Of a stretch of 64,000 nt of DNA, positions 1 to 64,000 are shown piece by piece (the first letter of the stretch is position 1; each line of letters opens with the position of its first letter). The stretch is from contig JAWZYV010013019.1 in the NCBI GenBank assembly GCA_038373885.1, forward strand, positions 682,001 to 746,000. Reading direction: 5' to 3'. The notes under the pieces were generated by a model. It was not told where the DNA came from and searched no databases. It worked only from the letters and a program-made list of their open reading frames with translations. This DNA comes from Cheiracanthium punctorium (lineage: Eukaryota; Arthropoda; Arachnida; Araneae; Cheiracanthiidae). Position numbers and translations under genes: made by a program.

Positions 1-665
1 TCTAGTTGCTCCTAAAAGTGTCACCGCAATTAAATGCTAGACGATTTCTTCTGGGTCCCCTATTTTCATTTTAACTGTTTTTGCGGCCCATTACTATTTT
101 CTATTCTGAGCTTAGTTATTGTCTTGGAAAAAAATATATTTGTAGGCCTGTGCGGTTTCATACCTTGCGAATGCCGGGTGAATACCACAGTTCCGGTTCT
201 TTTACATAAGTTGGGCAGTTGGTAGAGCATTTATTGTGTTCGGTTAGCACTTCGATTTAAATCCTGCAGATTAAGATTTCCACATAAGACTGATTACAAA
301 ATGTTGAGGTGAAAGGAAGGTATATGACCATTTTATCGCTGGGAAAATGATACTGTTATAAACTTACAGTTCGTATGCCCAGAGCACGACTAAGACATTC
401 GGAGGCCCTAGGCCAAGCACTTTTTGAGGCCCTCTATACGGCCGTACCTTAATACATATAGTAACAGGGTACTAATTTTTGTTGTACATAAAGAGGGTGG
501 GTCAAATTCCCCTTTTGTCCCATTCATTTCTAACTTAAAAGTTCATAAAATTTTAATGTTCATTCACCGGCTTCCTTGGCACTGAAAAAATATATCAAAT
601 TCCAAATGGAATTTAAAATTAAGATGGTTACCCCCCCCCCCCCCTGCTAACATGAAAAAGACGTC
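1..665. other. AT-rich DNA without a recognisable gene
   Basis: I see no supported gene here. A 63-codon ORF near the left edge has no recognisable motif or splice sites. A run of 14 C lies at about 631-644, typical of the poly-G/poly-C tracts scattered through the window. Confidence 0.5.
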
Positions 666-673
666 CCTTTTAT

Positions 674-1483
674 TAGGGAATGCAATCCCGCACTGTTTTT
701 CGTCTTGCGGGATCCCGCAATACCGCGGGATTGACATTTCATTTAGCTAGGGCTTCATTTCAACAGAGAAAAGTTTTAAAAAAGTAAGATTTTAAGCACT
801 ATGAAGCTAACTTTAATAATAATAATTAATATTATGAGATAATTTATACAATAACTTACAGAAACATGAAAATTATAATAACGATTTTCAGAATGATATA
901 CTAAGTTATGTCTTAATACATTAGTATTAGTTATGTTAGTTGCTAAAAATCTGGAATTTAGAGAAAAATACAATTTATAAATACATTCACCTACTTACGT
1001 TATTTTAGTTGCTGAAAAAAGAACGTACAAAATCGAACCAATCCAATGAATCATATCCTAGTCTAGCTTTAACTTTAGTAAAATAATTAAAAGTGTGAAT
1101 TAAAAACTGAAATGAAAACTTTTATAATTAATTCTTGCCTGTTGGCTAAGAGATAAATTAGTATGAAATATTTCAGTTCATTTGGGACTGGGAAGTTTGC
1201 GAAAAATTTAGATTACGATGTTTGATCCAGACTCTTATTAGAAGATAATTTAAAAAAATAAAACTTTAAATTAAAATTTTTAATTATCGATTCGTTTATT
1301 ATTAGATAAGAGACATGATTATTCAAAAATCTTCGGTCTATTGATTGGGAAAGCTGCATGAAATTTTAATAAAAAATAATTTATTTTTCACTATCAATCT
1401 CGCAGGATTACGATCGTAATCCCGCGGGACTAGTCCCGCAAATATTTGTGTGGGATCCCGCAGGATCGGGATTGCATTCCCTA
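674..1483. mobile_element. hAT-type non-autonomous transposon (MITE), about 810 bp
   Basis: Terminal inverted repeats TAGGGAATGCAATCCCG at the left and CGGGATTGCATTCCCTA at the right bracket 810 bp. They are flanked by a perfect 8-bp target-site duplication CCTTTTAT (666-673 and 1484-1491). An 8-bp duplication plus TAGGG-type ends is characteristic of hAT transposons. Subterminal regions at both ends contain repeated CCCGCGGGAT and GCGGGATCCCGC motifs, plausible transposase-binding sites. The interior is AT-rich with no transposase ORF, so the element would depend on a transposase in trans. Confidence 0.85.
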
Positions 1484-1491
1484 CCTTTTAT

Positions 1492-2486
1492 GATCTACTT
1501 AGTTTTTGAGTTCAACATAACGCCCCTTCGAAGCCGGTGCCCCAATGCGATGATTACCTTGCTTACCGCGTCGGGCCGCCCCTGGTTACAAAAATAAGAT
1601 AGTTTGATGAAAAAAAACCTACAAAAAGGCACAAATTATTTTCGTCCTATATTAATTCAGAAGAGCTTCTAGATATATCGGCCGTTATCAAAAAACGGGA
1701 AAGGAAAGAAAAAAAAGTAAGAAAATCTGAAACACTTTCAAATTTTAAATACGCAGTGAAGTGCTATATATTAGAAGCGTATCATATCCATGCGTCTTCC
1801 CTTTTTTTCTTTCCTTATTCAATTAAGTTGGAAAGTGTATCATTATTCATGAGTATGATTAAGCAAAATTAAAATTGATACTTCTAACATCCTTTTTCTA
1901 GGTGTAATACATTAGAAATAGAAGGGGGGGGGGAAGTCGTGCAGAAAAATCCATGATTCGAACTGAATGAAAGTTTCAAAAACTTATTTTTTTGTTTGTT
2001 TGTATTTGTAACATGTATTTCGGATTTGGGTACTTGGCCCGAAGTCCGTTTATAAAACCACATCAGAAGAAACTTATTCAGGCGATTTTATTTATAAAAA
2101 ACTGCGTATTCTATAAGTTTGCGCAATCTGTCAACGGCTTTATAAAGAAAAAAGCTCAATTGTATTTTTTTGGGGGGGGGGCGGGGGGGATAAAAGATAG
2201 TTTTTTTTATATTATAGAAACAGTGTTTTTTGTTTTTTCCGCCCGATAAACAGTAGTCTGTATGTTTATCCAGGACTTTAACTGTTTTTATTCCAAATTT
2301 CATCCCAAATAGTTTCAGCATGAAAGAGTAACAAGAATACATACAAACTTTGACATTTATAGGATAGTAGGATTTCAAAACGCAAAATTTTCAATTAATC
2401 GAAGGATCTTGGAACTCATCCCTCGCGTGAGTCTAGACTCAACATAACAAGATTAAATTCTGTAGAATGCAATTAGATGCTAGTGT
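1492..2486. other. AT-rich DNA; contains a diverged dispersed repeat
   Basis: No gene is seen. The stretch at about 1738-1860 (motif 'GGAAAGTGTATCA' with 'ATCCATGCGT') recurs at about 21465-21660 and more weakly near 22615-22670, so it is an unclassified interspersed repeat. Poly-G tracts lie near 1923 and 2170-2186. ORFs of 85 and 96 codons across the second G-tract have no motif and are treated as chance. Confidence 0.45.
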
Positions 2487-2492
2487 GAGATT
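2487..2492. repeat. Left 6-bp target-site duplication GAGATT
   Basis: GAGATT directly abuts the left end of the palindrome and is repeated in the same orientation at 16876-16881 directly after its right end. A direct repeat outside the two ends of an inverted structure is the expected trace of transposon integration. It would not arise from a simple inverted duplication or a fold-back read. Confidence 0.85.
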
Positions 2493-2666
2493 AGTAGTAG
2501 ATAAATGACAGTTCTGCTCAGGGGCAGCCCATGTTAATTGTGGGCAGCCGTGGGCAACTGTATAACTGCGTTCCCTGGGTCGAGAGAGAGAGAGAGGGGG
2601 CGTGGTCGGACCGGATGCTAAGACCGGATGTTCAAAGGGTTGATAAGAATTTTTTTTCCTTTTTTT

Positions 2667-2822
2667 CAAATAAGGGGACTTGTAATTTTTTTCAGATTTT
2701 CACATATTTTTGAAATAAGGGTACTTGGAAAAATTTTCAGATTGTGACATATTTTTCAAATAAGAGGACTTGGAAAAAATTTTCAGACTGTGATGCATTC
2801 TCTCATGAAAATAAGGGACTTT
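2667..2822. repeat. Subterminal 45-bp tandem repeat, left arm
   Basis: About 3.5 units of roughly 45 bp start near 2668, 2713, 2758 and 2807. Each has an AAATAAGGGNACTTGG core followed by an A/T-rich ATTTTCAGA block and a CATATTTTT block. The mirror array is at about 16549-16703. Repeats near transposon termini often serve as recombinase or terminal-protein binding sites; that role is inferred here. Confidence 0.7.
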
Positions 2823-3220
2823 GACATAATTTTAAATAAGCTATATGAATTAAACCTGAAATAAAAAATATTATTGTAATAAATGAGGACCCACCAGCCG
2901 CCCGGTAGAATTCGTCTACCGCCTCATTTCAAATAAAAATTCTTACTGTGCCTTTCCCCATCACGCTAGCCTCGCATGAATGGAGACAGGGCGTAGCACA
3001 GAGGATGCGTTGTTGTTTTTGTTTCTTTAAATAATAATTAACTATGTGGAGCAAAGAAATGAACAACATCCCCAGGAGGATTTAGTTTTCTTTACCATTT
3101 AGTAATAGAACCAATGCAAATTGAATAAATGCTGCTTAATACATACTTCTAATGTTTAGCTAATTTTTGTATACCGTTTAAGATTATAGCATATATTTAA
3201 TAAGTAACAGTTTACTAGAA

Positions 3221-3930
3221 TATTAAAGTAGGGTTTAGGATACCCATACATTTTCTACAAATTTCTTCTACTGTTAGGGAAGTGAGAAAATTATATCATA
3301 GAACGATTTTAGTACCTATAGTTTTTACAAATAATGATTTAGATAGTGTATGAACTTTTTTATCTAAACATTTTTTTTTTCTTAAGAGATTTTTACCCAA
3401 GTTTTAATTTTAAGTTAAATAAGTATTTTACCCAAGTTTTAATTTTAAGTTAATAAGTAATTTTACAACAAATATTTTTTTAACCAATAGTTTTAATTTT
3501 AAGTTAAATAATTTTACAACAAATTTTTTTAATTAATTTTACAACAAATATTTTTTTAATCAAGAGTTAATTTATTTTTTAACCAAGTTTTAATTTTAAG
3601 TTAAATAATTTTACAACAAATACATTTCTAAATTTATTTTTTTTACCAAGTTTTAATTTTAAGTAAATAATTAATTTTACAACAAATTTTTTTTAATCAA
3701 ATGTTTTTAATTTATCAAGAAAAAAAATTTAATCAAGTGTTTTTAATTTATCAAGAAAAAAATTTTAATCAAGAGTTTTAATTTTTTGTATACCGTATTT
3801 TTGTTAAGTAGCCGTTTAACATTAAAGTAGGATTTAGGATACCCATACATTTTCTACAAATTTAATCTACTGTTAGGCAAGTGAGAAAATTATACCATAG
3901 AAAGATTTTTACAAATAATGATATAGTCTT
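3221..3930. repeat. Duplicated block flanking an AT-rich tandem array, left arm
   Basis: A block of about 115 bp at 3221-3345 (containing GGATACCCATACATTTTCTA) is repeated in the same orientation at about 3822-3930. Between them, at about 3388-3785, lies an imperfect array built on TTTTAATTTTAAGTTAAATA and TTTTACAACAAAT units. The mirror image is at about 15440-16155. No coding potential is seen. Confidence 0.7.
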
Positions 3931-3935
3931 ATTTT

Positions 3936-4960
3936 CTATTGCGAGAAAATCACTTTACCCATATATCCCCCAAAACTCAAGTTTTTGTATACGAAATGCA
4001 TGAATACGCGTTAGATCCCCTTAGAAAGTCTTCCTACCAAGGCACCCCTCATCCTAAGCAGATACCCCCGCGTGCAGGTTTACCTTAAAGCACAAACAAA
4101 CAAAGTATTTATCTAAACATTTTTTCTTACCCACACATTTTTGATAAATCTTAGGCAGCGATTATACTAGTTTATATTTTCTATAGATCAATTAGAGAAA
4201 AAATTACAGTTTTAGTAATCCTACAAAATATTCTTACTGTATATCACAAGTAGAGTAACTTGATTTATAGAATTTCAATACGATACGAGTTAGATTGTTT
4301 ATGTGCAACACTCATTGCAGTTTGACTATGAAAGCATAATTTTATACATGCATTAATATTTTTAGAGGTATGCACTTAACCTATTTTATAGAAAGGTGAG
4401 CATAAACTTTTAGACTAGATAGTACTATTGTTAGAAAGTTGAACTATTGGAAATAAAAATTGAAGATCCGTTTTAGCACACTTGCATGTACATAAAATAT
4501 CTTTCATCTACTTAGATAGTTTAAATCACAAATCATTACTTAAACTAAAAAATACAAGGTTTTTACTTACGTGAAGGGACATCTTCGAGTCTCTGGACAA
4601 AGTACCAACATCTATACGGCTAGCAAGACCGGAAAATCGAATAATGATTTAAAATACATTATCCCTAATTCCCGGTCCAACTAGCACATGTTCATTAATT
4701 CTTAATCTTGGCTGAAAATATTAATAATATTTTGACACTAAAAACAAAATAACACATTTGAAGATATTAAACGCTTTAAAAGTACTTTTTTCTTATAACA
4801 ATTTATCAGATTCACAATGCTATTTTATGTAGGATAAAATTAGTTAGCAAGCGAAAATTTAATCTTAGTTAGAATTTACTGAAATACAAATACCATGCAT
4901 GCCTTATTTTCTATTTGGAGAAAGCCCTCAAACCCCAGTTTTTGTATACAAACTGCATAA
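3936..4960. repeat. Two copies of a 60-bp motif, left arm
   Basis: A motif of about 60 bp occurs at about 3936-4003 and 4898-4960 in the same orientation. It includes CTTATTTTCTATT, AAAC(T/C)C(A/C)AGTTTTTGTATAC and a GCAT run. The mirror pair lies at about 14401-14465 and 15363-15440. Conservation between two copies within one arm suggests a bound site or an old internal duplication. Confidence 0.55.
4571..4711 (-). other. Candidate 141-nt exon of an outward transcript, left arm (mirror of 14654-14794)
   Basis: Read on the minus strand, a 3' splice-like ATATTTTCAG precedes this segment and a strong 5' splice-like GTAAGT follows it. All three frames contain stops; one frame stays open for 20 codons and then ends at TAA. 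It could therefore be a terminal coding or a non-coding exon. Support is only the splice consensus. Confidence 0.2.
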
Positions 4961-5274
4961 AGTACTTCTACCGATAATGCTATTAATATTAATTACACTG
5001 GATTACCAACTTAAAATTTCGCAAAACACCAAAATACAGAAAAACATACATTAACAAAAAAATCACACTTAAAAGTACAACACATCAAAAGTGCAACTAT
5101 AAGAACCACATAATTATTTTCAATTAGAATTACGGTATCAACTTATATGTAACTAAAATAATAGAAAATATTACACTTACCCTATACTTGTACACGCGAG
5201 AGGTGAAAATAATAAAAATACATAATAATTCACAAAAGAATGATTGAAGTAAAATCCACGTGCCTGTGATATTG

Positions 5275-5363
5275 CTGATAACAGAAATTTAGAGATAAGA
5301 GAGTGCCTTGAGGCTCTACAGAGCCGGTACAATAAGAGTTGGCCAGTTTGCCGATAAGATAAA
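5275..5363. promoter_or_regulatory. GATA-motif cluster, distal, left arm
   Basis: Several GATAA/TTATC motifs occur within about 90 bp. The mirror of the cluster is at 14002-14090, next to a candidate 5' splice site (TAGG|GTAAGT) at 14184/14185. GATA clusters are common in arthropod promoters and enhancers; function here is inference. Confidence 0.25.
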
Positions 5364-5699
5364 ACCAGGGAGGGTGCTAGGGGTATGCAATTGGGGACAC
5401 GTGTTTCATTCTGCGTTCAAAAATGGGGACTTATGGATTAAGATCATGTTAGATTAAAGCCATTTCAATAAAAATCTATCCTTTTTGTAAACATGGGCAT
5501 TATATCCTAAATTAAAATATCAAAGTTAAGCTACAACGATTAATATATTTTACGTAGTTTAGGAAACTAATGAATCATTAAATTAATTTCTGTGAAACAA
5601 TTAGCAAAGATCATTGTACTAAAGCAAATTATTTTTGTTAAGTTTTGATAAATAACAGTAATAAATTATAGGCATTGCAGATGAATGAGTATTCACGTA

Positions 5700-6035
5700 T
5701 AAAATAGGTATTAAAATTATTGTTTAAAACAATTTTTAGAATAATAAACTAAAATTTTTATTTAATAAAGTCATAAACTAAAATTATTAATTAAAACTTG
5801 TTAATAAATTAAACATATCAAAATTTTTTTTTTATAGACTTAAATTTTACATAGACATCCTTTTAATAAATGCATAAACTAAACTTAGTTTAAAACAATT
5901 TTTTACAATAATAAACTAAAATTTTTATTTAATAAATTCATAAACTAAAACAATTTTTACAATAATAAACTAAAATTTTTTTAATAAAGTCATAAACTGA
6001 AATTATTAATGAAAACCTGTTAATAAACTAAACTG
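5700..6035. repeat. AT-rich tandem repeat (AATAATAAACTAAAATTTTT type), left arm
   Basis: Imperfect units built on AATAAACTAAAATTTTTATT and AAAGTCATAAACTAAAATTA recur about every 60-80 bp. The mirror array lies at about 13335-13665. No ORF is present. Confidence 0.6.
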
Positions 6036-6237
6036 ATTACTCTAAAAGATAGCTAATCACAACATATATCAGAAAAAATATAAGCAATTATAATACCTGA
6101 AAAATACCGGACAACACTCTTGTTGCATGCGGACAAAACATCGCTCAGCTCGGCTAAAGAATTCTTAGGTATCCGTTGCAGGAGAACTTACCTACGCCCA
6201 ACCTACAAACTCTACAAATTTAACGGCAACTGATTTT

Positions 6238-6276
6238 CTCTTATCAGGTATCACAGATCAGATAAGAGATAAGGAA
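6238..6276. promoter_or_regulatory. GATA-motif cluster upstream of the left AlkB-like gene
   Basis: TTATCAG, GATAAGA and GATAAGG lie within 40 bp, about 320 bp upstream of the ATG at 6598. The mirror is at 13098-13131. Adjacent E-box-like CACGTGAT motifs are also present. A proximal regulatory role is plausible but unproven. Confidence 0.3.
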
Positions 6277-6597
6277 GTGACATGCGCAGAAGACACGTGA
6301 TAGTGACGTGTGCAAATCTGTGTTGATTGAATATCCGGTAGGTTTCTGGCAGGATGTACATTTGCAGTGGGCAACTCTCTGTAACAGGCTAAGACAAGTT
6401 AGATGATGCAATATCTACTGGGTTGAGAAGTTTTAAGGTAGAGGGCGCTTGGGTAATCACGTGATTTTTTAAAGAATCAGTATAGAGACATTTTAGTTAG
6501 ATAAAGTGGTCAGGTGTGTGTTGCGAGACTCCCTTTACACTGTGTGCGCCTATACTTAAGACGTGTGTTTTAATTGATTTTTCGCCGAGTTTCAAAA

Positions 6598-8118
6598 ATG
6601 TGTTTGCTCTGAATACACTCCCGAGTTTTATACTCAAAGTGATGCTGATGTGTTGCTGCAAGAAATAATACAATTGCCTTTAGATGTAAAGCCTCTGCAA
6701 AGTATTGAAAAGAAAATTTCCCCGAGTTTTATACTGAAAGTGATGTTGACGTGCTACAGCAAGAATTGTTTCAATTACCCCTGCAAAGTAGTGAAAAGAA
6801 AATTTCCTCGACCCGTAAAGTAATTACTTTTGCTGATGAAGGAATCGATTACAGTTTACCTGGAGCAACAGTCTCTGTTTACTCTTGGATACCCATTTTG
6901 CAAAAAATACGTGAAGATCTACAGAAAGTGACAAATTATGAATTTAATATGGTGCAAGTGAACTTTGGCTCTGAAGAACAACCTAAAATTGAAGACGGCA
7001 ACTACGAAGATTTTAATCTAGACCTATCATCAGGTGTATGCATTCTAAGTTTTGGATCTAAACGAACTTTGGATTTTAAACCAGCGAACTGTGAAACCGC
7101 TACCATTAAATTAGAACATGGCTCAATGTGTAAGATATATCCCCCAACCAACAAACTTTTAACGCATGGTATTCCTTCTGAACCTTATGTGACAGACCCG
7201 CACATTAACCTAACATTTGCCAAAATGTACATTTATGAGCCTTCCCCGAAAAGGGCAAAGTTGGACAATTGGACGGACGATCTTTACCATAGCTTATATG
7301 CTTCTGTAAATAGTACATGGCACTTGGAAAGACTTATCTACGTTTCACTTCACGATGAAAGAACTGACTTGAAGATCCATATTAGACAATTTATTCAGAA
7401 TGCCCAATTAGACTATATACCAACCGGTCAGGGAGTCGTGATGAACCCTTCCACATGGATCGAATTTATTGTAAAACTATTAGATTTTAATATAGGTCAT
7501 AGCAATAGCTCTTTTATTTGTAATAATCAATTATCTGTATTTAATGATGATGGAAAATGCATCTTACAACAAATTTACAAAACCGCAGATTCATTCACGT
7601 TAAATCCAATTTCCTTAACACTTTTAAATGATCAAGTAAAAAAACTTTGCGAAATGAGAAATGAAATATTGGAATGCATTTTAAAAACGCTATATACGAC
7701 GACCCTGCCTCATTTAATTTTAAAATTAAAGCCGCAAAAATGTAACCGCGAACCCCATTGTAATTACGATGAGGCTAAACAACAATTAATGGATATAGTA
7801 CATCAGGAAATTTTTAAAAACATAGGCCGGGTTCAAGATCATTCTTCGCAAAGGATACATGCCTGTTCGAATAGATCACATATTGATGAGCGAGAGGGTC
7901 TTATAAGTAGTAAAGCATGGTTTACGGTTGACATGCCGTATATTGCAAGAGAGATATGCGAGAAAAAATGCACTTGTCATTATGACGGAGAATTTTTTTC
8001 AAACATTTTCATTGAAGACTATATGAAGTATCTTCAAAATGAGCTATTTAATTCATTTTTTCAACCGTTTTCAGATTTTGCGAATTCCAAGGATGACAAA
8101 ACATGTGTAATTATGTGA
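6598..8118 (+). pseudogene. Left-arm copy of the AlkB-like gene, 5' end frameshifted
   Basis: The mirror-image copy of the intact gene at 11254-12774. It starts with the same ATG (6598-6600), but an extra C around 6608 produces an in-frame TGA at 6610-6612 after four codons. A second lesion, one C missing in the run near 6719-6723, lies just before the second PEFYT motif. Downstream the reading frame is open from 6709 to the stop at 8116-8118, but its first in-frame ATG is 6949, inside the AlkB-like domain. The open frame begins after a TGA at 6706-6708. The remaining product differs from the right copy by one residue (Ala for Val in the QN(A/V)QLDY motif). It probably makes no full protein unless splicing or another start bypasses the damage. 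The two indels could also be consensus errors, because near-identical arms are hard to polish. Confidence 0.75.
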
Positions 8119-8315
8119 TGTTATTGGTGTATAACTAGTATTGCGATTGTAAAAAATATATTAAAACCATTGTGATTATGTAGAAAAAGTTTGCTTGCTT
8201 CTACAACAGTAAGATTTTACTGATTTGTGCATGATTAATTGTGGATTACACTTTGAAAAGTTATTATTTTCTTAATTGTGTAAATAGTTTGTGTAATTTA
8301 AAATATGTTTTTGTA

Positions 8316-8321
8316 AATAAA
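8316..8321 (+). terminator. Poly(A) signal AATAAA after the left gene copy
   Basis: AATAAA lies about 200 bp past the stop codon, followed by A/T-rich and TG-rich DNA (TTTTCTGTGTTTTC). This is a suitable cleavage and polyadenylation context for the gene pointing to the palindrome centre. Confidence 0.55.
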
Positions 8322-8339
8322 TAAGTTTAAACATGAAAA

Positions 8340-11040
8340 CTTTTCTGTGTTTTCTTTATGTGTATGTGCGTGTTGATTACTTGCAAAATAAAAATCTATT
8401 AAATAAAAAGTGGTAAAGTTAGCATACTTGGTCACGATTTAAGGTTCTCGTTTTTATACTTATCTTTTATACACTACAAGGTAGAAAGTTAGAAATTTAA
8501 CAAAATTTATTGAAGCATGTACTATGGAAACATTAATCTACTACATAGAAATAAAATGTTTTGATTAAAATCATAAACTTAAGTGTGATAGGTAAATTGT
8601 GTTACATGAGAATTCACAAAGTATTAATTTTTTTATAAAATGAACTTGGCTAAAAAAGTAAGTTTCCATAATTTTATAACTTAATCGATTTTACAGGTTT
8701 TTCAAAAATAAAGTTAAGTGAGATAAAGAAACTTAGTATTTTTAAATAAAGATTTTTTGAGGTATTCTTTAATGTAAAGATCTTACCACATTTTACTTGA
8801 AGTAACAGAATATTTTAAATCAGACACTATGTTTTTAAAACATCAGAGTATTAACTTAGCATATTTTTTATTAAGTAATGGGCTTGAATATTTTTATAAG
8901 AAATATCAACTAAGTGCACATATTACACATTTTACTGATTAAGATGGTTATGCTTACAAATTTTAAATAAATATGCTCTTACTTTTATACATGTTACTTG
9001 TTCAAACTAAGTGTACTTTTGATTTGTATACGTTTATGAGTTCTCATAAGTTATGAAATTATTTCTCGAAAGGAACTTAGCTATTAGAACTTTGTAAATT
9101 TTGTAGAAGTAGTATGCTTAACATGTTTTTCATGAAATGGATTTAAATTTGGTATAGAAATAATCAGTTATTTTTGCATAGATGTATAAACTTATCTTTA
9201 TGTAAACCATAACTAATTAAAAGTAACATAATTTATGTCTATACAAAGTGAGGGACTTAAACTATTTTTCAGAATTATCAAGTAAAGGATTTTACAAAAT
9301 ACTTAGTAAACTGCATTAATAGATTGTAAGTTGTAATTTTTTTCTGTTAGAAGTTTTGCACATTGCTATATTTTATGTTCTGATAAGTCGTTGAATATAT
9401 TCTTTAAATAAACTAACAGATCTGTACTTTGAAAATTTCATTGAAGTGTTGAACTTTGGTATTTTTCGAATGTTACGAACTTGATACATTTTTTCTGAAG
9501 TGCTAGATATGTGAAATTGTCTTTTTAGAAACATTGAATTATTCAACTTAGTACATTTCAGTTACTCTTTCAAGATAACGGACTTAGAATTTTTTTACAA
9601 ATAGCAAGCTAGTAACTTGCTAAACGTGCTTCTTGCAAATATTTTTAAATACTTAATTTATTATATTTTAATTTGTTTATTTCTTTTTAGTAGTTACAAC
9701 TTTGATAATTTTTAAGAACAGTATTTAAAAATATTTGCAAGAAGCACGTTTAGCAAGTTACTAGCTTGCTATTTGTAAAAAAATTCTAAGTCCGTTATCT
9801 TGAAAGAGTAACTGAAATGTACTAAGTTGAATAATTCAATGTTTCTAAAAAGACAATTTCACATATCTAGCACTTCAGAAAAAATGTATCAAGTTCGTAA
9901 CATTCGAAAAATACCAAAGTTCAACACTTCAATGAAATTTTCAAAGTACAGATCTGTTAGTTTATTTAAAGAATATATTCAACGACTTATCAGAACATAA
10001 AATATACCAATGTGCAAAACTTCTAACAGAAAAAAATTACAACTTACAATCTATTAATGCAGTTTACTAAGTATTTTGTAAAATCCTTTACTTGATAATT
10101 CTGAAAAATAGTTTAAGTCCCTCACTTTGTATAGACATAAATTATGTTACTTTTAATTAGTTATGGTTTACATAAAGATAAGTTTATACATCTATGCAAA
10201 AATAACTGATTATTTCTATACCAAATTTAAATCCATTTCATGAAAAACATGTTAAGCATACTACTTCTACAAAATTTACAAAGTTCTAATAGCTAAGTTC
10301 CTTTCGAGAAATAATTTCATAACTTATGAGAACTCATAAACGTATACAAATCAAAAGTACACTTAGTTTGAACAAGTAACATGTATAAAAGTAAGAGCAT
10401 ATTTATTTAAAATTTGTAAGCATAACCATCTTAATCAGTAAAATGTGTAATATGTGCACTTAGTTGATATTTCTTATAAAAATATTCAAGCCCATTACTT
10501 AATAAAAAATATGCTAAGTTAATACTCTGATGTTTTAAAAACATAGTGTCTGATTTAAAATATTCTGTTACTTCAAGTAAAATGTGGTAAGATCTTTACA
10601 TTAAAGAATACCTCAAAAAATCTTTATTTAAAAATACTAAGTTTCTTTATCTCACTTAACTTTATTTTTGAAAAACCTGTAAAATCGATTAAGTTATAAA
10701 ATTATGGAAACTTACTTTTTTAGCCAAGTTCATTTTATAAAAAAATTAATACTTTGTGAATTCTCATGTAACACAATTTACCTATCACACTTAAGTTTAT
10801 GATTTTAATCAAAACATTTTATTTCTATGTAGTAGATTAATGTTTCCATAGTACATGCTTCAATAAATTTTGTTAAATTTCTAACTTTCTACCTTGTAGT
10901 GTATAAAAGATAAGTATAAAACGAGAACCTTAAATCGTGACCAAGTATGCTAACTTTACCACTTTTTATTTAATAGATTTTTATTTTGCAAGTAATCAAC
11001 ACGCACATACACATAAAGAAAACACAGAAAAGTTTTCATG
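8340..11040. other. Gene-free inner part of both arms
   Basis: Between the two convergent poly(A) signals lies about 2.7 kb of AT-rich DNA, itself a perfect-looking inverted repeat around 9654-9719. No ORF of note on either strand. Transcription reading through the centre from either gene would produce an RNA able to fold into a very long hairpin with a 66-nt loop. Confidence 0.6.
9654..9719. other. 66-bp spacer at the palindrome centre
   Basis: The arms stop matching at 9653 and 9720. The unpaired segment is AT-rich and shows no motif. A short non-palindromic centre is typical of large stable inverted repeats. Confidence 0.85.
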
Positions 11041-11050
11041 TTTAAACTTA

Positions 11051-11056
11051 TTTATT
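11051..11056 (-). terminator. Poly(A) signal AATAAA after the right gene copy
   Basis: Reads AATAAA on the minus strand about 200 bp beyond the stop codon of the intact gene. It mirrors 8316-8321. Confidence 0.55.
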
Positions 11057-11253
11057 TACAAAAACATATTTTAAATTACACAAACTATTTACACAATTAA
11101 GAAAATAATAACTTTTCAAAGTGTAATCCACAATTAATCATGCACAAATCAGTAAAATCTTACTGTTGTAGAAGCAAGCAAACTTTTTCTACATAATCAC
11201 AATGGTTTTAATATATTTTTTACAATCGCAATACTAGTTATACACCAATAACA

Positions 11254-12774
11254 TCACATAATTACACATGTTTTGTCATCCTTGGAATTCGCAAAATCTG
11301 AAAACGGTTGAAAAAATGAATTAAATAGCTCATTTTGAAGGTACTTCATATAGTCTTCAATGAAAATGTTTGAAAAAAATTCTCCGTCATAATGACAAGT
11401 GCATTTTTTCTCGCATATCTCTCTTGCAATATACGGCATGTCAACCGTAAACCATGCTTTACTACTTATAAGACCCTCTCGCTCATCAATATGTGATCTA
11501 TTCGAACAGGCATGTATCCTTTGCGAAGAATGATCCTGAACCCGGCCTATGTTTTTAAAAATTTCCTGATGTACTATATCCATTAATTGTTGTTTCGCCT
11601 CATCATAATTACAATGGGGTTCACGGTTACATTTTTGCGGCTTTAATTTTAAAATTAAATGAGGCAGGGTCGTCGTATATAGCGTTTTTAAAATGCATTC
11701 CAATATTTCATTTCTCATTTCGCAAAGTTTTTTTACTTGATCATTTAAAAGTGTTAAGGAAATTGGATTTAACGTGAATGAATCTGCGGTTTTGTAAATT
11801 TGTTGTAAGATGCATTTTCCATCATCATTAAATACAGATAATTGATTATTACAAATAAAAGAGCTATTGCTATGACCTATATTAAAATCTAATAGTTTTA
11901 CAATAAATTCGATCCATGTGGAAGGGTTCATCACGACTCCCTGACCGGTTGGTATATAGTCTAATTGGACATTCTGAATAAATTGTCTAATATGGATCTT
12001 CAAATCAGTTCTTTCATCGTGAAGTGAAACGTAGATAAGTCTTTCCAAGTGCCATGTACTATTTACAGAAGCATATAAGCTATGGTAAAGATCGTCCGTC
12101 CAATTGTCCAACTTTGCCCTTTTCGGGGAAGGCTCATAAATGTACATTTTGGCAAATGTTAGGTTAATGTGCGGGTCTGTCACATAAGGTTCAGAAGGAA
12201 TACCATGCGTTAAAAGTTTGTTGGTTGGGGGATATATCTTACACATTGAGCCATGTTCTAATTTAATGGTAGCGGTTTCACAGTTCGCTGGTTTAAAATC
12301 CAAAGTTCGTTTAGATCCAAAACTTAGAATGCATACACCTGATGATAGGTCTAGATTAAAATCTTCGTAGTTGCCGTCTTCAATTTTAGGTTGTTCTTCA
12401 GAGCCAAAGTTCACTTGCACCATATTAAATTCATAATTTGTCACTTTCTGTAGATCTTCACGTATTTTTTGCAAAATGGGTATCCAAGAGTAAACAGAGA
12501 CTGTTGCTCCAGGTAAACTGTAATCGATTCCTTCATCAGCAAAAGTAATTACTTTACGGGTCGAGGAAATTTTCTTTTCACTACTTTGCAGGGGTAATTG
12601 AAACAATTCTTGCTGTAGCACGTCAACATCACTTTCAGTATAAAACTCGGGGGAAATTTTCTTTTCAATACTTTGCAGAGGCTTTACATCTAAAGGCAAT
12701 TGTATTATTTCTTGCAGCAACACATCAGCATCACTTTGAGTATAAAACTCGGGAGTGTATTCAAGCAAACACAT
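11254..12774 (-). CDS. AlkB-like fold protein with NLS and C-terminal CaaX box (506 aa)
   Basis: I use the ATG at 12774; the open frame extends eight codons further but only to a TTG. Residues 8-41 and 42-70 repeat a PEFYT(Q/E)SDxDVL element resembling the opening helix of AlkB enzymes. Residues about 42-210 follow the AlkB/ALKBH2 pattern: FADEGIDY (78-85), an FNMVQVNF strand (116-123), a CILSFGSKR strand (148-156), LEHGS (172-176), THGIP with the conserved His (190) and INLTF (203-207). The family's HxD iron-binding pair is absent (the region reads EDGNYED). The first 2OG-binding Arg before NLTF is His and the second is Ala, so classical dioxygenase activity is doubtful. PSPKRAKLD (215-223) is a Myc-like nuclear localisation motif. 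Residues 224-502 are unrecognised, with Cys/His clusters (CNREPHC, CEKKCTCH). The protein ends in CVIM, a farnesylation-type CaaX box. The fold assignment is from pattern recognition; the function is unknown. Confidence 0.75.
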   Translation of the reverse strand: MCLLEYTPEFYTQSDADVLLQEIIQLPLDVKPLQSIEKKISPEFYTESDVDVLQQELFQLPLQSSEKKISSTRKVITFADEGIDYSLPGATVSVYSWIPILQKIREDLQKVTNYEFNMVQVNFGSEEQPKIEDGNYEDFNLDLSSGVCILSFGSKRTLDFKPANCETATIKLEHGSMCKIYPPTNKLLTHGIPSEPYVTDPHINLTFAKMYIYEPSPKRAKLDNWTDDLYHSLYASVNSTWHLERLIYVSLHDERTDLKIHIRQFIQNVQLDYIPTGQGVVMNPSTWIEFIVKLLDFNIGHSNSSFICNNQLSVFNDDGKCILQQIYKTADSFTLNPISLTLLNDQVKKLCEMRNEILECILKTLYTTTLPHLILKLKPQKCNREPHCNYDEAKQQLMDIVHQEIFKNIGRVQDHSSQRIHACSNRSHIDEREGLISSKAWFTVDMPYIAREICEKKCTCHYDGEFFSNIFIEDYMKYLQNELFNSFFQPFSDFANSKDDKTCVIM

Positions 12775-13097
12775 TTTTGAAACTCGGCGAAAAATCAATT
12801 AAAACACACGTCTTAAGTATAGGCGCACACAGTGTAAAGGGAGTCTCGCAACACACACCTGACCACTTTATCTAACTAAAATGTCTCTATACGGATTCTT
12901 TAAAAAATCACGTGATTACCCAAGCGCCCTCTACCTTAAAACTTTCTCAACCCAGTAGATATTGCATCATCTAACTTGTCTTAGCCTGTTACAGAGAGTT
13001 GCCACTCAATGTACATCCTGCCAGAAACCTACCGGATATTCAATCAACACAGATTTGCACACGTCACTATCACGTGTCTTCTGCGCATGTCACTTCC

Positions 13098-13131
13098 TTA
13101 TCTCTTATCTGATCTGTGATACCTGATAAGA
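13098..13131. promoter_or_regulatory. GATA-motif cluster upstream of the intact AlkB-like gene
   Basis: CTTATCTCTTATCTGATC followed by CTGATAAGAG lies about 325 bp upstream of the ATG at 12774 and next to a CACGTG E-box. A strong 5' splice-like sequence (GGCGTAG|GTAAGT) follows at about 13176 on the plus strand. The region could be a divergent promoter for the gene and an outward transcript. This is inference from motifs only. Confidence 0.3.
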
Positions 13132-13334
13132 GAAAATCAGTTGCCGTTAAATTTGTAGAGTTTGTAGGTTGGGCGTAGGTAAGTTCTCCTGCAACGGATA
13201 CCTAAGAATTCTTTAGCCGAGCTGAGCGATGTTTTGTCCGCATGCAACAAGAGTGCTGTCCGGTATTTTTCAGGTATTATAATTGCTTATATTTTTTCTG
13301 ATATATGTTGTGATTAGCTATCTTTTAGAGTAAT

Positions 13335-13665
13335 CAGTTTAGTTTATTAACAGGTTTTCATTAATAATTTCAGTTTATGACTTTATTAAAAAAATTTTAG
13401 TTTATTATTGTAAAAATTGTTTTAGTTTATGAATTTATTAAATAAAAATTTTAGTTTATTATTGTAAAAATTGTTTTAAACAATTAGTTTATGCATTTAT
13501 TAAAAGGATGTCTATGTAAAATTTAAGTCTATAAAAAAAAATTTTTATATGTTTAATTTATTAACAAGTTTTAATTAATAATTTTAGTTTATGACTTTAT
13601 TAAATAAAAATTTTAGTTTATTATTCTAAAAATTGTTTTAAACAATAATTTTAATACCTATTTTA
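13335..13665. repeat. AT-rich tandem repeat, right arm
   Basis: Mirror of 5700-6035: imperfect units based on AAAAATTTTAGTTTATTATT and TTTTAGTTTATGACTTTATT. No coding potential. Confidence 0.6.
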
Positions 13666-14001
13666 TACGTGAATACTCATTCATCTGCAATGCCTATAAT
13701 TTATTACTGTTATTTATCAAAACTTAACAAAAATAATTTGCTTTAGTACAATGATCTTTGCTAATTGTTTCACAGAAATTAATTTAATGATTCATTAGTT
13801 TCCTAAACTACGTAAAATATATTAATCGTTGTAGCTTAACTTTGATATTTTAATTTAGGATATAATGCCCATGTTTACAAAAAGGATAGATTTTTATTGA
13901 AATGGCTTTAATCTAACATGATCTTAATCCATAAGTCCCCATTTTTGAACGCAGAATGAAACACGTGTCCCCAATTGCATACCCCTAGCACCCTCCCTGG
14001 T

Positions 14002-14090
14002 TTTATCTTATCGGCAAACTGGCCAACTCTTATTGTACCGGCTCTGTAGAGCCTCAAGGCACTCTCTTATCTCTAAATTTCTGTTATCAG
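14002..14090. promoter_or_regulatory. GATA-motif cluster, distal, right arm
   Basis: TTATCTTATCGG, CTCTTATCTC and GTTATCAG occur within about 90 bp, followed 95 bp later by TAGG|GTAAGT. This is a possible start region for an outward-directed transcript. It mirrors 5275-5363. Confidence 0.25.
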
Positions 14091-14400
14091 CAATATCACA
14101 GGCACGTGGATTTTACTTCAATCATTCTTTTGTGAATTATTATGTATTTTTATTATTTTCACCTCTCGCGTGTACAAGTATAGGGTAAGTGTAATATTTT
14201 CTATTATTTTAGTTACATATAAGTTGATACCGTAATTCTAATTGAAAATAATTATGTGGTTCTTATAGTTGCACTTTTGATGTGTTGTACTTTTAAGTGT
14301 GATTTTTTTGTTAATGTATGTTTTTCTGTATTTTGGTGTTTTGCGAAATTTTAAGTTGGTAATCCAGTGTAATTAATATTAATAGCATTATCGGTAGAAG

Positions 14401-15440
14401 TACTTTATGCAGTTTGTATACAAAAACTGGGGTTTGAGGGCTTTCTCCAAATAGAAAATAAGGCATGCATGGTATTTGTATTTCAGTAAATTCTAACTAA
14501 GATTAAATTTTCGCTTGCTAACTAATTTTATCCTACATAAAATAGCATTGTGAATCTGATAAATTGTTATAAGAAAAAAGTACTTTTAAAGCGTTTAATA
14601 TCTTCAAATGTGTTATTTTGTTTTTAGTGTCAAAATATTATTAATATTTTCAGCCAAGATTAAGAATTAATGAACATGTGCTAGTTGGACCGGGAATTAG
14701 GGATAATGTATTTTAAATCATTATTCGATTTTCCGGTCTTGCTAGCCGTATAGATGTTGGTACTTTGTCCAGAGACTCGAAGATGTCCCTTCACGTAAGT
14801 AAAAACCTTGTATTTTTTAGTTTAAGTAATGATTTGTGATTTAAACTATCTAAGTAGATGAAAGATATTTTATGTACATGCAGTATACTAAAACGGATCT
14901 TCAATTTTTATTTCCAATAGTTCAACTTTCTAACAATAGTACTATCTAGTCTAAAAGTTTATGCTCACCTTTCTATAAAATAGGTTAAGTGCATACCTCT
15001 AAAAATATTAATGCATGTATAAAATTATGCTTTCATAGTCAAACTGCAATGAGTGTTGCACATAAACAATCTAACTCGTATAGTATTGAAATTCTATAAA
15101 TCAAGTTACTCTACTTGTGATATACAGTAAGAATATTTTGTAGGATTACTAAAACTGTAATTTTTTCTCTAATTGATCTATAGAAAATATAAACTAGTAT
15201 AATCGCTGCCTAAGATTTATCAAAAATGTGTGGGTAAGAAAAAATGTTTAGATAAATACTTTGTTTGTTTGTGCTTTAAGGTAAACCTGCACGCGGGGGT
15301 ATCTGCTTAGGATGAGGGGTGCCTTGGTAGGAAGACTTTCTAAGGGGATCTAACGCGTATTCATGCATTTCGTATACAAAAACTTGAGTTTTGGGGGATA
15401 TATGGGTAAAGTGATTTTCTCGCAATAGAAAATAAGACTA
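14401..15440. repeat. Two copies of a 60-bp motif, right arm
   Basis: GTATACAAAAACT(G/T) plus a G-rich stretch and AATAGAAAATAAG occur at about 14401-14465 and 15363-15440. They mirror 3936-4960 of the left arm. Confidence 0.55.
14654..14794 (+). other. Candidate 141-nt exon of an outward transcript, right arm
   Basis: Preceded by a 3' splice-like ATATTTTCAG and followed by CAC|GTAAGT. All frames contain a stop; one reads 20 codons before TAA. It could pair with an upstream exon ending at 14184. Only splice consensus supports it, and the near-identity of the arms gives no independent conservation test. Confidence 0.22.
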
Positions 15441-16155
15441 TATCATTATTTGTAAAAATCTTTCTATGGTATAATTTTCTCACTTGCCTAACAGTAGATT
15501 AAATTTGTAGAAAATGTATGGGTATCCTAAATCCTACTTTAATGTTAAACGGCTACTTAACAAAAATACGGTATACAAAAAATTAAAACTCTTGATTAAA
15601 ATTTTTTTTCTTGATAAATTAAAAACACTTGATTAAATTTTTTTTTCTTGATAAATTAAAAACATTTGATTAAAAAAAATTTGTTGTAAAATTAATTATT
15701 TACTTAAAATTAAAACTTGGTAAAAAAAATAAATTTAGAAATGTATTTGTTGTAAAATTATTTAACTTAAAATTAAAACTTGGTTAAAAAATAAATTAAC
15801 TCTTGATTAAAAAAATATTTGTTGTAAAATTAATTAAAAAAAATTTGTTGTAAAATTATTTAACTTAAAATTAAAACTATTGGTTAAAAAAATATTTGTT
15901 GTAAAATTACTTATTTAACTTAAAATTAAAACTTGGGTAAAATACTTATTTAACTTAAAATTAAAACTTGGGTAAAAATCTCTTAAGAAAAAAAAAAATG
16001 TTTAGATAAAAAAGTTCATACACTATCTAAATCATTATTTGTAAAAACTATGGGTACTAAAATCGTTCTATGATATAATTTTCTCACTTCCCTAACAGTA
16101 GAAGAAATTTGTAGAAAATGTATGGGTATCCTAAACCCTACTTTAATATTCTAGT
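15440..16155. repeat. Duplicated block and AT-rich tandem array, right arm
   Basis: Mirror of 3221-3930. Two copies of the GATACCCATAC block flank an array of TTAACTTAAAATTAAAACTT and ATTTGTTGTAAAATTA units (about 15585-15990). Confidence 0.7.
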
Positions 16156-16548
16156 AAACTGTTACTTATTAAATATAGGCTATAATCTTAAACGGTATAC
16201 AAAAATTAGCTAAACATTAGAAGTATGTATTAAACAGCATTTATTCAATTTGCATTGGTTCTATTACTAAATGGTAAAGAAAACTAAATCCTTCTGGGGA
16301 TGTTGTTCATTTCTTTGCTCCACATAGTTAATTATTATTTAAAGAAACAAAAACAACAACGCATCCTCTGTGCTACGCCCTGTCTCCATTCATGCGAGGC
16401 TAGCGTGATGGGGAAAGGCACAGTAAGAATTTTTATTTGAAATGAGGCGGTAGACGAATTCTACCGGGCGGCTGGTGGGTCCTCATTTAATTACAATAAT
16501 ATTTTTTATTTCAGGTTTAATTCATATAGCTTATTTAAAATTATGTCA

Positions 16549-16703
16549 AAGTCCCTTATTTTCATGAGAGAATGCATCACAGTCTGAAAATTTTTTCCAA
16601 GTCCTCTTATTTGAAAAATATGTCACAATCTGAAAATTTTTCCAAGTACCCTTATTTCAAAAATATGTGAAAATCTGAAAAAAATTACAAGTCCCCTTAT
16701 TTG
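16549..16703. repeat. Subterminal 45-bp tandem repeat, right arm
   Basis: Mirror of 2667-2822; units contain CCAAGT(C/A)CNCTTATTT and CTGAAAATTTTT. It lies about 170 bp inside the right terminus. Confidence 0.7.
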
Positions 16704-16875
16704 AAAAAAGGAAAAAAATTCTTATCAACCCTTTGAACATCCGGTCTTAGCATCCGGTCCGACCACGCCCCCTCTCTCTCTCTCTCGACCCAGGGAACGC
16801 AGTTATACAGTTGCCCACGGCTGCCCACAATTAACATGGGCTGCCCCTGAGCAGAACTGTCATTTATCTACTACT

Positions 16876-16881
16876 GAGATT
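16876..16881. repeat. Right 6-bp target-site duplication GAGATT
   Basis: Direct copy of 2487-2492, immediately outside the CTACTACT end. Confidence 0.85.
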
Positions 16882-17433
16882 CAATCAAGAAATACATTCA
16901 TTATAAAATATTTTTCAATTTAGTTGCCTTCTGATTAGTGGTCCTTTTTTTTATAGCATTTTTAAAGTGGTACTTAAATTATAATCACCCCGTAAAAAGA
17001 AGCAGCTGACTAATAAGTCCTTATTATATAATGACTTTTTTTTCCCCTCCTTAAAAAATGACATTGTATTAAAAGTTCTTGTTGTTCTGTAAAGCCTGCA
17101 GGTGCTAAATGCAACACCTGCAGCAAAGCAAACTGTTATAACACTATTATCCTGCTAAATAGGATGCCATGAACGTTAATACATGAAGTTGCTTGCATTT
17201 TTTTATGTATAAATTCAAGCAAGCTGATTACCAAAGTTAATTTTCTACTAACTTTATACTACTTCTGCTGTGCTGTTACATTTCACTATATATTCATATT
17301 ATATAAAAATAAAACTATGCAGTTTTATAGAGAAACTATTTTGAAACATCTATGGATTGTGGGGGGATGTCTTTATATTAGCGAAATCTAATCGATTATG
17401 TAATCTATTCCTATTCTGTAATTTCTGTTCTTT
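16882..17433. other. Gene-free DNA beyond the palindrome
   Basis: AT-rich and no ORF. A small perfect hairpin (CTGCAGGTG / CACCTGCAG, 10-nt loop) lies at 17096-17123. I see nothing else. Confidence 0.45.
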
Positions 17434-17829
17434 TTAACCCTTTAACGCGCAGTGTTCCCGCTCTTGGAACACCAAACTCTGACGTTTTGACTGTTGCCAG
17501 TCACGAAGAACAGATTTGATTTCTCTAAAAATTGTTGCATGTGACATAGCTCCACGAGAATCCTTTACTTTTTAGCACGTCATTTCCCGTTAAAAAAAAA
17601 AATGTCACGATTATCTTTAACAGCAGTGACATTTTTTGAAATGTGGAAGAATGCGAGAACAGCTGGACAGATTGCCCAATGCTGAAAAAGGGGCCAAAAA
17701 AGGGTCTCTAGATCTGTGGCACGCGATGAACGTTTCGATCGTCCGCCATCTTGCTAGTAGTTAAGTCGAGCGATGGCATCGGCTGCCCTTTTTTCAGCAT
17801 TGCGAAAGGGTTGCGCCTCAAAAGGTTAA
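17434..17829 (+). mobile_element. piggyBac-type MITE, copy 1
   Basis: Bounded by TTAA at 17434-17437 and 17826-17829, with imperfect inverted ends CCCTTTAACGCGC and GCGCCTCAAAAGG. TTAA duplications with CCCTTT ends are the piggyBac signature. It shares long stretches with 23766-24269 and 38407-38935, but one of the two internal inverted arms seen in copy 3 is deleted, leaving only TCTCTAGATCTGTGGCACGC and its following part. No transposase. Confidence 0.8.
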
Positions 17830-18296
17830 CTAATTTCTGCTATCTATCATTCATATTGATAATACTATCGAACAAAGTTCTGGCTAGAATAGCCGACAAT
17901 CTGACCATTGTAGTAAGTATTTAGTTATTTACAAAAAGGATTTATTGGCTTTTGAAACAGGAACTGCGTGTTTGTTCTGGAGGTTTTACAGCAAGCACAA
18001 ATGTAGTTTGCTTTTTAAAAATATTTTTTACTGAATTCCAAGGCCGAAAATGTTTGTGTAAGCACAGATGATTTGTAGTTTTCTGTTTACAGTTTTGACT
18101 AACATAACTTCCTGTGTTTTTCATTTCTATGGAAATAATATGTTGTGTGGTTAAAGCCAGTTTTAAAACTGTTTAAGTAAAATTATGTTTTGGACAGAAC
18201 TTAAACATAGTAAAAGGAAAATAAAATTTAAAACCGGGAGAATAAATTTTAAAAGAAGGAAAAAATGGTATATTCAGAGTCACCCACATGCACGTA
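17830..18296. other. Gene-free AT-rich DNA
   Basis: A 60-codon minus-strand ORF has no motif or homologue I recognise. I see nothing else. Confidence 0.4.
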
Positions 18297-18771
18297 TACA
18301 GGTATATATCTAGCACGTATATATCTAAATTGTTTCAACAAAATATTATGGGAGGTAGGACACATAATAAGGAATCAGAATCAGTAGCAATGTGGGGTCA
18401 AAAACGTTGTCTTCCTGTAGCTGTTAATAATCACTTTGGAACGGGTGCTGAAGCAACAGTGAACTTTCCGACCATTGTTTGTCAAAAGCTAACGTATTTT
18501 TCTCAGAAAACATGTGAGTAAAATTCGTAGTTTATTAAATTCTACTTCATTTCTTAAATGGGATTTTTGGAGACAAGCCCATTGTATACGAAATTTGCTT
18601 AAGAAATTTGACAAACACTTCAACACTTTTCCTAAAGTGATTATTAGCGGCTACATGAAGACAACGTTTTTGACCCCCACATTGCTGTGTGATTCTCATT
18701 CCTTATTATGTGCTCTACCTCCCATAACATTTTGTTGAAACGATTTATCATACCCATGTATATACCCTGTA
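18297..18771. mobile_element. Fold-back MITE with TA ends
   Basis: Ends CAGGTATATAT and ATATACCCTG are flanked by TA (18297-18298, 18770-18771). Inside, inverted arms of about 110 bp at about 18331-18440 and 18630-18745 share GGGAGGTAG(A)GCACATAATA and GTCAAAAACGTTGTCTTC blocks. It is probably a mariner-type non-autonomous element. The two 74-77-codon ORFs here lie within the inverted arms and are not genes. Confidence 0.7.
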
Positions 18772-19670
18772 TATCATTTTTTTTCTCACTGCGCTGTAAC
18801 TATAAATTAACTCGTTTTTGCGAATTTCAAATGGTTTTCAATTAAAAATATGTATAGTAAGCTCTTTTACAATCCCAATTAACTTGAAGTATTTAAAAGT
18901 ATGTGTTTTGTGGGAGTAATAATCGGTTTTTAGTTAATCTGTTGTTAGGATTATGGCTAACATTATTCTTTTTAAGTGAAAGCTAATTACGAGATGTATG
19001 GTACAGAAGGATTAAACTGATTTCTATACAGTATTACTTTTTTTTTTAATGAAACCTGTTTAGAATTGCAATAACAACAACAAAAAAATTATAATAAATA
19101 AATAAATGCTAAACGTAAGATTAAAAAAAAAATGTTTTTCTTACATGTTATTACATGGCACGCAATAGAGGTTCACGGTACGATTAGTTTCAAGGAACTT
19201 TTGTCAGTACTTTGATTGAAAGTAAACTAGTTAAGGCTAGCGTGATTCAGTAGGGATTTTTTAAAACAACAATCATGATGCCACGTGCCCGCTGTTTATT
19301 TTGGGCCAAGATTCTAGATCAGTGTTTCTCTACCGCTGGTACGCGAGATTTTACTACCAGTCCATGTATATCAAATTTATTTAAAACTAGCTGCTTAGCC
19401 TGGCGTTGCCCTGGGGACATAAGGTACTAAGGTGTAACTTGCCGAAAAAGAATTGCTCACTTACGTTTGCTAATCTGGTCTCGTGACTTACTTTCACAAC
19501 CACTAATGCATCAAGTGAGTATGACTTTTAATATCACTCTTCACATGCGTGCAATTCTTGAAACACTGAATTTGACTCACCGAAAACTATATCTTTGATT
19601 AAAAAATAAAAAATCGCAGAGTCCCGTTATTTTAAAAATGAAATAATAATAATAATAAAAAAATCTTTAT
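18772..19670. other. Gene-free AT-rich DNA
   Basis: No ORF or repeat with clear ends. CAGTGTTTCTC near 19320 resembles a hAT terminus, but I cannot find its partner. Confidence 0.4.
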
Positions 19671-19800
19671 GGCCTAGTGAATAAAGCCTCTGACCATGGT
19701 AGATGGCTGAAAATTGAAGGTCACGGGTTCAGATCTATCGCACGGACATCGATTTAACGGTCTGGTGGTATTCCTCTTAATCGTGTACTTTTTTATGTAA
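19671..19800 (+). mobile_element. tRNA-derived SINE (fragment)
   Basis: An A-box-like TGGCCTAGTGA and a B-box-like CACGGGTTCAGATCT sit at tRNA-like spacing (about 45 bp), followed by a non-tRNA body. This is the polymerase III promoter layout of tRNA-derived SINEs. No tRNA cloverleaf can be completed, so it is not a functional tRNA gene. Confidence 0.65.
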
Positions 19801-19810
19801 AAATGCACAT

Positions 19811-21464
19811 TATTTCGTCTACTATTATGGTTGTTGTCGATTTAAAATGGACTATTATAACTGTCTCTTATTTAAAAAATTAAATTAACGTAAGGGAAAA
19901 TATTTTTACAAGTGCCGCTTAAAATAGTTTCTCCTAAAACAATTGAAAAAAAAAAAGAAAAGAAAGTCATTTAAATAATTGTTTTTCTGCCCACTGTATC
20001 ACTACTGTTAGTTGAATCTGCTGATTCCTATATCTGTATCCTATGGGTGTTATGGACGACATCGCTACCATTTTTCAATCCATTTTCCGCCATCATCTTG
20101 GCCAACAGCCTGTTCTCTCTCATCTTTACAAAAACGCAAACGTTCAAATGTTTTTATTCCATTGCAGTAACCCAGCGGGACATTAGAGATGGATGTGGGA
20201 AGGAATTGCTGAGCAAATAATCCCTACCCCTAAACCTCTTATTTTCAAAAAATCCTTTAAAATATTTTGATAGATTTCAAGAAAACAGTGCGAGTGACGA
20301 AAACCCAGAGTGTTTTTAAACCCGCGTCCACTGTCTCCCCCCACCCCCACTTCCATTTTCCATCTGAAAGAGGGGGAGGTGGTTACATTCAGGTGCTTAT
20401 CAACAGGTTTAAAAAAAAAAAAAAAAAAAGAGGGTTAGGATATACGACAAAGCTCGACCCCTGCCGTTTTTCGGAAAGTGAAACGCCTTAAGTCTCTTTA
20501 AAAACAAAGAAAGGGGGGAAAAAAATAACAAAAGTTTCGAACGTTTTTAAAGGGCTTACTTAGAGAATAATTGCCATGTTTTAAGGTGCTCCCACCCGCT
20601 CTAATAACCATTGCAGTATGGTCTCAACCACCAGCTTTTGGGTGGTAACCAGAAAGCTCCAAAACAGATCAGCATGTCCAACACGAGGACTTCCCAAGTT
20701 CCGTTTTTGACTCTTGTTAATTTTTTTTTTCTTCTTTCCTTTTCTCTTGAGTTTTGGCAGTGGGGTGACTCATCTCGATACTCTGTTTATTTTTATTATT
20801 TTTTTATTATGATCACATTGTTCTTTTTTTTATCTCTTTTCCTCGTTTGGTGGCGACTCTTTTTTTTTTTTTAAATGAGGTGGAGTGAACTCGGGTAGAG
20901 TTCAGGGGTATTTACTCGCAACTCGATGACCCCGTAACACCCTTTACTGTATGCAGCAGCTAAGAGATAGAGATGCTCACAAGAGCAAGATAGGGAATGA
21001 GAATGGGTGTGGAGGTCATAATCCTTCTGTACATACCTGATGATGTGATCTCTCCCACCTCCCCGAATTTCTATTTATTTAATGCAAATACGTGAACGGA
21101 ACAACTTACGGCTGATTTAATTGGGAAGTGTCTCTTGAGATTTGTTGGAAGACCGACTGTCTGGGTTTAAAGAGTTCGTGACGTGCAATTTATTTTACTC
21201 GGTTGAAAGTTGGTTGGAAGTTGTGCAGTGTCACACCTTGGCGGGAGCCATTTAGCCTTTCTTTCTCTCTCTCCCCCCGCCTCCCTTACCTACGGTACTT
21301 AAGATTTTGAAAATTAATGAATAACTTGTGAAACACACGTAGAACTTACGTATGTAATCCCACATAAATAAAAAAGAAACAGAACAGTACGAAACACCAG
21401 ATTTTTTTTTAAATAAAAAAAGTCAGTTAGTCAATCAATGAATGTAATAGTAAAAACTAAAGCA
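19811..21464. other. Gene-free DNA with homopolymer tracts
   Basis: A poly-A tract lies at about 20411-20428, with T-rich stretches at 20720-20875 and C/T-rich tracts near 21260. ORFs of 74 and 87 codons run through these low-complexity stretches and are rejected. No splice-flanked exon is seen. Confidence 0.45.
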
Positions 21465-21660
21465 GTTTCAAAATTTAAATACTCGCTGTAGTGTACTATG
21501 TATTAAAAGTGTATCATAATCCATGCGTTGGCCCTATTTGTCTTTCATTATGTTGGAAAGTGTATCACAATCCATGTATCAGCTGTATTTGTCCTTCATG
21601 TTTCATTATGTTGGAAAATATAACCTAATCCTTGTTTTGTTAAGACAAAGCACACTAGGG
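21465..21660. repeat. Unclassified dispersed repeat with internal duplication
   Basis: AAGTGTATCA(T/C)AATCCATG plus TTTCATTATGTTGGAAA is present twice in tandem (about 52-58 bp apart). It is related to about 1738-1860 and to a fragment near 22615-22670. No TIRs found. Confidence 0.5.
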
Positions 21661-21744
21661 GCGGGGCTATTTGCCAAAGGGAGTTGATGCCTTGGGCGCA
21701 GGGTTTTTTAAGGTCTTCTAACGCTTATTCACATTACATCTTGT

Positions 21745-22587
21745 AAGGCTCGAAATTAACGGTGGTCCGCTGGTCCATGACTACTAAAATTTATAACGGA
21801 CCAGTAGAGTTCAAAATTCGTTTGTCCATCGGGCCAGTAATGTTTTATTTACATTTTTTCTATATCTATCTTTCTATATTTTTCTTTTTAGATTCCTCAT
21901 TTAGTTCCACAATGCATGTCATCTAATTTTACCAATGCTTGTCATATAATTTTATCTATTTAATATTTTTATAATAATTACAGTGAAGCAACGTTTATAT
22001 GATTTTCAAGTGGCTGGAGGGAAAAACGTATAAACGAAATTCTCAAAAAAAATGTACGTACATTTTCGTAATAACAAACAATAAAAAGCCAGATTTAAAT
22101 TAAAATACTGCATCTTACATTACTGCATGAAGATAAATACTCGGTAGGTATGTAATACTAAGTTTTATTCTGAATTTAATGTACAAAATAGTTTGTAATT
22201 TTTGTATATTAGATATTTTTGCAGAAAATTAAAACCTCTCAAAGATTTTCGAAAATTTGCATCTCTCAGTTTCTCTATTCCTCATTTCTTTGGGGGGGGG
22301 GGGGACGTATAAATGAAATTATTTAACATTAAATTTCTATGGATTTCGCCGGGACCATTCAGAAAAACGTATAAATGATAAAAAAGTATAAACGAGAAAC
22401 GTATAAACCGTGCTTCACTGTATTTGCATTTTAAAAATTTAGTTCTTAATGGAAGTCAGTGTATAATTCTCATGTAATTTGTTTTGTTTTGCAATTTAAA
22501 AAAAAAAAATCATGCATACGGACCAGGAAAGTCATTGAACCGCTAGTCCGTTGGACCGCCGACTAAATATTCTAATTTCTACCCCTG
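21745..22587. mobile_element. Decayed hAT-type MITE interrupted by a second MITE
   Basis: Left end AAGGCTCGAAATTAACGG and right end CTAATTTCTACCCCTG are degenerate inverted repeats. Just inside lie inverted GGTCCGCTGGTCC and GTCCGTTGGACC blocks. The flanks CATCTTGT (21737-21744) and CATCTGGA (22588-22595) match at 6 of 8 positions, a decayed 8-bp duplication. The insertion at 21979-22422 lies inside it, so this element is older. Confidence 0.6.
21979..22422. mobile_element. Mariner-type MITE 'CAGTAAAGCACCG' family, copy 1 (nested)
   Basis: TA-flanked; ends CAGTGAAGCAACGTTTATA and TATAAACCGTGCTTCACTG, with repeated ACGTATAAA(C/T)GA motifs inside. Shorter than copies 2 and 3 and inserted in an older hAT-type MITE. 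Confidence 0.7.
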
Positions 22588-22595
22588 CATCTGGA

Positions 22596-23035
22596 GAATA
22601 CTTCCCCAAACTCCAGACGTCAGTCTTGTTTGTTTTTCATGCTCCATTATGTTAGAAAGTGTATTTTATTTCACTTTCATTTATTTAAAGCAGTTCGTTC
22701 TCACTCGCTTTTCACTTGCAGAGGATTTTATACGTATGCGTGTATGTTATAGAGAGACGACCTGTATATTTACGTGCTGTAGACTATCAGAGTCCTTTTA
22801 AATTTTTAGAGAAATCAGCAACTGTTGAACATTGGACAGTTGTTTGAAAAATTGGAATTTTAGAAAACCCTGTATATTTTGTATGAACAGTGACTTTATC
22901 TGCATTGTGGAACATTTTAAGTAATACCAACCTCAACAATATTCCAATACCTATTTTAATGATGTATTTCGAAAAAAAAATCCCGTGATTTTGGTACATG
23001 AATAAAAAAAAAAAAAAAAAAAAAAAAAACTAATG
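22596..23035. other. Gene-free DNA
   Basis: Ends in a long poly-A tract at about 23007-23030. A 70-codon minus-strand ORF has no motif. Nothing else seen. Confidence 0.4.
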
Positions 23036-23769
23036 ATGTCAAGCCTTCAGAATTTTTAGAATACTTCTTTATAAGCTGTACTATACACCGCAATAAATAA
23101 GAATGTCTATCAGGTACGAAACTGTAAGGGAAAAAAAAAAAAAAAAAAATTTTTATCGAAAATGTAGGATGTCATTCTTCTAAAATTCTGCTGTGCAACG
23201 TCATGTTGAAGAATTTTTTCAGAAAGTTTCATGAAGGACACGGCTGTTTCATTTATTATGGTGCGTAGTACAGCTTATAAAGCATCATCCTGAATTTTTT
23301 CGAGTCCCTGACGCGATTAGTTTATTTTCCTTTGCGTATAAAGTCCTTGAGAGAGATTTCGTTTCTTCCAATTGAAAATAATGTAACTTTCGAATAGCCC
23401 TTTAAAAAATTTAATTGAGAATCGCAAAAAAATTTAAATGTCTCTTTACAAGTTGCACCGTGAACTGACAATGAACTTATAGGAGTTACTAAACTGCCAG
23501 GGGGGAAAAAAAAGCTAAACATACTGAATTTCATGATATTTACAAAGATGGGTAATTCCTCGGCTCATTTTTGAAGACGATTTTTGTGCTTTTGAATTTT
23601 TCCTGAAAGTTCCACGACACATGCGGCTTTATTGTTAGTGTCAGTCCATAATGAATAGGGTGAAGATGCATTATTCATTTTTTCGAATTTTTAACATCAT
23701 TGGTTCGTTTTTAAAGCTGTTTTTAAATGTCCTGTGACGACGATCGCTCTTCAGGTGGCACACTCTTAA
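23036..23769. repeat. Fold-back repeat of the 'AAGCTGTACTA' family
   Basis: Inverted arms TTATAAGCTGTACTATACAC (near 23070) and GTAGTACAGCTTATAAAGC (near 23265) form a fold-back. Related sequence lies in reverse at about 41482-41860 and within 50336-50749. The right end CACTCTTAA reaches the TTAA shared with the piggyBac-type MITE that starts at 23766. Probably another TTAA-targeting MITE family, diverged. Confidence 0.5.
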
Positions 23770-24269
23770 CCCTTTGAGGCGCAACCCTTTCCCAATGGTG
23801 AAAAAAGGGCAGCCGTTGCCATCGCTCGACTTAACTACCAACAAAATGGCGGTTTGGATGCGGATTTGGCGGTTTGGTGCAAGATGGCGGATGGATTTTT
23901 TGACGCACAGCCAGCTGCGTCAAAAAAGGGGTATCTAGATCTGTGGCAAGCGATGAACGTTTCGATCGTCCGCCATCTTGATGGTAGTTAAGTCGAGCGA
24001 TGGCAACGGCTGCCTTTTTTTCAGCATTGGGCAATCTATGCAGCTGTTCTCGCATTCTTCCATTTTTCAGCAGATGTCAGTGCTGTTAAAAATAATCGTG
24101 ACATTTTTTTTACGGGAAATGACGTGCTAAAAAATGAAGGATTCTCGTGGAGCTATGTCACCCGTAATTATTTTTTATAAAAATCAAATCTAGTCTTCCT
24201 GTCTGGCAACAGTCAAAACGTCAGAGTTTGGTGTTCCCAAAGCGGGAACACTGCGCGTTAAAGTGTTAA
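23766..24269 (-). mobile_element. piggyBac-type MITE, copy 2
   Basis: TTAA at 23766-23769 and 24266-24269, with ends CCCTTTGAGGCGCA and TGCGCGTTAAAGTG. It is reverse-oriented relative to copies 1 and 3. Internal inverted segments around AGATCTGTGGCA(A/C)GCGATG and GCCATCGCTCGACTTAACTA are partly retained. The 74-codon ORF on the minus strand is part of this repeat. Confidence 0.8.
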
Positions 24270-24289
24270 CTAAATCTGTTATAATGTAC

Positions 24290-24596
24290 CAGGAGTGGAT
24301 CCAGAAATTACTCAAGGGGACGATTTTGTACCTAAAACAGGGAGGGGGTAGAATGCACAGAATCATTTTATAATTAATATAATCAGTTATACCAGTTAAT
24401 GTAATTAATTATATTATTGATAAAATTTATGTATGAGCGATGATTAAAAAGGACAGGGTGTAGTACCCGCCATACACTCCTTAGAAAAAGGTTACTTAAT
24501 TTTCATTATACTTTCATAATATATTTTAACAGATTTCTGGACTTTGCCGAGGAGGGGGCGATCGCCCTCCCCGCCCTTCCCTTGGATCCGCACCTG
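24290..24596. mobile_element. hAT-type MITE 'GTGGATCCAG' family with perfect 8-bp duplication
   Basis: Ends CAGGAGTGGATCCAG and TTGGATCCGCACCTG are flanked by an exact TAATGTAC duplication (24282-24289, 24597-24604). The same family occurs at 61212-61470 and about 32674-32925. The interior is AT-rich with a G-rich/C-rich edge; no transposase. Confidence 0.85.
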
Positions 24597-24643
24597 TAAT
24601 GTACACATATGCTTTAGCATGCGACCAAAATCATATTATATTG

Positions 24644-24648
<5 letters not shown>

Positions 24649-24687
<39 letters not shown>

Positions 24688-24697
24688 CCCCCCCCCT
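24649..24697. repeat. (CT)n microsatellite followed by poly-C
   Basis: About 18 CT units run into a 12-C tract. The 71-codon ORF crossing it encodes only serine/leucine repeats and is not a gene. Confidence 0.9.
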
Positions 24698-24699
24698 CT

Positions 24700-25617
24700 C
24701 CCTCTAAAATGCTAAACATCCAGCCTTTTCAAGCTTTGTCACCCTCCTCCGTTTTTTGATTTCGTCATTTCTCGTGTGCACCCATAGCAAACTTTCCATA
24801 GAACTTTCCAGTAGGGGATAAATTGGGCTGGGGGACCTTTGGGAATAACCCTTTCTCTTTCTGTCCCTGTGGCGGTTCATCTTGCACTGTGTGTATAAAG
24901 TAGACACTTTAGTATAAGCTTCTTAACAACGGGCTATACGTTATCAGGAAATCTGCTAAGGTATTTCAGCTTTTCTCACGCTATGGTTTTCCAGACCTTC
25001 TTAGAAAAAAAGGAAGTTTGACCTCTGGTCATCGTCACCCATTCGTCAACACAAGAAAAAGTATCACAGATGTCGTTCCTATCGGATTTTTAAAAAAGAG
25101 TTACAGTTTCAGAAGTACTCTTGACGATAGTTTATTATTGTTGATATTGTTACTGAAAGGCGTCTTCAAATCGTGCCCATAACCGTGGCGTACTTCCAGA
25201 CCCTTCTTTCTGATAGTTAGTTTGGACCACAGAATGGTACTGCTGCAGCGGGCGGACATTATTTTAGAAAATTCAATCTGGAATTGATTATTTTTATAAA
25301 CTCGTTGGTTTTGATTGTAAAGTAAAATTAATTGCCATGTCGATGGGATTTCAGTTGCCTACATCTGCTTCCAAGTTCGATAATTTGTAAGTTTATGTTT
25401 ATTTTACGAGATTTAATATTATCGAAAGGATACTGTCTGTAAATGTTGCCCTGTTTAATATTGTGTAAGTTGTACTTCGGTAGTATAAATTTGTATTATT
25501 TTTATGCATCACTGCATACTATTTACTTTTATTCAATAAAGTTTTGGTGAAATATGTGGATTTTCTATTACCAGTGAGTATGTGCCCAACTACCTTCTAG
25601 CTCTTCTAGGTATTTTA
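24700..25617. other. Gene-free DNA
   Basis: No recognised gene. An AATAAA with A/T-rich surroundings at about 25535 could be a poly(A) signal, but no upstream coding exon is recognisable. Confidence 0.35.
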
Positions 25618-25765
25618 CCATATTGGCCCGAATATAACACGACCCCGACGTTTTTCATCAAGATAATTAGAAAAATCCTATATGTAGATCTCGAATTTAG
25701 CGCGAGTCAAGTTTTTAACAAGAAATGACCAGTCAAAATATACCGCGTTATATTCGGGCCCATAC
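25618..25765. mobile_element. Short MITE with GGCCCGAATATAAC ends
   Basis: TTGGCCCGAATATAACACG at the left and CGCGTTATATTCGGGCCCA at the right form inverted termini around about 110 bp. Superfamily unassigned; flanks show no clear duplication. Confidence 0.6.
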
Positions 25766-25916
25766 GATATATTGATTATACCCAGCATAAAGTTAAAGAT
25801 AGTTTTGCTAATGAAATTAGCAATACATCTTTGACTGTGTAACATCTGTAAATTTTATTTTATTTGTAGATCTGTAAATTTTATATTATTTGTATTTTAT
25901 TTGGAAAAGGTTGAAA

Positions 25917-26021
25917 TACATTGAAACTTCCCAAGCTGGACACCCCCATAACTTGGACACTACCCTAAGTTAGACACTGTTTGAGGAAACCGTAGGTGTC
26001 CAATTTACGGAGGTTCTACTA
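25917..26021. mobile_element. Mariner-type MITE 'GAAACCTCCGTAAGTTGGAC' family
   Basis: TA-flanked ends CATTGAAACTTCCC and ACGGAGGTTCTAC, with repeated ACTTGGACAC motifs inside. A related short copy lies at 40285-40356 and a decayed one near 46061-46205. Confidence 0.65.
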
Positions 26022-27159
26022 ACAACTTTTTCTCAACCAACTGTGTAAAAACATTAATACTGCTCAGGTGTCTGAATTTAATTTAAATTGCTGGTGTTTG
26101 CGCATTTCCCCCTTTCTCCTTGAGCTTGTTAATTTTTGTGTTGTTTTACTAGGCTTCATCTTTCTTTGTGTTTTACTTGATAGTTACAATTAGGTTAAAA
26201 GAAATAGCCTATATGTAGCACAATTTTCACATTTGTTCATTTTCAACCAATTTAAATCGGTGAACAAGTACTGAAGTTCCGCAACTCCAAATGGTATCGC
26301 CAAAAAAAAAAAAAAAAAATACACCTAAGGTAAAAATCGAGAATGAATGATTTAATTGAATGCTTGGCATTGAATAATTTGGAAAACTTCGCACGTCAGA
26401 CCCGCCAAGAAAGAAGGAATGAAAAGATTTTGTGTGCGTGTGTGTGTGTGAAAGAGGGGGGGGGGGCAGAGGGCCCGTCGCAAACCTTCCCTTGGCCCGA
26501 AAATCCTGTAGTTAGACCTGTACAAATGATCATTTTCAAAGTTTTTGTTAAGAAGAAAAAAATTGTTTCTTAAATGTGCAATCTCATTTGTTGTCGAAAT
26601 TTACTGCGCAACACAGTTTATATTATTCTGCCAACAATTCAGTAGCATATACTCTATATACGCTACTGAATTGTTTAAATCTGTACATTAAAGGGAAGAG
26701 GTGGGGGGATGCATATTAGAGTGTTAATGAGGATTGTAATGTGAAAATCTGAGGACTGATTGTATACTTTTTTAATCCATTATTTAGTCTAATAAAATTT
26801 ACGTTAAGTATTTATCGGCCCATTCTTTTTTTTTTTTTTTTTTTTTTTTTCAACACTGGAGACGCGCAAGCGTGCCAAAATGTCATTTGTCACATTCATA
26901 GCCTCTTTCTGTTGTCTCTTTACTCTTTTTTCTTTAATTAATTTTCGAGGTTTTGTGTTTCGCCGTATAAAAACGTTCGAAGCGATGTATGATCTATTGT
27001 TTAGCACCCGAATGATAAAACGACTTCTTACTCTTTTCTTTTACTACTTAGTAAAAAAAGGGTGCCGGGGAAATTGGTAAATGGCCTTTTATTTTATGTT
27101 GAAACATTTTATGAATCATGTGTATATGAAATTGTTGATAGCAAAAATTTTATTCGCTC
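26022..27159. other. Gene-free DNA with a hairpin and homopolymers
   Basis: Contains poly-A (26303-26319), G-rich and GT-rich stretches (26433-26467) and poly-T (26827-26850). A 14-bp perfect hairpin is at 26633-26675. A 66-codon plus-strand ORF at 26880 has no motif. Confidence 0.4.
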
Positions 27160-27400
27160 AAAATAATCAGGTACCGATGCAAACGAAATTTAGGTTCGTT
27201 TTATTACCCCTTCACAAAACTACTATCGATTAAAGCAACCCTTCATTGGCATAGAAAAAAAAAATTAATTTTACAAAAACTGGGGGAAATTCACTGAAAA
27301 TTCACAAAAAGTAGATGTAGAAATGAATTCACAAAAATAGATATTGAAATGCACTGAAATAAACAATTTTCACAAAAATGGGACCCTGGAAAAAAATGCA
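27160..27400. repeat. Dispersed repeat, copy A
   Basis: Shares GATGCA(A/G)ACG, CCCTTCACAAAA, ATCGATTAAA(G/A)C and TTTTCACAAAAA(T/C)... blocks in the same order with about 49305-49525. Unclassified interspersed repeat without visible TIRs. Confidence 0.5.
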
Positions 27401-27578
27401 GCATTTTAATTTAATGAAACTGGAAATATGTTATGAAAGGACCGTCGAATATTTTGAATTTGCGTATTCATGTTTTATTTATCTCAATTATTGTTAAAGT
27501 TTTGTAACTGTCAAAATGTGCACGATTTTTTCCATTTAGACTTATACAAAATGCGCTTGTCAAAGTCTAATATGCTAA

Positions 27579-28210
27579 TACAATAAAGTACCGTTTATAC
27601 GTCTCTCGAGGAACCGATCTGAAACGACGTATAAATGAAACATGAACAAACAACGTTGATTATTACATGTTTAACGCTGAAATTAAAATTTATGTAAATA
27701 TAATAATTGTATGTTTTTTAAGGTACTAGTAAATTACTTCATATTAGTTTTTACCTGAAAACAATATCTAAATTAAAATATGAAGTAAAATAAATTCTCA
27801 TAAAAGTGAAACAAATCCTACCTGATGCGCTGATTGCCTTTAATAATTAGTTGCAGCATTATGGATTGAATTAAGTTTATGAAATGGCTTTTATACCCTC
27901 GTGTTCTGTTAGGCAAAGTTCTAAACTTATTAATATAGTCGACTGCGTCTTTAAAAAAAGGTTGTTAAACGCACAATTCTTCATTTGATGTTCTATTTGG
28001 ACAAGTTTCTTCCTAAAGGGTAAAGTAAAGACACAGACAAAATTTTCAAAATTAAGTAAAGTTTAAAAGGATGTATAACCGATATTGCGCGTCGTATACA
28101 CGAGGCATTTTTGCATTAAAATAAATAGAATTGAATCGGGACTTCAGGAAAATGACGTATAAATGTGAACGTCGTATAATTGAGAAACGTATGAACTGTG
28201 CTTTACTGTA
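27579..28210. mobile_element. Mariner-type MITE 'CAGTAAAGCACCG' family, copy 2
   Basis: TA-flanked; ends CAATAAAGTACCGTTTATAC and TATGAACTGTGCTTTACTG, with GAAACGACGTATAAATGAAA near the start. Closely related to copy 3 over its length, including TTACCTGAAAACAATATCTA and TCGGGACTTNA blocks. Confidence 0.8.
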
Positions 28211-28801
28211 TTTCTTTAAAAAGCCTTTATCTTTGATATTGTTTACAATTAATCTTTTTAAGATTCAAATCGATGTAAAATAAAAAAGAAGATATCCTCA
28301 TTTATAATGAACAGATGCTTACTGAAGTCAGTTGATTTTTTTCTCTCCTCTCATTTAATTTATAAAATTTGTACTTCGAGGGGGGGGGTCTGATTGCTTA
28401 GGCTCGTGAAAAATAACATTGTGTTGCTAACTACTGTTTGTTGTCTAGAGTTGGTGGTTTTAATGATTTTCTCCATCCAAAAATCCTTTTATACTCTCTG
28501 AAAAGACCGAATAAATTGCTCGTGCAGCGGAAACACATTGAAACTTTTATAGTTCTGTCCTCAGAGAGCGGAAATTGTCATTTATTATTTTGCATTTATT
28601 TCCCATCTCCCCACCTCCTCTCTCTCTTTTTTCTTTCTTTTTTTTAAGTGTTTATTTCAGATTCATTGATGTAGTATTAGTGCAGTGTAAAATTTGTTTT
28701 GTAAGACCTAAAAGGGAGTAGAGGATTTTTTTTTTTTTTCACGTTCTTAATAAATAATTAATACGTATTTGAACTCTCTTATTTGTTTTTTTCTTTTATA
28801 A
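28211..28801. other. Gene-free DNA between two MITE copies
   Basis: AT-rich with a G9 tract near 28380 and T-rich stretches. A 69-codon ORF without an ATG start is not supported. Confidence 0.4.
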
Positions 28802-29546
28802 TACAGCAAAGCACCGTTTATACGTCTTTCAAGGGACCGATCTGAAACGACGTATAAATGAAACATTAATAAACAGCTTTGATTATTACACGTGTAACTC
28901 AACTAAAGCAAATTTACGTAAATAAAATAATTGTATTAAGATACAAGTAAATTACTTCATACTAGTTTTTACATGAAAACAATATCTAAATTAAAACGTA
29001 GAGTAAAATAAAAAATTCTCATAAAAGTGAAACAATTCCTACCTTTATTGTATAATATTTAGTACTGCATACATTTAGTATTACTGTAATATACATTGAG
29101 TACCATGAGGGGATTTTTGTTCATACAGACATTGAATTTAATAAATCATTTATAGTGGTCTGATGTGTCGATTGTCTTTGATTGTTAATAACAGCATTAT
29201 GGATTGAATTAAATTGATGAAATGTCTTTTGTGTTCTGACAGGCAAAGTAAGTTCTAAACTTTTCAATATAGTCAATTGCGTCTTTGAAAGTAGGTTGTT
29301 AAACGTAGGACCCTTCATTTGACTTTCTATATGGGAAAAATTTCTCCCTAAATAGAAAAATAATGGCAAAGACAAAATTTTCGAAATTTAGGAAAAGTTT
29401 AAAACGACGTATAATCAATATTGTGCGTCGTATAAACAAAGCGTTTTTGCATTAAAATAGATAGGAATGAATCGGGACTTAACGAAAACGACGTATAAAT
29501 GTAAAAGTCGTATAAATGAGAAACGTATAAACGGTGCTTTACTGTA
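28802..29546. mobile_element. Mariner-type MITE 'CAGTAAAGCACCG' family, copy 3
   Basis: TA-flanked; ends CAGCAAAGCACCGTTTATAC and GTATAAACGGTGCTTTACTG. About 743 bp, same orientation as copy 2 and only 591 bp from it. No transposase ORF. Confidence 0.85.
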
Positions 29547-29620
29547 CTACTTTTTTGTGTGTAAGTGATTTCCCTCAAATAATTGATGTATTTTTAATGC
29601 ATGTAATTCTTTCTTTAAAG

Positions 29621-29685
29621 GTTCGCCAACACGACGCCGGTGGCCAATTCGACAAACCCTTGGACCGACAATAAATTCGGATCAA
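29621..29685 (+). CDS. Candidate 65-nt internal coding exon of an unknown gene
   Basis: The segment is clearly richer in G+C than its surroundings. It is preceded by a pyrimidine-rich TTCTTTCTTTAAAG acceptor and followed by a consensus donor (ATCAA|GTGAGT). One frame is fully open, reading FANTTPVANSTNPWTDNKFG plus one residue, low-complexity but protein-like (Asn/Thr/Pro-rich). A second frame is also open. The exon would begin and end within codons (1 + 21 codons + 1). I do not recognise the protein. If real, the surrounding DNA is intronic and the gene runs on the plus strand. Confidence 0.4.
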
Positions 29686-31388
29686 GTGAGTAATATTTCG
29701 CCTTTTCTCTTCCGCTCATTATTTTTAGTAATATTCGCCCTGCCACTGTCACAGCACAGGTGAAAACAGACCTGCTTTTATCCTTATTATACAGCCAAGA
29801 AATTATTACCATATATTTGAATGGTTGTTTTAATTCTAAATATTCTAAAGAGGAGATATTGGATATTATGTTTGCATAAACATCTTTTCCTTTCAATAAA
29901 AAAATAACTGATGCATTTGTATAGCTCTATATTCTTTGCGATTATCTATTCTTTAAACAATTACCATTTTATAGAATACTGTTTGTTTGGTCATAGAAAA
30001 TTACATGACAAATTTCAACTATAAAAAATTACTAAAAGTAACTTTTAAACAGTATTATGACTGGTAGAAAACAAAGAATTTTCTTTTTCATAAAAGCAAC
30101 GGAATGTAATTAGGATTAACTTAAATTTTTTTTAATTAAATGCTTCTACAATAAATTAAATTATTATTCCGATATTTCTTTTAAAATGATGCAAATCAAA
30201 GATTTATCTTAAAAAAACCCATGGGTTTTTTAAGGTAACCCCCCCCCTCCCGGTAGGGAAATGGGGAGCTACCCGGGCAGCAAATCTGACAACCTTGAAG
30301 TAAAGTGTCCCATTTCGGGGGAGGGGGAGGTACGCCCCTGCTTGATCGACTACTGATAATACTTTGTGAAAAGCTCTTGTACTCATTAAGCGCATGCATG
30401 GAATTTTCATATATTTTGCGACTGAGATTAAAATAAAATAGTATTTTTCCATCGCGTAAAGAACTGTTTACCCAATCCCTTTACATCTTGTGGAGTATAT
30501 TTATCTAAAATCTGAGATGGCAGGATTTTTCTTTCGTGCATTTTGAAATATCGCGTGAATGATACAATCAGGATTGTAATTAATGAATTTTCTATGCCGG
30601 CATCTGTTTCTGGCGGCCGTATTTGTGTATCCTATTCTGTCGTGAGTAGCCCTAATTAATCACAGTTGCCAGTGTGATAGACGATTTTTTTTGCAGTAAA
30701 AAATTATTGACTGCAAAAGATGTTAGTGCAGTTCTGTTAGGTCATTAATGTGTGGGACCTTGCAAATTACTTTCATCTCAAGCTTATTTTCAAGTACTGA
30801 TAGCTCTGCACAAGTGGATGGCGGTTGTTTGGTTGTATTTTTAGAGCATGTTTGTTTTAGTTTTGCCACTGTGCGTTTTTATTCAGTTAGTGATTCATTT
30901 TATTTGACAGACACTAAGTTAATTCAGAAACGTAATTGAAAATGTTTATATTTAGTATCGAGACGTCGTTTTTGTAAGGTCGTGTGTAACATTGTTATGA
31001 AGTAGTTAGCGTGACTGTTTTTGTTAACAAGACAGTGTTTTTGTTGGCATGCTTCAGAAATGTGGCAACTGTATTACTATGCAATAGAGATGAGACTGGC
31101 TGAGCCCGTGCAATTTATTTTGTTCATTCAATTTAAATGTACCAAGGAGAGAAAAACTAAACGTGCAACTTCCGTGTTGTTGAGCTGCCTGACTCTGAAA
31201 TAAAATAAAGAAGAATTTATTGTGTCTCTGTATCTGAACCCTTAAATTTTTCGCCTAGTGAAAGAGGTGAATACAGAATTTTTATTTATTTATTTATTTA
31301 TTTATCATTTTTTGGGAGGTGGGGGGGGCTACTTTTTTTTTACCTAAACAAAACGTAGAAAGAATGAAAAAAATTACTTTAAAACAGT

Positions 31389-31426
<38 letters not shown>

Positions 31427-32671
31427 AGAGGACCTAATGTATAAGTAAAGCTCATTCATTTTACTGAAAGTGTACAATAAAGCACTAGAATACTCGTAAG
31501 CAACGCCTTTCTTGGGGGTGGGGGGCTGAAGACTTGAAGCTCCGTAGCTCTTCCCCGAGATCCGCCACTGCAGCGGATAATGATATTTTGGCAGTTATAC
31601 TTTTTTTAATGCAAATTTAAATTCATCTTACTTTGTATTTTTTAAATAGCACGCTTAATTATACGACAGGCAGGGAATTTTAGTTACAATTACTCTTGTT
31701 CTCTCCACGTATAGTATATAAAATGTTTATCAGAATTTACCTATGTAAGTCCGGCTGGGGGGAAGCGAAAAAGCTCATTTGAGTCCATTTAAAAGTAATG
31801 TGCTGTAAATTAAAATTAAAGCAGCTTAGTAGAATAGAAATTACTATCGACACGTCTCGAGAACTAACAAAACTTCTGTATTCTTATCGAGAAGAGAAAT
31901 ATATATATATATATATAAACAGAACTGGGAGAATGAGTGCAGAATTAGTTTATATTTCAAAACAGGAAAAGTACTTGTAAAACTTAGCAACTTTGTAAAA
32001 AGTTGAATACTTTCTACTTGTTCGTTTTTGCAAATATTAAATTAAAAAGAGATTATTATCATCAGACAATAATCTGTACTTTATTTGTGTTCTATTAGTC
32101 TGCTTTGAAATTACAGAAGTCTTGTCGTATTATTAAGCTACTTTGTAATAATCATTTTTGAAAAGTTTTAAAGCTCAGTGTGGTTAATTTTCAAATTGAA
32201 TAGATCTATTCAAAAATTGAACAACAACAAAAAAGAAAGTACTGGTGATAGTAATCATAGTTTCGTCATCACGCACCTGGTGTAACATCCGGTGAAACAG
32301 TTCCACTTTGTACCCCCATGATTCCTCGTCTTTAAAGAAGTCTAATTAACCGTCATGTTGATGAAATGGCAGCCCATCGTAAAAATCAAACCAACTCCTT
32401 TTTGTATGGAGTATTCCTTTTGAGCTAAGGGCACGGAATATTTTGAAGTAAGCTGTTATTAACTGATTTTACACAGTTGCATCTCTGTTCCGGTTCAGGT
32501 TAATTCATTTAATTATTTCCGGTAGATTTTTTTGTGCCTTTTTGAATAACGCTAGTTTTGTTCCCTGTATTGTGGTGAGATTTTAGTTAATAAGCACTTC
32601 GGTAATGTATGAATGTATAAAGTTAAAAGCAGTGTTCCTACTATTCATTTGCAGGCAGAAATGTATGTATG
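29686..32671. other. Gene-free DNA; possible intron
   Basis: No exon with both splice sites is seen. Contains a C/G-rich stretch 30240-30330, a (TTTA)n run near 31281-31305 and a very long poly-T at about 31388-31425. A G/C-rich fragment near 31515-31580 ends in GATCCGCCACTG, probably half of a hAT-type MITE of the 'GTGGATCCAG' family. Confidence 0.4.
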
Positions 32672-32673
32672 TA

Positions 32674-32925
32674 CAGTGGCAGATCCAGAAAGTTTTTTTG
32701 GGAGGGGCTAAATTAAAAAAAAAAAGCTTGTTGCGCCCAATTAAAATATACTATAAATCAAAATTTTAGTCTATACCAATGTGCATGCTTTTGGGAGGGG
32801 CTAAGTTACAAAATATGATCATTTTAGCTATTTAAAGTGTATAATAAAGCAGAATGTTACCCTTTAGCAATGTCTTTTGGGGGAGGGCTGAAGCCCCCTA
32901 GCCCCTTCCCTACATCCGCTAATGT
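32674..32925. mobile_element. hAT-type MITE 'GTGGATCCAG' family, diverged copy
   Basis: Left end CAGTGGCAGATCCAGAAAG, right end CCTACATCCGCTAATG. The interior shares AGCCCCTTCCC, GGGTAACATTCTGC (in complement) and GGGAGGGGCTAA with 61212-61470. The flanking duplication is unclear. Confidence 0.65.
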
Positions 32926-32928
32926 GTA

Positions 32929-35900
32929 CTTCTTATGTGTTTTTTACAAAGTTTTGTAATTACTTTATCGTTTAACACCAGTATATTTGAGTGATTTTTC
33001 AGACGATCCATATTTGTTAGTTCTGTTGGCCTATTTTCTTCTGGGAGGGGGGGGGGGCATTAGGTTTTGATGATTTCTCTTTGTTTTAAATGAAAATTTG
33101 TTTGCCTAGAGAACTAGTTTGTTTAATCAGACATGTACATTTTATTAACAAATATAGTATATATGTATTTGTCATATGATAAAATGAGACGAATGGCTTT
33201 GACTGAGGAAGACTGAAAAAATATTTTCAGTCGAAACGATCGTATCTTCTTACAAGTAACATTTTATGTGTATTTTTTCGCAAAGTTTATATTTATTTTA
33301 ACGTTTAACACCAGTATTTTGAGTTTTCATAAGCAACAAGAGGTCCTTTAAAACGACTCTCTCAAGTTCTGATGTCCGATAGTATTCCATTCAACAATTC
33401 TGTTTAAAAAAAAAAAAAAAAAAAAACGTTATTTGAAAAAGTTTCAATATACAGTATAATACGATTTATGATGTACCATTGCATCTTAATATGAATTTCG
33501 TGCTTTGCAAGTTGGTGTGGTCCATGAAAACCTCCTGCCGTTTGTTTTTTCTTTCCCTGTTGCTTCAATAAATCAAAGATTTTGTGTGCGTGTGTTCGGT
33601 CGGTGACATGTTTCTACACTTTTTTTTCTTTCCCCCCTGTACCTTCTTCACTTCCAGAGTTTTATTTCTGGAACAGCATCATGGTCGATGCTGACTACGG
33701 AGGTTTTTCTTTTTTTTTTTCGTTTATATTTTAGTTGGCGGTAATCACGTGAGGAGTGGTATCAACTGCAGTTTCCTCCCTCACGCCCCTGCTGTTCTTT
33801 GTCTTGAGTTGGATGACTGTTGAATGCTAATTAATTTTTCTTCTTTTACATAGATGGGATAGTACTATGGAACTGAAGCGAAATGGGATTAGTGGTTGCA
33901 GAATACTTTATTGTGTGAAGAGGTGCAGCCAACAAGTTAGACTTCACTTATCGAACGGGACACCATACATTTGGGAGCTCAATTGCACGTTCAGCTTTCT
34001 CTGTTCCTTATATCTTTTATGAAGTCGCTAGTAGTATGCTTGTTTTATTGAAAATATTTGATTAATTCTACTTTTGATGTCTTTTCCATACACTGGCACT
34101 AACAATTTTAAGACACCCCATGACTTTGGAAGCTCTAAAATTGTCCTCTGGAGATTTGGCTTGCTACTCGATTAAATACCAATTTTGCATTATACCACCC
34201 GGATCTTCAGGAGATTTTTAGACATTTATACGTTAAATGATAAATGTTAGACATGGTTGTCTGGAGAATTTCTTAGTCAGTGTTGGCATCATAATTAATA
34301 ACATCAACACGTATTGAACAAATCCATTATCGTTTACTTAAATCGAGGGGAGTGAAAATATATTTAACTCTGGATAACTGCCCAGGCTTTATCAGAATAA
34401 TGTTATTTTTGTTTAGCAATGTTCTTTTAAAAAACATCCATACCATCAAAAAGATAATTTCCATCACTCACGCTTTTAACCCTATAATGCTAACTTTTGA
34501 AAAACTTTGTTAACTCCCGGACAAAATGTGTTTAAAATTGATTTTAAATATTTTAGACGATTAAGGGATTGAAATCATATTGCTTGCAAATTACTTCATT
34601 ATTATCATTTATCCTCAAGTAAGTAAGAAAGCACAACTTTTTTATTTTCAAAGTAATCTCAATGCATGTATAAGCATTGTGCTATTTATTTTGCAGTTTG
34701 TCCGTGTGGCAAATGGGTTGCATTCTAGAGTTAAAAAGCAAATGTCCCTTCTTTGAGTGGTTGTTGGTTAGTGCCTCATTTATTTTTTATGCTATGCTTT
34801 CTTGTCCAAAAAACTACTATTTGTTTCCTGATGTAATATACTTTTGTTTTTCAGGTAGGCAAAATCGTTTATTAACTATTTTTTATTAATGTAATTTGCT
34901 AGCGTACACTTACTGTGCCAAAATCCTGTTAACGTGCAACAAATCTTCAAGTTCGCAACTAAAAACAAAACAGCTGGAAAATTTTTCATTGTCATTCATT
35001 GTGGGGTTCGTCTGTAGTCTTATTTTATCACCTTGTGCTTCCTTGCAGTATTAATTTATTTTACTTATTTTTGAACGAATGGTCGTGTTTTCACTTGTGC
35101 GAAATGTCATTACTTTTGACAACACTTAGATTTTGCTAGGTTTTATAACAATTTTACTCCCCTCCTCCTCCCCCCCCCCCTGCCCCCGAAAAAAAAAAAG
35201 GATGTTATTGGTATTTATGCTTATCAAATTATTTGATCAGATTGAGACAAAGATGAAAAATGGCGAACAATTGACATTACTTTGAAGTCTCATACCTGTG
35301 TTCGTGACGAACACCTCATTACTATACTTATCACATTCTTGTTGAACTTTGCCGATTTCCCCCCTGATTGCTGTATAATTTTGTGACATTCTCACGGTCC
35401 TGCATCTTTATGTATTTCCATGTAGCAACTATCTCGGACCACTATCTCCTTAAAACAATTTCCTTTCGGTAACCGCAAAATGGCTGCTGCATGACAATGC
35501 GATTTCCTGAATTTGTTGCTAGTTTGCGGTTTTATTCCCGCGGTCTTCCATTTTATTTGGCCATCGTAAAAATTTTGACCCAACTAAATTTCAAATTGTT
35601 ATCTTGTTTGTTATAACGTTAATAGCTTAGGTTTTCGTTTAATTCAAATTGGTACGCGCATCTTTCAAAAGTTATAAGCTAGGATTAAGCTACTTTTCTC
35701 TGATGTTCAGTTCTCAATAATTTCGTTCAGAGGTGACTAGAAATGCATTTTTATGAAATTTTGTGTCCTGTAACTTTGGTGAGAAGGCGAGCATAATTTT
35801 AAGTAAATGTATAGATTTGGGCACGTCTAATAAAATGCAACAGTTTGAATATTTTAAAAATTTTCCTATGGCCACTTCTTTTAGCTGTGTGCCCAGTCAG

Positions 35901-36513
35901 AATTGCGACTTTAAAATTCTACCAAAAATCATGTACAAATGTGCTATGAACCTAATCTAAATTTGACTTTAAAGATACGTTTTTATTAGGTCAAGTGTCG
36001 TAGAATGTCAGCAGACTACTGACTACTTGATGCTGAAATCAGGGCGACTAAAAGGAGTGCATGAAGAATTAAAATCTAAACCAGGCTTTCACAGGAAAAT
36101 CATATTCCGCCAAAATAATTTTGGGTCAGTAGTAAAGTATTTATTAAGGAACATTCGATAGGAAATAAATCATTAAAGAGTCCCATTTTGTTTATTATAC
36201 AGGATAAAAGCAAAGAAAAACAAGACAACAAATCTTTTAAGCTGTATGTAGAGGTGTAAATTTAAATGATAATAAAATTTAATTTAATTTAAAAAGAGAG
36301 AGACAATTTTACCGGACTGTGTGTGTGTGTGTTTTATAAATAAGCGGTAGAGGATCCAAATACTGTACAAGACATTTTCCAGATTATAAAGGAAGCGGAT
36401 AGTTATAATTTAAAACTGTTAGATTTTCATAGTTTTCGAATAGTTATTTGAGAGTATTAACTATAAAGTGTTGTCAGTTAACTGATTCACGACACTTTAA
36501 TTCACACACTTCA
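32929..36513. other. Gene-free AT-rich DNA
   Basis: Poly-G near 33047, poly-A 33404-33426 and a C-rich stretch 35158-35187. A minus-strand 63-codon ORF at 35392-35583 starts at TTG and has no motif. No splice-flanked exon recognised. Confidence 0.4.
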
Positions 36514-36550
36514 AAACATTAGTGGGTGGCATTGCCTCCCACTAATGTTT
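36514..36550. other. Compact near-perfect hairpin
   Basis: AAACATTAGTGGG pairs with CCCACTAATGTTT (13 bp). The loop TGGCATTGCCT adds a further GGC/GCC pairing around ATT. Too short for a canonical microRNA precursor. It may be a relic of a fold-back element or a structured RNA site. Confidence 0.5.
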
Positions 36551-37804
36551 TTAGTAGACTCGCTCTCGAGCTGACTCCAGCACACAAGTGCGAAAGAACC
36601 TCTACTATGTTTCCTTCACCGGGGTATTTCAAAGTTTAGTTGCAGGGAAAAGTTTTTTGTTAAAACTGTCAAGCTAATTTTGCGGTCTCTTTTAAAGCAC
36701 TCAGATTTAGCATTTGATTTGGCAGCGCAGAGTTTTCCTTGCCTCTGCAAGTTGGCTCGATCTTGAGGACTTGGCTCTCTTGATCTAGATTTTTGATGAC
36801 ACGCAGGGGCGAGTGTTAGTGACAAGTGAGGTCTCGAATCTTCTTAGGTCAAATCTTCTTTTCCCCCTTCTCGACAGCTGAGATTTAATGTGACAAGCTG
36901 TTTGTTCCCAGTGCTCCGGGATTCGGCTGCTTTTGCGAGATAATCCTGTTATTTGGATGCTCCAGGACTTCACCATTGGTGCATATACTGGACAGCTAGT
37001 TGCAAATGTCATTTTAAGAATGTATCGGTATCGTTGTGTCATTTTAGTGATTATCCTTAGATCTGGGTGTTTTCAGTAATGAGTAATTGTGATCAATTAA
37101 AACTAGCTTAGTCTGATGTATGCATAGCATTGTATTCAGCAAAGTACAACAACCTGAAGAACAGCGAATAAATTACCAACTGCAATGCAGAAGTAAACTT
37201 TTAATTTTTATTGGTTTATTGAGACATCTGAGATTGGATTCGAAGAAAGACGCTACGACATAATACGTACTCAAAATCATTAAAAAATAGATTCACGTTT
37301 AATTTGAAGGTTGACACCCACAGAATTGCAAGTTAGTCCGTTCAAAAAGACCCGTTTTCAACAAATGGTTTTTTAAGTTTTAAATAAAATTGTATATATT
37401 TTACGATTTAATAGTCACCTTTTTACATGTTGACCTTAGTCAATAAGCAACGACGCAAAAGACGCTGTTGATGAGGAATAATTACACCATTTTTGAGTTT
37501 TTCCTCAGCTGTGTGAGGTTGTAGCATACACGGATTAGTCTTACAACCATTATTTATTCCCCTTTTGAAACGAATTATATTAAATTGCTGAATAAAATAA
37601 CTATGTGAAACATTCACGGCTGTAAAATAATTTTTAAGTATCTACTTCACCCCCCCCCCCCAAGTAAATAATCTGCTAAGAAACTTTTTTATATCTACCG
37701 AAACGTCCTTTGACTTTGTTTTTAAAAACTCTTATTTGTTACCCCGTGTTTTGTGTTAATTTATTTAACTGATTGTAACACCAGTTCCTTTTTATTTTTA
37801 ATGA
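36551..37804. other. Moderately GC-richer DNA without assigned gene
   Basis: The minus strand has two overlapping ORFs (85 codons from an ATG at 37042; 69 codons at 36616-36825) in a locally less AT-rich stretch. No motif, splice context or homologue is recognised, so I do not call a gene. A poly-C tract lies near 37650. Confidence 0.3.
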
Positions 37805-37999
37805 TACAGAAAAATCTCGTTATAACAAACTTCAGTTTTACGAATATTTCAGTTTAACGAATAAAATATTTGTATTTAAGAGAATCACATACAGTACAAA
37901 TCCAATCACCACAAAGTTTCATTTTAACGAACTTTTCAGAATAACGAATTTCATCTTCGGTCCCTTGAAATTTTTCGTAATATCGAGATTTTACGTGTA
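37805..37999. mobile_element. Mariner/Tigger-like MITE with CAGAAAAATCTCGTTATAAC ends
   Basis: TA-flanked. Ends CAGAAAAATCTCGTTATAAC and GTAATATCGAGATTTTACG are inverted, with repeated TTTAACGAA motifs inside. About 190 bp, non-autonomous. Confidence 0.65.
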
Positions 38000-38289
38000 T
38001 TTTGCCTGTTACTCCAAAGACAGTTATACCCACCAAAAGAAAAGACTGGTATTTCAACTGAATGAAGTATTTATTTGCCTCCCTTCCCCCGAACTAAATA
38101 AATCAATTATAAAATTCGTGGAACGGCGGCTGCATAAGACAAAGAAAGGTTCTCTCCCCTGACCTTCCCTTCCCATGTCTTCCAGCACATTTAAATCAAT
38201 GCGTGGGGTGTGTAATGATTAAATTAAAAAGTCCCAGATCGCTCGTACGGAGATGCTGCCGAAGAATCCATGGCCCAGTTCCAGGTTGA
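38000..38289. other. Unassigned DNA
   Basis: No gene or repeat with clear boundaries. Confidence 0.35.
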
Positions 38290-38410
38290 GAAAGACACGG
38301 AGAATAAAACCAAATTAAAAAATACACCACTTTCTTTAATGATGAACCTGTTAATTCTGATAAAGATCTGCCTTTTTTCTTTTATCCTTCCCCCTCCCTT
38401 TTTTTTTTAA
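38290..38410 (+). repeat. Left copy of a 121-bp direct repeat flanking a MITE
   Basis: Starts GAAAGACACGGAGAATAAAA and ends in a T-tract plus AA. It is repeated at 38936-39058 with a few substitutions. The TTAA at its end is the insertion target of the MITE that separates the two copies. Confidence 0.8.
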
Positions 38411-38935
38411 CCCTTAAACGCGCGGTATCCTCGCCATGAGGACACCAAACTCTGACGTTTTGACTGTTGCCAATCACGAGGAATAGATTTGATTTCTATA
38501 AAAATAGTTTCGGGTGACATAGCTCCACGAGATTCCTTTACTTTTTAAAGCACGTCATTTCCCGTAAAAAAAAATGGTCACGATTCTTTTTAACAGCACT
38601 GACATCTGCTGAAAAGTGGAAGAACGCGAGAACAGCTGGATAGATTGCCCAATGCTGAAAAAAGGGCAGCCGTTGCCATCGCTCGACTTAACTACGAGCA
38701 AGATGGCGGCCGATCGAAACGTTCATCGCGTGCCACAGATCTAGAGACCCTTTTTTGGCGTTTGATCCTGTTTTGTGCTCGCGCACAGCCTGCTGTCGTC
38801 AAAAAAGGGGTCTCTAGATCTGTGGCACGCGATGAACGTTTCGATCGTCCGCCATCTTGCTGGTAGTTAAGTCGAGCGATGGCAACGGCTGCCCTTTTTT
38901 CAGCATTTGAAAAGGGTTGCGCCTCAAAGGGTTAA
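38407..38935 (+). mobile_element. piggyBac-type MITE, copy 3 (most complete)
   Basis: TTAA at 38407-38410 and 38932-38935; ends CCCTTAAACGCGC and GCGCCTCAAAGGG. It contains two internal inverted arms of about 105 bp (about 38654-38757 and 38799-38907) carrying GCCATCGCTCGACTTAACTA and GGTCTCTAGATCTGTGGCAC segments. Transcription could give a stable hairpin. Copies 1 and 2 retain parts of the same layout. Confidence 0.85.
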
Positions 38936-39058
38936 GAAAGACTCGGAGAATAAAACCAAATAAAAAAATGCACCACTTTCTTTAATGATGAACCTGTTAA
39001 TTCTTATAAAAGATCTTCCTTTTTTTCTTTTATCCTCTCTCTCCCCCCCTTTTTTTAA
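38936..39058 (+). repeat. Right copy of the 121-bp direct repeat
   Basis: GAAAGACTCGGAGAATAAAA to the T-tract before AAATTCCTG. Near-identical to 38290-38410, so the MITE sits exactly at the junction of a local tandem duplication. Confidence 0.8.
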
Positions 39059-39824
39059 ATTCCTGCTCCCCGTGTCGGAACATTCAAGTTTCTCCTGTCT
39101 GCCATGTCGTCGCGGGAATAACCTGAGTATCTCACCGTCTCTTCTTCTGTCTTTACAGATGGTAAATGAGAGAGACATCTGCCAAAAGGAGCGGTTGCTA
39201 TAAACAGAAACTAAGCTTAGGAGAAAGAGAGAGAGTGAAATTCTGTGAAAAGTTACGACACGCCGACTGCGTAAGCGAGCTCCGAGAAAAGTTCACTGCC
39301 TATAGAATAATCCGAGAAAAATGAAGTGTTTTTTTTTTCTTCCCTTCACCCTTCTACACTTCTTGCCAGTAGGGTGGGGGTGGTGTGGGGGATACATATG
39401 TATCTTATCCTTATGGTGAGACTGTTTAAAGATTTTGTCCCTTGCTTAGGGAGGGGGAGGGGAGTGTTATTTGAAATTAGTTTTTGTAAAGCACTCCTGG
39501 AATATATCACTGTGAAATTAAGGATGGATTAATGCAGTTTTGTGGGTGGGGGCGGCTAGTTTTTGTTTGTAGTTGAAATTTATGTCTATTTTAAGGAAGT
39601 TAAATAGGATCGCTTACATTTTTAATGTACTTTGTTTTTTTTCTGGGGGTCTGAAGGGGGCAATCGTTCCCTTTTAATCCGTCAGTGTGTGAAGCATCCC
39701 AACCTAGAACCAGGAGCATAGTCCGGAGGGATATCATGATGTATCCCCCCCCTCCCCACGCACCATTAGTTTTAAATTGTGCAAAAGTACTTAGGGTATT
39801 TCCTCGCGGATTATTTTATATCCT
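39059..39824. other. Gene-free DNA
   Basis: A GA-rich stretch (39221-39236) and G-rich tracts. TCTTTACAG followed by an ATG with only 14 codons (near 39160) is not convincing as an exon. Confidence 0.35.
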
Positions 39825-39998
39825 TACCTGTGGCGTAGCTAAGAGGGGGATAGGGGGGTCACAACCCCCCATGAGGAAATTTTCCCCATACAAAATGTAT
39901 ATTCTTCACTCCCTTATCACACACGTATGCATATATGCGAGTTGCAGTAGTCGTAACACCCCCCCCCCCCCATGAAAAATTTCTGGCTACGCCACTGA
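39825..39998. mobile_element. MITE with GTGGCGTAGC ends
   Basis: CCTGTGGCGTAGCTAAG at the left and TTTCTGGCTACGCCACTG at the right form inverted ends around G-rich and C-rich subterminal tracts. A second CTGGCTACGCCCCTG follows at about 40017-40032, perhaps part of a second, truncated copy. The overlapping ORFs are shadows of the repeat. Confidence 0.65.
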
Positions 39999-40284
39999 TT
40001 CCCACCGAAATATTTTTCTGGCTACGCCCCTGCTGGATACCTTCATGTGTTGAACAATTTTTTGAGGAACGGATTGTTACATTCATTATCTTAATAATTT
40101 GGGAACTTTTTTGCGAGTTGCCCAGCAACTGTCCCACTTGTTGAGGTTTTATTGTATTTTGTGTATAGACTGGAATAATATGTAATTATGCATTCCTTGG
40201 TTATTTTTGAAAATCTTAATTGAATAGAGATTGAATCCTTGATTCGTAAGTTTAGTTATTTTACTACTATATACATACATACAC

Positions 40285-40356
40285 GCAGCGGGACCTCCCA
40301 AGTTGGACACTCTTTGAGGGAACCGCAGGTGTCCAACTTACGGAGGTTTCACTGTA
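40285..40356. mobile_element. Very short mariner-type MITE
   Basis: CAGCGGGACCTCCCAAGTTG and TACGGAGGTTTCACTG form imperfect inverted ends, followed by TA. Same family as 25917-26021, internally deleted to about 70 bp. Confidence 0.6.
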
Positions 40357-41481
40357 CTAAATTACGTACAGGTTATTCTGCCATAGTGTTATGTTATATG
40401 TTTAATATTTGTTAAAATACATTTCGAAAAACATCGTTTAAAGTAATAATACTCCATATCTAAAATTTTTGTACGTTATTACTTGGAATGTTTATATATC
40501 TATTTATTTTTAAAAAGATAAAATGTAACTTTTAATTTGTATTCTGTTACAATAGTAATCTATGAGACGCCATACTCACTCTCTGGAATAGAAAATTTTA
40601 TTCTTGAAAAGGACTATTACAATGCATTGTTTTATTTAAATTGGAATTCAAAGTAAAATTTATTTTATCTATTCAGTCTTAATCTAATTTTAGACTGTAA
40701 TAATGAACTACCTTAATGAAATAGCTGCTGTATTAATAATTATTATTTTATATTTGTATTAAAACTGAATTTGTAAGATCTAATAATACAATGGTAGTGT
40801 AATATTATTCAAATTATTTTATATTTTTATGCTTTATATATTTAAAACAATATAATTTAAATATAATAACACTGTCCTTGTAATTTATCTTATTTTAAAT
40901 AAAAATAAATTGCGAGAAAATGATTTTTTTTCTCTGAGCATGCATAATTTCGATGCATTAAAATGTTTCATAACGGGAATAATAGATTTAAAAAATGAAC
41001 TCGCGTACAGTGAAAATAAAGCGGGGGGAAAGAACACCTTGCAGTCAGAATGTCATGTGGATTTAAGGAATTATACAGACAAAACAAGTGTTTCTTTAAT
41101 CATTTTGAAACTTCAGTAGTTTTCATCTTGAAGTAAATATAAGATAAAGTGGGTTGTTTTGAGTAGATACACTTCACAGCATGTGCCTTTGGAACAACTA
41201 AAAAATAAACCAATGCGTCTTATACTTAAAAAAAAAAAAAAAACAAGTTTCCTCAAAAGCTGCATTATGCACTCTTAAAAAATAAAAATTTTGAAAATTT
41301 TAAGAAAAAAATATTTTAATTTAATTTTGCAGCATCTAAGTGAGTCGTATTTAGTATACATTATTATGAAAAATCCAGGGGAAAAATTCTTTAAACATGT
41401 TAACTTTTATGAGTTAAATGAAAAAACAATCTTAATATTTTACATGTTGGCTTACACTTAGCTTTTTGAAAATATTTGAAA
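40357..41481. other. Very AT-rich gene-free DNA
   Basis: A 69-codon ORF at 40910 lacks support. Nothing else recognised. Confidence 0.4.
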
Positions 41482-41860
41482 GTTTTAAGGGTGTTCCTTT
41501 GGAAAAACGATAGGCGTCAGTCGTCACAGGATTTTTGAACAGCTTTAAAAACAAACTAATGATGTTAAACGCTGGGGAAAAAATAAATAAACGTTCTTCT
41601 TCACTAACTGCATTAAACTATTAATATTAACAATCAACCTGTAAGCTTCGTGTGACTTTCAGAAAAAAATTCATAAAAAAAAAAGACTTCAAACGTGAGC
41701 CGAAGTGTTACCTGTTGAAAAATACTGCTTAATTCCGTATTTTTAGCACTTTTTCTAAGTGTTTCTCAACTCCTATATGTTCATTGCTTGTAATATTTCA
41801 CAATACAACTTGTAAAGAGACATTCAAAATTTTTAGTCTCTAGAAATAACTGTTCATAAG
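41482..41860 (-). repeat. Diverged copy of the 'TTAAGGGTGT' fold-back family
   Basis: Starts TTAAGGGTGTTCC and matches, in reverse, 23686-23769 (GTCGTCACAGGA, AACAGCTTTAAAAAC, ATGATGTT). CAACTTGTAAAGAGACATTC near 41808 matches the complement of about 23437-23456. The right boundary is uncertain. Confidence 0.5.
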
Positions 41861-44800
41861 TTGCATAACTTCCTAAAAGAACAAATATCGAGTAATTCAT
41901 ATAAGATATGTAAGATAAACAACTTTTCCTCGTTAATCTTTTACCATTACTTGGTTATTTTCTTTACTTATTGAAAGATAAAGAAAATATAAAAGCGCCT
42001 CTTAAATCTATTTAAAATATTTTGGCCTCATCCTGTTAAGCGAAAGGTGCAATCGTTGCCAAATGGGGCAAGCGCAACAGCTCTCAGAAAGGCATAAGCA
42101 AGCGCAGTTGTTAAGGGCGTTCACTTCGCGGTAAAGATGTATTTATATCACTTCTGTGTTTTTGCAACACTGTAGCTGCTAAAATCCCCCTGAATTGCCT
42201 GTAAGTCTTTCAGCTAAAGTAGTTTGATCCAGAGATACTCAACATGTTAAATAGAAACAAAGGGTTCTGTTTTTACTTTTTTTAAAAGCATTTAAGTTAG
42301 TAACCTATATGGGGTGAAGATATATTTTTTAAATGACTTTAAAATTCTATAGATTCATTTGGCCGGGTTGAAATTATTAAATATTGCTGAAACATCTACA
42401 AAAAATGTTTCCTAGTACTATCAAATTAAAGTCACAATTCACTATGGTCTATAGTCTTAATTAAAAATAAAATTAAGGACTTTGAAAATAAATTAGATTA
42501 AAAATTTTTTTACATGTATTTTTTCTTATCAAATTAAAACCCTGCACTAATGAAAATTTTTGTGAATGATTTTCAGGGAAGTGGAGTTTATGGAATGCCC
42601 CCCCCCCCCCCCCTGTATTGAGAGACAATTTATTGACACAATTAATTATTGAATATGTTTTTTATTTTATATTTATTATATATTATTAAGTAAGAGTTAT
42701 TCGAAATTATATGTTTCGGTATGAAAAATGTTCTATTCTTTTTTAAAAATCTGTATGAGCATTTTATGTTGAATTATTTTCTCAGATTTTCTTACTTCGA
42801 TTAAAATATAACTAATGAGCTATGCCTGAGTAAGGTATAACAAATGCATAAAATAAAATTGACATTTTGTTTCTCTAACACAGTTTATCTTGAATTAGGC
42901 TAACGCGTTCAAAACAAGTGTTATTTTATTTAGATTATATTTTGTACTACACGCGTTTAATCGTACATATGAACTCTGTACGCAGCTATTGTGCTATCTG
43001 AATTATTAAAGCTATAAACTCAAACACGCTATAACTGTTTTGTGTTTATAGCTCACTTGAAAAAGTAAACGGTCTATGATAATTCGAGTTTATTTGTTAA
43101 CATGTTAGCCCTGGGGAGTACAATTAATGTATTGTAAAATCCATTTTTATCCAAATTTCCTTTTAATCTTTAATTCTTTTTTACCTGCCCCATGTGCAAC
43201 ACTGATTTAATCGAGAGAATAATTGATTTATTGAATGGAGCATTTTCGTTCATTCTATTTTCAATACTTTCCAACAAAGTTGATAGATGGCTAAAACGCT
43301 CCTCTCAATACGAAAAGCAGCTGATTCGGATCAGGTAACTTTTAGGTTATTATTTAACGCCAAGATCTTGCACCGCATTTAAATATGTTGGCAATGTGTT
43401 GTATTTTGTAACTAATTGGTACAATATCATTGGCATATAGTTATGTGAGCTATAACGGCATAAAAACATCGTTCTGTTCCTTCAAGGGTAAGGTCTCATA
43501 TAGTATTTCGATAGTAAACAACAAATTGCTTTTTCTGTAACTAATGGATATTGTATCACTGTTACTGTTCCTTTCTGTTATTGTTTGTTCAGTTATCAAG
43601 CATAACACAGAAAGAAATAACAGTACAATAAGTATGCTGTTGAATAACCTTATTACAGTAGCATATTTTATTATGTTCTGTAAATATTTGGGTTTAGAAC
43701 GATAACTTAGTACAAAATGGAACGTAATTAATATAACGAAAATCAATTTTTGTACGTATAAAAATTGTTTTACAAATTATTTTGTACAAGTTCCGATTAA
43801 CGTTATATTTTGTAAAGTTACGGATCCCTGGTATTTTCTCTAAACCGCGGTTTCCCTTTTAGCTATACTTGCTTTCCCTTTAGCTATACGTGCTTTCACT
43901 TCACTTTCAGGTGGAAAGTAACGCATTTAATTCTCTTCACAGCCGCTTGATTTTATCTGAACCGTTTTGGACTTCTTTTTTTAATATTATATATGTGACA
44001 GAACCTGTCTGTCACCTGTTGTTTTTGGCTCCAAGTCGTCGCCCTGTCTTGAGTGTCAGCAACGTTTTGCTATCGGCATTTTGTCTTCCGTCAATTGACC
44101 TCTAAAACCTTTCTAAAATCAAGGTATATACATATAAAAAAAAAAAAAACCTCACCTCATCCGTACGCCATTCACAGGTAAGCGCATTTGTAGGTCAAAC
44201 GGAAATCGAACGTTATTACCCTCCAAACGTGTCAAGTGGTGTCACGGACAAGGGATTTTTCTGTCCCTTCCACCCCAGATGCCTCCTCCACCTCTATTTT
44301 ATCCTTTAAAAAAATGTTCATATCATTTCTTTAAAAAACTGTCTTTCTTTTTCTTTCAGAATGATTTTTATAAATTCATACACTGATAACGAAATTATAA
44401 AGATTTAAAAAAAAAAAAAAAAAAGGCTGTCTTATTCAACAGGTCTTTGGGAAGCTCGTGACTTATAATTTTTTTTTTTTTTTTTTTTAGGGAGATAGTC
44501 ACGCGAGGTAACATTTCCTATCACGCATGCTCACGTGATGTTGTTGCAGCTTTCTTCTTTCTACCTGTAGAAGACGTCCCTTTGCAAGTTTTTTTTTTTT
44601 TTTTTTTTTTTTTTTCAGTAGAGGGACGCTAAAATCTGTAGGAAGCGGCCACTTCCTTGCGATTTATTATGCTGCCTAAAACCGGTCCCGCGTGAGCTTG
44701 TATCTATTGCTCGAGAGACGCGCCCGTTACGCGATAAATTAGGACGGCTGCTCTTGAACTTGATGCGCATGCGCCAGTTTTGCTTATCTCTTAACCTTTT

Positions 44801-46060
44801 ATTTTCTTTTGTTTGTTTATGTTTTTTGTTTCCCCCCCCCCCCCCGCCCTTCTCTGACTGAGTTCTATAATTTCCCCGTTATTTATTCTTGAAAACCCAG
44901 GATGCGCGGCGCCTATTGTAAAGTTTGGAAAGGGTTGTTTTAAAATTTTAATTTCTCCGTCTTACAGAAGTTGTGAAAAAATTAAGAATTGGAACGCTAT
45001 TTCATCCTCCAGGGATAATATTTGATAATATTTAGGTTTTGTAATTCTTGAATTATTTATTTATTTTACAAATTTTTAAGGGGGAGTTTTCAGTCTGTCT
45101 CTGTATACATAACCATTTTACAGGGTAACCATCTTACACCGTATCCATACAAAGGTTAAGAATTCTCAGGTTGTTCTCTTTTATGGAAATGATGTTCCTA
45201 TGTAATGCAAATTCTTTCTATGCCCTATCTTGTTGAAGTCCAAGTACTTCATTCTAAAGAGTAAAGACACGAGTTTTCAATCGTTCATATTTAAAAGAGC
45301 GGGTACAGACAATCGTTAACCTCTATTCCTTCAAATGTGAAAAGTTCAAATATTTTAAATGCATGAAAAGTGCTTTTTTTATGTATGGTAAATTAAACGT
45401 ATCATATAAAGGATAATTACAATGTATATATTTTTTAAAGTACCTTTCCCCGCGACTAACCTCTTGAATATGTCTGCAATCTCACGTAAAACCGTACAGA
45501 TGAAGAGTGCGTAGACAGTGTTTAGTCTTGCTTCCTCCCAAGTGAAGACCTATTTCCCCTGTGTGCGTGATTCCATGCTAGTAGTAGTGCTTGGGGAGAA
45601 GCTTCCCGAAATAGGCTTGTTCTCTCCCCACACTTCACAACCTCTGTTGTACATCAAGAGCTTCATAAACACTGCTTCCATTTTCTGGGGCCATTTATAT
45701 TGACCTGCCGATGGGTTTTCGCCTTTTAGAAGGTTAGCTCAAGTGGCGAGAACATTTCGCGCCTCGGGTTTCCGGGCGGCAAAGTCTGTAAGTCTGGAGT
45801 AAAAGGGAAGATATATGTTTGTTGTCGGAATCGGATGATGATGATTTTTTTTTTTTTTTCCTTTTTCTGTGGCTCCGAGAGTCTTTTAACCACTGGAAAT
45901 GAAATTTTTTTTAAAAAATCCCATCATGTGCACTTTATACTCTATTTTTAAATGAAGCCTCGCTTCTCTTTTATTATTATTGTTATTATTATTTGAGAGG
46001 AGGAGGGAGTCTTTAACTATAGCAGAAAAATTCTTAAAGATTATTTCCTTATTTCTTTGC
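41861..46060. other. Gene-free AT-rich DNA
   Basis: Long C tracts near 42598 and 44833, poly-T near 44469-44489 and 44590-44616, and a 22-bp tandem duplication (CCCTTTAGCTATAC) near 43855-43890. ORFs of 98 and 71 codons lack ATG starts or motifs. No exon recognised. Confidence 0.4.
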
Positions 46061-46205
46061 TAATAAAAACCTTTGGAAGTTTGACATTTGCAGTTCCCGC
46101 AAAAAGTGTACCACTCATGGAGGTTATGAAATTGTTACGCAATCATTCAGACTCCTATAAAATTGTGCAACTAAGGGAGGTGTCTAAAATAAAAGGTTTC
46201 ACTGT
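46061..46205. repeat. Decayed relative of the GAAACCTCC mariner-type MITE
   Basis: AAAACCTTTGGAAGTTTGACA and GAGGTGTCTAAAATAAAAGG bracket about 100 bp and end in TTTCACTGTG. Similar layout to 25917-26021 but heavily mutated. Confidence 0.35.
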
Positions 46206-47851
46206 GTCGATGCATAATATACAAAAAACATTTTTCTGTAATTGTACATATAATTTCCAGTTAACTTGATGTGCAGAAAACTATACAGAATAATAGGTCT
46301 GATACTTTATTGAAAGCATAGTAAGTTCTTCCCATCCCAATGACTTGGAAAGGACTCTTTGAACAATTTTTAGTGTTTCTGCGTGTTTGATGTTACGCAG
46401 TAATGACTAGAACAATTTGCTGTATGAGGAAAAATAATGAACTAATTCCCGTGTTAAATGATCATGTTATCAATAAATTGATAGTAATATAACAGGAAAT
46501 TTTGAGGTGTAGCCCAACCTCTTGAAATCTCTAGGAATAATTGCCGCGCTTGTTGCAGAATTTCCGCTACTGAACAGACTTCGGAAAGACTGTAATCGTT
46601 TAAAAATTAACTGGTGTTTCACAGAAGTGTTCTAATAAAATTGCCTTTTCACTAATTTATATAACGAAGTCACGATGTTTTTAGAAGTTGGTAGTAAGCG
46701 TAGTCCATAGAGTTCTTGTTATCGCTTACAGTTGGCTGTGCAATCCTCTATCTTTTAATCTGCTACTTGGAAGGGGGTACTTAAGCCTGCCCTGGAGACC
46801 TATCTGTCTTGCTTATTTGCTGTCTACCTGTCTTTCTTATTCCCCCATAAACAAGCATACTCGTAAAAGTGGTAACAGCAGCCTGTGAAGAAAAAAAAGT
46901 CTTGCATATGCATATCGTGTAGTAGACGTTGGAAATTTCCGTTGGTGGCAGTTTGATGTCTGCGCGTGCAACCAGCATCCTCACGAAATACATGCGCTGC
47001 AGAAGCTGTTCCATCGGATGACCCTCCGGACATCATCGTGTAACCAACTGTTTCATGTCATGATCTTGACAATTATTTGCACGCAGTTACGAGCAACAGC
47101 CAGCCAACGGACGCCGAAAACACTTCGTAAGCGGCAGGTGTTCGGGCCGGCCCAGGTAGATTAGGTAGTACCCCCTTTCTGGAGGAAAAAAGAAGACGAG
47201 TGGACCCCCGGCACAAAAGCTGAAACTTTTTGAAGGGCGGGGGGGCACACTTTTCGCGCTCGTCTTGGTTCTTAACCCCGAGATTCAACATCTGCTCGAA
47301 GGTCAAATTCAGCGAATGATTGCAGCAACATCTGACCTGCTACGTATATTTCTGTTCAGGGTGAAAAAGCTCTTTTTTTTTTCTTTTTCTTTTTTTAAAA
47401 CTTTCTCCCGAGGTTTTTTGTTTATATATTGTTACTGGGAGGGTTATGGCTGTGATTTGTGTTTCCAATGAGTAATGACCTTCATCCCTTTTAGAAGCTT
47501 TGCTATTTCAGCTATGACATGAATTCGTGCAGAATATGTCGGCTGCCTTATTGGAATTTATTTATAATAATTTCACCTCTAGGAAAGCAATTCAAAATGC
47601 CCCCCCCCCAATATATATATATATATATATATACACTATACCAACCACCTGAAAAATGCGGATTTTTTATATTTTTGTAGTAACCCCCGTTTACTGTGTT
47701 TTTTATTTATCTATCTTAACTGCTGAAAATAAGAATTTGATTTCTTCTAACATATTTGAATGTCAAAAATTTCATGACGATTTAACGAAGGAAAATTGAC
47801 AACTCTTGGGAGGGGTCCAGACTCCTTGACAGTCCCCCAGTCCCCTTGTGT
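46206..47851. other. Unassigned DNA with a GC-richer patch
   Basis: About 46900-47330 is less AT-rich than its surroundings and holds several overlapping minus-strand ORFs of 70-77 codons. None shows a recognisable motif. It may be an old transposon or an exon I cannot recognise. A short (AT)n lies at 47611-47631. Confidence 0.3.
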
Positions 47852-47857
47852 GCGCCA

Positions 47858-47910
<53 letters not shown>
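47852..47910. repeat. (TA)n microsatellite
   Basis: About 29 uninterrupted TA units ending exactly at the left terminus of a TA-targeting MITE. ORFs through it read Tyr-Ile repeats and are artefacts. Confidence 0.9.
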
Positions 47911-47913
<3 letters not shown>

Positions 47914-48436
47914 TCGAACCTCGATGTAACGTACTTTGATTTAACGAATATTTTTTTCTGTCCCGACAATGTGCTAAAATGCTCTGATTTGACGAATTTG
48001 TAGCTTTGATTTAACGAACAACAATCGCTGAAATAAAATTCGCACATAAAATTAAAACTTTGAAGTTCTCGCACACAAAATTAATGTCGACAAAGAGCTT
48101 TGGAAAGTCAAAACAAAGCCACCAAAACAAAGAACTATCAAGGATTTCTTTCCTAAGTGCCAATAAGTATGTACGTATTATGTATTAAGTTTTAAGAATA
48201 AGTAACATTATAGAATTTAGATAATTTTAAAATTGATCTCCTAACGTATAACTTATAATTTTTAAGCTCGCAGTAAACAATAATCATTCTTTTTCTCATA
48301 TCTATATCTAAGGGTATTTTGCATTAATTTGATATTTTTATACCATACTCTTTACAAAACTTCATATCGATTTAACGAATTGCTTCGAATCGATTTGTGG
48401 GTCCCAATCAATTCGTTAATTCGAGGTTCGACTGTA
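47909..48436. mobile_element. Mariner-type MITE with CAGTCGAACCTCGAT ends
   Basis: TA-flanked ends CAGTCGAACCTCGATGTAAC and GTTAATTCGAGGTTCGACTG, with TTTAACGAA repeats subterminally. About 524 bp, no intact ORF. Inserted at the end of a (TA)n microsatellite. Confidence 0.8.
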
Positions 48437-49304
48437 TATATATAGAAAAACTTTAAATGAGAACAGAGTGGAACATAGGTAAAATTTCATATATGTTCCA
48501 CTCGAAAATGAGGATTTTTAATCAAGAATTATGTCCCTGTCACGCGAAGATCTCTTGCAGAAGTAATCTATTGTTTTTTCCAATGTCTTCATTTAAAATT
48601 AGTAGTTAGCAGAACCATATTTTGCCTGCCCGAGTTTGTAAAGTGAACTTGGGTCCATCCTGTGCAATTTATTTTCTTTATGACATCATATCGCGTCTGC
48701 GGTTTTTCACCAACGCATTTATTTATTATAGACGGATTCCTAGAAGTCAAAAAAAAAAAAAAAAAAAAAAAAAAAAGGAAAGAAGAAAAAAAAATGGGAA
48801 AGAAAGAAAGAAATAGAAAATCTCTGCTGTTTTCGCAGTCAAATTTTCTGTTCTGGCCATTTCTCTTCATGAATTATCCACTTGTTTTGGGTTTGTCTAT
48901 TTTCCAGGCAAAATAACAGAATTTTGTGCTAGAAAAAACATTTACAAGCTAATGGAAAAAGGAATTTTTTTACATTTGTAATCTAACAAAAGGTAAATTT
49001 CTTAAGTTAGAACATTTTCAGAAAGCATTTTTAATGTAAAAAGCATTACAAAAAATTTGAAGCACGACGCATTTAACAAAATATTCTATTTCACTATTGG
49101 AAATTTTTTTTTTCTCAGAGTTTGTTATAGAAATATCTTTAATTAGTTCCTTGATGTATTACATGCATATTTGTCCTGATAAAATCAAATTAGCTTGTAT
49201 AAGAAAAGCTTTCTTAAATTTTGCCATTGACTGTATCCATATCAACAAACCAAAATTTAGGTTGTTCAAATATAATCTTTAAAGAAGTATGAAAATATAA
49301 AAAA
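48437..49304. other. Gene-free DNA with purine-rich tract
   Basis: Poly-A and AG-rich tract at about 48750-48818. Lysine-rich ORFs here are low-complexity artefacts. Nothing else seen. Confidence 0.4.
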
Positions 49305-49525
49305 GAAAGCTGGGTTCGATGCAGACGGAAACTGTGTCTGTTTTGCGGCCCTTCACAAAATTAAAATCGATTAAAACGGCCTTTTATTGGCAGTTTACCC
49401 TACAATTTAATCTGTTTTAACAATTATTTTAACAAAAAAGTAACTTTTATTAAAAATTGGTATGAAAATTCACAAAAATAAGTAATTTTCACAAAAACTG
49501 AATCCTGGAAAATATTCTTGGATCG
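49305..49525. repeat. Dispersed repeat, copy B
   Basis: Shares ordered blocks with 27160-27400 (GATGCAGACG, CCCTTCACAAAA, ATCGATTAAAAC, AATTTTCACAAAAA). Unclassified. Confidence 0.5.
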
Positions 49526-50335
49526 ACCACCCCCAGAAAGTTTTATCTCCTGTAGTTAAAAATTTCGGCATTCAGACCCAAACCCGAGTTCACCAGTCAG
49601 TAAAATATTACCATGTGTACTCCCATTTCCTGCTGCCTTAAAGTTTTAGTGTGGTCATCAGAAGTGGGCGAAAACTTTATACGGTCGTCAGTCAAAGAAC
49701 CTTCGGACCCCACGCTGTGCGAGAAGGTGTTAAACATAGGTTTATGATCTGTACTTCGACGTAAATAGACGAGTTTTGTAAGCTTAATTTATTAGTTCTC
49801 AACTTTTACAAACTCACCATCGCGTGACCGAATAAGATGGACACACAGTGTATGAATGTAACTATTTTCAGTGGAATTGTTGCAGTACCTTGACTCGTAT
49901 AGCTATCGTTGAGGCCAATTCTTTCATCTGAGAGCGTATTGTGTAACAGGGCGTTGCTGTATATTTACGTTTTTTTGTCCTGCCTTTGATTTAAACTTTC
50001 CCGTTTTGTTTCAAGTTTTATGTTTCTGTATTAATTTCCATACTATGTTGGGTGTTTTTGTTTGTGTGTTGGATGACTAATGTTCATTTCATTTTCGGTA
50101 AAATAAAATCTGTCCATTTTATTAAATTATTTTTATTACCAGACTGTACATTTAAACTGCTGCCTTATTATGACGTATTTATTTAGGTAGCAAATGTACA
50201 GAGAGGAATGGTAAAACTTTGCAAAACTTTTTAAAGAGAATTTTTAATCTTAAATTTCCCAAATTTTGTACTTCATTTATTTTTTGATGTCCAGTAAATG
50301 CTCTTTGTTTTATTCCTGTTCCCCTAAGGTTTCTT
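49526..50335. other. Gene-free DNA
   Basis: No gene or bounded repeat recognised. Confidence 0.35.
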
Positions 50336-50749
50336 TTAAGGGTGTAGTTCGAAGAAACAAAATCTCGTTCAAGGTCTAGGTACACAAATTAAAATAAACT
50401 AATTGTCCCAGAGACTCGGAAAAAATTCAGGATGATTCTGTATAAGCTGTATCACCCAACGTAATAAGTGAAACAGCTGTGCCTTTTCTAAAACTTTTAG
50501 GGAAAAAGAAATCCTTAACATGGAAAACACCACAAAAATTTTCGAAAAGTGACACATCCTACTAAATTTTCGATTTTTAAGATTTTTTTCTGAAAGTTTC
50601 GCAACTGATACGGGTTTATCGCTTATCGCAGTGTATAGTACAGCTTGTAAAGAGGCATTCTAAACTAAAAATTTCGAAGTGCATGGCAGAATTAGTTTAT
50701 TTGTATTTATCTACCAAAATCACATGGGTTTTTCGAACTACACCGTTAA
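50336..50749. mobile_element. TTAA-flanked fold-back MITE, complete copy
   Basis: TTAA at 50336-50339 and 50746-50749; inverted ends GGGTGTAGTTCGAAGAAAC and GTTTTTCGAACTACACCG. Internal fold-back arms TATAAGCTGTATCAC and GTATAGTACAGCTTGTAAAG. It defines the family also seen, diverged, at 23036-23769 and 41482-41860. TTAA duplication suggests piggyBac-type mobilisation. Confidence 0.75.
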
Positions 50750-50924
50750 GTGAATGTACCAAACAAGGACCACTTACTATTATATAGGGGGAAAAACATG
50801 TTAATTCATAACCTCTTGAAACAACGGAATATTTTTTTAAAAATCTTTTTGTCTCCACTTCTCATCTTTTACATCCACTGTTTAATGGGGTGACTATGTC
50901 CTTTTTTTTTATTTATTTGCCAGG

Positions 50925-51205
50925 AGAGGACAGCTCGCGTCACAAAGTGTGTCGCTTAGAGCTACATATACGTCCTTCCCGGGATTTCCCGCCACAATTT
51001 GGAACCTCATGAGAAGGAGGGACTTCTGAATATTGGCACCCATCGGAAACTGCTAGCGACCGCTGAGAGGACTTTCGGAACCACGGATTTAACGTGCACG
51101 TACACCGCATGTACACGGTGGTCTTTAGTAGTACGCCGGTATCGAACCCTCAACCTTCCGATTACGAGTGCAACGCCTTAACCACTGGGCTACCGCGGCC
51201 CCCCT
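50925..51205 (-). mobile_element. tRNA-derived SINE
   Basis: On the minus strand it begins with GGTAGCCCAGTGGTTAAGGC (A box) and GAGGGTTCGATACC (B box) at tRNA spacing. It continues about 200 bp and ends next to a T-tract on the plus strand, equivalent to a 3' poly-A tail. The tRNA-like head does not give a convincing anticodon stem, so it is a SINE head rather than a tRNA gene. Confidence 0.75.
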
Positions 51206-51996
51206 TTTTTGTAAAAATAAGTGGCCCGTTATTGGTAAATTTAGCTTCATACAATTTATAACGTAATTAACTAATTGTTGTATGCATTTAATTTCGCCGA
51301 ATTTTGTTTGACATAGTATCCGGGACTAGAATGACTACAAACCTTGTTCTCCTAGACTCCTTTTACAGCGAAATCGAGAGTTTGTGACCTGCTTCGGAGC
51401 ACGAAGAAAAGCGTCCGCTCGAGCGAAAAATTGCCCGAGAAAAATAAATGAAAAATAAGCAAAGCAAACGAAAATTGTATAAATAAATATTTCGATCCTA
51501 TTGTTGTCATTATTATTATTTTTTTTTTTCTTTCTTTCTCTGTTTCGGTGAAAGTTTTTTGGGTGGCTTGGTTTAAATAAGATTCTTGTCTGCTCTCCCC
51601 CGAGGCAGGCTTTATCCTTTATTTCACGCTGTAGAGACGTTGAAAGTATTAAGTATTCCGCCCATGCAGTGATGCAAAAAGAAATAAAAGGACTAGCACT
51701 GCCGCATTATAATTTTATTATTTATTCTTATTATGGATTTATGTTGCTTGCAACAAAAGTGAACTCGGGTTTTCGACTTTTACACAAATCCGGTGTAATA
51801 TCTTTTAAAGCCCTTTTCTTTTCGTATATTTTAACAAAAAATGTATTTAGAGTTGTTTTTTTTTTTCTCCTACTTGGTATATTTTTCGTATTTTTATGTT
51901 TCTTGAGTGATGTTTTAAAATTTTTAACGACATCCAAAACTTACTTGTTCAGTAATTTAAATAGAATGAAGGGAATCAAAGTAGAATTCTCCCCTC
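51206..51996. other. Unassigned DNA with a 130-codon ORF
   Basis: An ORF of 130 codons from an ATG at 51672 runs to 52064. Its product is hydrophobic and Phe/Leu-rich, as expected of translated T-rich DNA, and its 3' end enters the fold-back repeat below. Not called as a gene. Confidence 0.35.
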
Positions 51997-52198
51997 AGTA
52001 CCCCGGGTTTTTGGGAAATAGTAGGTGGTTAGCTGTCAATTGGCCAAACCGAGTTTTTGGTTAGCGACTGCTGCAACAACTTCGGGAAGTCGTTTGGTCC
52101 TATCACAAGAACCTCAGACGCCCCTCCTTAAGACTCCACTGCAAGTGACCTCATGACAGGGCGGAGTTAACCACCGACTATTTCCCAACAACCCAGAA
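51997..52198. repeat. Short fold-back repeat
   Basis: GGGAAATAGTAGGTGGTTAGC and GTTAACCACCGACTATTTCCC form inverted ends about 150 bp apart, within GGGTTTTTGGG/CCCAACAACCC extensions. Probably a small MITE; no duplication seen. Confidence 0.6.
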
Positions 52199-52967
52199 AA
52201 AAATTGACCTCCAAGGACATAATCGGAAGCTTGTCTCATCACCCTAGAATTTTGTATTTTGTTGGTAAAAGACAGAGTCCTTTGCAATTTGTGGTGTCCA
52301 CCCCGTACGTCTAGAAGTATTTTTCTGCTTACGTGCTTGGTTCAAGCGTCTACCAAAAGCTAATATCTGCTAAAAAAAAACTGCTGAATTGCTACTGTTT
52401 TTTTTATTTTGCCTAACATACGTTGCCATTTATTCTTATTTTTAACATTTAACATGCATATTTTTTAATTCAGTTAAGTATTGTTATTGTTATTATTAAT
52501 AATAAATAAAATAAAATAAATTAAAGAATACTCTATCCTCAACTAAATGACCAATGAAAATTTCGAGGCGCTATCGTTTCAGCGATTTTTTGCTGCGTTG
52601 AAAAATGAACAGTTTTTTTATACTGTTGTAATCTTTCATAAATTTATGAACACCAATGACATTTGCATACACTATACACATCAAATACATTTTTGTCCAT
52701 TATTAATTATTTATGAATCTCACTAGAATAAGCTGCGTACTTCTATTCCTTACAAATTATGTTCACTATTTTATACATCGTCCTTTAAGTTTTACTCTTC
52801 AGCTTTCATTTAATCAAATCCCCATTTTCAATTTGTAGACTCATTTTTTTTAATATTACATATTTTTGTGAACGAGTGATCTGTATAGAAGTTACAGTAT
52901 ACCTTATAATCTGGTTTGTAATTTAATGATCCTGAAACTGTTACTTTTTTTAAACCTTGGCAGTTAT
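52199..52967. other. Gene-free AT-rich DNA
   Basis: Nothing recognised between the fold-back repeat and the Tc1 element. Confidence 0.4.
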
Positions 52968-53140
52968 TACACTCATGTCCATAAATTAAGGATAATTCAG
53001 AATCACACAGAAATTGATCTCTAAAATAAAAATTTCACCTGTGAAATGATCACACACATCTTGAAGAAGAATATGCAAATTACAGGAAACCACCAGATGG
53101 CGTGGATGGTACGTCACAATGACGAGAGTGTAAGAGAGGG

Positions 53141-53149
53141 GTATATAAG
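53141..53149 (+). promoter_or_regulatory. TATA box of the Tc1 transposase
   Basis: GTATATAAG lies about 75 bp upstream of the ATG at 53218. Confidence 0.6.
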
Positions 53150-53217
53150 GAATGGTGGCAAAGAAGTAAAATTGTTCACAACATTTGAAAGCCTTTCAGT
53201 GTAAAAACCGCATAGTT

Positions 53218-54246
53218 ATGGCACAAAGGAGGCATTTGGGTGATGTTTTACGTGGCAGAATTATCGGACGACTGGAATGTGGACGTACTCAGCTGGAAGT
53301 ATCCGAGGAACTTGGAATCGCCCAGAGTGTCATCTCCAGGCTTTGGCAACGATTCCAAGATGATGGTAATGTGAGTAGACGTTACAGCACAGGTCGCCCC
53401 CGAGTTACAACGCCGAATGAGGACCGCTATTTGGCAGTTACTGCCAAAAGAAACAGACGGAGTACAGCATCAGACCTGTCTCGTCAGCTCTCTTCAGCTA
53501 CCCGTACGACAGTTTCAAGGCAGACCGTGTACAGACGCTTAGGGCACATTGGTCTATATGCTCGTAGGCCTGTCAGATGTGTTCCATTTACCGCAACTCA
53601 CTGTCGCCTGCGATTAACCTGGAGTACAGAGCATGTATTGTGGACACCGCAACAGTGGTCTTGTGTGATGTTTTCCGACGAGTCCAAGTTTAGTTTGGAG
53701 TCTGATTCTCGCCGGACATTCATCTGGAGAGCGCCAGGTACCCGTTACCACCAAGAGAACACCATTGAAAGACACCGTTACGGTGGTGCAGGATGGCTCG
53801 TTTGGGGAGGAATTATTCTTGGTTCCAGAACTGACCTGCATGTTCAGAGTGTAACGATGACAGGCCACATCTATCGGGATGTCATTCTGGAACAACATGT
53901 ACGTTTGTTTCGGGGCGCCATGGGTGCTGAATTTGTGTTTATGGATGACAACGCCCGTCCTCACCGTGCAAACATTGTAGACGAATGCCTTCAATCGGAG
54001 GATATCGCCCGTATGCATTGGCCAGCATACTCACCGGACTTGAATCCAATAGAGCATGTGTGGGATATGCTTGGCCGACGAATTGCAGCCCGTCAACCCC
54101 CTCCCACCTGTCTACCGGAACTTCGGAGTGCATTGCTTGATGAGTGGTGTAATATTCCCCAAGATCAGATGGATCATTTGATACTCAGCATGCCTAGGCG
54201 TTGTCAGTCCTGTATTGCATCGTCCGGGAGACATACTCCGTATTAA
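53218..54246 (+). CDS. Tc1-family transposase, intact (342 aa)
   Basis: Cut-and-paste transposase that binds the terminal repeats and inserts at TA. I start at the ATG at 53218 (MAQRRHLGD); the open frame runs 11 codons further only to a TTG. Residues about 1-110 form the paired-like helix-turn-helix DNA-binding region, with GRPR at 59-62 between the two subdomains. The catalytic triad is visible as D154 (FSDES), D244 (MDDNARPH) and E279 (SPDLNPIEHVWD). There are 34 residues between the last two, giving the Tc1 DD34E signature. The length matches the family (about 340 aa). No frameshift or stop is present, so it could be active and could mobilise related short elements. It is the only complete transposase in the window. 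Confidence 0.95.
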   Translation: MAQRRHLGDVLRGRIIGRLECGRTQLEVSEELGIAQSVISRLWQRFQDDGNVSRRYSTGRPRVTTPNEDRYLAVTAKRNRRSTASDLSRQLSSATRTTVSRQTVYRRLGHIGLYARRPVRCVPFTATHCRLRLTWSTEHVLWTPQQWSCVMFSDESKFSLESDSRRTFIWRAPGTRYHQENTIERHRYGGAGWLVWGGIILGSRTDLHVQSVTMTGHIYRDVILEQHVRLFRGAMGAEFVFMDDNARPHRANIVDECLQSEDIARMHWPAYSPDLNPIEHVWDMLGRRIAARQPPPTCLPELRSALLDEWCNIPQDQMDHLILSMPRRCQSCIASSGRHTPY

Positions 54247-54474
54247 CCATCCTACTAACCATGTTATACTGTTTTTTGTAAATAGGTTCTTTTTTGAAAT
54301 TTGGTCAAGGGAGTAAAACTTGCAATTTTTATTAATTATGTCAAACATATAGCATCTTTTTTGCTCTTTACTTTTTGTTTAATAAATAGATTTTACAAAT
54401 AAGTCAAATTTGTTTTGCTTCTTTCTCTTTCTTTGCCTGAACTTCATTATCCTTAATTTATGGACATGAGTGTA

Positions 54475-54661
54475 GATTGTTCTCCACATGCAAGCTTGCT
54501 TTCCAAGCAAAATTTAACTTATGGTTAACTTATGGCTAACTTGCTTAACTTATGGATTTGGAGCCTGTACTTAAACATTTTCTAGTTGCACGCCACCTTG
54601 TTTTGTATTGACTAAAACTGTTATATTTCATTTGTACTTGCTGAAAAAATTTTCTTATCAT
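54475..54661. other. Flank between Tc1 and a hAT fragment
   Basis: Short tandem AACTTATGG repeats near 54515-54555; otherwise featureless. Confidence 0.4.
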
Positions 54662-54809
54662 CAAAGTTTCTCAGACTGTGCTCCGCAAAGTAGTAGCTTG
54701 AATTTACACAAGATATTTTTATTTTAGACTCAGATTTACACAAGGTGCTCCTCCAAAAATTCAAAAGCCCCCAAAATGCTTCATCCTAGAAGATGTTTGA
54801 GAAACTTTG
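54662..54809. mobile_element. Decayed hAT-type MITE
   Basis: CAAAGTTTCTCAGACTGTG and TGTTTGAGAAACTTTG are inverted ends. The flanks CTTATCAT and CTTTACAT match at 6 of 8 positions, a decayed 8-bp duplication. The CTCCGCAAAG block is typical of hAT relics. Confidence 0.55.
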
Positions 54810-54817
54810 CTTTACAT

Positions 54818-57425
54818 GAATATTCTTTATTTAGTGGTAATGAATAGTTTTCAGATAAAAGTTTAGGAATGTCTTTAAATCAAGCCCATTATCAGAGCTG
54901 TATCTTATTTCATGATCTGTCATCTTCCCAGACTTTAATGCGTTGACGTTAGTGTGGTTGGTTGAGCTTCTATAATTAAGAACTGCAGATTGAAACGATA
55001 GCTTTCGTTAGACGTTCCAGAATCACCCACTTTTAGGGCTCAGAGTTAGTTTACCATTTAATGTCTAGAACACTGTAATATTTTAACTTTGATTTGTAGT
55101 AAATTTGATTATCATGCCTGAAAGTCGCATGTACCAATTTGAAAAGCACATGGAAAAAACTTTCAGTTTCTGTTAAGCAATTCGGACATCAGGCGAAACA
55201 GCTTCTGTATTCCATTCACTTCATCAAAAGTTTCAGCAAAATATCATTATTGTCCAATAATTATTTATCCATGACAAATGTCATCTAGAGAAAATAAATA
55301 AATAAACCTTGATATGGCCGTGAATTTTCTCATTTTCTTTTAGATTTACAAAAACGTGTTTTTGAGTTGGTATTGGTGACCTTCCAAAGCTAATTACAAT
55401 TAAGAAAGACATAGAATTCAACGACGAACATGTTAAAATATAGTGAAAGAAATCAGTGCCATATTGTAAAAATTGAATTCGCCAATGAGAAAAGAGAAAA
55501 AATTACCAAAATCATAACTATTTCAAGCGTACGGTGGTCTTCCCTTCATTAGTTCCACGTGTCCAAGGAATGTAGATGTTGAGAACTGGGAGCCAGCCAA
55601 CCATAACTTAAATCTTCATGGCCACCCATGCTTTTCAGGGGTGTTTTATAACGCTATTACCTTCCCTCCAATCATATTTGATCACCCAAACATGGGTTCT
55701 AGGTTCTAATTATTTGGCTTTGGGCATAACGGCAGTTCCATTGAAGTCATTTCCTGGGGATATCATGCAACTTTTTCGGAAAGCCCATCGTCACTGGGTT
55801 ATTGTTGATGGATTATTGTACTTCTGTGATCTTTGGAATGTTTTGCTTGTGTGTGCGGTCGCTCAAAAAGTGAATCAGTCTTAGCGGATTATTTGGATTA
55901 CATCTCACATCTGCTGTTGTAATCTCGGTGAGCTTACCTGCTTGTCTCTCTTGGACTTAACTTTTTTTCTTCCTTTTGTTGTATTTTGAATTTGTAGCTT
56001 ATTGCTTTTTTTTTTTTTTGTTGTTGTTGTTGTAAAATTCATTGTTTCTGAATTCTGCTGATTTCTTTGATATTACCTTCAAGAGCTCATGCGCATCTTC
56101 GCGGTACCATACTTACCTATAGGTAGATTTACCTGCAGTAGAAACGTTGCAGTGGGGTTCCAAAATCCGAAGAAATTAGGGGAAAGGTTTTGAGCTATCA
56201 ACGCTAAATTCTTTACAGGTTTAATCTTTTAGAAATTATATCTATTTATATAGTTAATATTAGGTTTTTTTTTTTTTTAGAAATTATGTATTTGTATTGA
56301 CGGAAGTACAGTACTGCTAGAGAAGGGAGGGGGAGGGACATTTATTTAGTAAGATTTTTGCTATTTTGCAGTTCAGCAATTGTGATTTTTGTCTTATGAC
56401 CAAATTTGTTTTATTACATTTTTCGATAACTTTGATTCCGAAGCATATATTAAACATATTTACTACCAGAATTTTTTTCCGAAAAAGAAAAAATTAATTC
56501 CCCAAATTCTTATTAGTAAGAGAACGATACAGTACTAAGAGTATTCTGGTCTCTCTAATATAGAACCGTTAGTTTCTAATATAGAAGACTTCAGTTCATG
56601 TTTTTGGAAGGTTATGAATTAAAAAATATTTGCATTTGAAAATCTTTTGATTGAACCTGGTAGTGAATATTATTGAGTACTTCCAGTTTATAGTCGCGAA
56701 ATACATCTTCGCTACAATAGGAATTCCTTAAAATTGCTTTTATATTGATTTATCTTGAATTACTTCCAAAATAGATGCCAAAATCAGTACTTTCCTTTTT
56801 GTACATAACATATTAAGCATAAAATTGAAGTAATAATATTTCACCTGAACTTTCAATGGCCGCTACTTTATCAGATCTTATTAACGTTTGAGATAAACTG
56901 ATTTTGAATGTATTAGTTTTGGTTAACAGTCGCTGCTGAATGTATTAGCTTTGGAAGAACTGTCGCTGTTGCCAGTGGCGGATCCAGGTGAGAGGCTAAA
57001 GGGTTCATTCTCTCACTCTACCCCCCCGCCCCTGCATAAGAAAAAAGGGGAAAAAAATATTTACTCAATAGTTACACTTTTTAAGGAAATGTGCTATGTA
57101 AATATTAGTCACCTTCTTCCGAAATAATTAAATTATTTTGGATTATTTACATTGCTTTGGCGTTGACAGTATGCTGCATTCTACGTACTCAATTCTTACT
57201 GGGTCACATATTTTTTTTTTAAATAGTCCCCACCCCCCTTCCAGGAAAAAAAAAAATCTCTATTCACCACTGCTTGATGCATACTGTTACAGCACAGCAT
57301 TTTCGCTATTCGTCCTGAATCCTATGATTATCCCCCGCCATCCGTATATTCCTTTAACCCATATTTCATTAAGAGGGCTGGACTGTATATGCACACTTGA
57401 AATCTGATGTCTTTCTTCCTTCTAT

Positions 57426-57460
<35 letters not shown>

Positions 57461-57938
57461 CGGTAATTGAGAATGTAAATAAAGAGAGTTTGGGAGGCTG
57501 GTGGTTTTCATAGAAGTTCTCTATTAGCCTGTTTAAAAACTGCTCATTTGGCGCCACAAGGCTTGTCACCGAGAAACTATTATTATTATTGTTCCAAGGT
57601 GTTCTACATCCTTTTTGCTTTTTCTCAACTTCGGCATTACGTCATCATTTGCACAATCAAGCCGATCCCAGGAGCATACAAGTGACACTTGGAAGTCCAG
57701 TCGTTTTTAAAACTTGAGCTAGTTGTTGAACATAGTTTCTTTTTTCCTTCTTCGCTTTTTAATATGATAACCATTTCTTGTCCTCTGGTCTCTGGGGAAA
57801 TTGATGAATATTTTTTTTATGGGGGGGCTTTATTAACAATCAAGATTAATGTGACAAAATATTGGGAAGTGTAGGGGGGGGGCACGTCCCCAATTACCCA
57901 TAGCCTGCGATGGCCATGTGCTGAATACAAACAAAGAC
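54818..57938. other. Gene-free DNA
   Basis: An 88-codon ATG ORF at 55618-55884 has no recognisable domain or splice context. Poly-T tracts near 56008 and a long one at about 57428-57458. A GGCGGATCCAGG fragment near 56976 is a half-site of the hAT-type MITE family. No exon recognised. Confidence 0.4.
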
Positions 57939-57943
57939 TAATT

Positions 57944-58416
57944 CAGGGTTTCTACAGACCTGGCAAGTCAGGGAATATCGGGGAAATGAGTTTTGGTCAG
58001 GGATTTGGGGAAAAGGTCAGGGAAATTAGCAGAAAATTGAATTTTGCGGTAAAATCAATTTTTGCTGTTTGAACCTTAGAAATTGTTTTATTTACATTTT
58101 CTCATTCAACCTTATAAACAATTTTAAAATGTGTTCTTTATGAGCATATCTTGTGCAGTTGTAATATGCTTAATTTTATCCTAAATTATTATCAAACATG
58201 GTTTTTGTTAGAATCCAGTGATGTCAAATAATATTTTTGTATATATTAATTTTTTTATTATTATTATTTGTAAAAAAAGGGGCAAAAAAAATATTAACTA
58301 TAGGATGTAATGTTAAAAATAGAAAGGCAAAATTCGAGAAAGTATACTCGATAAAGTCAGGGAAGAGAGTGATAGATGTCAGGGAAACAAAAACTGTGAA
58401 ATCTGTAGAAACCCTG
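57944..58416. mobile_element. MITE with CAGGGTTTCTACAGA ends and TAATT duplication
   Basis: CAGGGTTTCTACAGA and TCTGTAGAAACCCTG are perfect 15-bp inverted ends, flanked by TAATT (57939-57943 and 58417-58421). Subterminal GTCAGGGAA repeats are on both sides. The ends resemble hAT elements, but the duplication reads as 5 bp, so the superfamily is uncertain. Confidence 0.75.
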
Positions 58417-58421
58417 TAATT

Positions 58422-60524
58422 GCATTCATGAAATTTTGAAGGAAAAATGTTGAGTGAAAAGTAAGTAACCAAAGTTTTATTGATATGGGCAGTTAGACTA
58501 AATATTTAGATCATAATATTTTACGGTATACAATATTACACATATTATGGCAAGTTCCTACTGATTTTTTTCGTTTTTGTTTTTAGAATATTCATTCCAA
58601 TTTCTTTCAGTATAGCATTACTAAATCTGACTGGTTGCTCTATTGTACTATACCACCTGTCATACATAAAATGTAGACAGTGCGACTTGACAACTGAACA
58701 ACCTCCTTCCCCACCCATTAGAAAAAAGAGAGAGAGAGAGTTCAATGTAGCCTATTCTTTTGAGCACTTAAAATTGATTGTTTTTTATTGCAAATGCTGG
58801 CATCGCTATCTGAATTGCTCTTCTTTTAAAGTACATTTCCCATCTTGAAACCATCATCTACCTGACGCATTATGCAATGAAGAATTTTCCTTTCACCATT
58901 CCGTCATGGGCTCGGCGCATCTGGCTATCTTGGTAAATTGGGTCGTATACCCTCAAAGCTTTTGCTTCCACTTTTGCAACAGCTTCTGAGCAGACGACTT
59001 TTACGTGAATCCTAGGTTTTGTGTGTTGGGGGGGGGGGGGTCTTTAAATGTTTGATTCTGCTGGCGTCCAAATGCTGTTCACGTCCCCCCCCCCCTCCTT
59101 AATTTAGTGCTTTTATCTCTGCTACAGCTGAAGCAGACACAATGTAATACCTAACTTTGATAGTCTGATATTTTTATTCTTTGGTCATCACTGTGAAATT
59201 TACGACGTTGATCATGGAAACTATTTAATTGTGCAGAATGGTATAAGTAGATTTTGCCCATAGATTTACTCTTTTTGTGTACTGATAAGTATCACCCGAT
59301 TTTCCCTTTAAACTGAGGGGGAGGGGTGATTCCAAAAAAGTACATTTATTTATTTTTACTCTTATGCATAGATGCTGTTATTACCGAGTTTTTATAGTAA
59401 CTTTTAAATGTTATTTGTATGCGTTTTTCTTGCTGATACATATTACAGTTTGTGAACAGAATCCAATATCTGTGTTAAACTGACTTAAAATGTTCCAACT
59501 GTGACCAAATGTTGAACAAAGACGTGAAAGAAATCAGGTAAAGGATCAATGTGACTGCAACAGCACTGTAAAATAATTCGTATTTCAGTTGCTTTTGGAT
59601 ATTCTGAGGTTATTTCTATGTAAATACCTAAAAACTACCCACTATATATATTAATGGAGATATTAAATTCAGAATTTGAAAAACAAAACATGTTTACAGA
59701 CACGCTTGGTTGCCAACATTTTAATTTATATTTTCTGTTACGCCGCTGCATAGAAATTGTAAAATCCGTTGCACTATCTTAGGATATATATCCTAGATTT
59801 TTAGCGTCCACTGCCCTTTAAAAATAAAATAATATAAATGATAAGTTTAAAAAAATGCTTATAGTATTGTACATTCTTTGAATATCTCTCATTTTTGTTG
59901 ATAGTTTTCTCAGATACAGAGGCCAAACATAGATATGTGGATTGGAAAAGTACTCTTATCGGCTTTTTACGTCAAGAACCGATCGAAGTTCAAAGTCGTA
60001 TCTCCGTCTGAGTGAGTGAAGAACGGGGGGGGGGGGGGGGGGAAGCACCCGAAGCGAAAGCATTTGGTGCTCGCGTAATTGTGCGTCTTCTGTTTCTTCC
60101 GGTTAAAGATAAGTTAACGTTATGTTAATTGTGTTATCATATTTTTTGAAGCGTATCGTACGACCTAATTCTATGTCCTTCGAAACAAAAAGTTTGTGAT
60201 AACAATTATTATTAATTGAATCTCCTATCGAATAAAGAGTTCTCGCATCTCATCCCACTCCCGAAGATCAATTTGAGGCAATGCTATCAAAATAGCCGTG
60301 TCTTGCAAAATTTCGTGTCCCTAGTCCAAACCAAAAAAAGTCGACCGACAGTTCCATGTTCTGCACCTGCATAGTGTATTTCTTTCAATATTTTGTGATT
60401 TCTTACCGTAGATGTTGTGCTCTACGACTGTTATCTATTTTGCATCTGAACGAAGATTTAAAGTACCCAAATATCATACCACTCACTCTAAAACAGACTT
60501 TAAAAAAAAAAAAAAAAGTTTTTC
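58422..60524. other. Gene-free DNA
   Basis: GA microsatellite near 58727-58741, G/C tracts near 59030 and 59083 and an 18-G tract at about 60025-60042. No supported ORF. Confidence 0.4.
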
Positions 60525-60765
60525 TAATGGCCGGCCTCTGCATTGAAGGCTTAGGCACAACAGGCCGTAATTGTTGGTCTCTTTATTATGGGGGCAGCTA
60601 GTAGGTGGACCAACGTCGCCCCCTATAAAGGGACGGACATGAACTAAATATTGTTGTACCTCCGACAGCTGCCATGTGTACACTTTGGTGCAGTCTGGAG
60701 TTGAACCTGGTGTACCATCCAAAATCTTGCCAGCTACCACGATCAGACTGACCAGTATACAAAAT
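60525..60765 (-). mobile_element. tRNA-derived SINE
   Basis: On the minus strand, a GTGGTAGCTGGCAAG A-box-like segment and a CAGGTTCAACTCCAG B-box are at tRNA-like spacing, followed by about 170 bp of body. The 85-codon minus-strand ORF lies within it and is not a gene. Confidence 0.6.
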
Positions 60766-61203
60766 CTAGTAACCTAATTCATAATTAACAGAAGTTAATA
60801 TTACTGCGACGCGTTTGCAATATATTTCATTCTTTCTTGTTGGTTCTTTTATGAGGCTGTCCTAGGCAGATGTTCCATTACACAATAATGTAATTCTAAC
60901 TTTTGTCTTCTATTGCATAACAGTTTTTGCTCAACAAGAGTAAAAGCAGAACAGTTGAAACAAATGAGCTCAACTTTTAAGTAACCCCCCCCCTCCCCGT
61001 GTACCACTCATAAGATCTTTGTTGCAATTTCAGGCTCTTTTCCAAAGCAGGTGTTCCCTTTGCCCTTGCGTAACCTAAACTCCAACTTCTGCTTATCAGA
61101 GAGAGAGAGAGAGTACATTCCATTGTAAGATGTAAAGCTATGAGAGTTCTTACCACCTTAAGACATCATCTAGAATTCGCTAACTATTACAATTATCGTA
61201 AAG
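60766..61203. other. Gene-free DNA with a short repeat
   Basis: GCAGGTGTTCCCTTTGCCCTTG near 61050 recurs, diverged, near 63160 (GCAGGTGTTCTTTTTGCCC), suggesting an unclassified dispersed repeat. A GA microsatellite lies at 61099-61112. Confidence 0.4.
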
Positions 61204-61211
61204 CTAGTATA

Positions 61212-61470
61212 CAGTAGCGGATTCAGGGGAGGGGCTAAGGGGCTTTAGCCCCCCCCCCCCAAAAAAAAAGAGTTTACTAAAGGGTAACATTCTGCTTCAT
61301 TATGTACTTTGTATATGTAAAGTGATCTTTTTTAATCACTTAGCCCCTCCCAAAAGTCTTTACATTGGTTTAGACTAAAATTTTGCTTTATTGTATATTT
61401 TGTTTGGGTAAAATAAGTTTTTTTTCAAAATTTAGCCCCTCCCAAAAGAGAATTTCTGGATCCGCCACTG
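61212..61470. mobile_element. hAT-type MITE 'GTGGATCCAG' family with 8-bp duplication
   Basis: Ends CAGTAGCGGATTCAGG and CTGGATCCGCCACTG. Flanks CTAGTATA (61204-61211) and CTAGTATG (61471-61478) match at 7 of 8. The interior contains repeated TTAGCCCCTCCCAAAAG blocks, facing C- and G-rich ends. Confidence 0.8.
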
Positions 61471-61478
61471 CTAGTATG

Positions 61479-62488
61479 TTTTTTTTTTTTTTTTTTTTTT
61501 TCCTACTGGAAACGTTTTCGTGATTCTATATGAAACCATGACCAAAAAGTGAAAATTACTTAAGTTGCCCTTTTCCAGGTAAGGCCGGTCGAGTTCTCTT
61601 TTCAAATAGCAGATGTTCAGGTTCCCTGCCATAACCGTAGTTAGATAATATAGACGCTCGAGAATTCCAAGACCTTGCAGACAATTTTGCGGAGATGAGG
61701 TGGTTTTATGGAGATTTTTTAAATTAGTTACATAAGTTAAAATGGATAGTTATCTAAGTCCCTACAGCGGAAACACATTACACATACGCGTACACGTGTT
61801 TATATATGCATTACATATTCTGTTATCACGGGCTGGTCATAACCTATGTTGACTTGTGAGGAAAGTATTCTCAAGCAAGGCAGATGTTACCTACTGTGCG
61901 TTTTGCATTGACAGTTCAACAGTTGGTTCAATTAATCTGCTGCTTGCTTTCTTTATAGGAAAATTCTTTATTTCCGTTAGTATTCTTGAATATCGATTTC
62001 CAATCTGAGTTTTTTTTTTTTTTTTTCCTCCTTCCTCCTATTAATTGATGCTTTTTTTGAGAGACTTTCTTTATTATTCCTATAACTTAGCTGTATTTCT
62101 GTGAGCTTGTGTGAGCCCTGGATAAGTTTTCTGTTTTTCAGGTGAACTAATGCTAGATTGCTATGTGCTGATGTACTTGATTTTCTTTATTTTTAATCGC
62201 TGTTGTGATATTTTATAGGAACTAGACCAAGGTTCTTATATTTTTCGTTGGTTACATATACTACTTTACATAGTGAAACGAGTTTGACCTCGGACATGCA
62301 CCTTTTTAATCAGGGGGTGAAATTACCATTACTGGAAATTTGAAGACTGTGTATGATCGCATGTTATCCATTCATGCATTGTTCAACAGATTCTATTCAT
62401 TGTGCTCAACGTACTAGAGTACTTTCACTTGATGCGGTGGAATGAATCGAGAGAAGACAAGCGTATTTCATTTCTCATTACAGTATAG
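61479..62488. other. Gene-free DNA
   Basis: Starts with a long poly-T (61481-61501). Nothing else recognised. Confidence 0.4.
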
Positions 62489-62620
62489 CAGAGTTTCTCA
62501 AATTTTGCGAAAAATACCTCGTTGGATACGCAGTTAACTAGACTTTGATTTATCCATGGTGCTTTGTCTAAATTTAGTCCCTCAAAGTGCTCCATTACAG
62601 AAAAAGTTTGAGAAACCCTG
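62489..62620. mobile_element. Short hAT-type MITE
   Basis: CAGAGTTTCTCAAATTTTG and AAAAAGTTTGAGAAACCCTG are inverted ends around about 95 bp, with a GTGCTCCAT block. Related in type to 54662-54809. No clear flanking duplication. Confidence 0.5.
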
Positions 62621-63472
62621 CTAATAAAGATTAAACGAGACCAAGATTTGCAGTTGTTATATATGTGTGACCAGGTGGCATTATTTTTCGGCTGAGTCCA
62701 TCTCTAAACATTAGGATATGCCGGATCTGCACAATAGCTAACTAAAGGACGTATTCGATGCGTAAGATATGTCTTCCTCTTAAATCACGTGAACTAACTA
62801 TAATTAAGTAGATGAAGGCTTAAAATAATGTTAAGTATTAAACTACCATAATTAATGAAGTCGAGTTTTTTTTTCTTAAAAATTGTTAGAATTCGAAATT
62901 CTCGCAGTGGCGGTACTAGTCCTAAAAAATTTCGTAATTTAAATGAACAAGAAATAGGGAACGAAGAACTCTGGAAGATTCTAGAAATTTCAGTCAATCT
63001 ATGTCAATTGATGGTATATTCTTGCTTTACGTAAGTTTTAATTATTTAAAATGTAGATTATACGTTTTTACTGTAAGCAAGCCGACTAATAGAAGTTATT
63101 TAAGCTGAGCACCGGGCTCCGTTTTACAGCCATCAAGTCTTGCCGTTTCCTCTCTTGCAGGCAGGTGTTCTTTTTGCCCTTGTGTAATCCAGGCTGATGA
63201 CTCCTAGCTGTCAGGGAAAGTGAATTCCGCATTATGATAGATGTGGAAAATCCGCAAGGATTCTCATTGTCTCTTTTGCAAGGATTATACTGTCCACTTG
63301 ACATTCTTGCATATTAATCGAGCTGACAAAAGCGTTTCATATCCTGCATGGCCAAGAATATCCTGATTCTTTCCGTACCATCTTCTGCCGAACTGCACGA
63401 TTCGTGGATTCTCCTGAAAAGGCATATTTTCTTGTCCCCTCCCATTGATTCTTTTTTTTTCTTGAATCGCAG
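62621..63472. other. Unassigned DNA
   Basis: No gene recognised. The 63110-63450 stretch is less AT-rich and includes the dispersed GCAGGTGTTC repeat. Confidence 0.35.
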
Positions 63473-63728
63473 CGCCCTTGTTCCTCTGATCCCGTAACCT
63501 CGAAACTCCACAAACCGTGCAGGTCCCTAAACCGGTAAACGCGCTCCAGCCATTTGCCCCAAGCCTGACGCTCAAAAACTCTTTGTTATGACTATTGCGT
63601 TTTCGGGGCTCGTTGGCCGCTTTCGCTTTCCACCTGGAGTTGCGTTCTTGGGTGGAATTACTGGAGGTTTTAGAAAGCTTTGGATTACTCACAACGGCAT
63701 AGTATTCGGCAGTCACGTGGTTTCAGCG
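63473..63728 (+). CDS. Candidate first coding exon of an unknown gene
   Basis: A GC-richer segment preceded by a pyrimidine-rich acceptor (TTTCTTGAATCGCAG) and followed by a strong donor (TCAGCG|GTAAGT). All frames contain stops before an ATG at 63588 (G at -3). From that ATG 47 codons are open to the donor, giving a Gly/Phe-rich, partly hydrophobic start (MTIAFSGLVGRFRFPPGVAF). A 143-codon minus-strand frame overlaps the same DNA but begins with GTG. I do not recognise either product, and the exon continues, if real, beyond this window. Confidence 0.25.
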
Positions 63729-64000
63729 GTAAGTGGCACTGGCGTATTACTTTATTTAGGCGAAGAGTTGCATGCTTGTTCTATCGTAGTTGTTTTTGGG
63801 GTTTTATAACTGATTGTTATGGGAATTGTAAATCGCACACTGGTTTAATTTTGACGTGTTTTTCTTTGTAGATTGCAATTGCGAAATTTCCGTATTTTGC
63901 AGAATATTATCATTTGTACCATATCATAATATAACAGAACACATTGTATTACAGTTTGATTATTTTATTTGATTGTTTGTTCGATAACATATTTTTATTA
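63729..64000. other. Right edge of the window
   Basis: AT-rich, no gene recognised. It would be intron if the exon at 63473-63728 is real. Confidence 0.35.

Follow-up and report, generated by a model that had tools for sequence, protein, structure and literature searches.

What kind of mobile element is palindromic over its entire length, and how could such a structure arise and move? This question is raised by a locus in the window, the stretch of 64,000 nucleotides of Cheiracanthium punctorium DNA analysed here. Comparison of the window with itself gives one inverted match, at 2493–16875, with 99.2% identity. The two arms differ by 24 substitutions, counted up to arm position 7155, and by 16 indels. 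With the short spacer at the centre and GAGATT on both sides, the near-perfect palindrome seen in the preliminary description is confirmed. That the inverted repeats are the whole element is also correct for this palindrome family. The features of the locus are as follows.

2487..2492, plus strand: left copy of the target-site duplication GAGATT
2493..9653, plus strand: left arm, 7161 bp
2493..2513, plus strand: terminus AGTAGTAGATAAATGACAGTT, starting with a repeated AGT triplet
2493..3079, plus strand: arm positions 1–587, with about 90–92% DNA homology to the PolB-side end of a 16.4-kb Polinton
3391..3784, plus strand: A+T-rich tandem repeats of the left arm
5891–6002: further tandem-repeat array of the left arm
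6709..8118, plus strand: AlkB-like and PC4-like gene of the left arm, 469 open codons, frame broken upstream
9654..9719, no strand: asymmetric spacer (loop), 66 bp
9720..16875, minus strand: right arm, 7156 bp, mirror of the left
11254..12798, minus strand: AlkB-like and PC4-like gene of the right arm, 514-aa open frame
16288..16875, minus strand: Polinton-end homology of the right arm, placed by symmetry with 2493–3079, inner limit approximate
16876..16881, plus strand: right copy of the target-site duplication GAGATT
18323..18747, plus strand: repeat corresponding to the paralogous empty site of palindrome copy C8361

The statement that every gene is present twice holds for the DNA, which contains two copies, but not for the open frames. 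Only one frame is open, that of the right-arm gene; the left-arm gene is broken near arm position 4227. A search of the window against Rfam gives no match that reaches the gathering score. The first 30 bases of the element are found at both ends of ten elements with 0–6 edits, and AGTAGTAG is present at the examined element ends. This is the Polinton-type terminus: Polinton/Maverick transposons begin with 5'-AG and, as a rule of the family, generate 6-bp target-site duplications.

Is the palindrome a unit that inserts as such? The preliminary description had proposed searching the assembly for further copies and testing these for 6-bp duplications. With a probe adjoining the palindrome centre, 39 loci are found among the best 40 of 1109 candidates. 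Both arms are present in all 39, where "both arms" refers to the surroundings of the centre and not to the full length, and 33 contain a complete inverted pair. Because only the 40 best candidates were scored in each genome search, the loci found are those most like the query. The asymmetric spacer is recognisable in other palindrome copies and occurs in both orientations. Of the 15 palindromes examined at both ends, 13 are flanked by an exact 6-bp duplication (allowing a single additional AGT at the left end of C2992 makes it 14), as are both of two Polintons, while the flanks of palindrome C8128 show no 6-bp duplication. Coincidence was dropped as an explanation of the duplication. Two paralogous empty sites are present. 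The flanks of C8361 join across a single 6-bp target, with one mismatch, in the repeat at 18323–18747 of the window, and those of C6953 meet in L006, where 42 gap bases lie close by. The duplications and these two sites indicate that the whole palindrome was inserted as one unit, as had been proposed; the palindrome predates its insertion. The same structure is seen at other loci of the same assembly with different flanks, so the palindrome is not due to chance, and an assembly fault is very unlikely.

The same genome contains non-palindromic 16.4-kb Polintons (for example, C7221 and C9796) whose terminus is common with the palindrome. In C7221, rve, a chromodomain, and a Pox_A32-type ATPase exceed the Pfam cut-offs, Peptidase_C5 and double-jelly-roll matches are under them, and PolB is recognised by homologues; the capsid-like frame has no match in a PDB sequence search. 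An integrase match and a PolB-end match are 13.5–14.9 kb apart in at least 20 contigs. The palindrome arm is collinear with the PolB-side half of the Polinton, minus PolB. The identity of about 90–92% between its first 587 positions and the PolB-side end was established with the left arm. Further matches, in the same orientation, start at Polinton position 7326 and comprise arm positions 4118–4157 and the AlkB gene. When nine Polinton frames are compared by tblastn with the left arm of the window and an arm of C2992, AlkB alone is found at E <= 1e-3. The arms do not hold the gene set of an autonomous Polinton (PolB, rve integrase, packaging ATPase, cysteine protease, and capsid), and they share their ends with a Polinton of this genome that looks intact, as expected of a non-autonomous derivative. 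It is very likely that the palindrome was derived from, and is mobilised by, a Polinton. The common ends and duplication length suggest that its movement depends on Polinton proteins. The preliminary description knew of no transposon class with this architecture. None in the searched literature matches it, but the palindrome is not an orphan, being related to Polinton/Maverick elements of its own genome.

The AlkB-PC4-like gene in the arms has a dN/dS of 0.27 over 36 pairs, which indicates purifying selection. HxD provides iron ligands of AlkB dioxygenases. In the alignment, HRD of ALKBH2 and HKD of the Polinton protein correspond to GNY in the palindrome protein; iron-ligand positions are lost, and with them the HxD of an active dioxygenase. 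The window protein scores 24.9 bits against the Pfam dioxygenase family, under the cut-off of 31.2, and matches ALKBH2 structures with E of about 2e-16. The PC4-like match is weak throughout (E 0.028 and 0.033), and the AlphaFold model, with a mean pLDDT of 35, is too low in confidence for use. Among viral contigs, five stretches fitted a pattern and none of these encodes a relative. Judged by title, none of the publications found on Polinton together with AlkB concerns Polinton AlkB genes.

Palindromes made of Polinton sequence itself are also found. C8128 is a 3.06-kb palindrome with 99.1% identity between arms, both of which contain the C-terminus of PolB. Its sequence is about 98% like that of the Polinton C9796, and its junction, inside PolB, has a loop of ~47 nt and a 7-base overlap (microhomology). 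C9435 is a 17.8-kb palindrome with PolB and an open 488-aa AlkB frame in each arm, flanked by the duplication CATGAC. Identity between its arms reaches 99.8% over the middle 5.8 kb and 99.3% over the central 3.5 kb; the outer 1.35 kb, at 97.6%, contains 32 gap bases and a single mismatch. The likeness of C9435 to C7221 is only 90–94% in the stretch from the PolB end to AlkB, so its parent was another member of the Polinton family. C14432 is a chimera whose junction is mirrored in both arms (98.9% identical), with the duplication TACGCT. The Polinton mid-region is present in 39 contigs, from the best 40 of 86 candidates, and C9435 alone of these has two arms; the conversion of a Polinton into a palindrome is thus rare in this set.

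In the palindrome, one end of a genome is present twice, in inverted orientation, on either side of a short loop. This is the form of a snap-back genome, and a snap-back origin is likely. The junction of C8128 fits template switching in replication as the process that would have made it. Protein-primed replication would start at the PolB-side terminus and the nascent strand would halt early; its 3' end could then fold back at a short homology and copy itself to the same terminus. The product would be a self-complementary molecule with an identical origin and integrase site at either end, so that the polymerase and integrase of a Polinton could replicate and insert it in trans. The arms would afterwards have lost PolB and retained a derived AlkB-PC4 protein. 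The palindrome as a whole is probably a heritable, non-autonomous snap-back derivative of Polinton/Maverick, moved by Polintons. Two shorter palindromes, C14997 and C2318, also occur. They were considered as new snap-backs and are excluded as evidence, because deletion across the centre, between self-complementary 14-mers, gives the identical product.

How do the arms stay alike? In the tree, the two arms of one copy pair in eight of nine copies, and those of the window are nearest each other without a resolved pair. The own arm is at least as near as any arm of another copy in 456 of 494 arm-windows, and 180 of 194 copy-level large gaps occur in both arms. Arm differences with both states in other copies number 10 in the window, 22 in C215, 24 in C5243, 10 in C9022, 2 in C8332, and 1 in C8361, which indicates that a cycle does not always leave the two arms identical. 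We infer that in each extrachromosomal cycle a strand could fold into a hairpin, so that one arm would serve as the template for copying or correcting the other, and the arms would remain alike while the copies diverge. We lean slightly towards homogenisation in this extrachromosomal stage. It is rather unlikely that the likeness comes mainly from chromosomal gene conversion after insertion, as happens in the palindromes of Y chromosomes. The arms of palindromes are known to undergo gene conversion (PMC7999016), and the differences with both states elsewhere could have come from other loci as conversion tracts. However, deletions or gaps in one arm persist in C5706, C15093, C1752, L009, and L017, private differences number only 2–5 in C2992, C10558, and C6953, and the palindrome existed before insertion, judging from the duplications and empty sites. 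Gene conversion may contribute to the likeness of the arms.

Recombination between two head-to-head Polinton insertions, with amplification afterwards, would also explain the mirrored body and the PolB-side end on either side. This origin is improbable, as host DNA and target sites without a match would be expected at the centre, where a short asymmetric loop is found instead; the junction of C8128, within PolB and with its small loop and overlap, is likewise against it. Foldback elements typically have long inverted repeats that contain tandem repeats, as in Tetris (PMC4079207) and Galileo (PMC4168063, assigned to the P superfamily), and the tandem-repeat arrays in the palindrome arms resemble these. 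In Tetris the inverted repeats reach 1,735 bp and enclose a middle domain that has no apparent coding capacity (PMC4079207); between the palindrome arms there is only the 66-bp spacer. Neither element is described in these papers as originating from half a Polinton. The palindrome might be a cut-and-paste transposon of this type whose terminal repeats were extended inward until no middle was left, but this is highly improbable: the arms bear a gene under selection, and palindromes of Polinton sequence itself exist. An unrelated foldback element was dropped on the terminus, duplication length, and gene order, which are those of the same-genome Polinton. An assembly or library artefact, such as inverted chimeric reads, is hardly conceivable and was dropped, for although hairpin read-through can create false inverted repeats, the flanks differ, the 6-bp duplications match, paralogous empty sites are found, and the asymmetric spacer recurs alongside arm-specific substitutions.

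The probable snap-back derivative of Polinton has partial counterparts among known systems. Adenovirus, with its protein-primed replication, produces palindromic defective genomes in which one genome end is inverted and duplicated, the feature common with the palindrome; these are by-products of lytic growth and are not known as a genomic repeat family. The snap-back genomes of adeno-associated virus are symmetric or looped and use helper functions for replication (PMC8235507). They resemble the palindrome as self-complementary half-genomes with one end type, but are subgenomic particles of a virus population, whereas the palindrome is integrated, present in many copies, and equipped with a selected gene. 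Fungal mitochondrial invertron plasmids are linear, integrating replicons with a terminal protein, for which panhandle-shaped intermediates have been invoked (PMC1864894); their long inverted repeats are flanking mtDNA, while in the palindrome they are the element itself. With the self-synthesising Polinton/Maverick transposons (PMC6431247) the palindrome has in common the terminus, 6-bp duplication, AlkB-PC4 position, and PolB-side end as found in the Polintons of this genome. It differs in the mirror symmetry over its entire length and in arms without any other detectable Polinton frame.

It can be speculated, with some doubt, that the palindrome is a heritable replicon and that its genome is really a hairpin with one end: a loop-closed half-Polinton of 7 kb that becomes a 14-kb palindrome when double-stranded. 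As such it might have passed through many insertion cycles, recombining with its helper and mirroring changes into the other arm, with its own catalytically dead AlkB-PC4 DNA-binding protein instead of a polymerase.

No palindromic Polinton or fully palindromic transposon was found in the literature searched, which included few subscription papers and preprints and does not prove absence from print. As far as these searches show, snap-backs are known as virus by-products and are unreported as a lasting, inherited transposon family.

Long palindromes are described as a threat to genome stability (PMC7999016). Snap-back genomes have been described as by-products of replication; here, one apparently became a successful transposon family. 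To our knowledge, Polinton replication has never been directly observed. One genome brings together an amplified family, its putative helper, two palindromes built of helper sequence, and a mirrored chimera, which makes Polinton replication, the birth of palindromes, and the likeness of their arms testable. The divergence between arms might act as a clock like LTR divergence, once shared arm differences are set aside.

When positions 2493–16875 of the window are compared with their own reverse complement, the identity is 99.2%. The arms are separated by a 66-bp spacer (9654–9719), and the palindrome is bordered on both sides by GAGATT. The near-perfect palindrome and the direct GAGATT pair of the preliminary description are thus both present. 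Up to arm position 7155, counted inward from the outer terminus, the arms differ by 24 substitutions. There are 16 indels between them, and the longest run without any difference is 1336 bases. Further features of the window are as follows.

53170–54246, plus strand: open Tc1/mariner-type transposase frame of 358 codons (DDE_3, HTH_Tnp_Tc3_2)
17425–17829, 23764–24269 and 38284–39056, both orientations: dispersed repeat family, about 87–97% alike (self-comparison)
27576–28217 and 28799–29553: direct duplication, about 80–84% alike (self-comparison)

The genome that contains the window comprises 2.53 Gb in 15,171 contigs. The terminus probe gave 40 matches (the best 40 of 1747 candidates) on 26 contigs, as 14 inverted pairs and 12 single matches. 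All 14 pairs were examined, and 12 are palindromes: the window, eight copies of about 14 kb, C14997 (8.4 kb), C2318 (10 kb) and C8128 (3.1 kb). The other two pairs, on the contigs C7221 and C9796, are not palindromes. A centre-adjacent probe gave 78 matches at 39 loci (the best 40 of 1109 candidates, a choice biased to the loci most similar to the window). A complete plus/minus pair is seen at 33 of the 39, with exactly 72 bp between the two in 24 of the 33. Both arms are likewise present at the remaining six; four were fetched (C6723, C5706, C15093 and C1752), and C14545 and C1966 show matches on both strands. At unfetched loci the view is of the central 751 bp per side, and the candidate totals (1747 and 1109) are not copy numbers. 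The palindrome family is large. In the shorter palindromes C14997 (L029/L030) and C2318 (L031/L032), a second centre is located where the AlkB gene starts, near arm position 4338, and the gene body is absent. This centre is loop-free in C14997 and lies within about 16 bp in C2318.

Exact 6-bp duplications surround 13 of the 15 palindromes with both ends examined, or 14 if one extra AGT is permitted at the left end of C2992. Both C7221 and C9796 have 6-bp duplications as well. The flanks of the copy C8361 rejoin over a single target copy in a related repeat at 18323–18747 of the window, and those of C6953 rejoin in the locus L006, with 42 gap bases nearby; these empty sites are paralogous, not allelic. 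The duplications and the two empty sites support the earlier proposal that the palindrome was integrated as a single unit.

C7221 and C9796 are Polintons. They encode rve with a chromodomain and a Pox_A32-type ATPase; matches to adenovirus protease and double jelly-roll proteins are weak and below cut-off. For their PolB, 7938 relatives were scored, and the 120 listed include some named DNA polymerase and one adintovirus PolB. Among the matches listed, the top four named relatives come from Stegodyphus, Larinioides, Araneus and Uloborus, which suggests that the host is probably a spider. The first 587 bp of the palindrome match the PolB-side end of the Polinton. The AlkB-PC4 gene is also present in both Polintons and is collinear with that of the palindrome, and no further Polinton frame was detected in the palindrome arm. 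A literature search for Polintons and AlkB found no paper on Polinton AlkB genes by title. The 40 integrase matches (the best 40 of 219 candidates) are 99–100% identical over the full query, and each is alone on its contig, none in an inverted pair. These facts indicate that at least part of the Polinton family is young.

The PolB-end probe gave 40 matches (the best 40 of 183 candidates) on 37 contigs, including three inverted pairs: C8128, C9435 and C14432. C8128 (3.06 kb) consists of the mirrored terminus and the last quarter of PolB, and is about 98% similar to the Polinton of C9796, with 96.5% over the outermost 320 bp. One arm extends to position 1581 of that Polinton and the other to 1534, with a 7-base overlap, which is the expected signature of 3' end fold-back on short homology. 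The left flank of C8128 (L033) sits within an AlkB gene that belongs to a different palindrome copy. The site is perhaps rearranged, because none of the loci tried matches the right flank and a 6-bp duplication is absent.

C9435 is 17.8 kb long with the target duplication CATGAC, and its centre is located beyond the AlkB gene. Each arm contains PolB and an open AlkB-PC4 frame of 488 aa; the PolB frame is open in the left arm through the piece read and interrupted in the right. Identity between the arms is 99.3% over the central 3.5 kb and 99.8% over the middle 5.8 kb; over the outer 1.35 kb, which has 1 mismatch and 32 gap bases, it is 97.6%. Since its similarity to C7221 is 90–94% between the PolB end and AlkB (98–99% near the centre), its parent was a different member of the same Polinton family. 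C9435 is the only two-armed contig of 39 with the Polinton mid-region (the best 40 of 86 candidates). In C14432, roughly the outermost 1.8 kb is Polinton sequence, and the two arms share the same junction; the arms are 98.9% identical and the duplication is TACGCT. Its AlkB frame is about 95% identical to that of the window, and it is a member of the amplified palindrome family.

When 600-bp blocks are compared between copies, their best local matches range from 85.8% to 99.8% identity in a mosaic pattern. Within copies, the arms are 99.3–99.99% identical, with the centre included and gaps excluded. A tree was built from 18 arms of nine copies (arm positions 4250–7100). Eight of the nine copies pair their own arms in it, one pair being identical, with support between 83/99 and 100/100. 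The window arms are mutually nearest but placed in an unresolved fork. In 456 of 494 windows, no other arm is closer than an arm's own partner, and the 38 exceptions are small differences. Large gaps at the copy level are mirrored in the partner arm in 180 of 194 cases; some of the other 14 are one-base shifts. Arm differences with both states present in other copies (10 in the window, 22 in C215, 24 in C5243, 10 in C9022, 2 in C8332 and 1 in C8361) count against strict copying. The dS of 0.022 and dN of 0.001 between the two gene copies of the window also fit differences inherited from selected lineages, not neutral decay after insertion. Based on these differences, the arms can derive from different sources, and their homogenisation is strong, not absolute.

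In the proposed mechanism, protein-primed synthesis would start at the PolB-side end and halt prematurely. The nascent strand would fold back and copy back as far as the terminus, the second strand would then be synthesised, and the Polinton integrase would integrate the product. Protein-primed replication uses terminal repeats for sliding or jumping back. The AGT repeated at the element ends resembles such repeats, and slippage would be compatible with the extra AGT of C2992. For chimeras and gaps to be mirrored, one arm must at some stage be the template for the other. Chromosomal conversion might provide this, and is a rival solely for this step; a hairpin stage would naturally let one arm template the other. 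Snap-back genomes are known in adenovirus. They are also known in AAV (PMC8235507). Foldback transposons are already known elements. A literature search found no amplified, coding, fully palindromic Polinton derivative described.

Both arms of all eight fetched 14-kb palindromes have an open AlkB-PC4 frame (485–523 aa), and dN/dS is 0.27 (ratio of means, 36 pairs, nine left-arm copies). In the alignment to ALKBH2, the HxD pair is kept in the Polinton protein and replaced by G and Y in the palindrome protein, where the later R is H. The HxD-pair residues and the later R bind iron and 2-oxoglutarate. A 53%-identical protein, P0001, has the same Y and later H and keeps the first H. The Polinton gene (L011/L012 in C7221; L023/L024 in C9796) retains the iron-ligand motif. 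The match to PC4 is weak, with E values of 0.028 and 0.033. PC4 is a single-stranded DNA binder; speculatively, a hairpin replicon would be well served by a protein that binds hairpins or single-stranded DNA.

The loop can be recognised in eight of nine 14-kb copies and is altered in C6953. It is found in either orientation, which fits a single ancestral palindromisation. A review reports replication stalling at inverted Alu repeats: with a 12-bp spacer it occurred in bacteria and also in yeast and primate cells, and with a 52-bp spacer it was frequent in bacteria only (PMC7999016). By comparison with these spacers, the 66-bp loop may contribute to the tolerability of the element.
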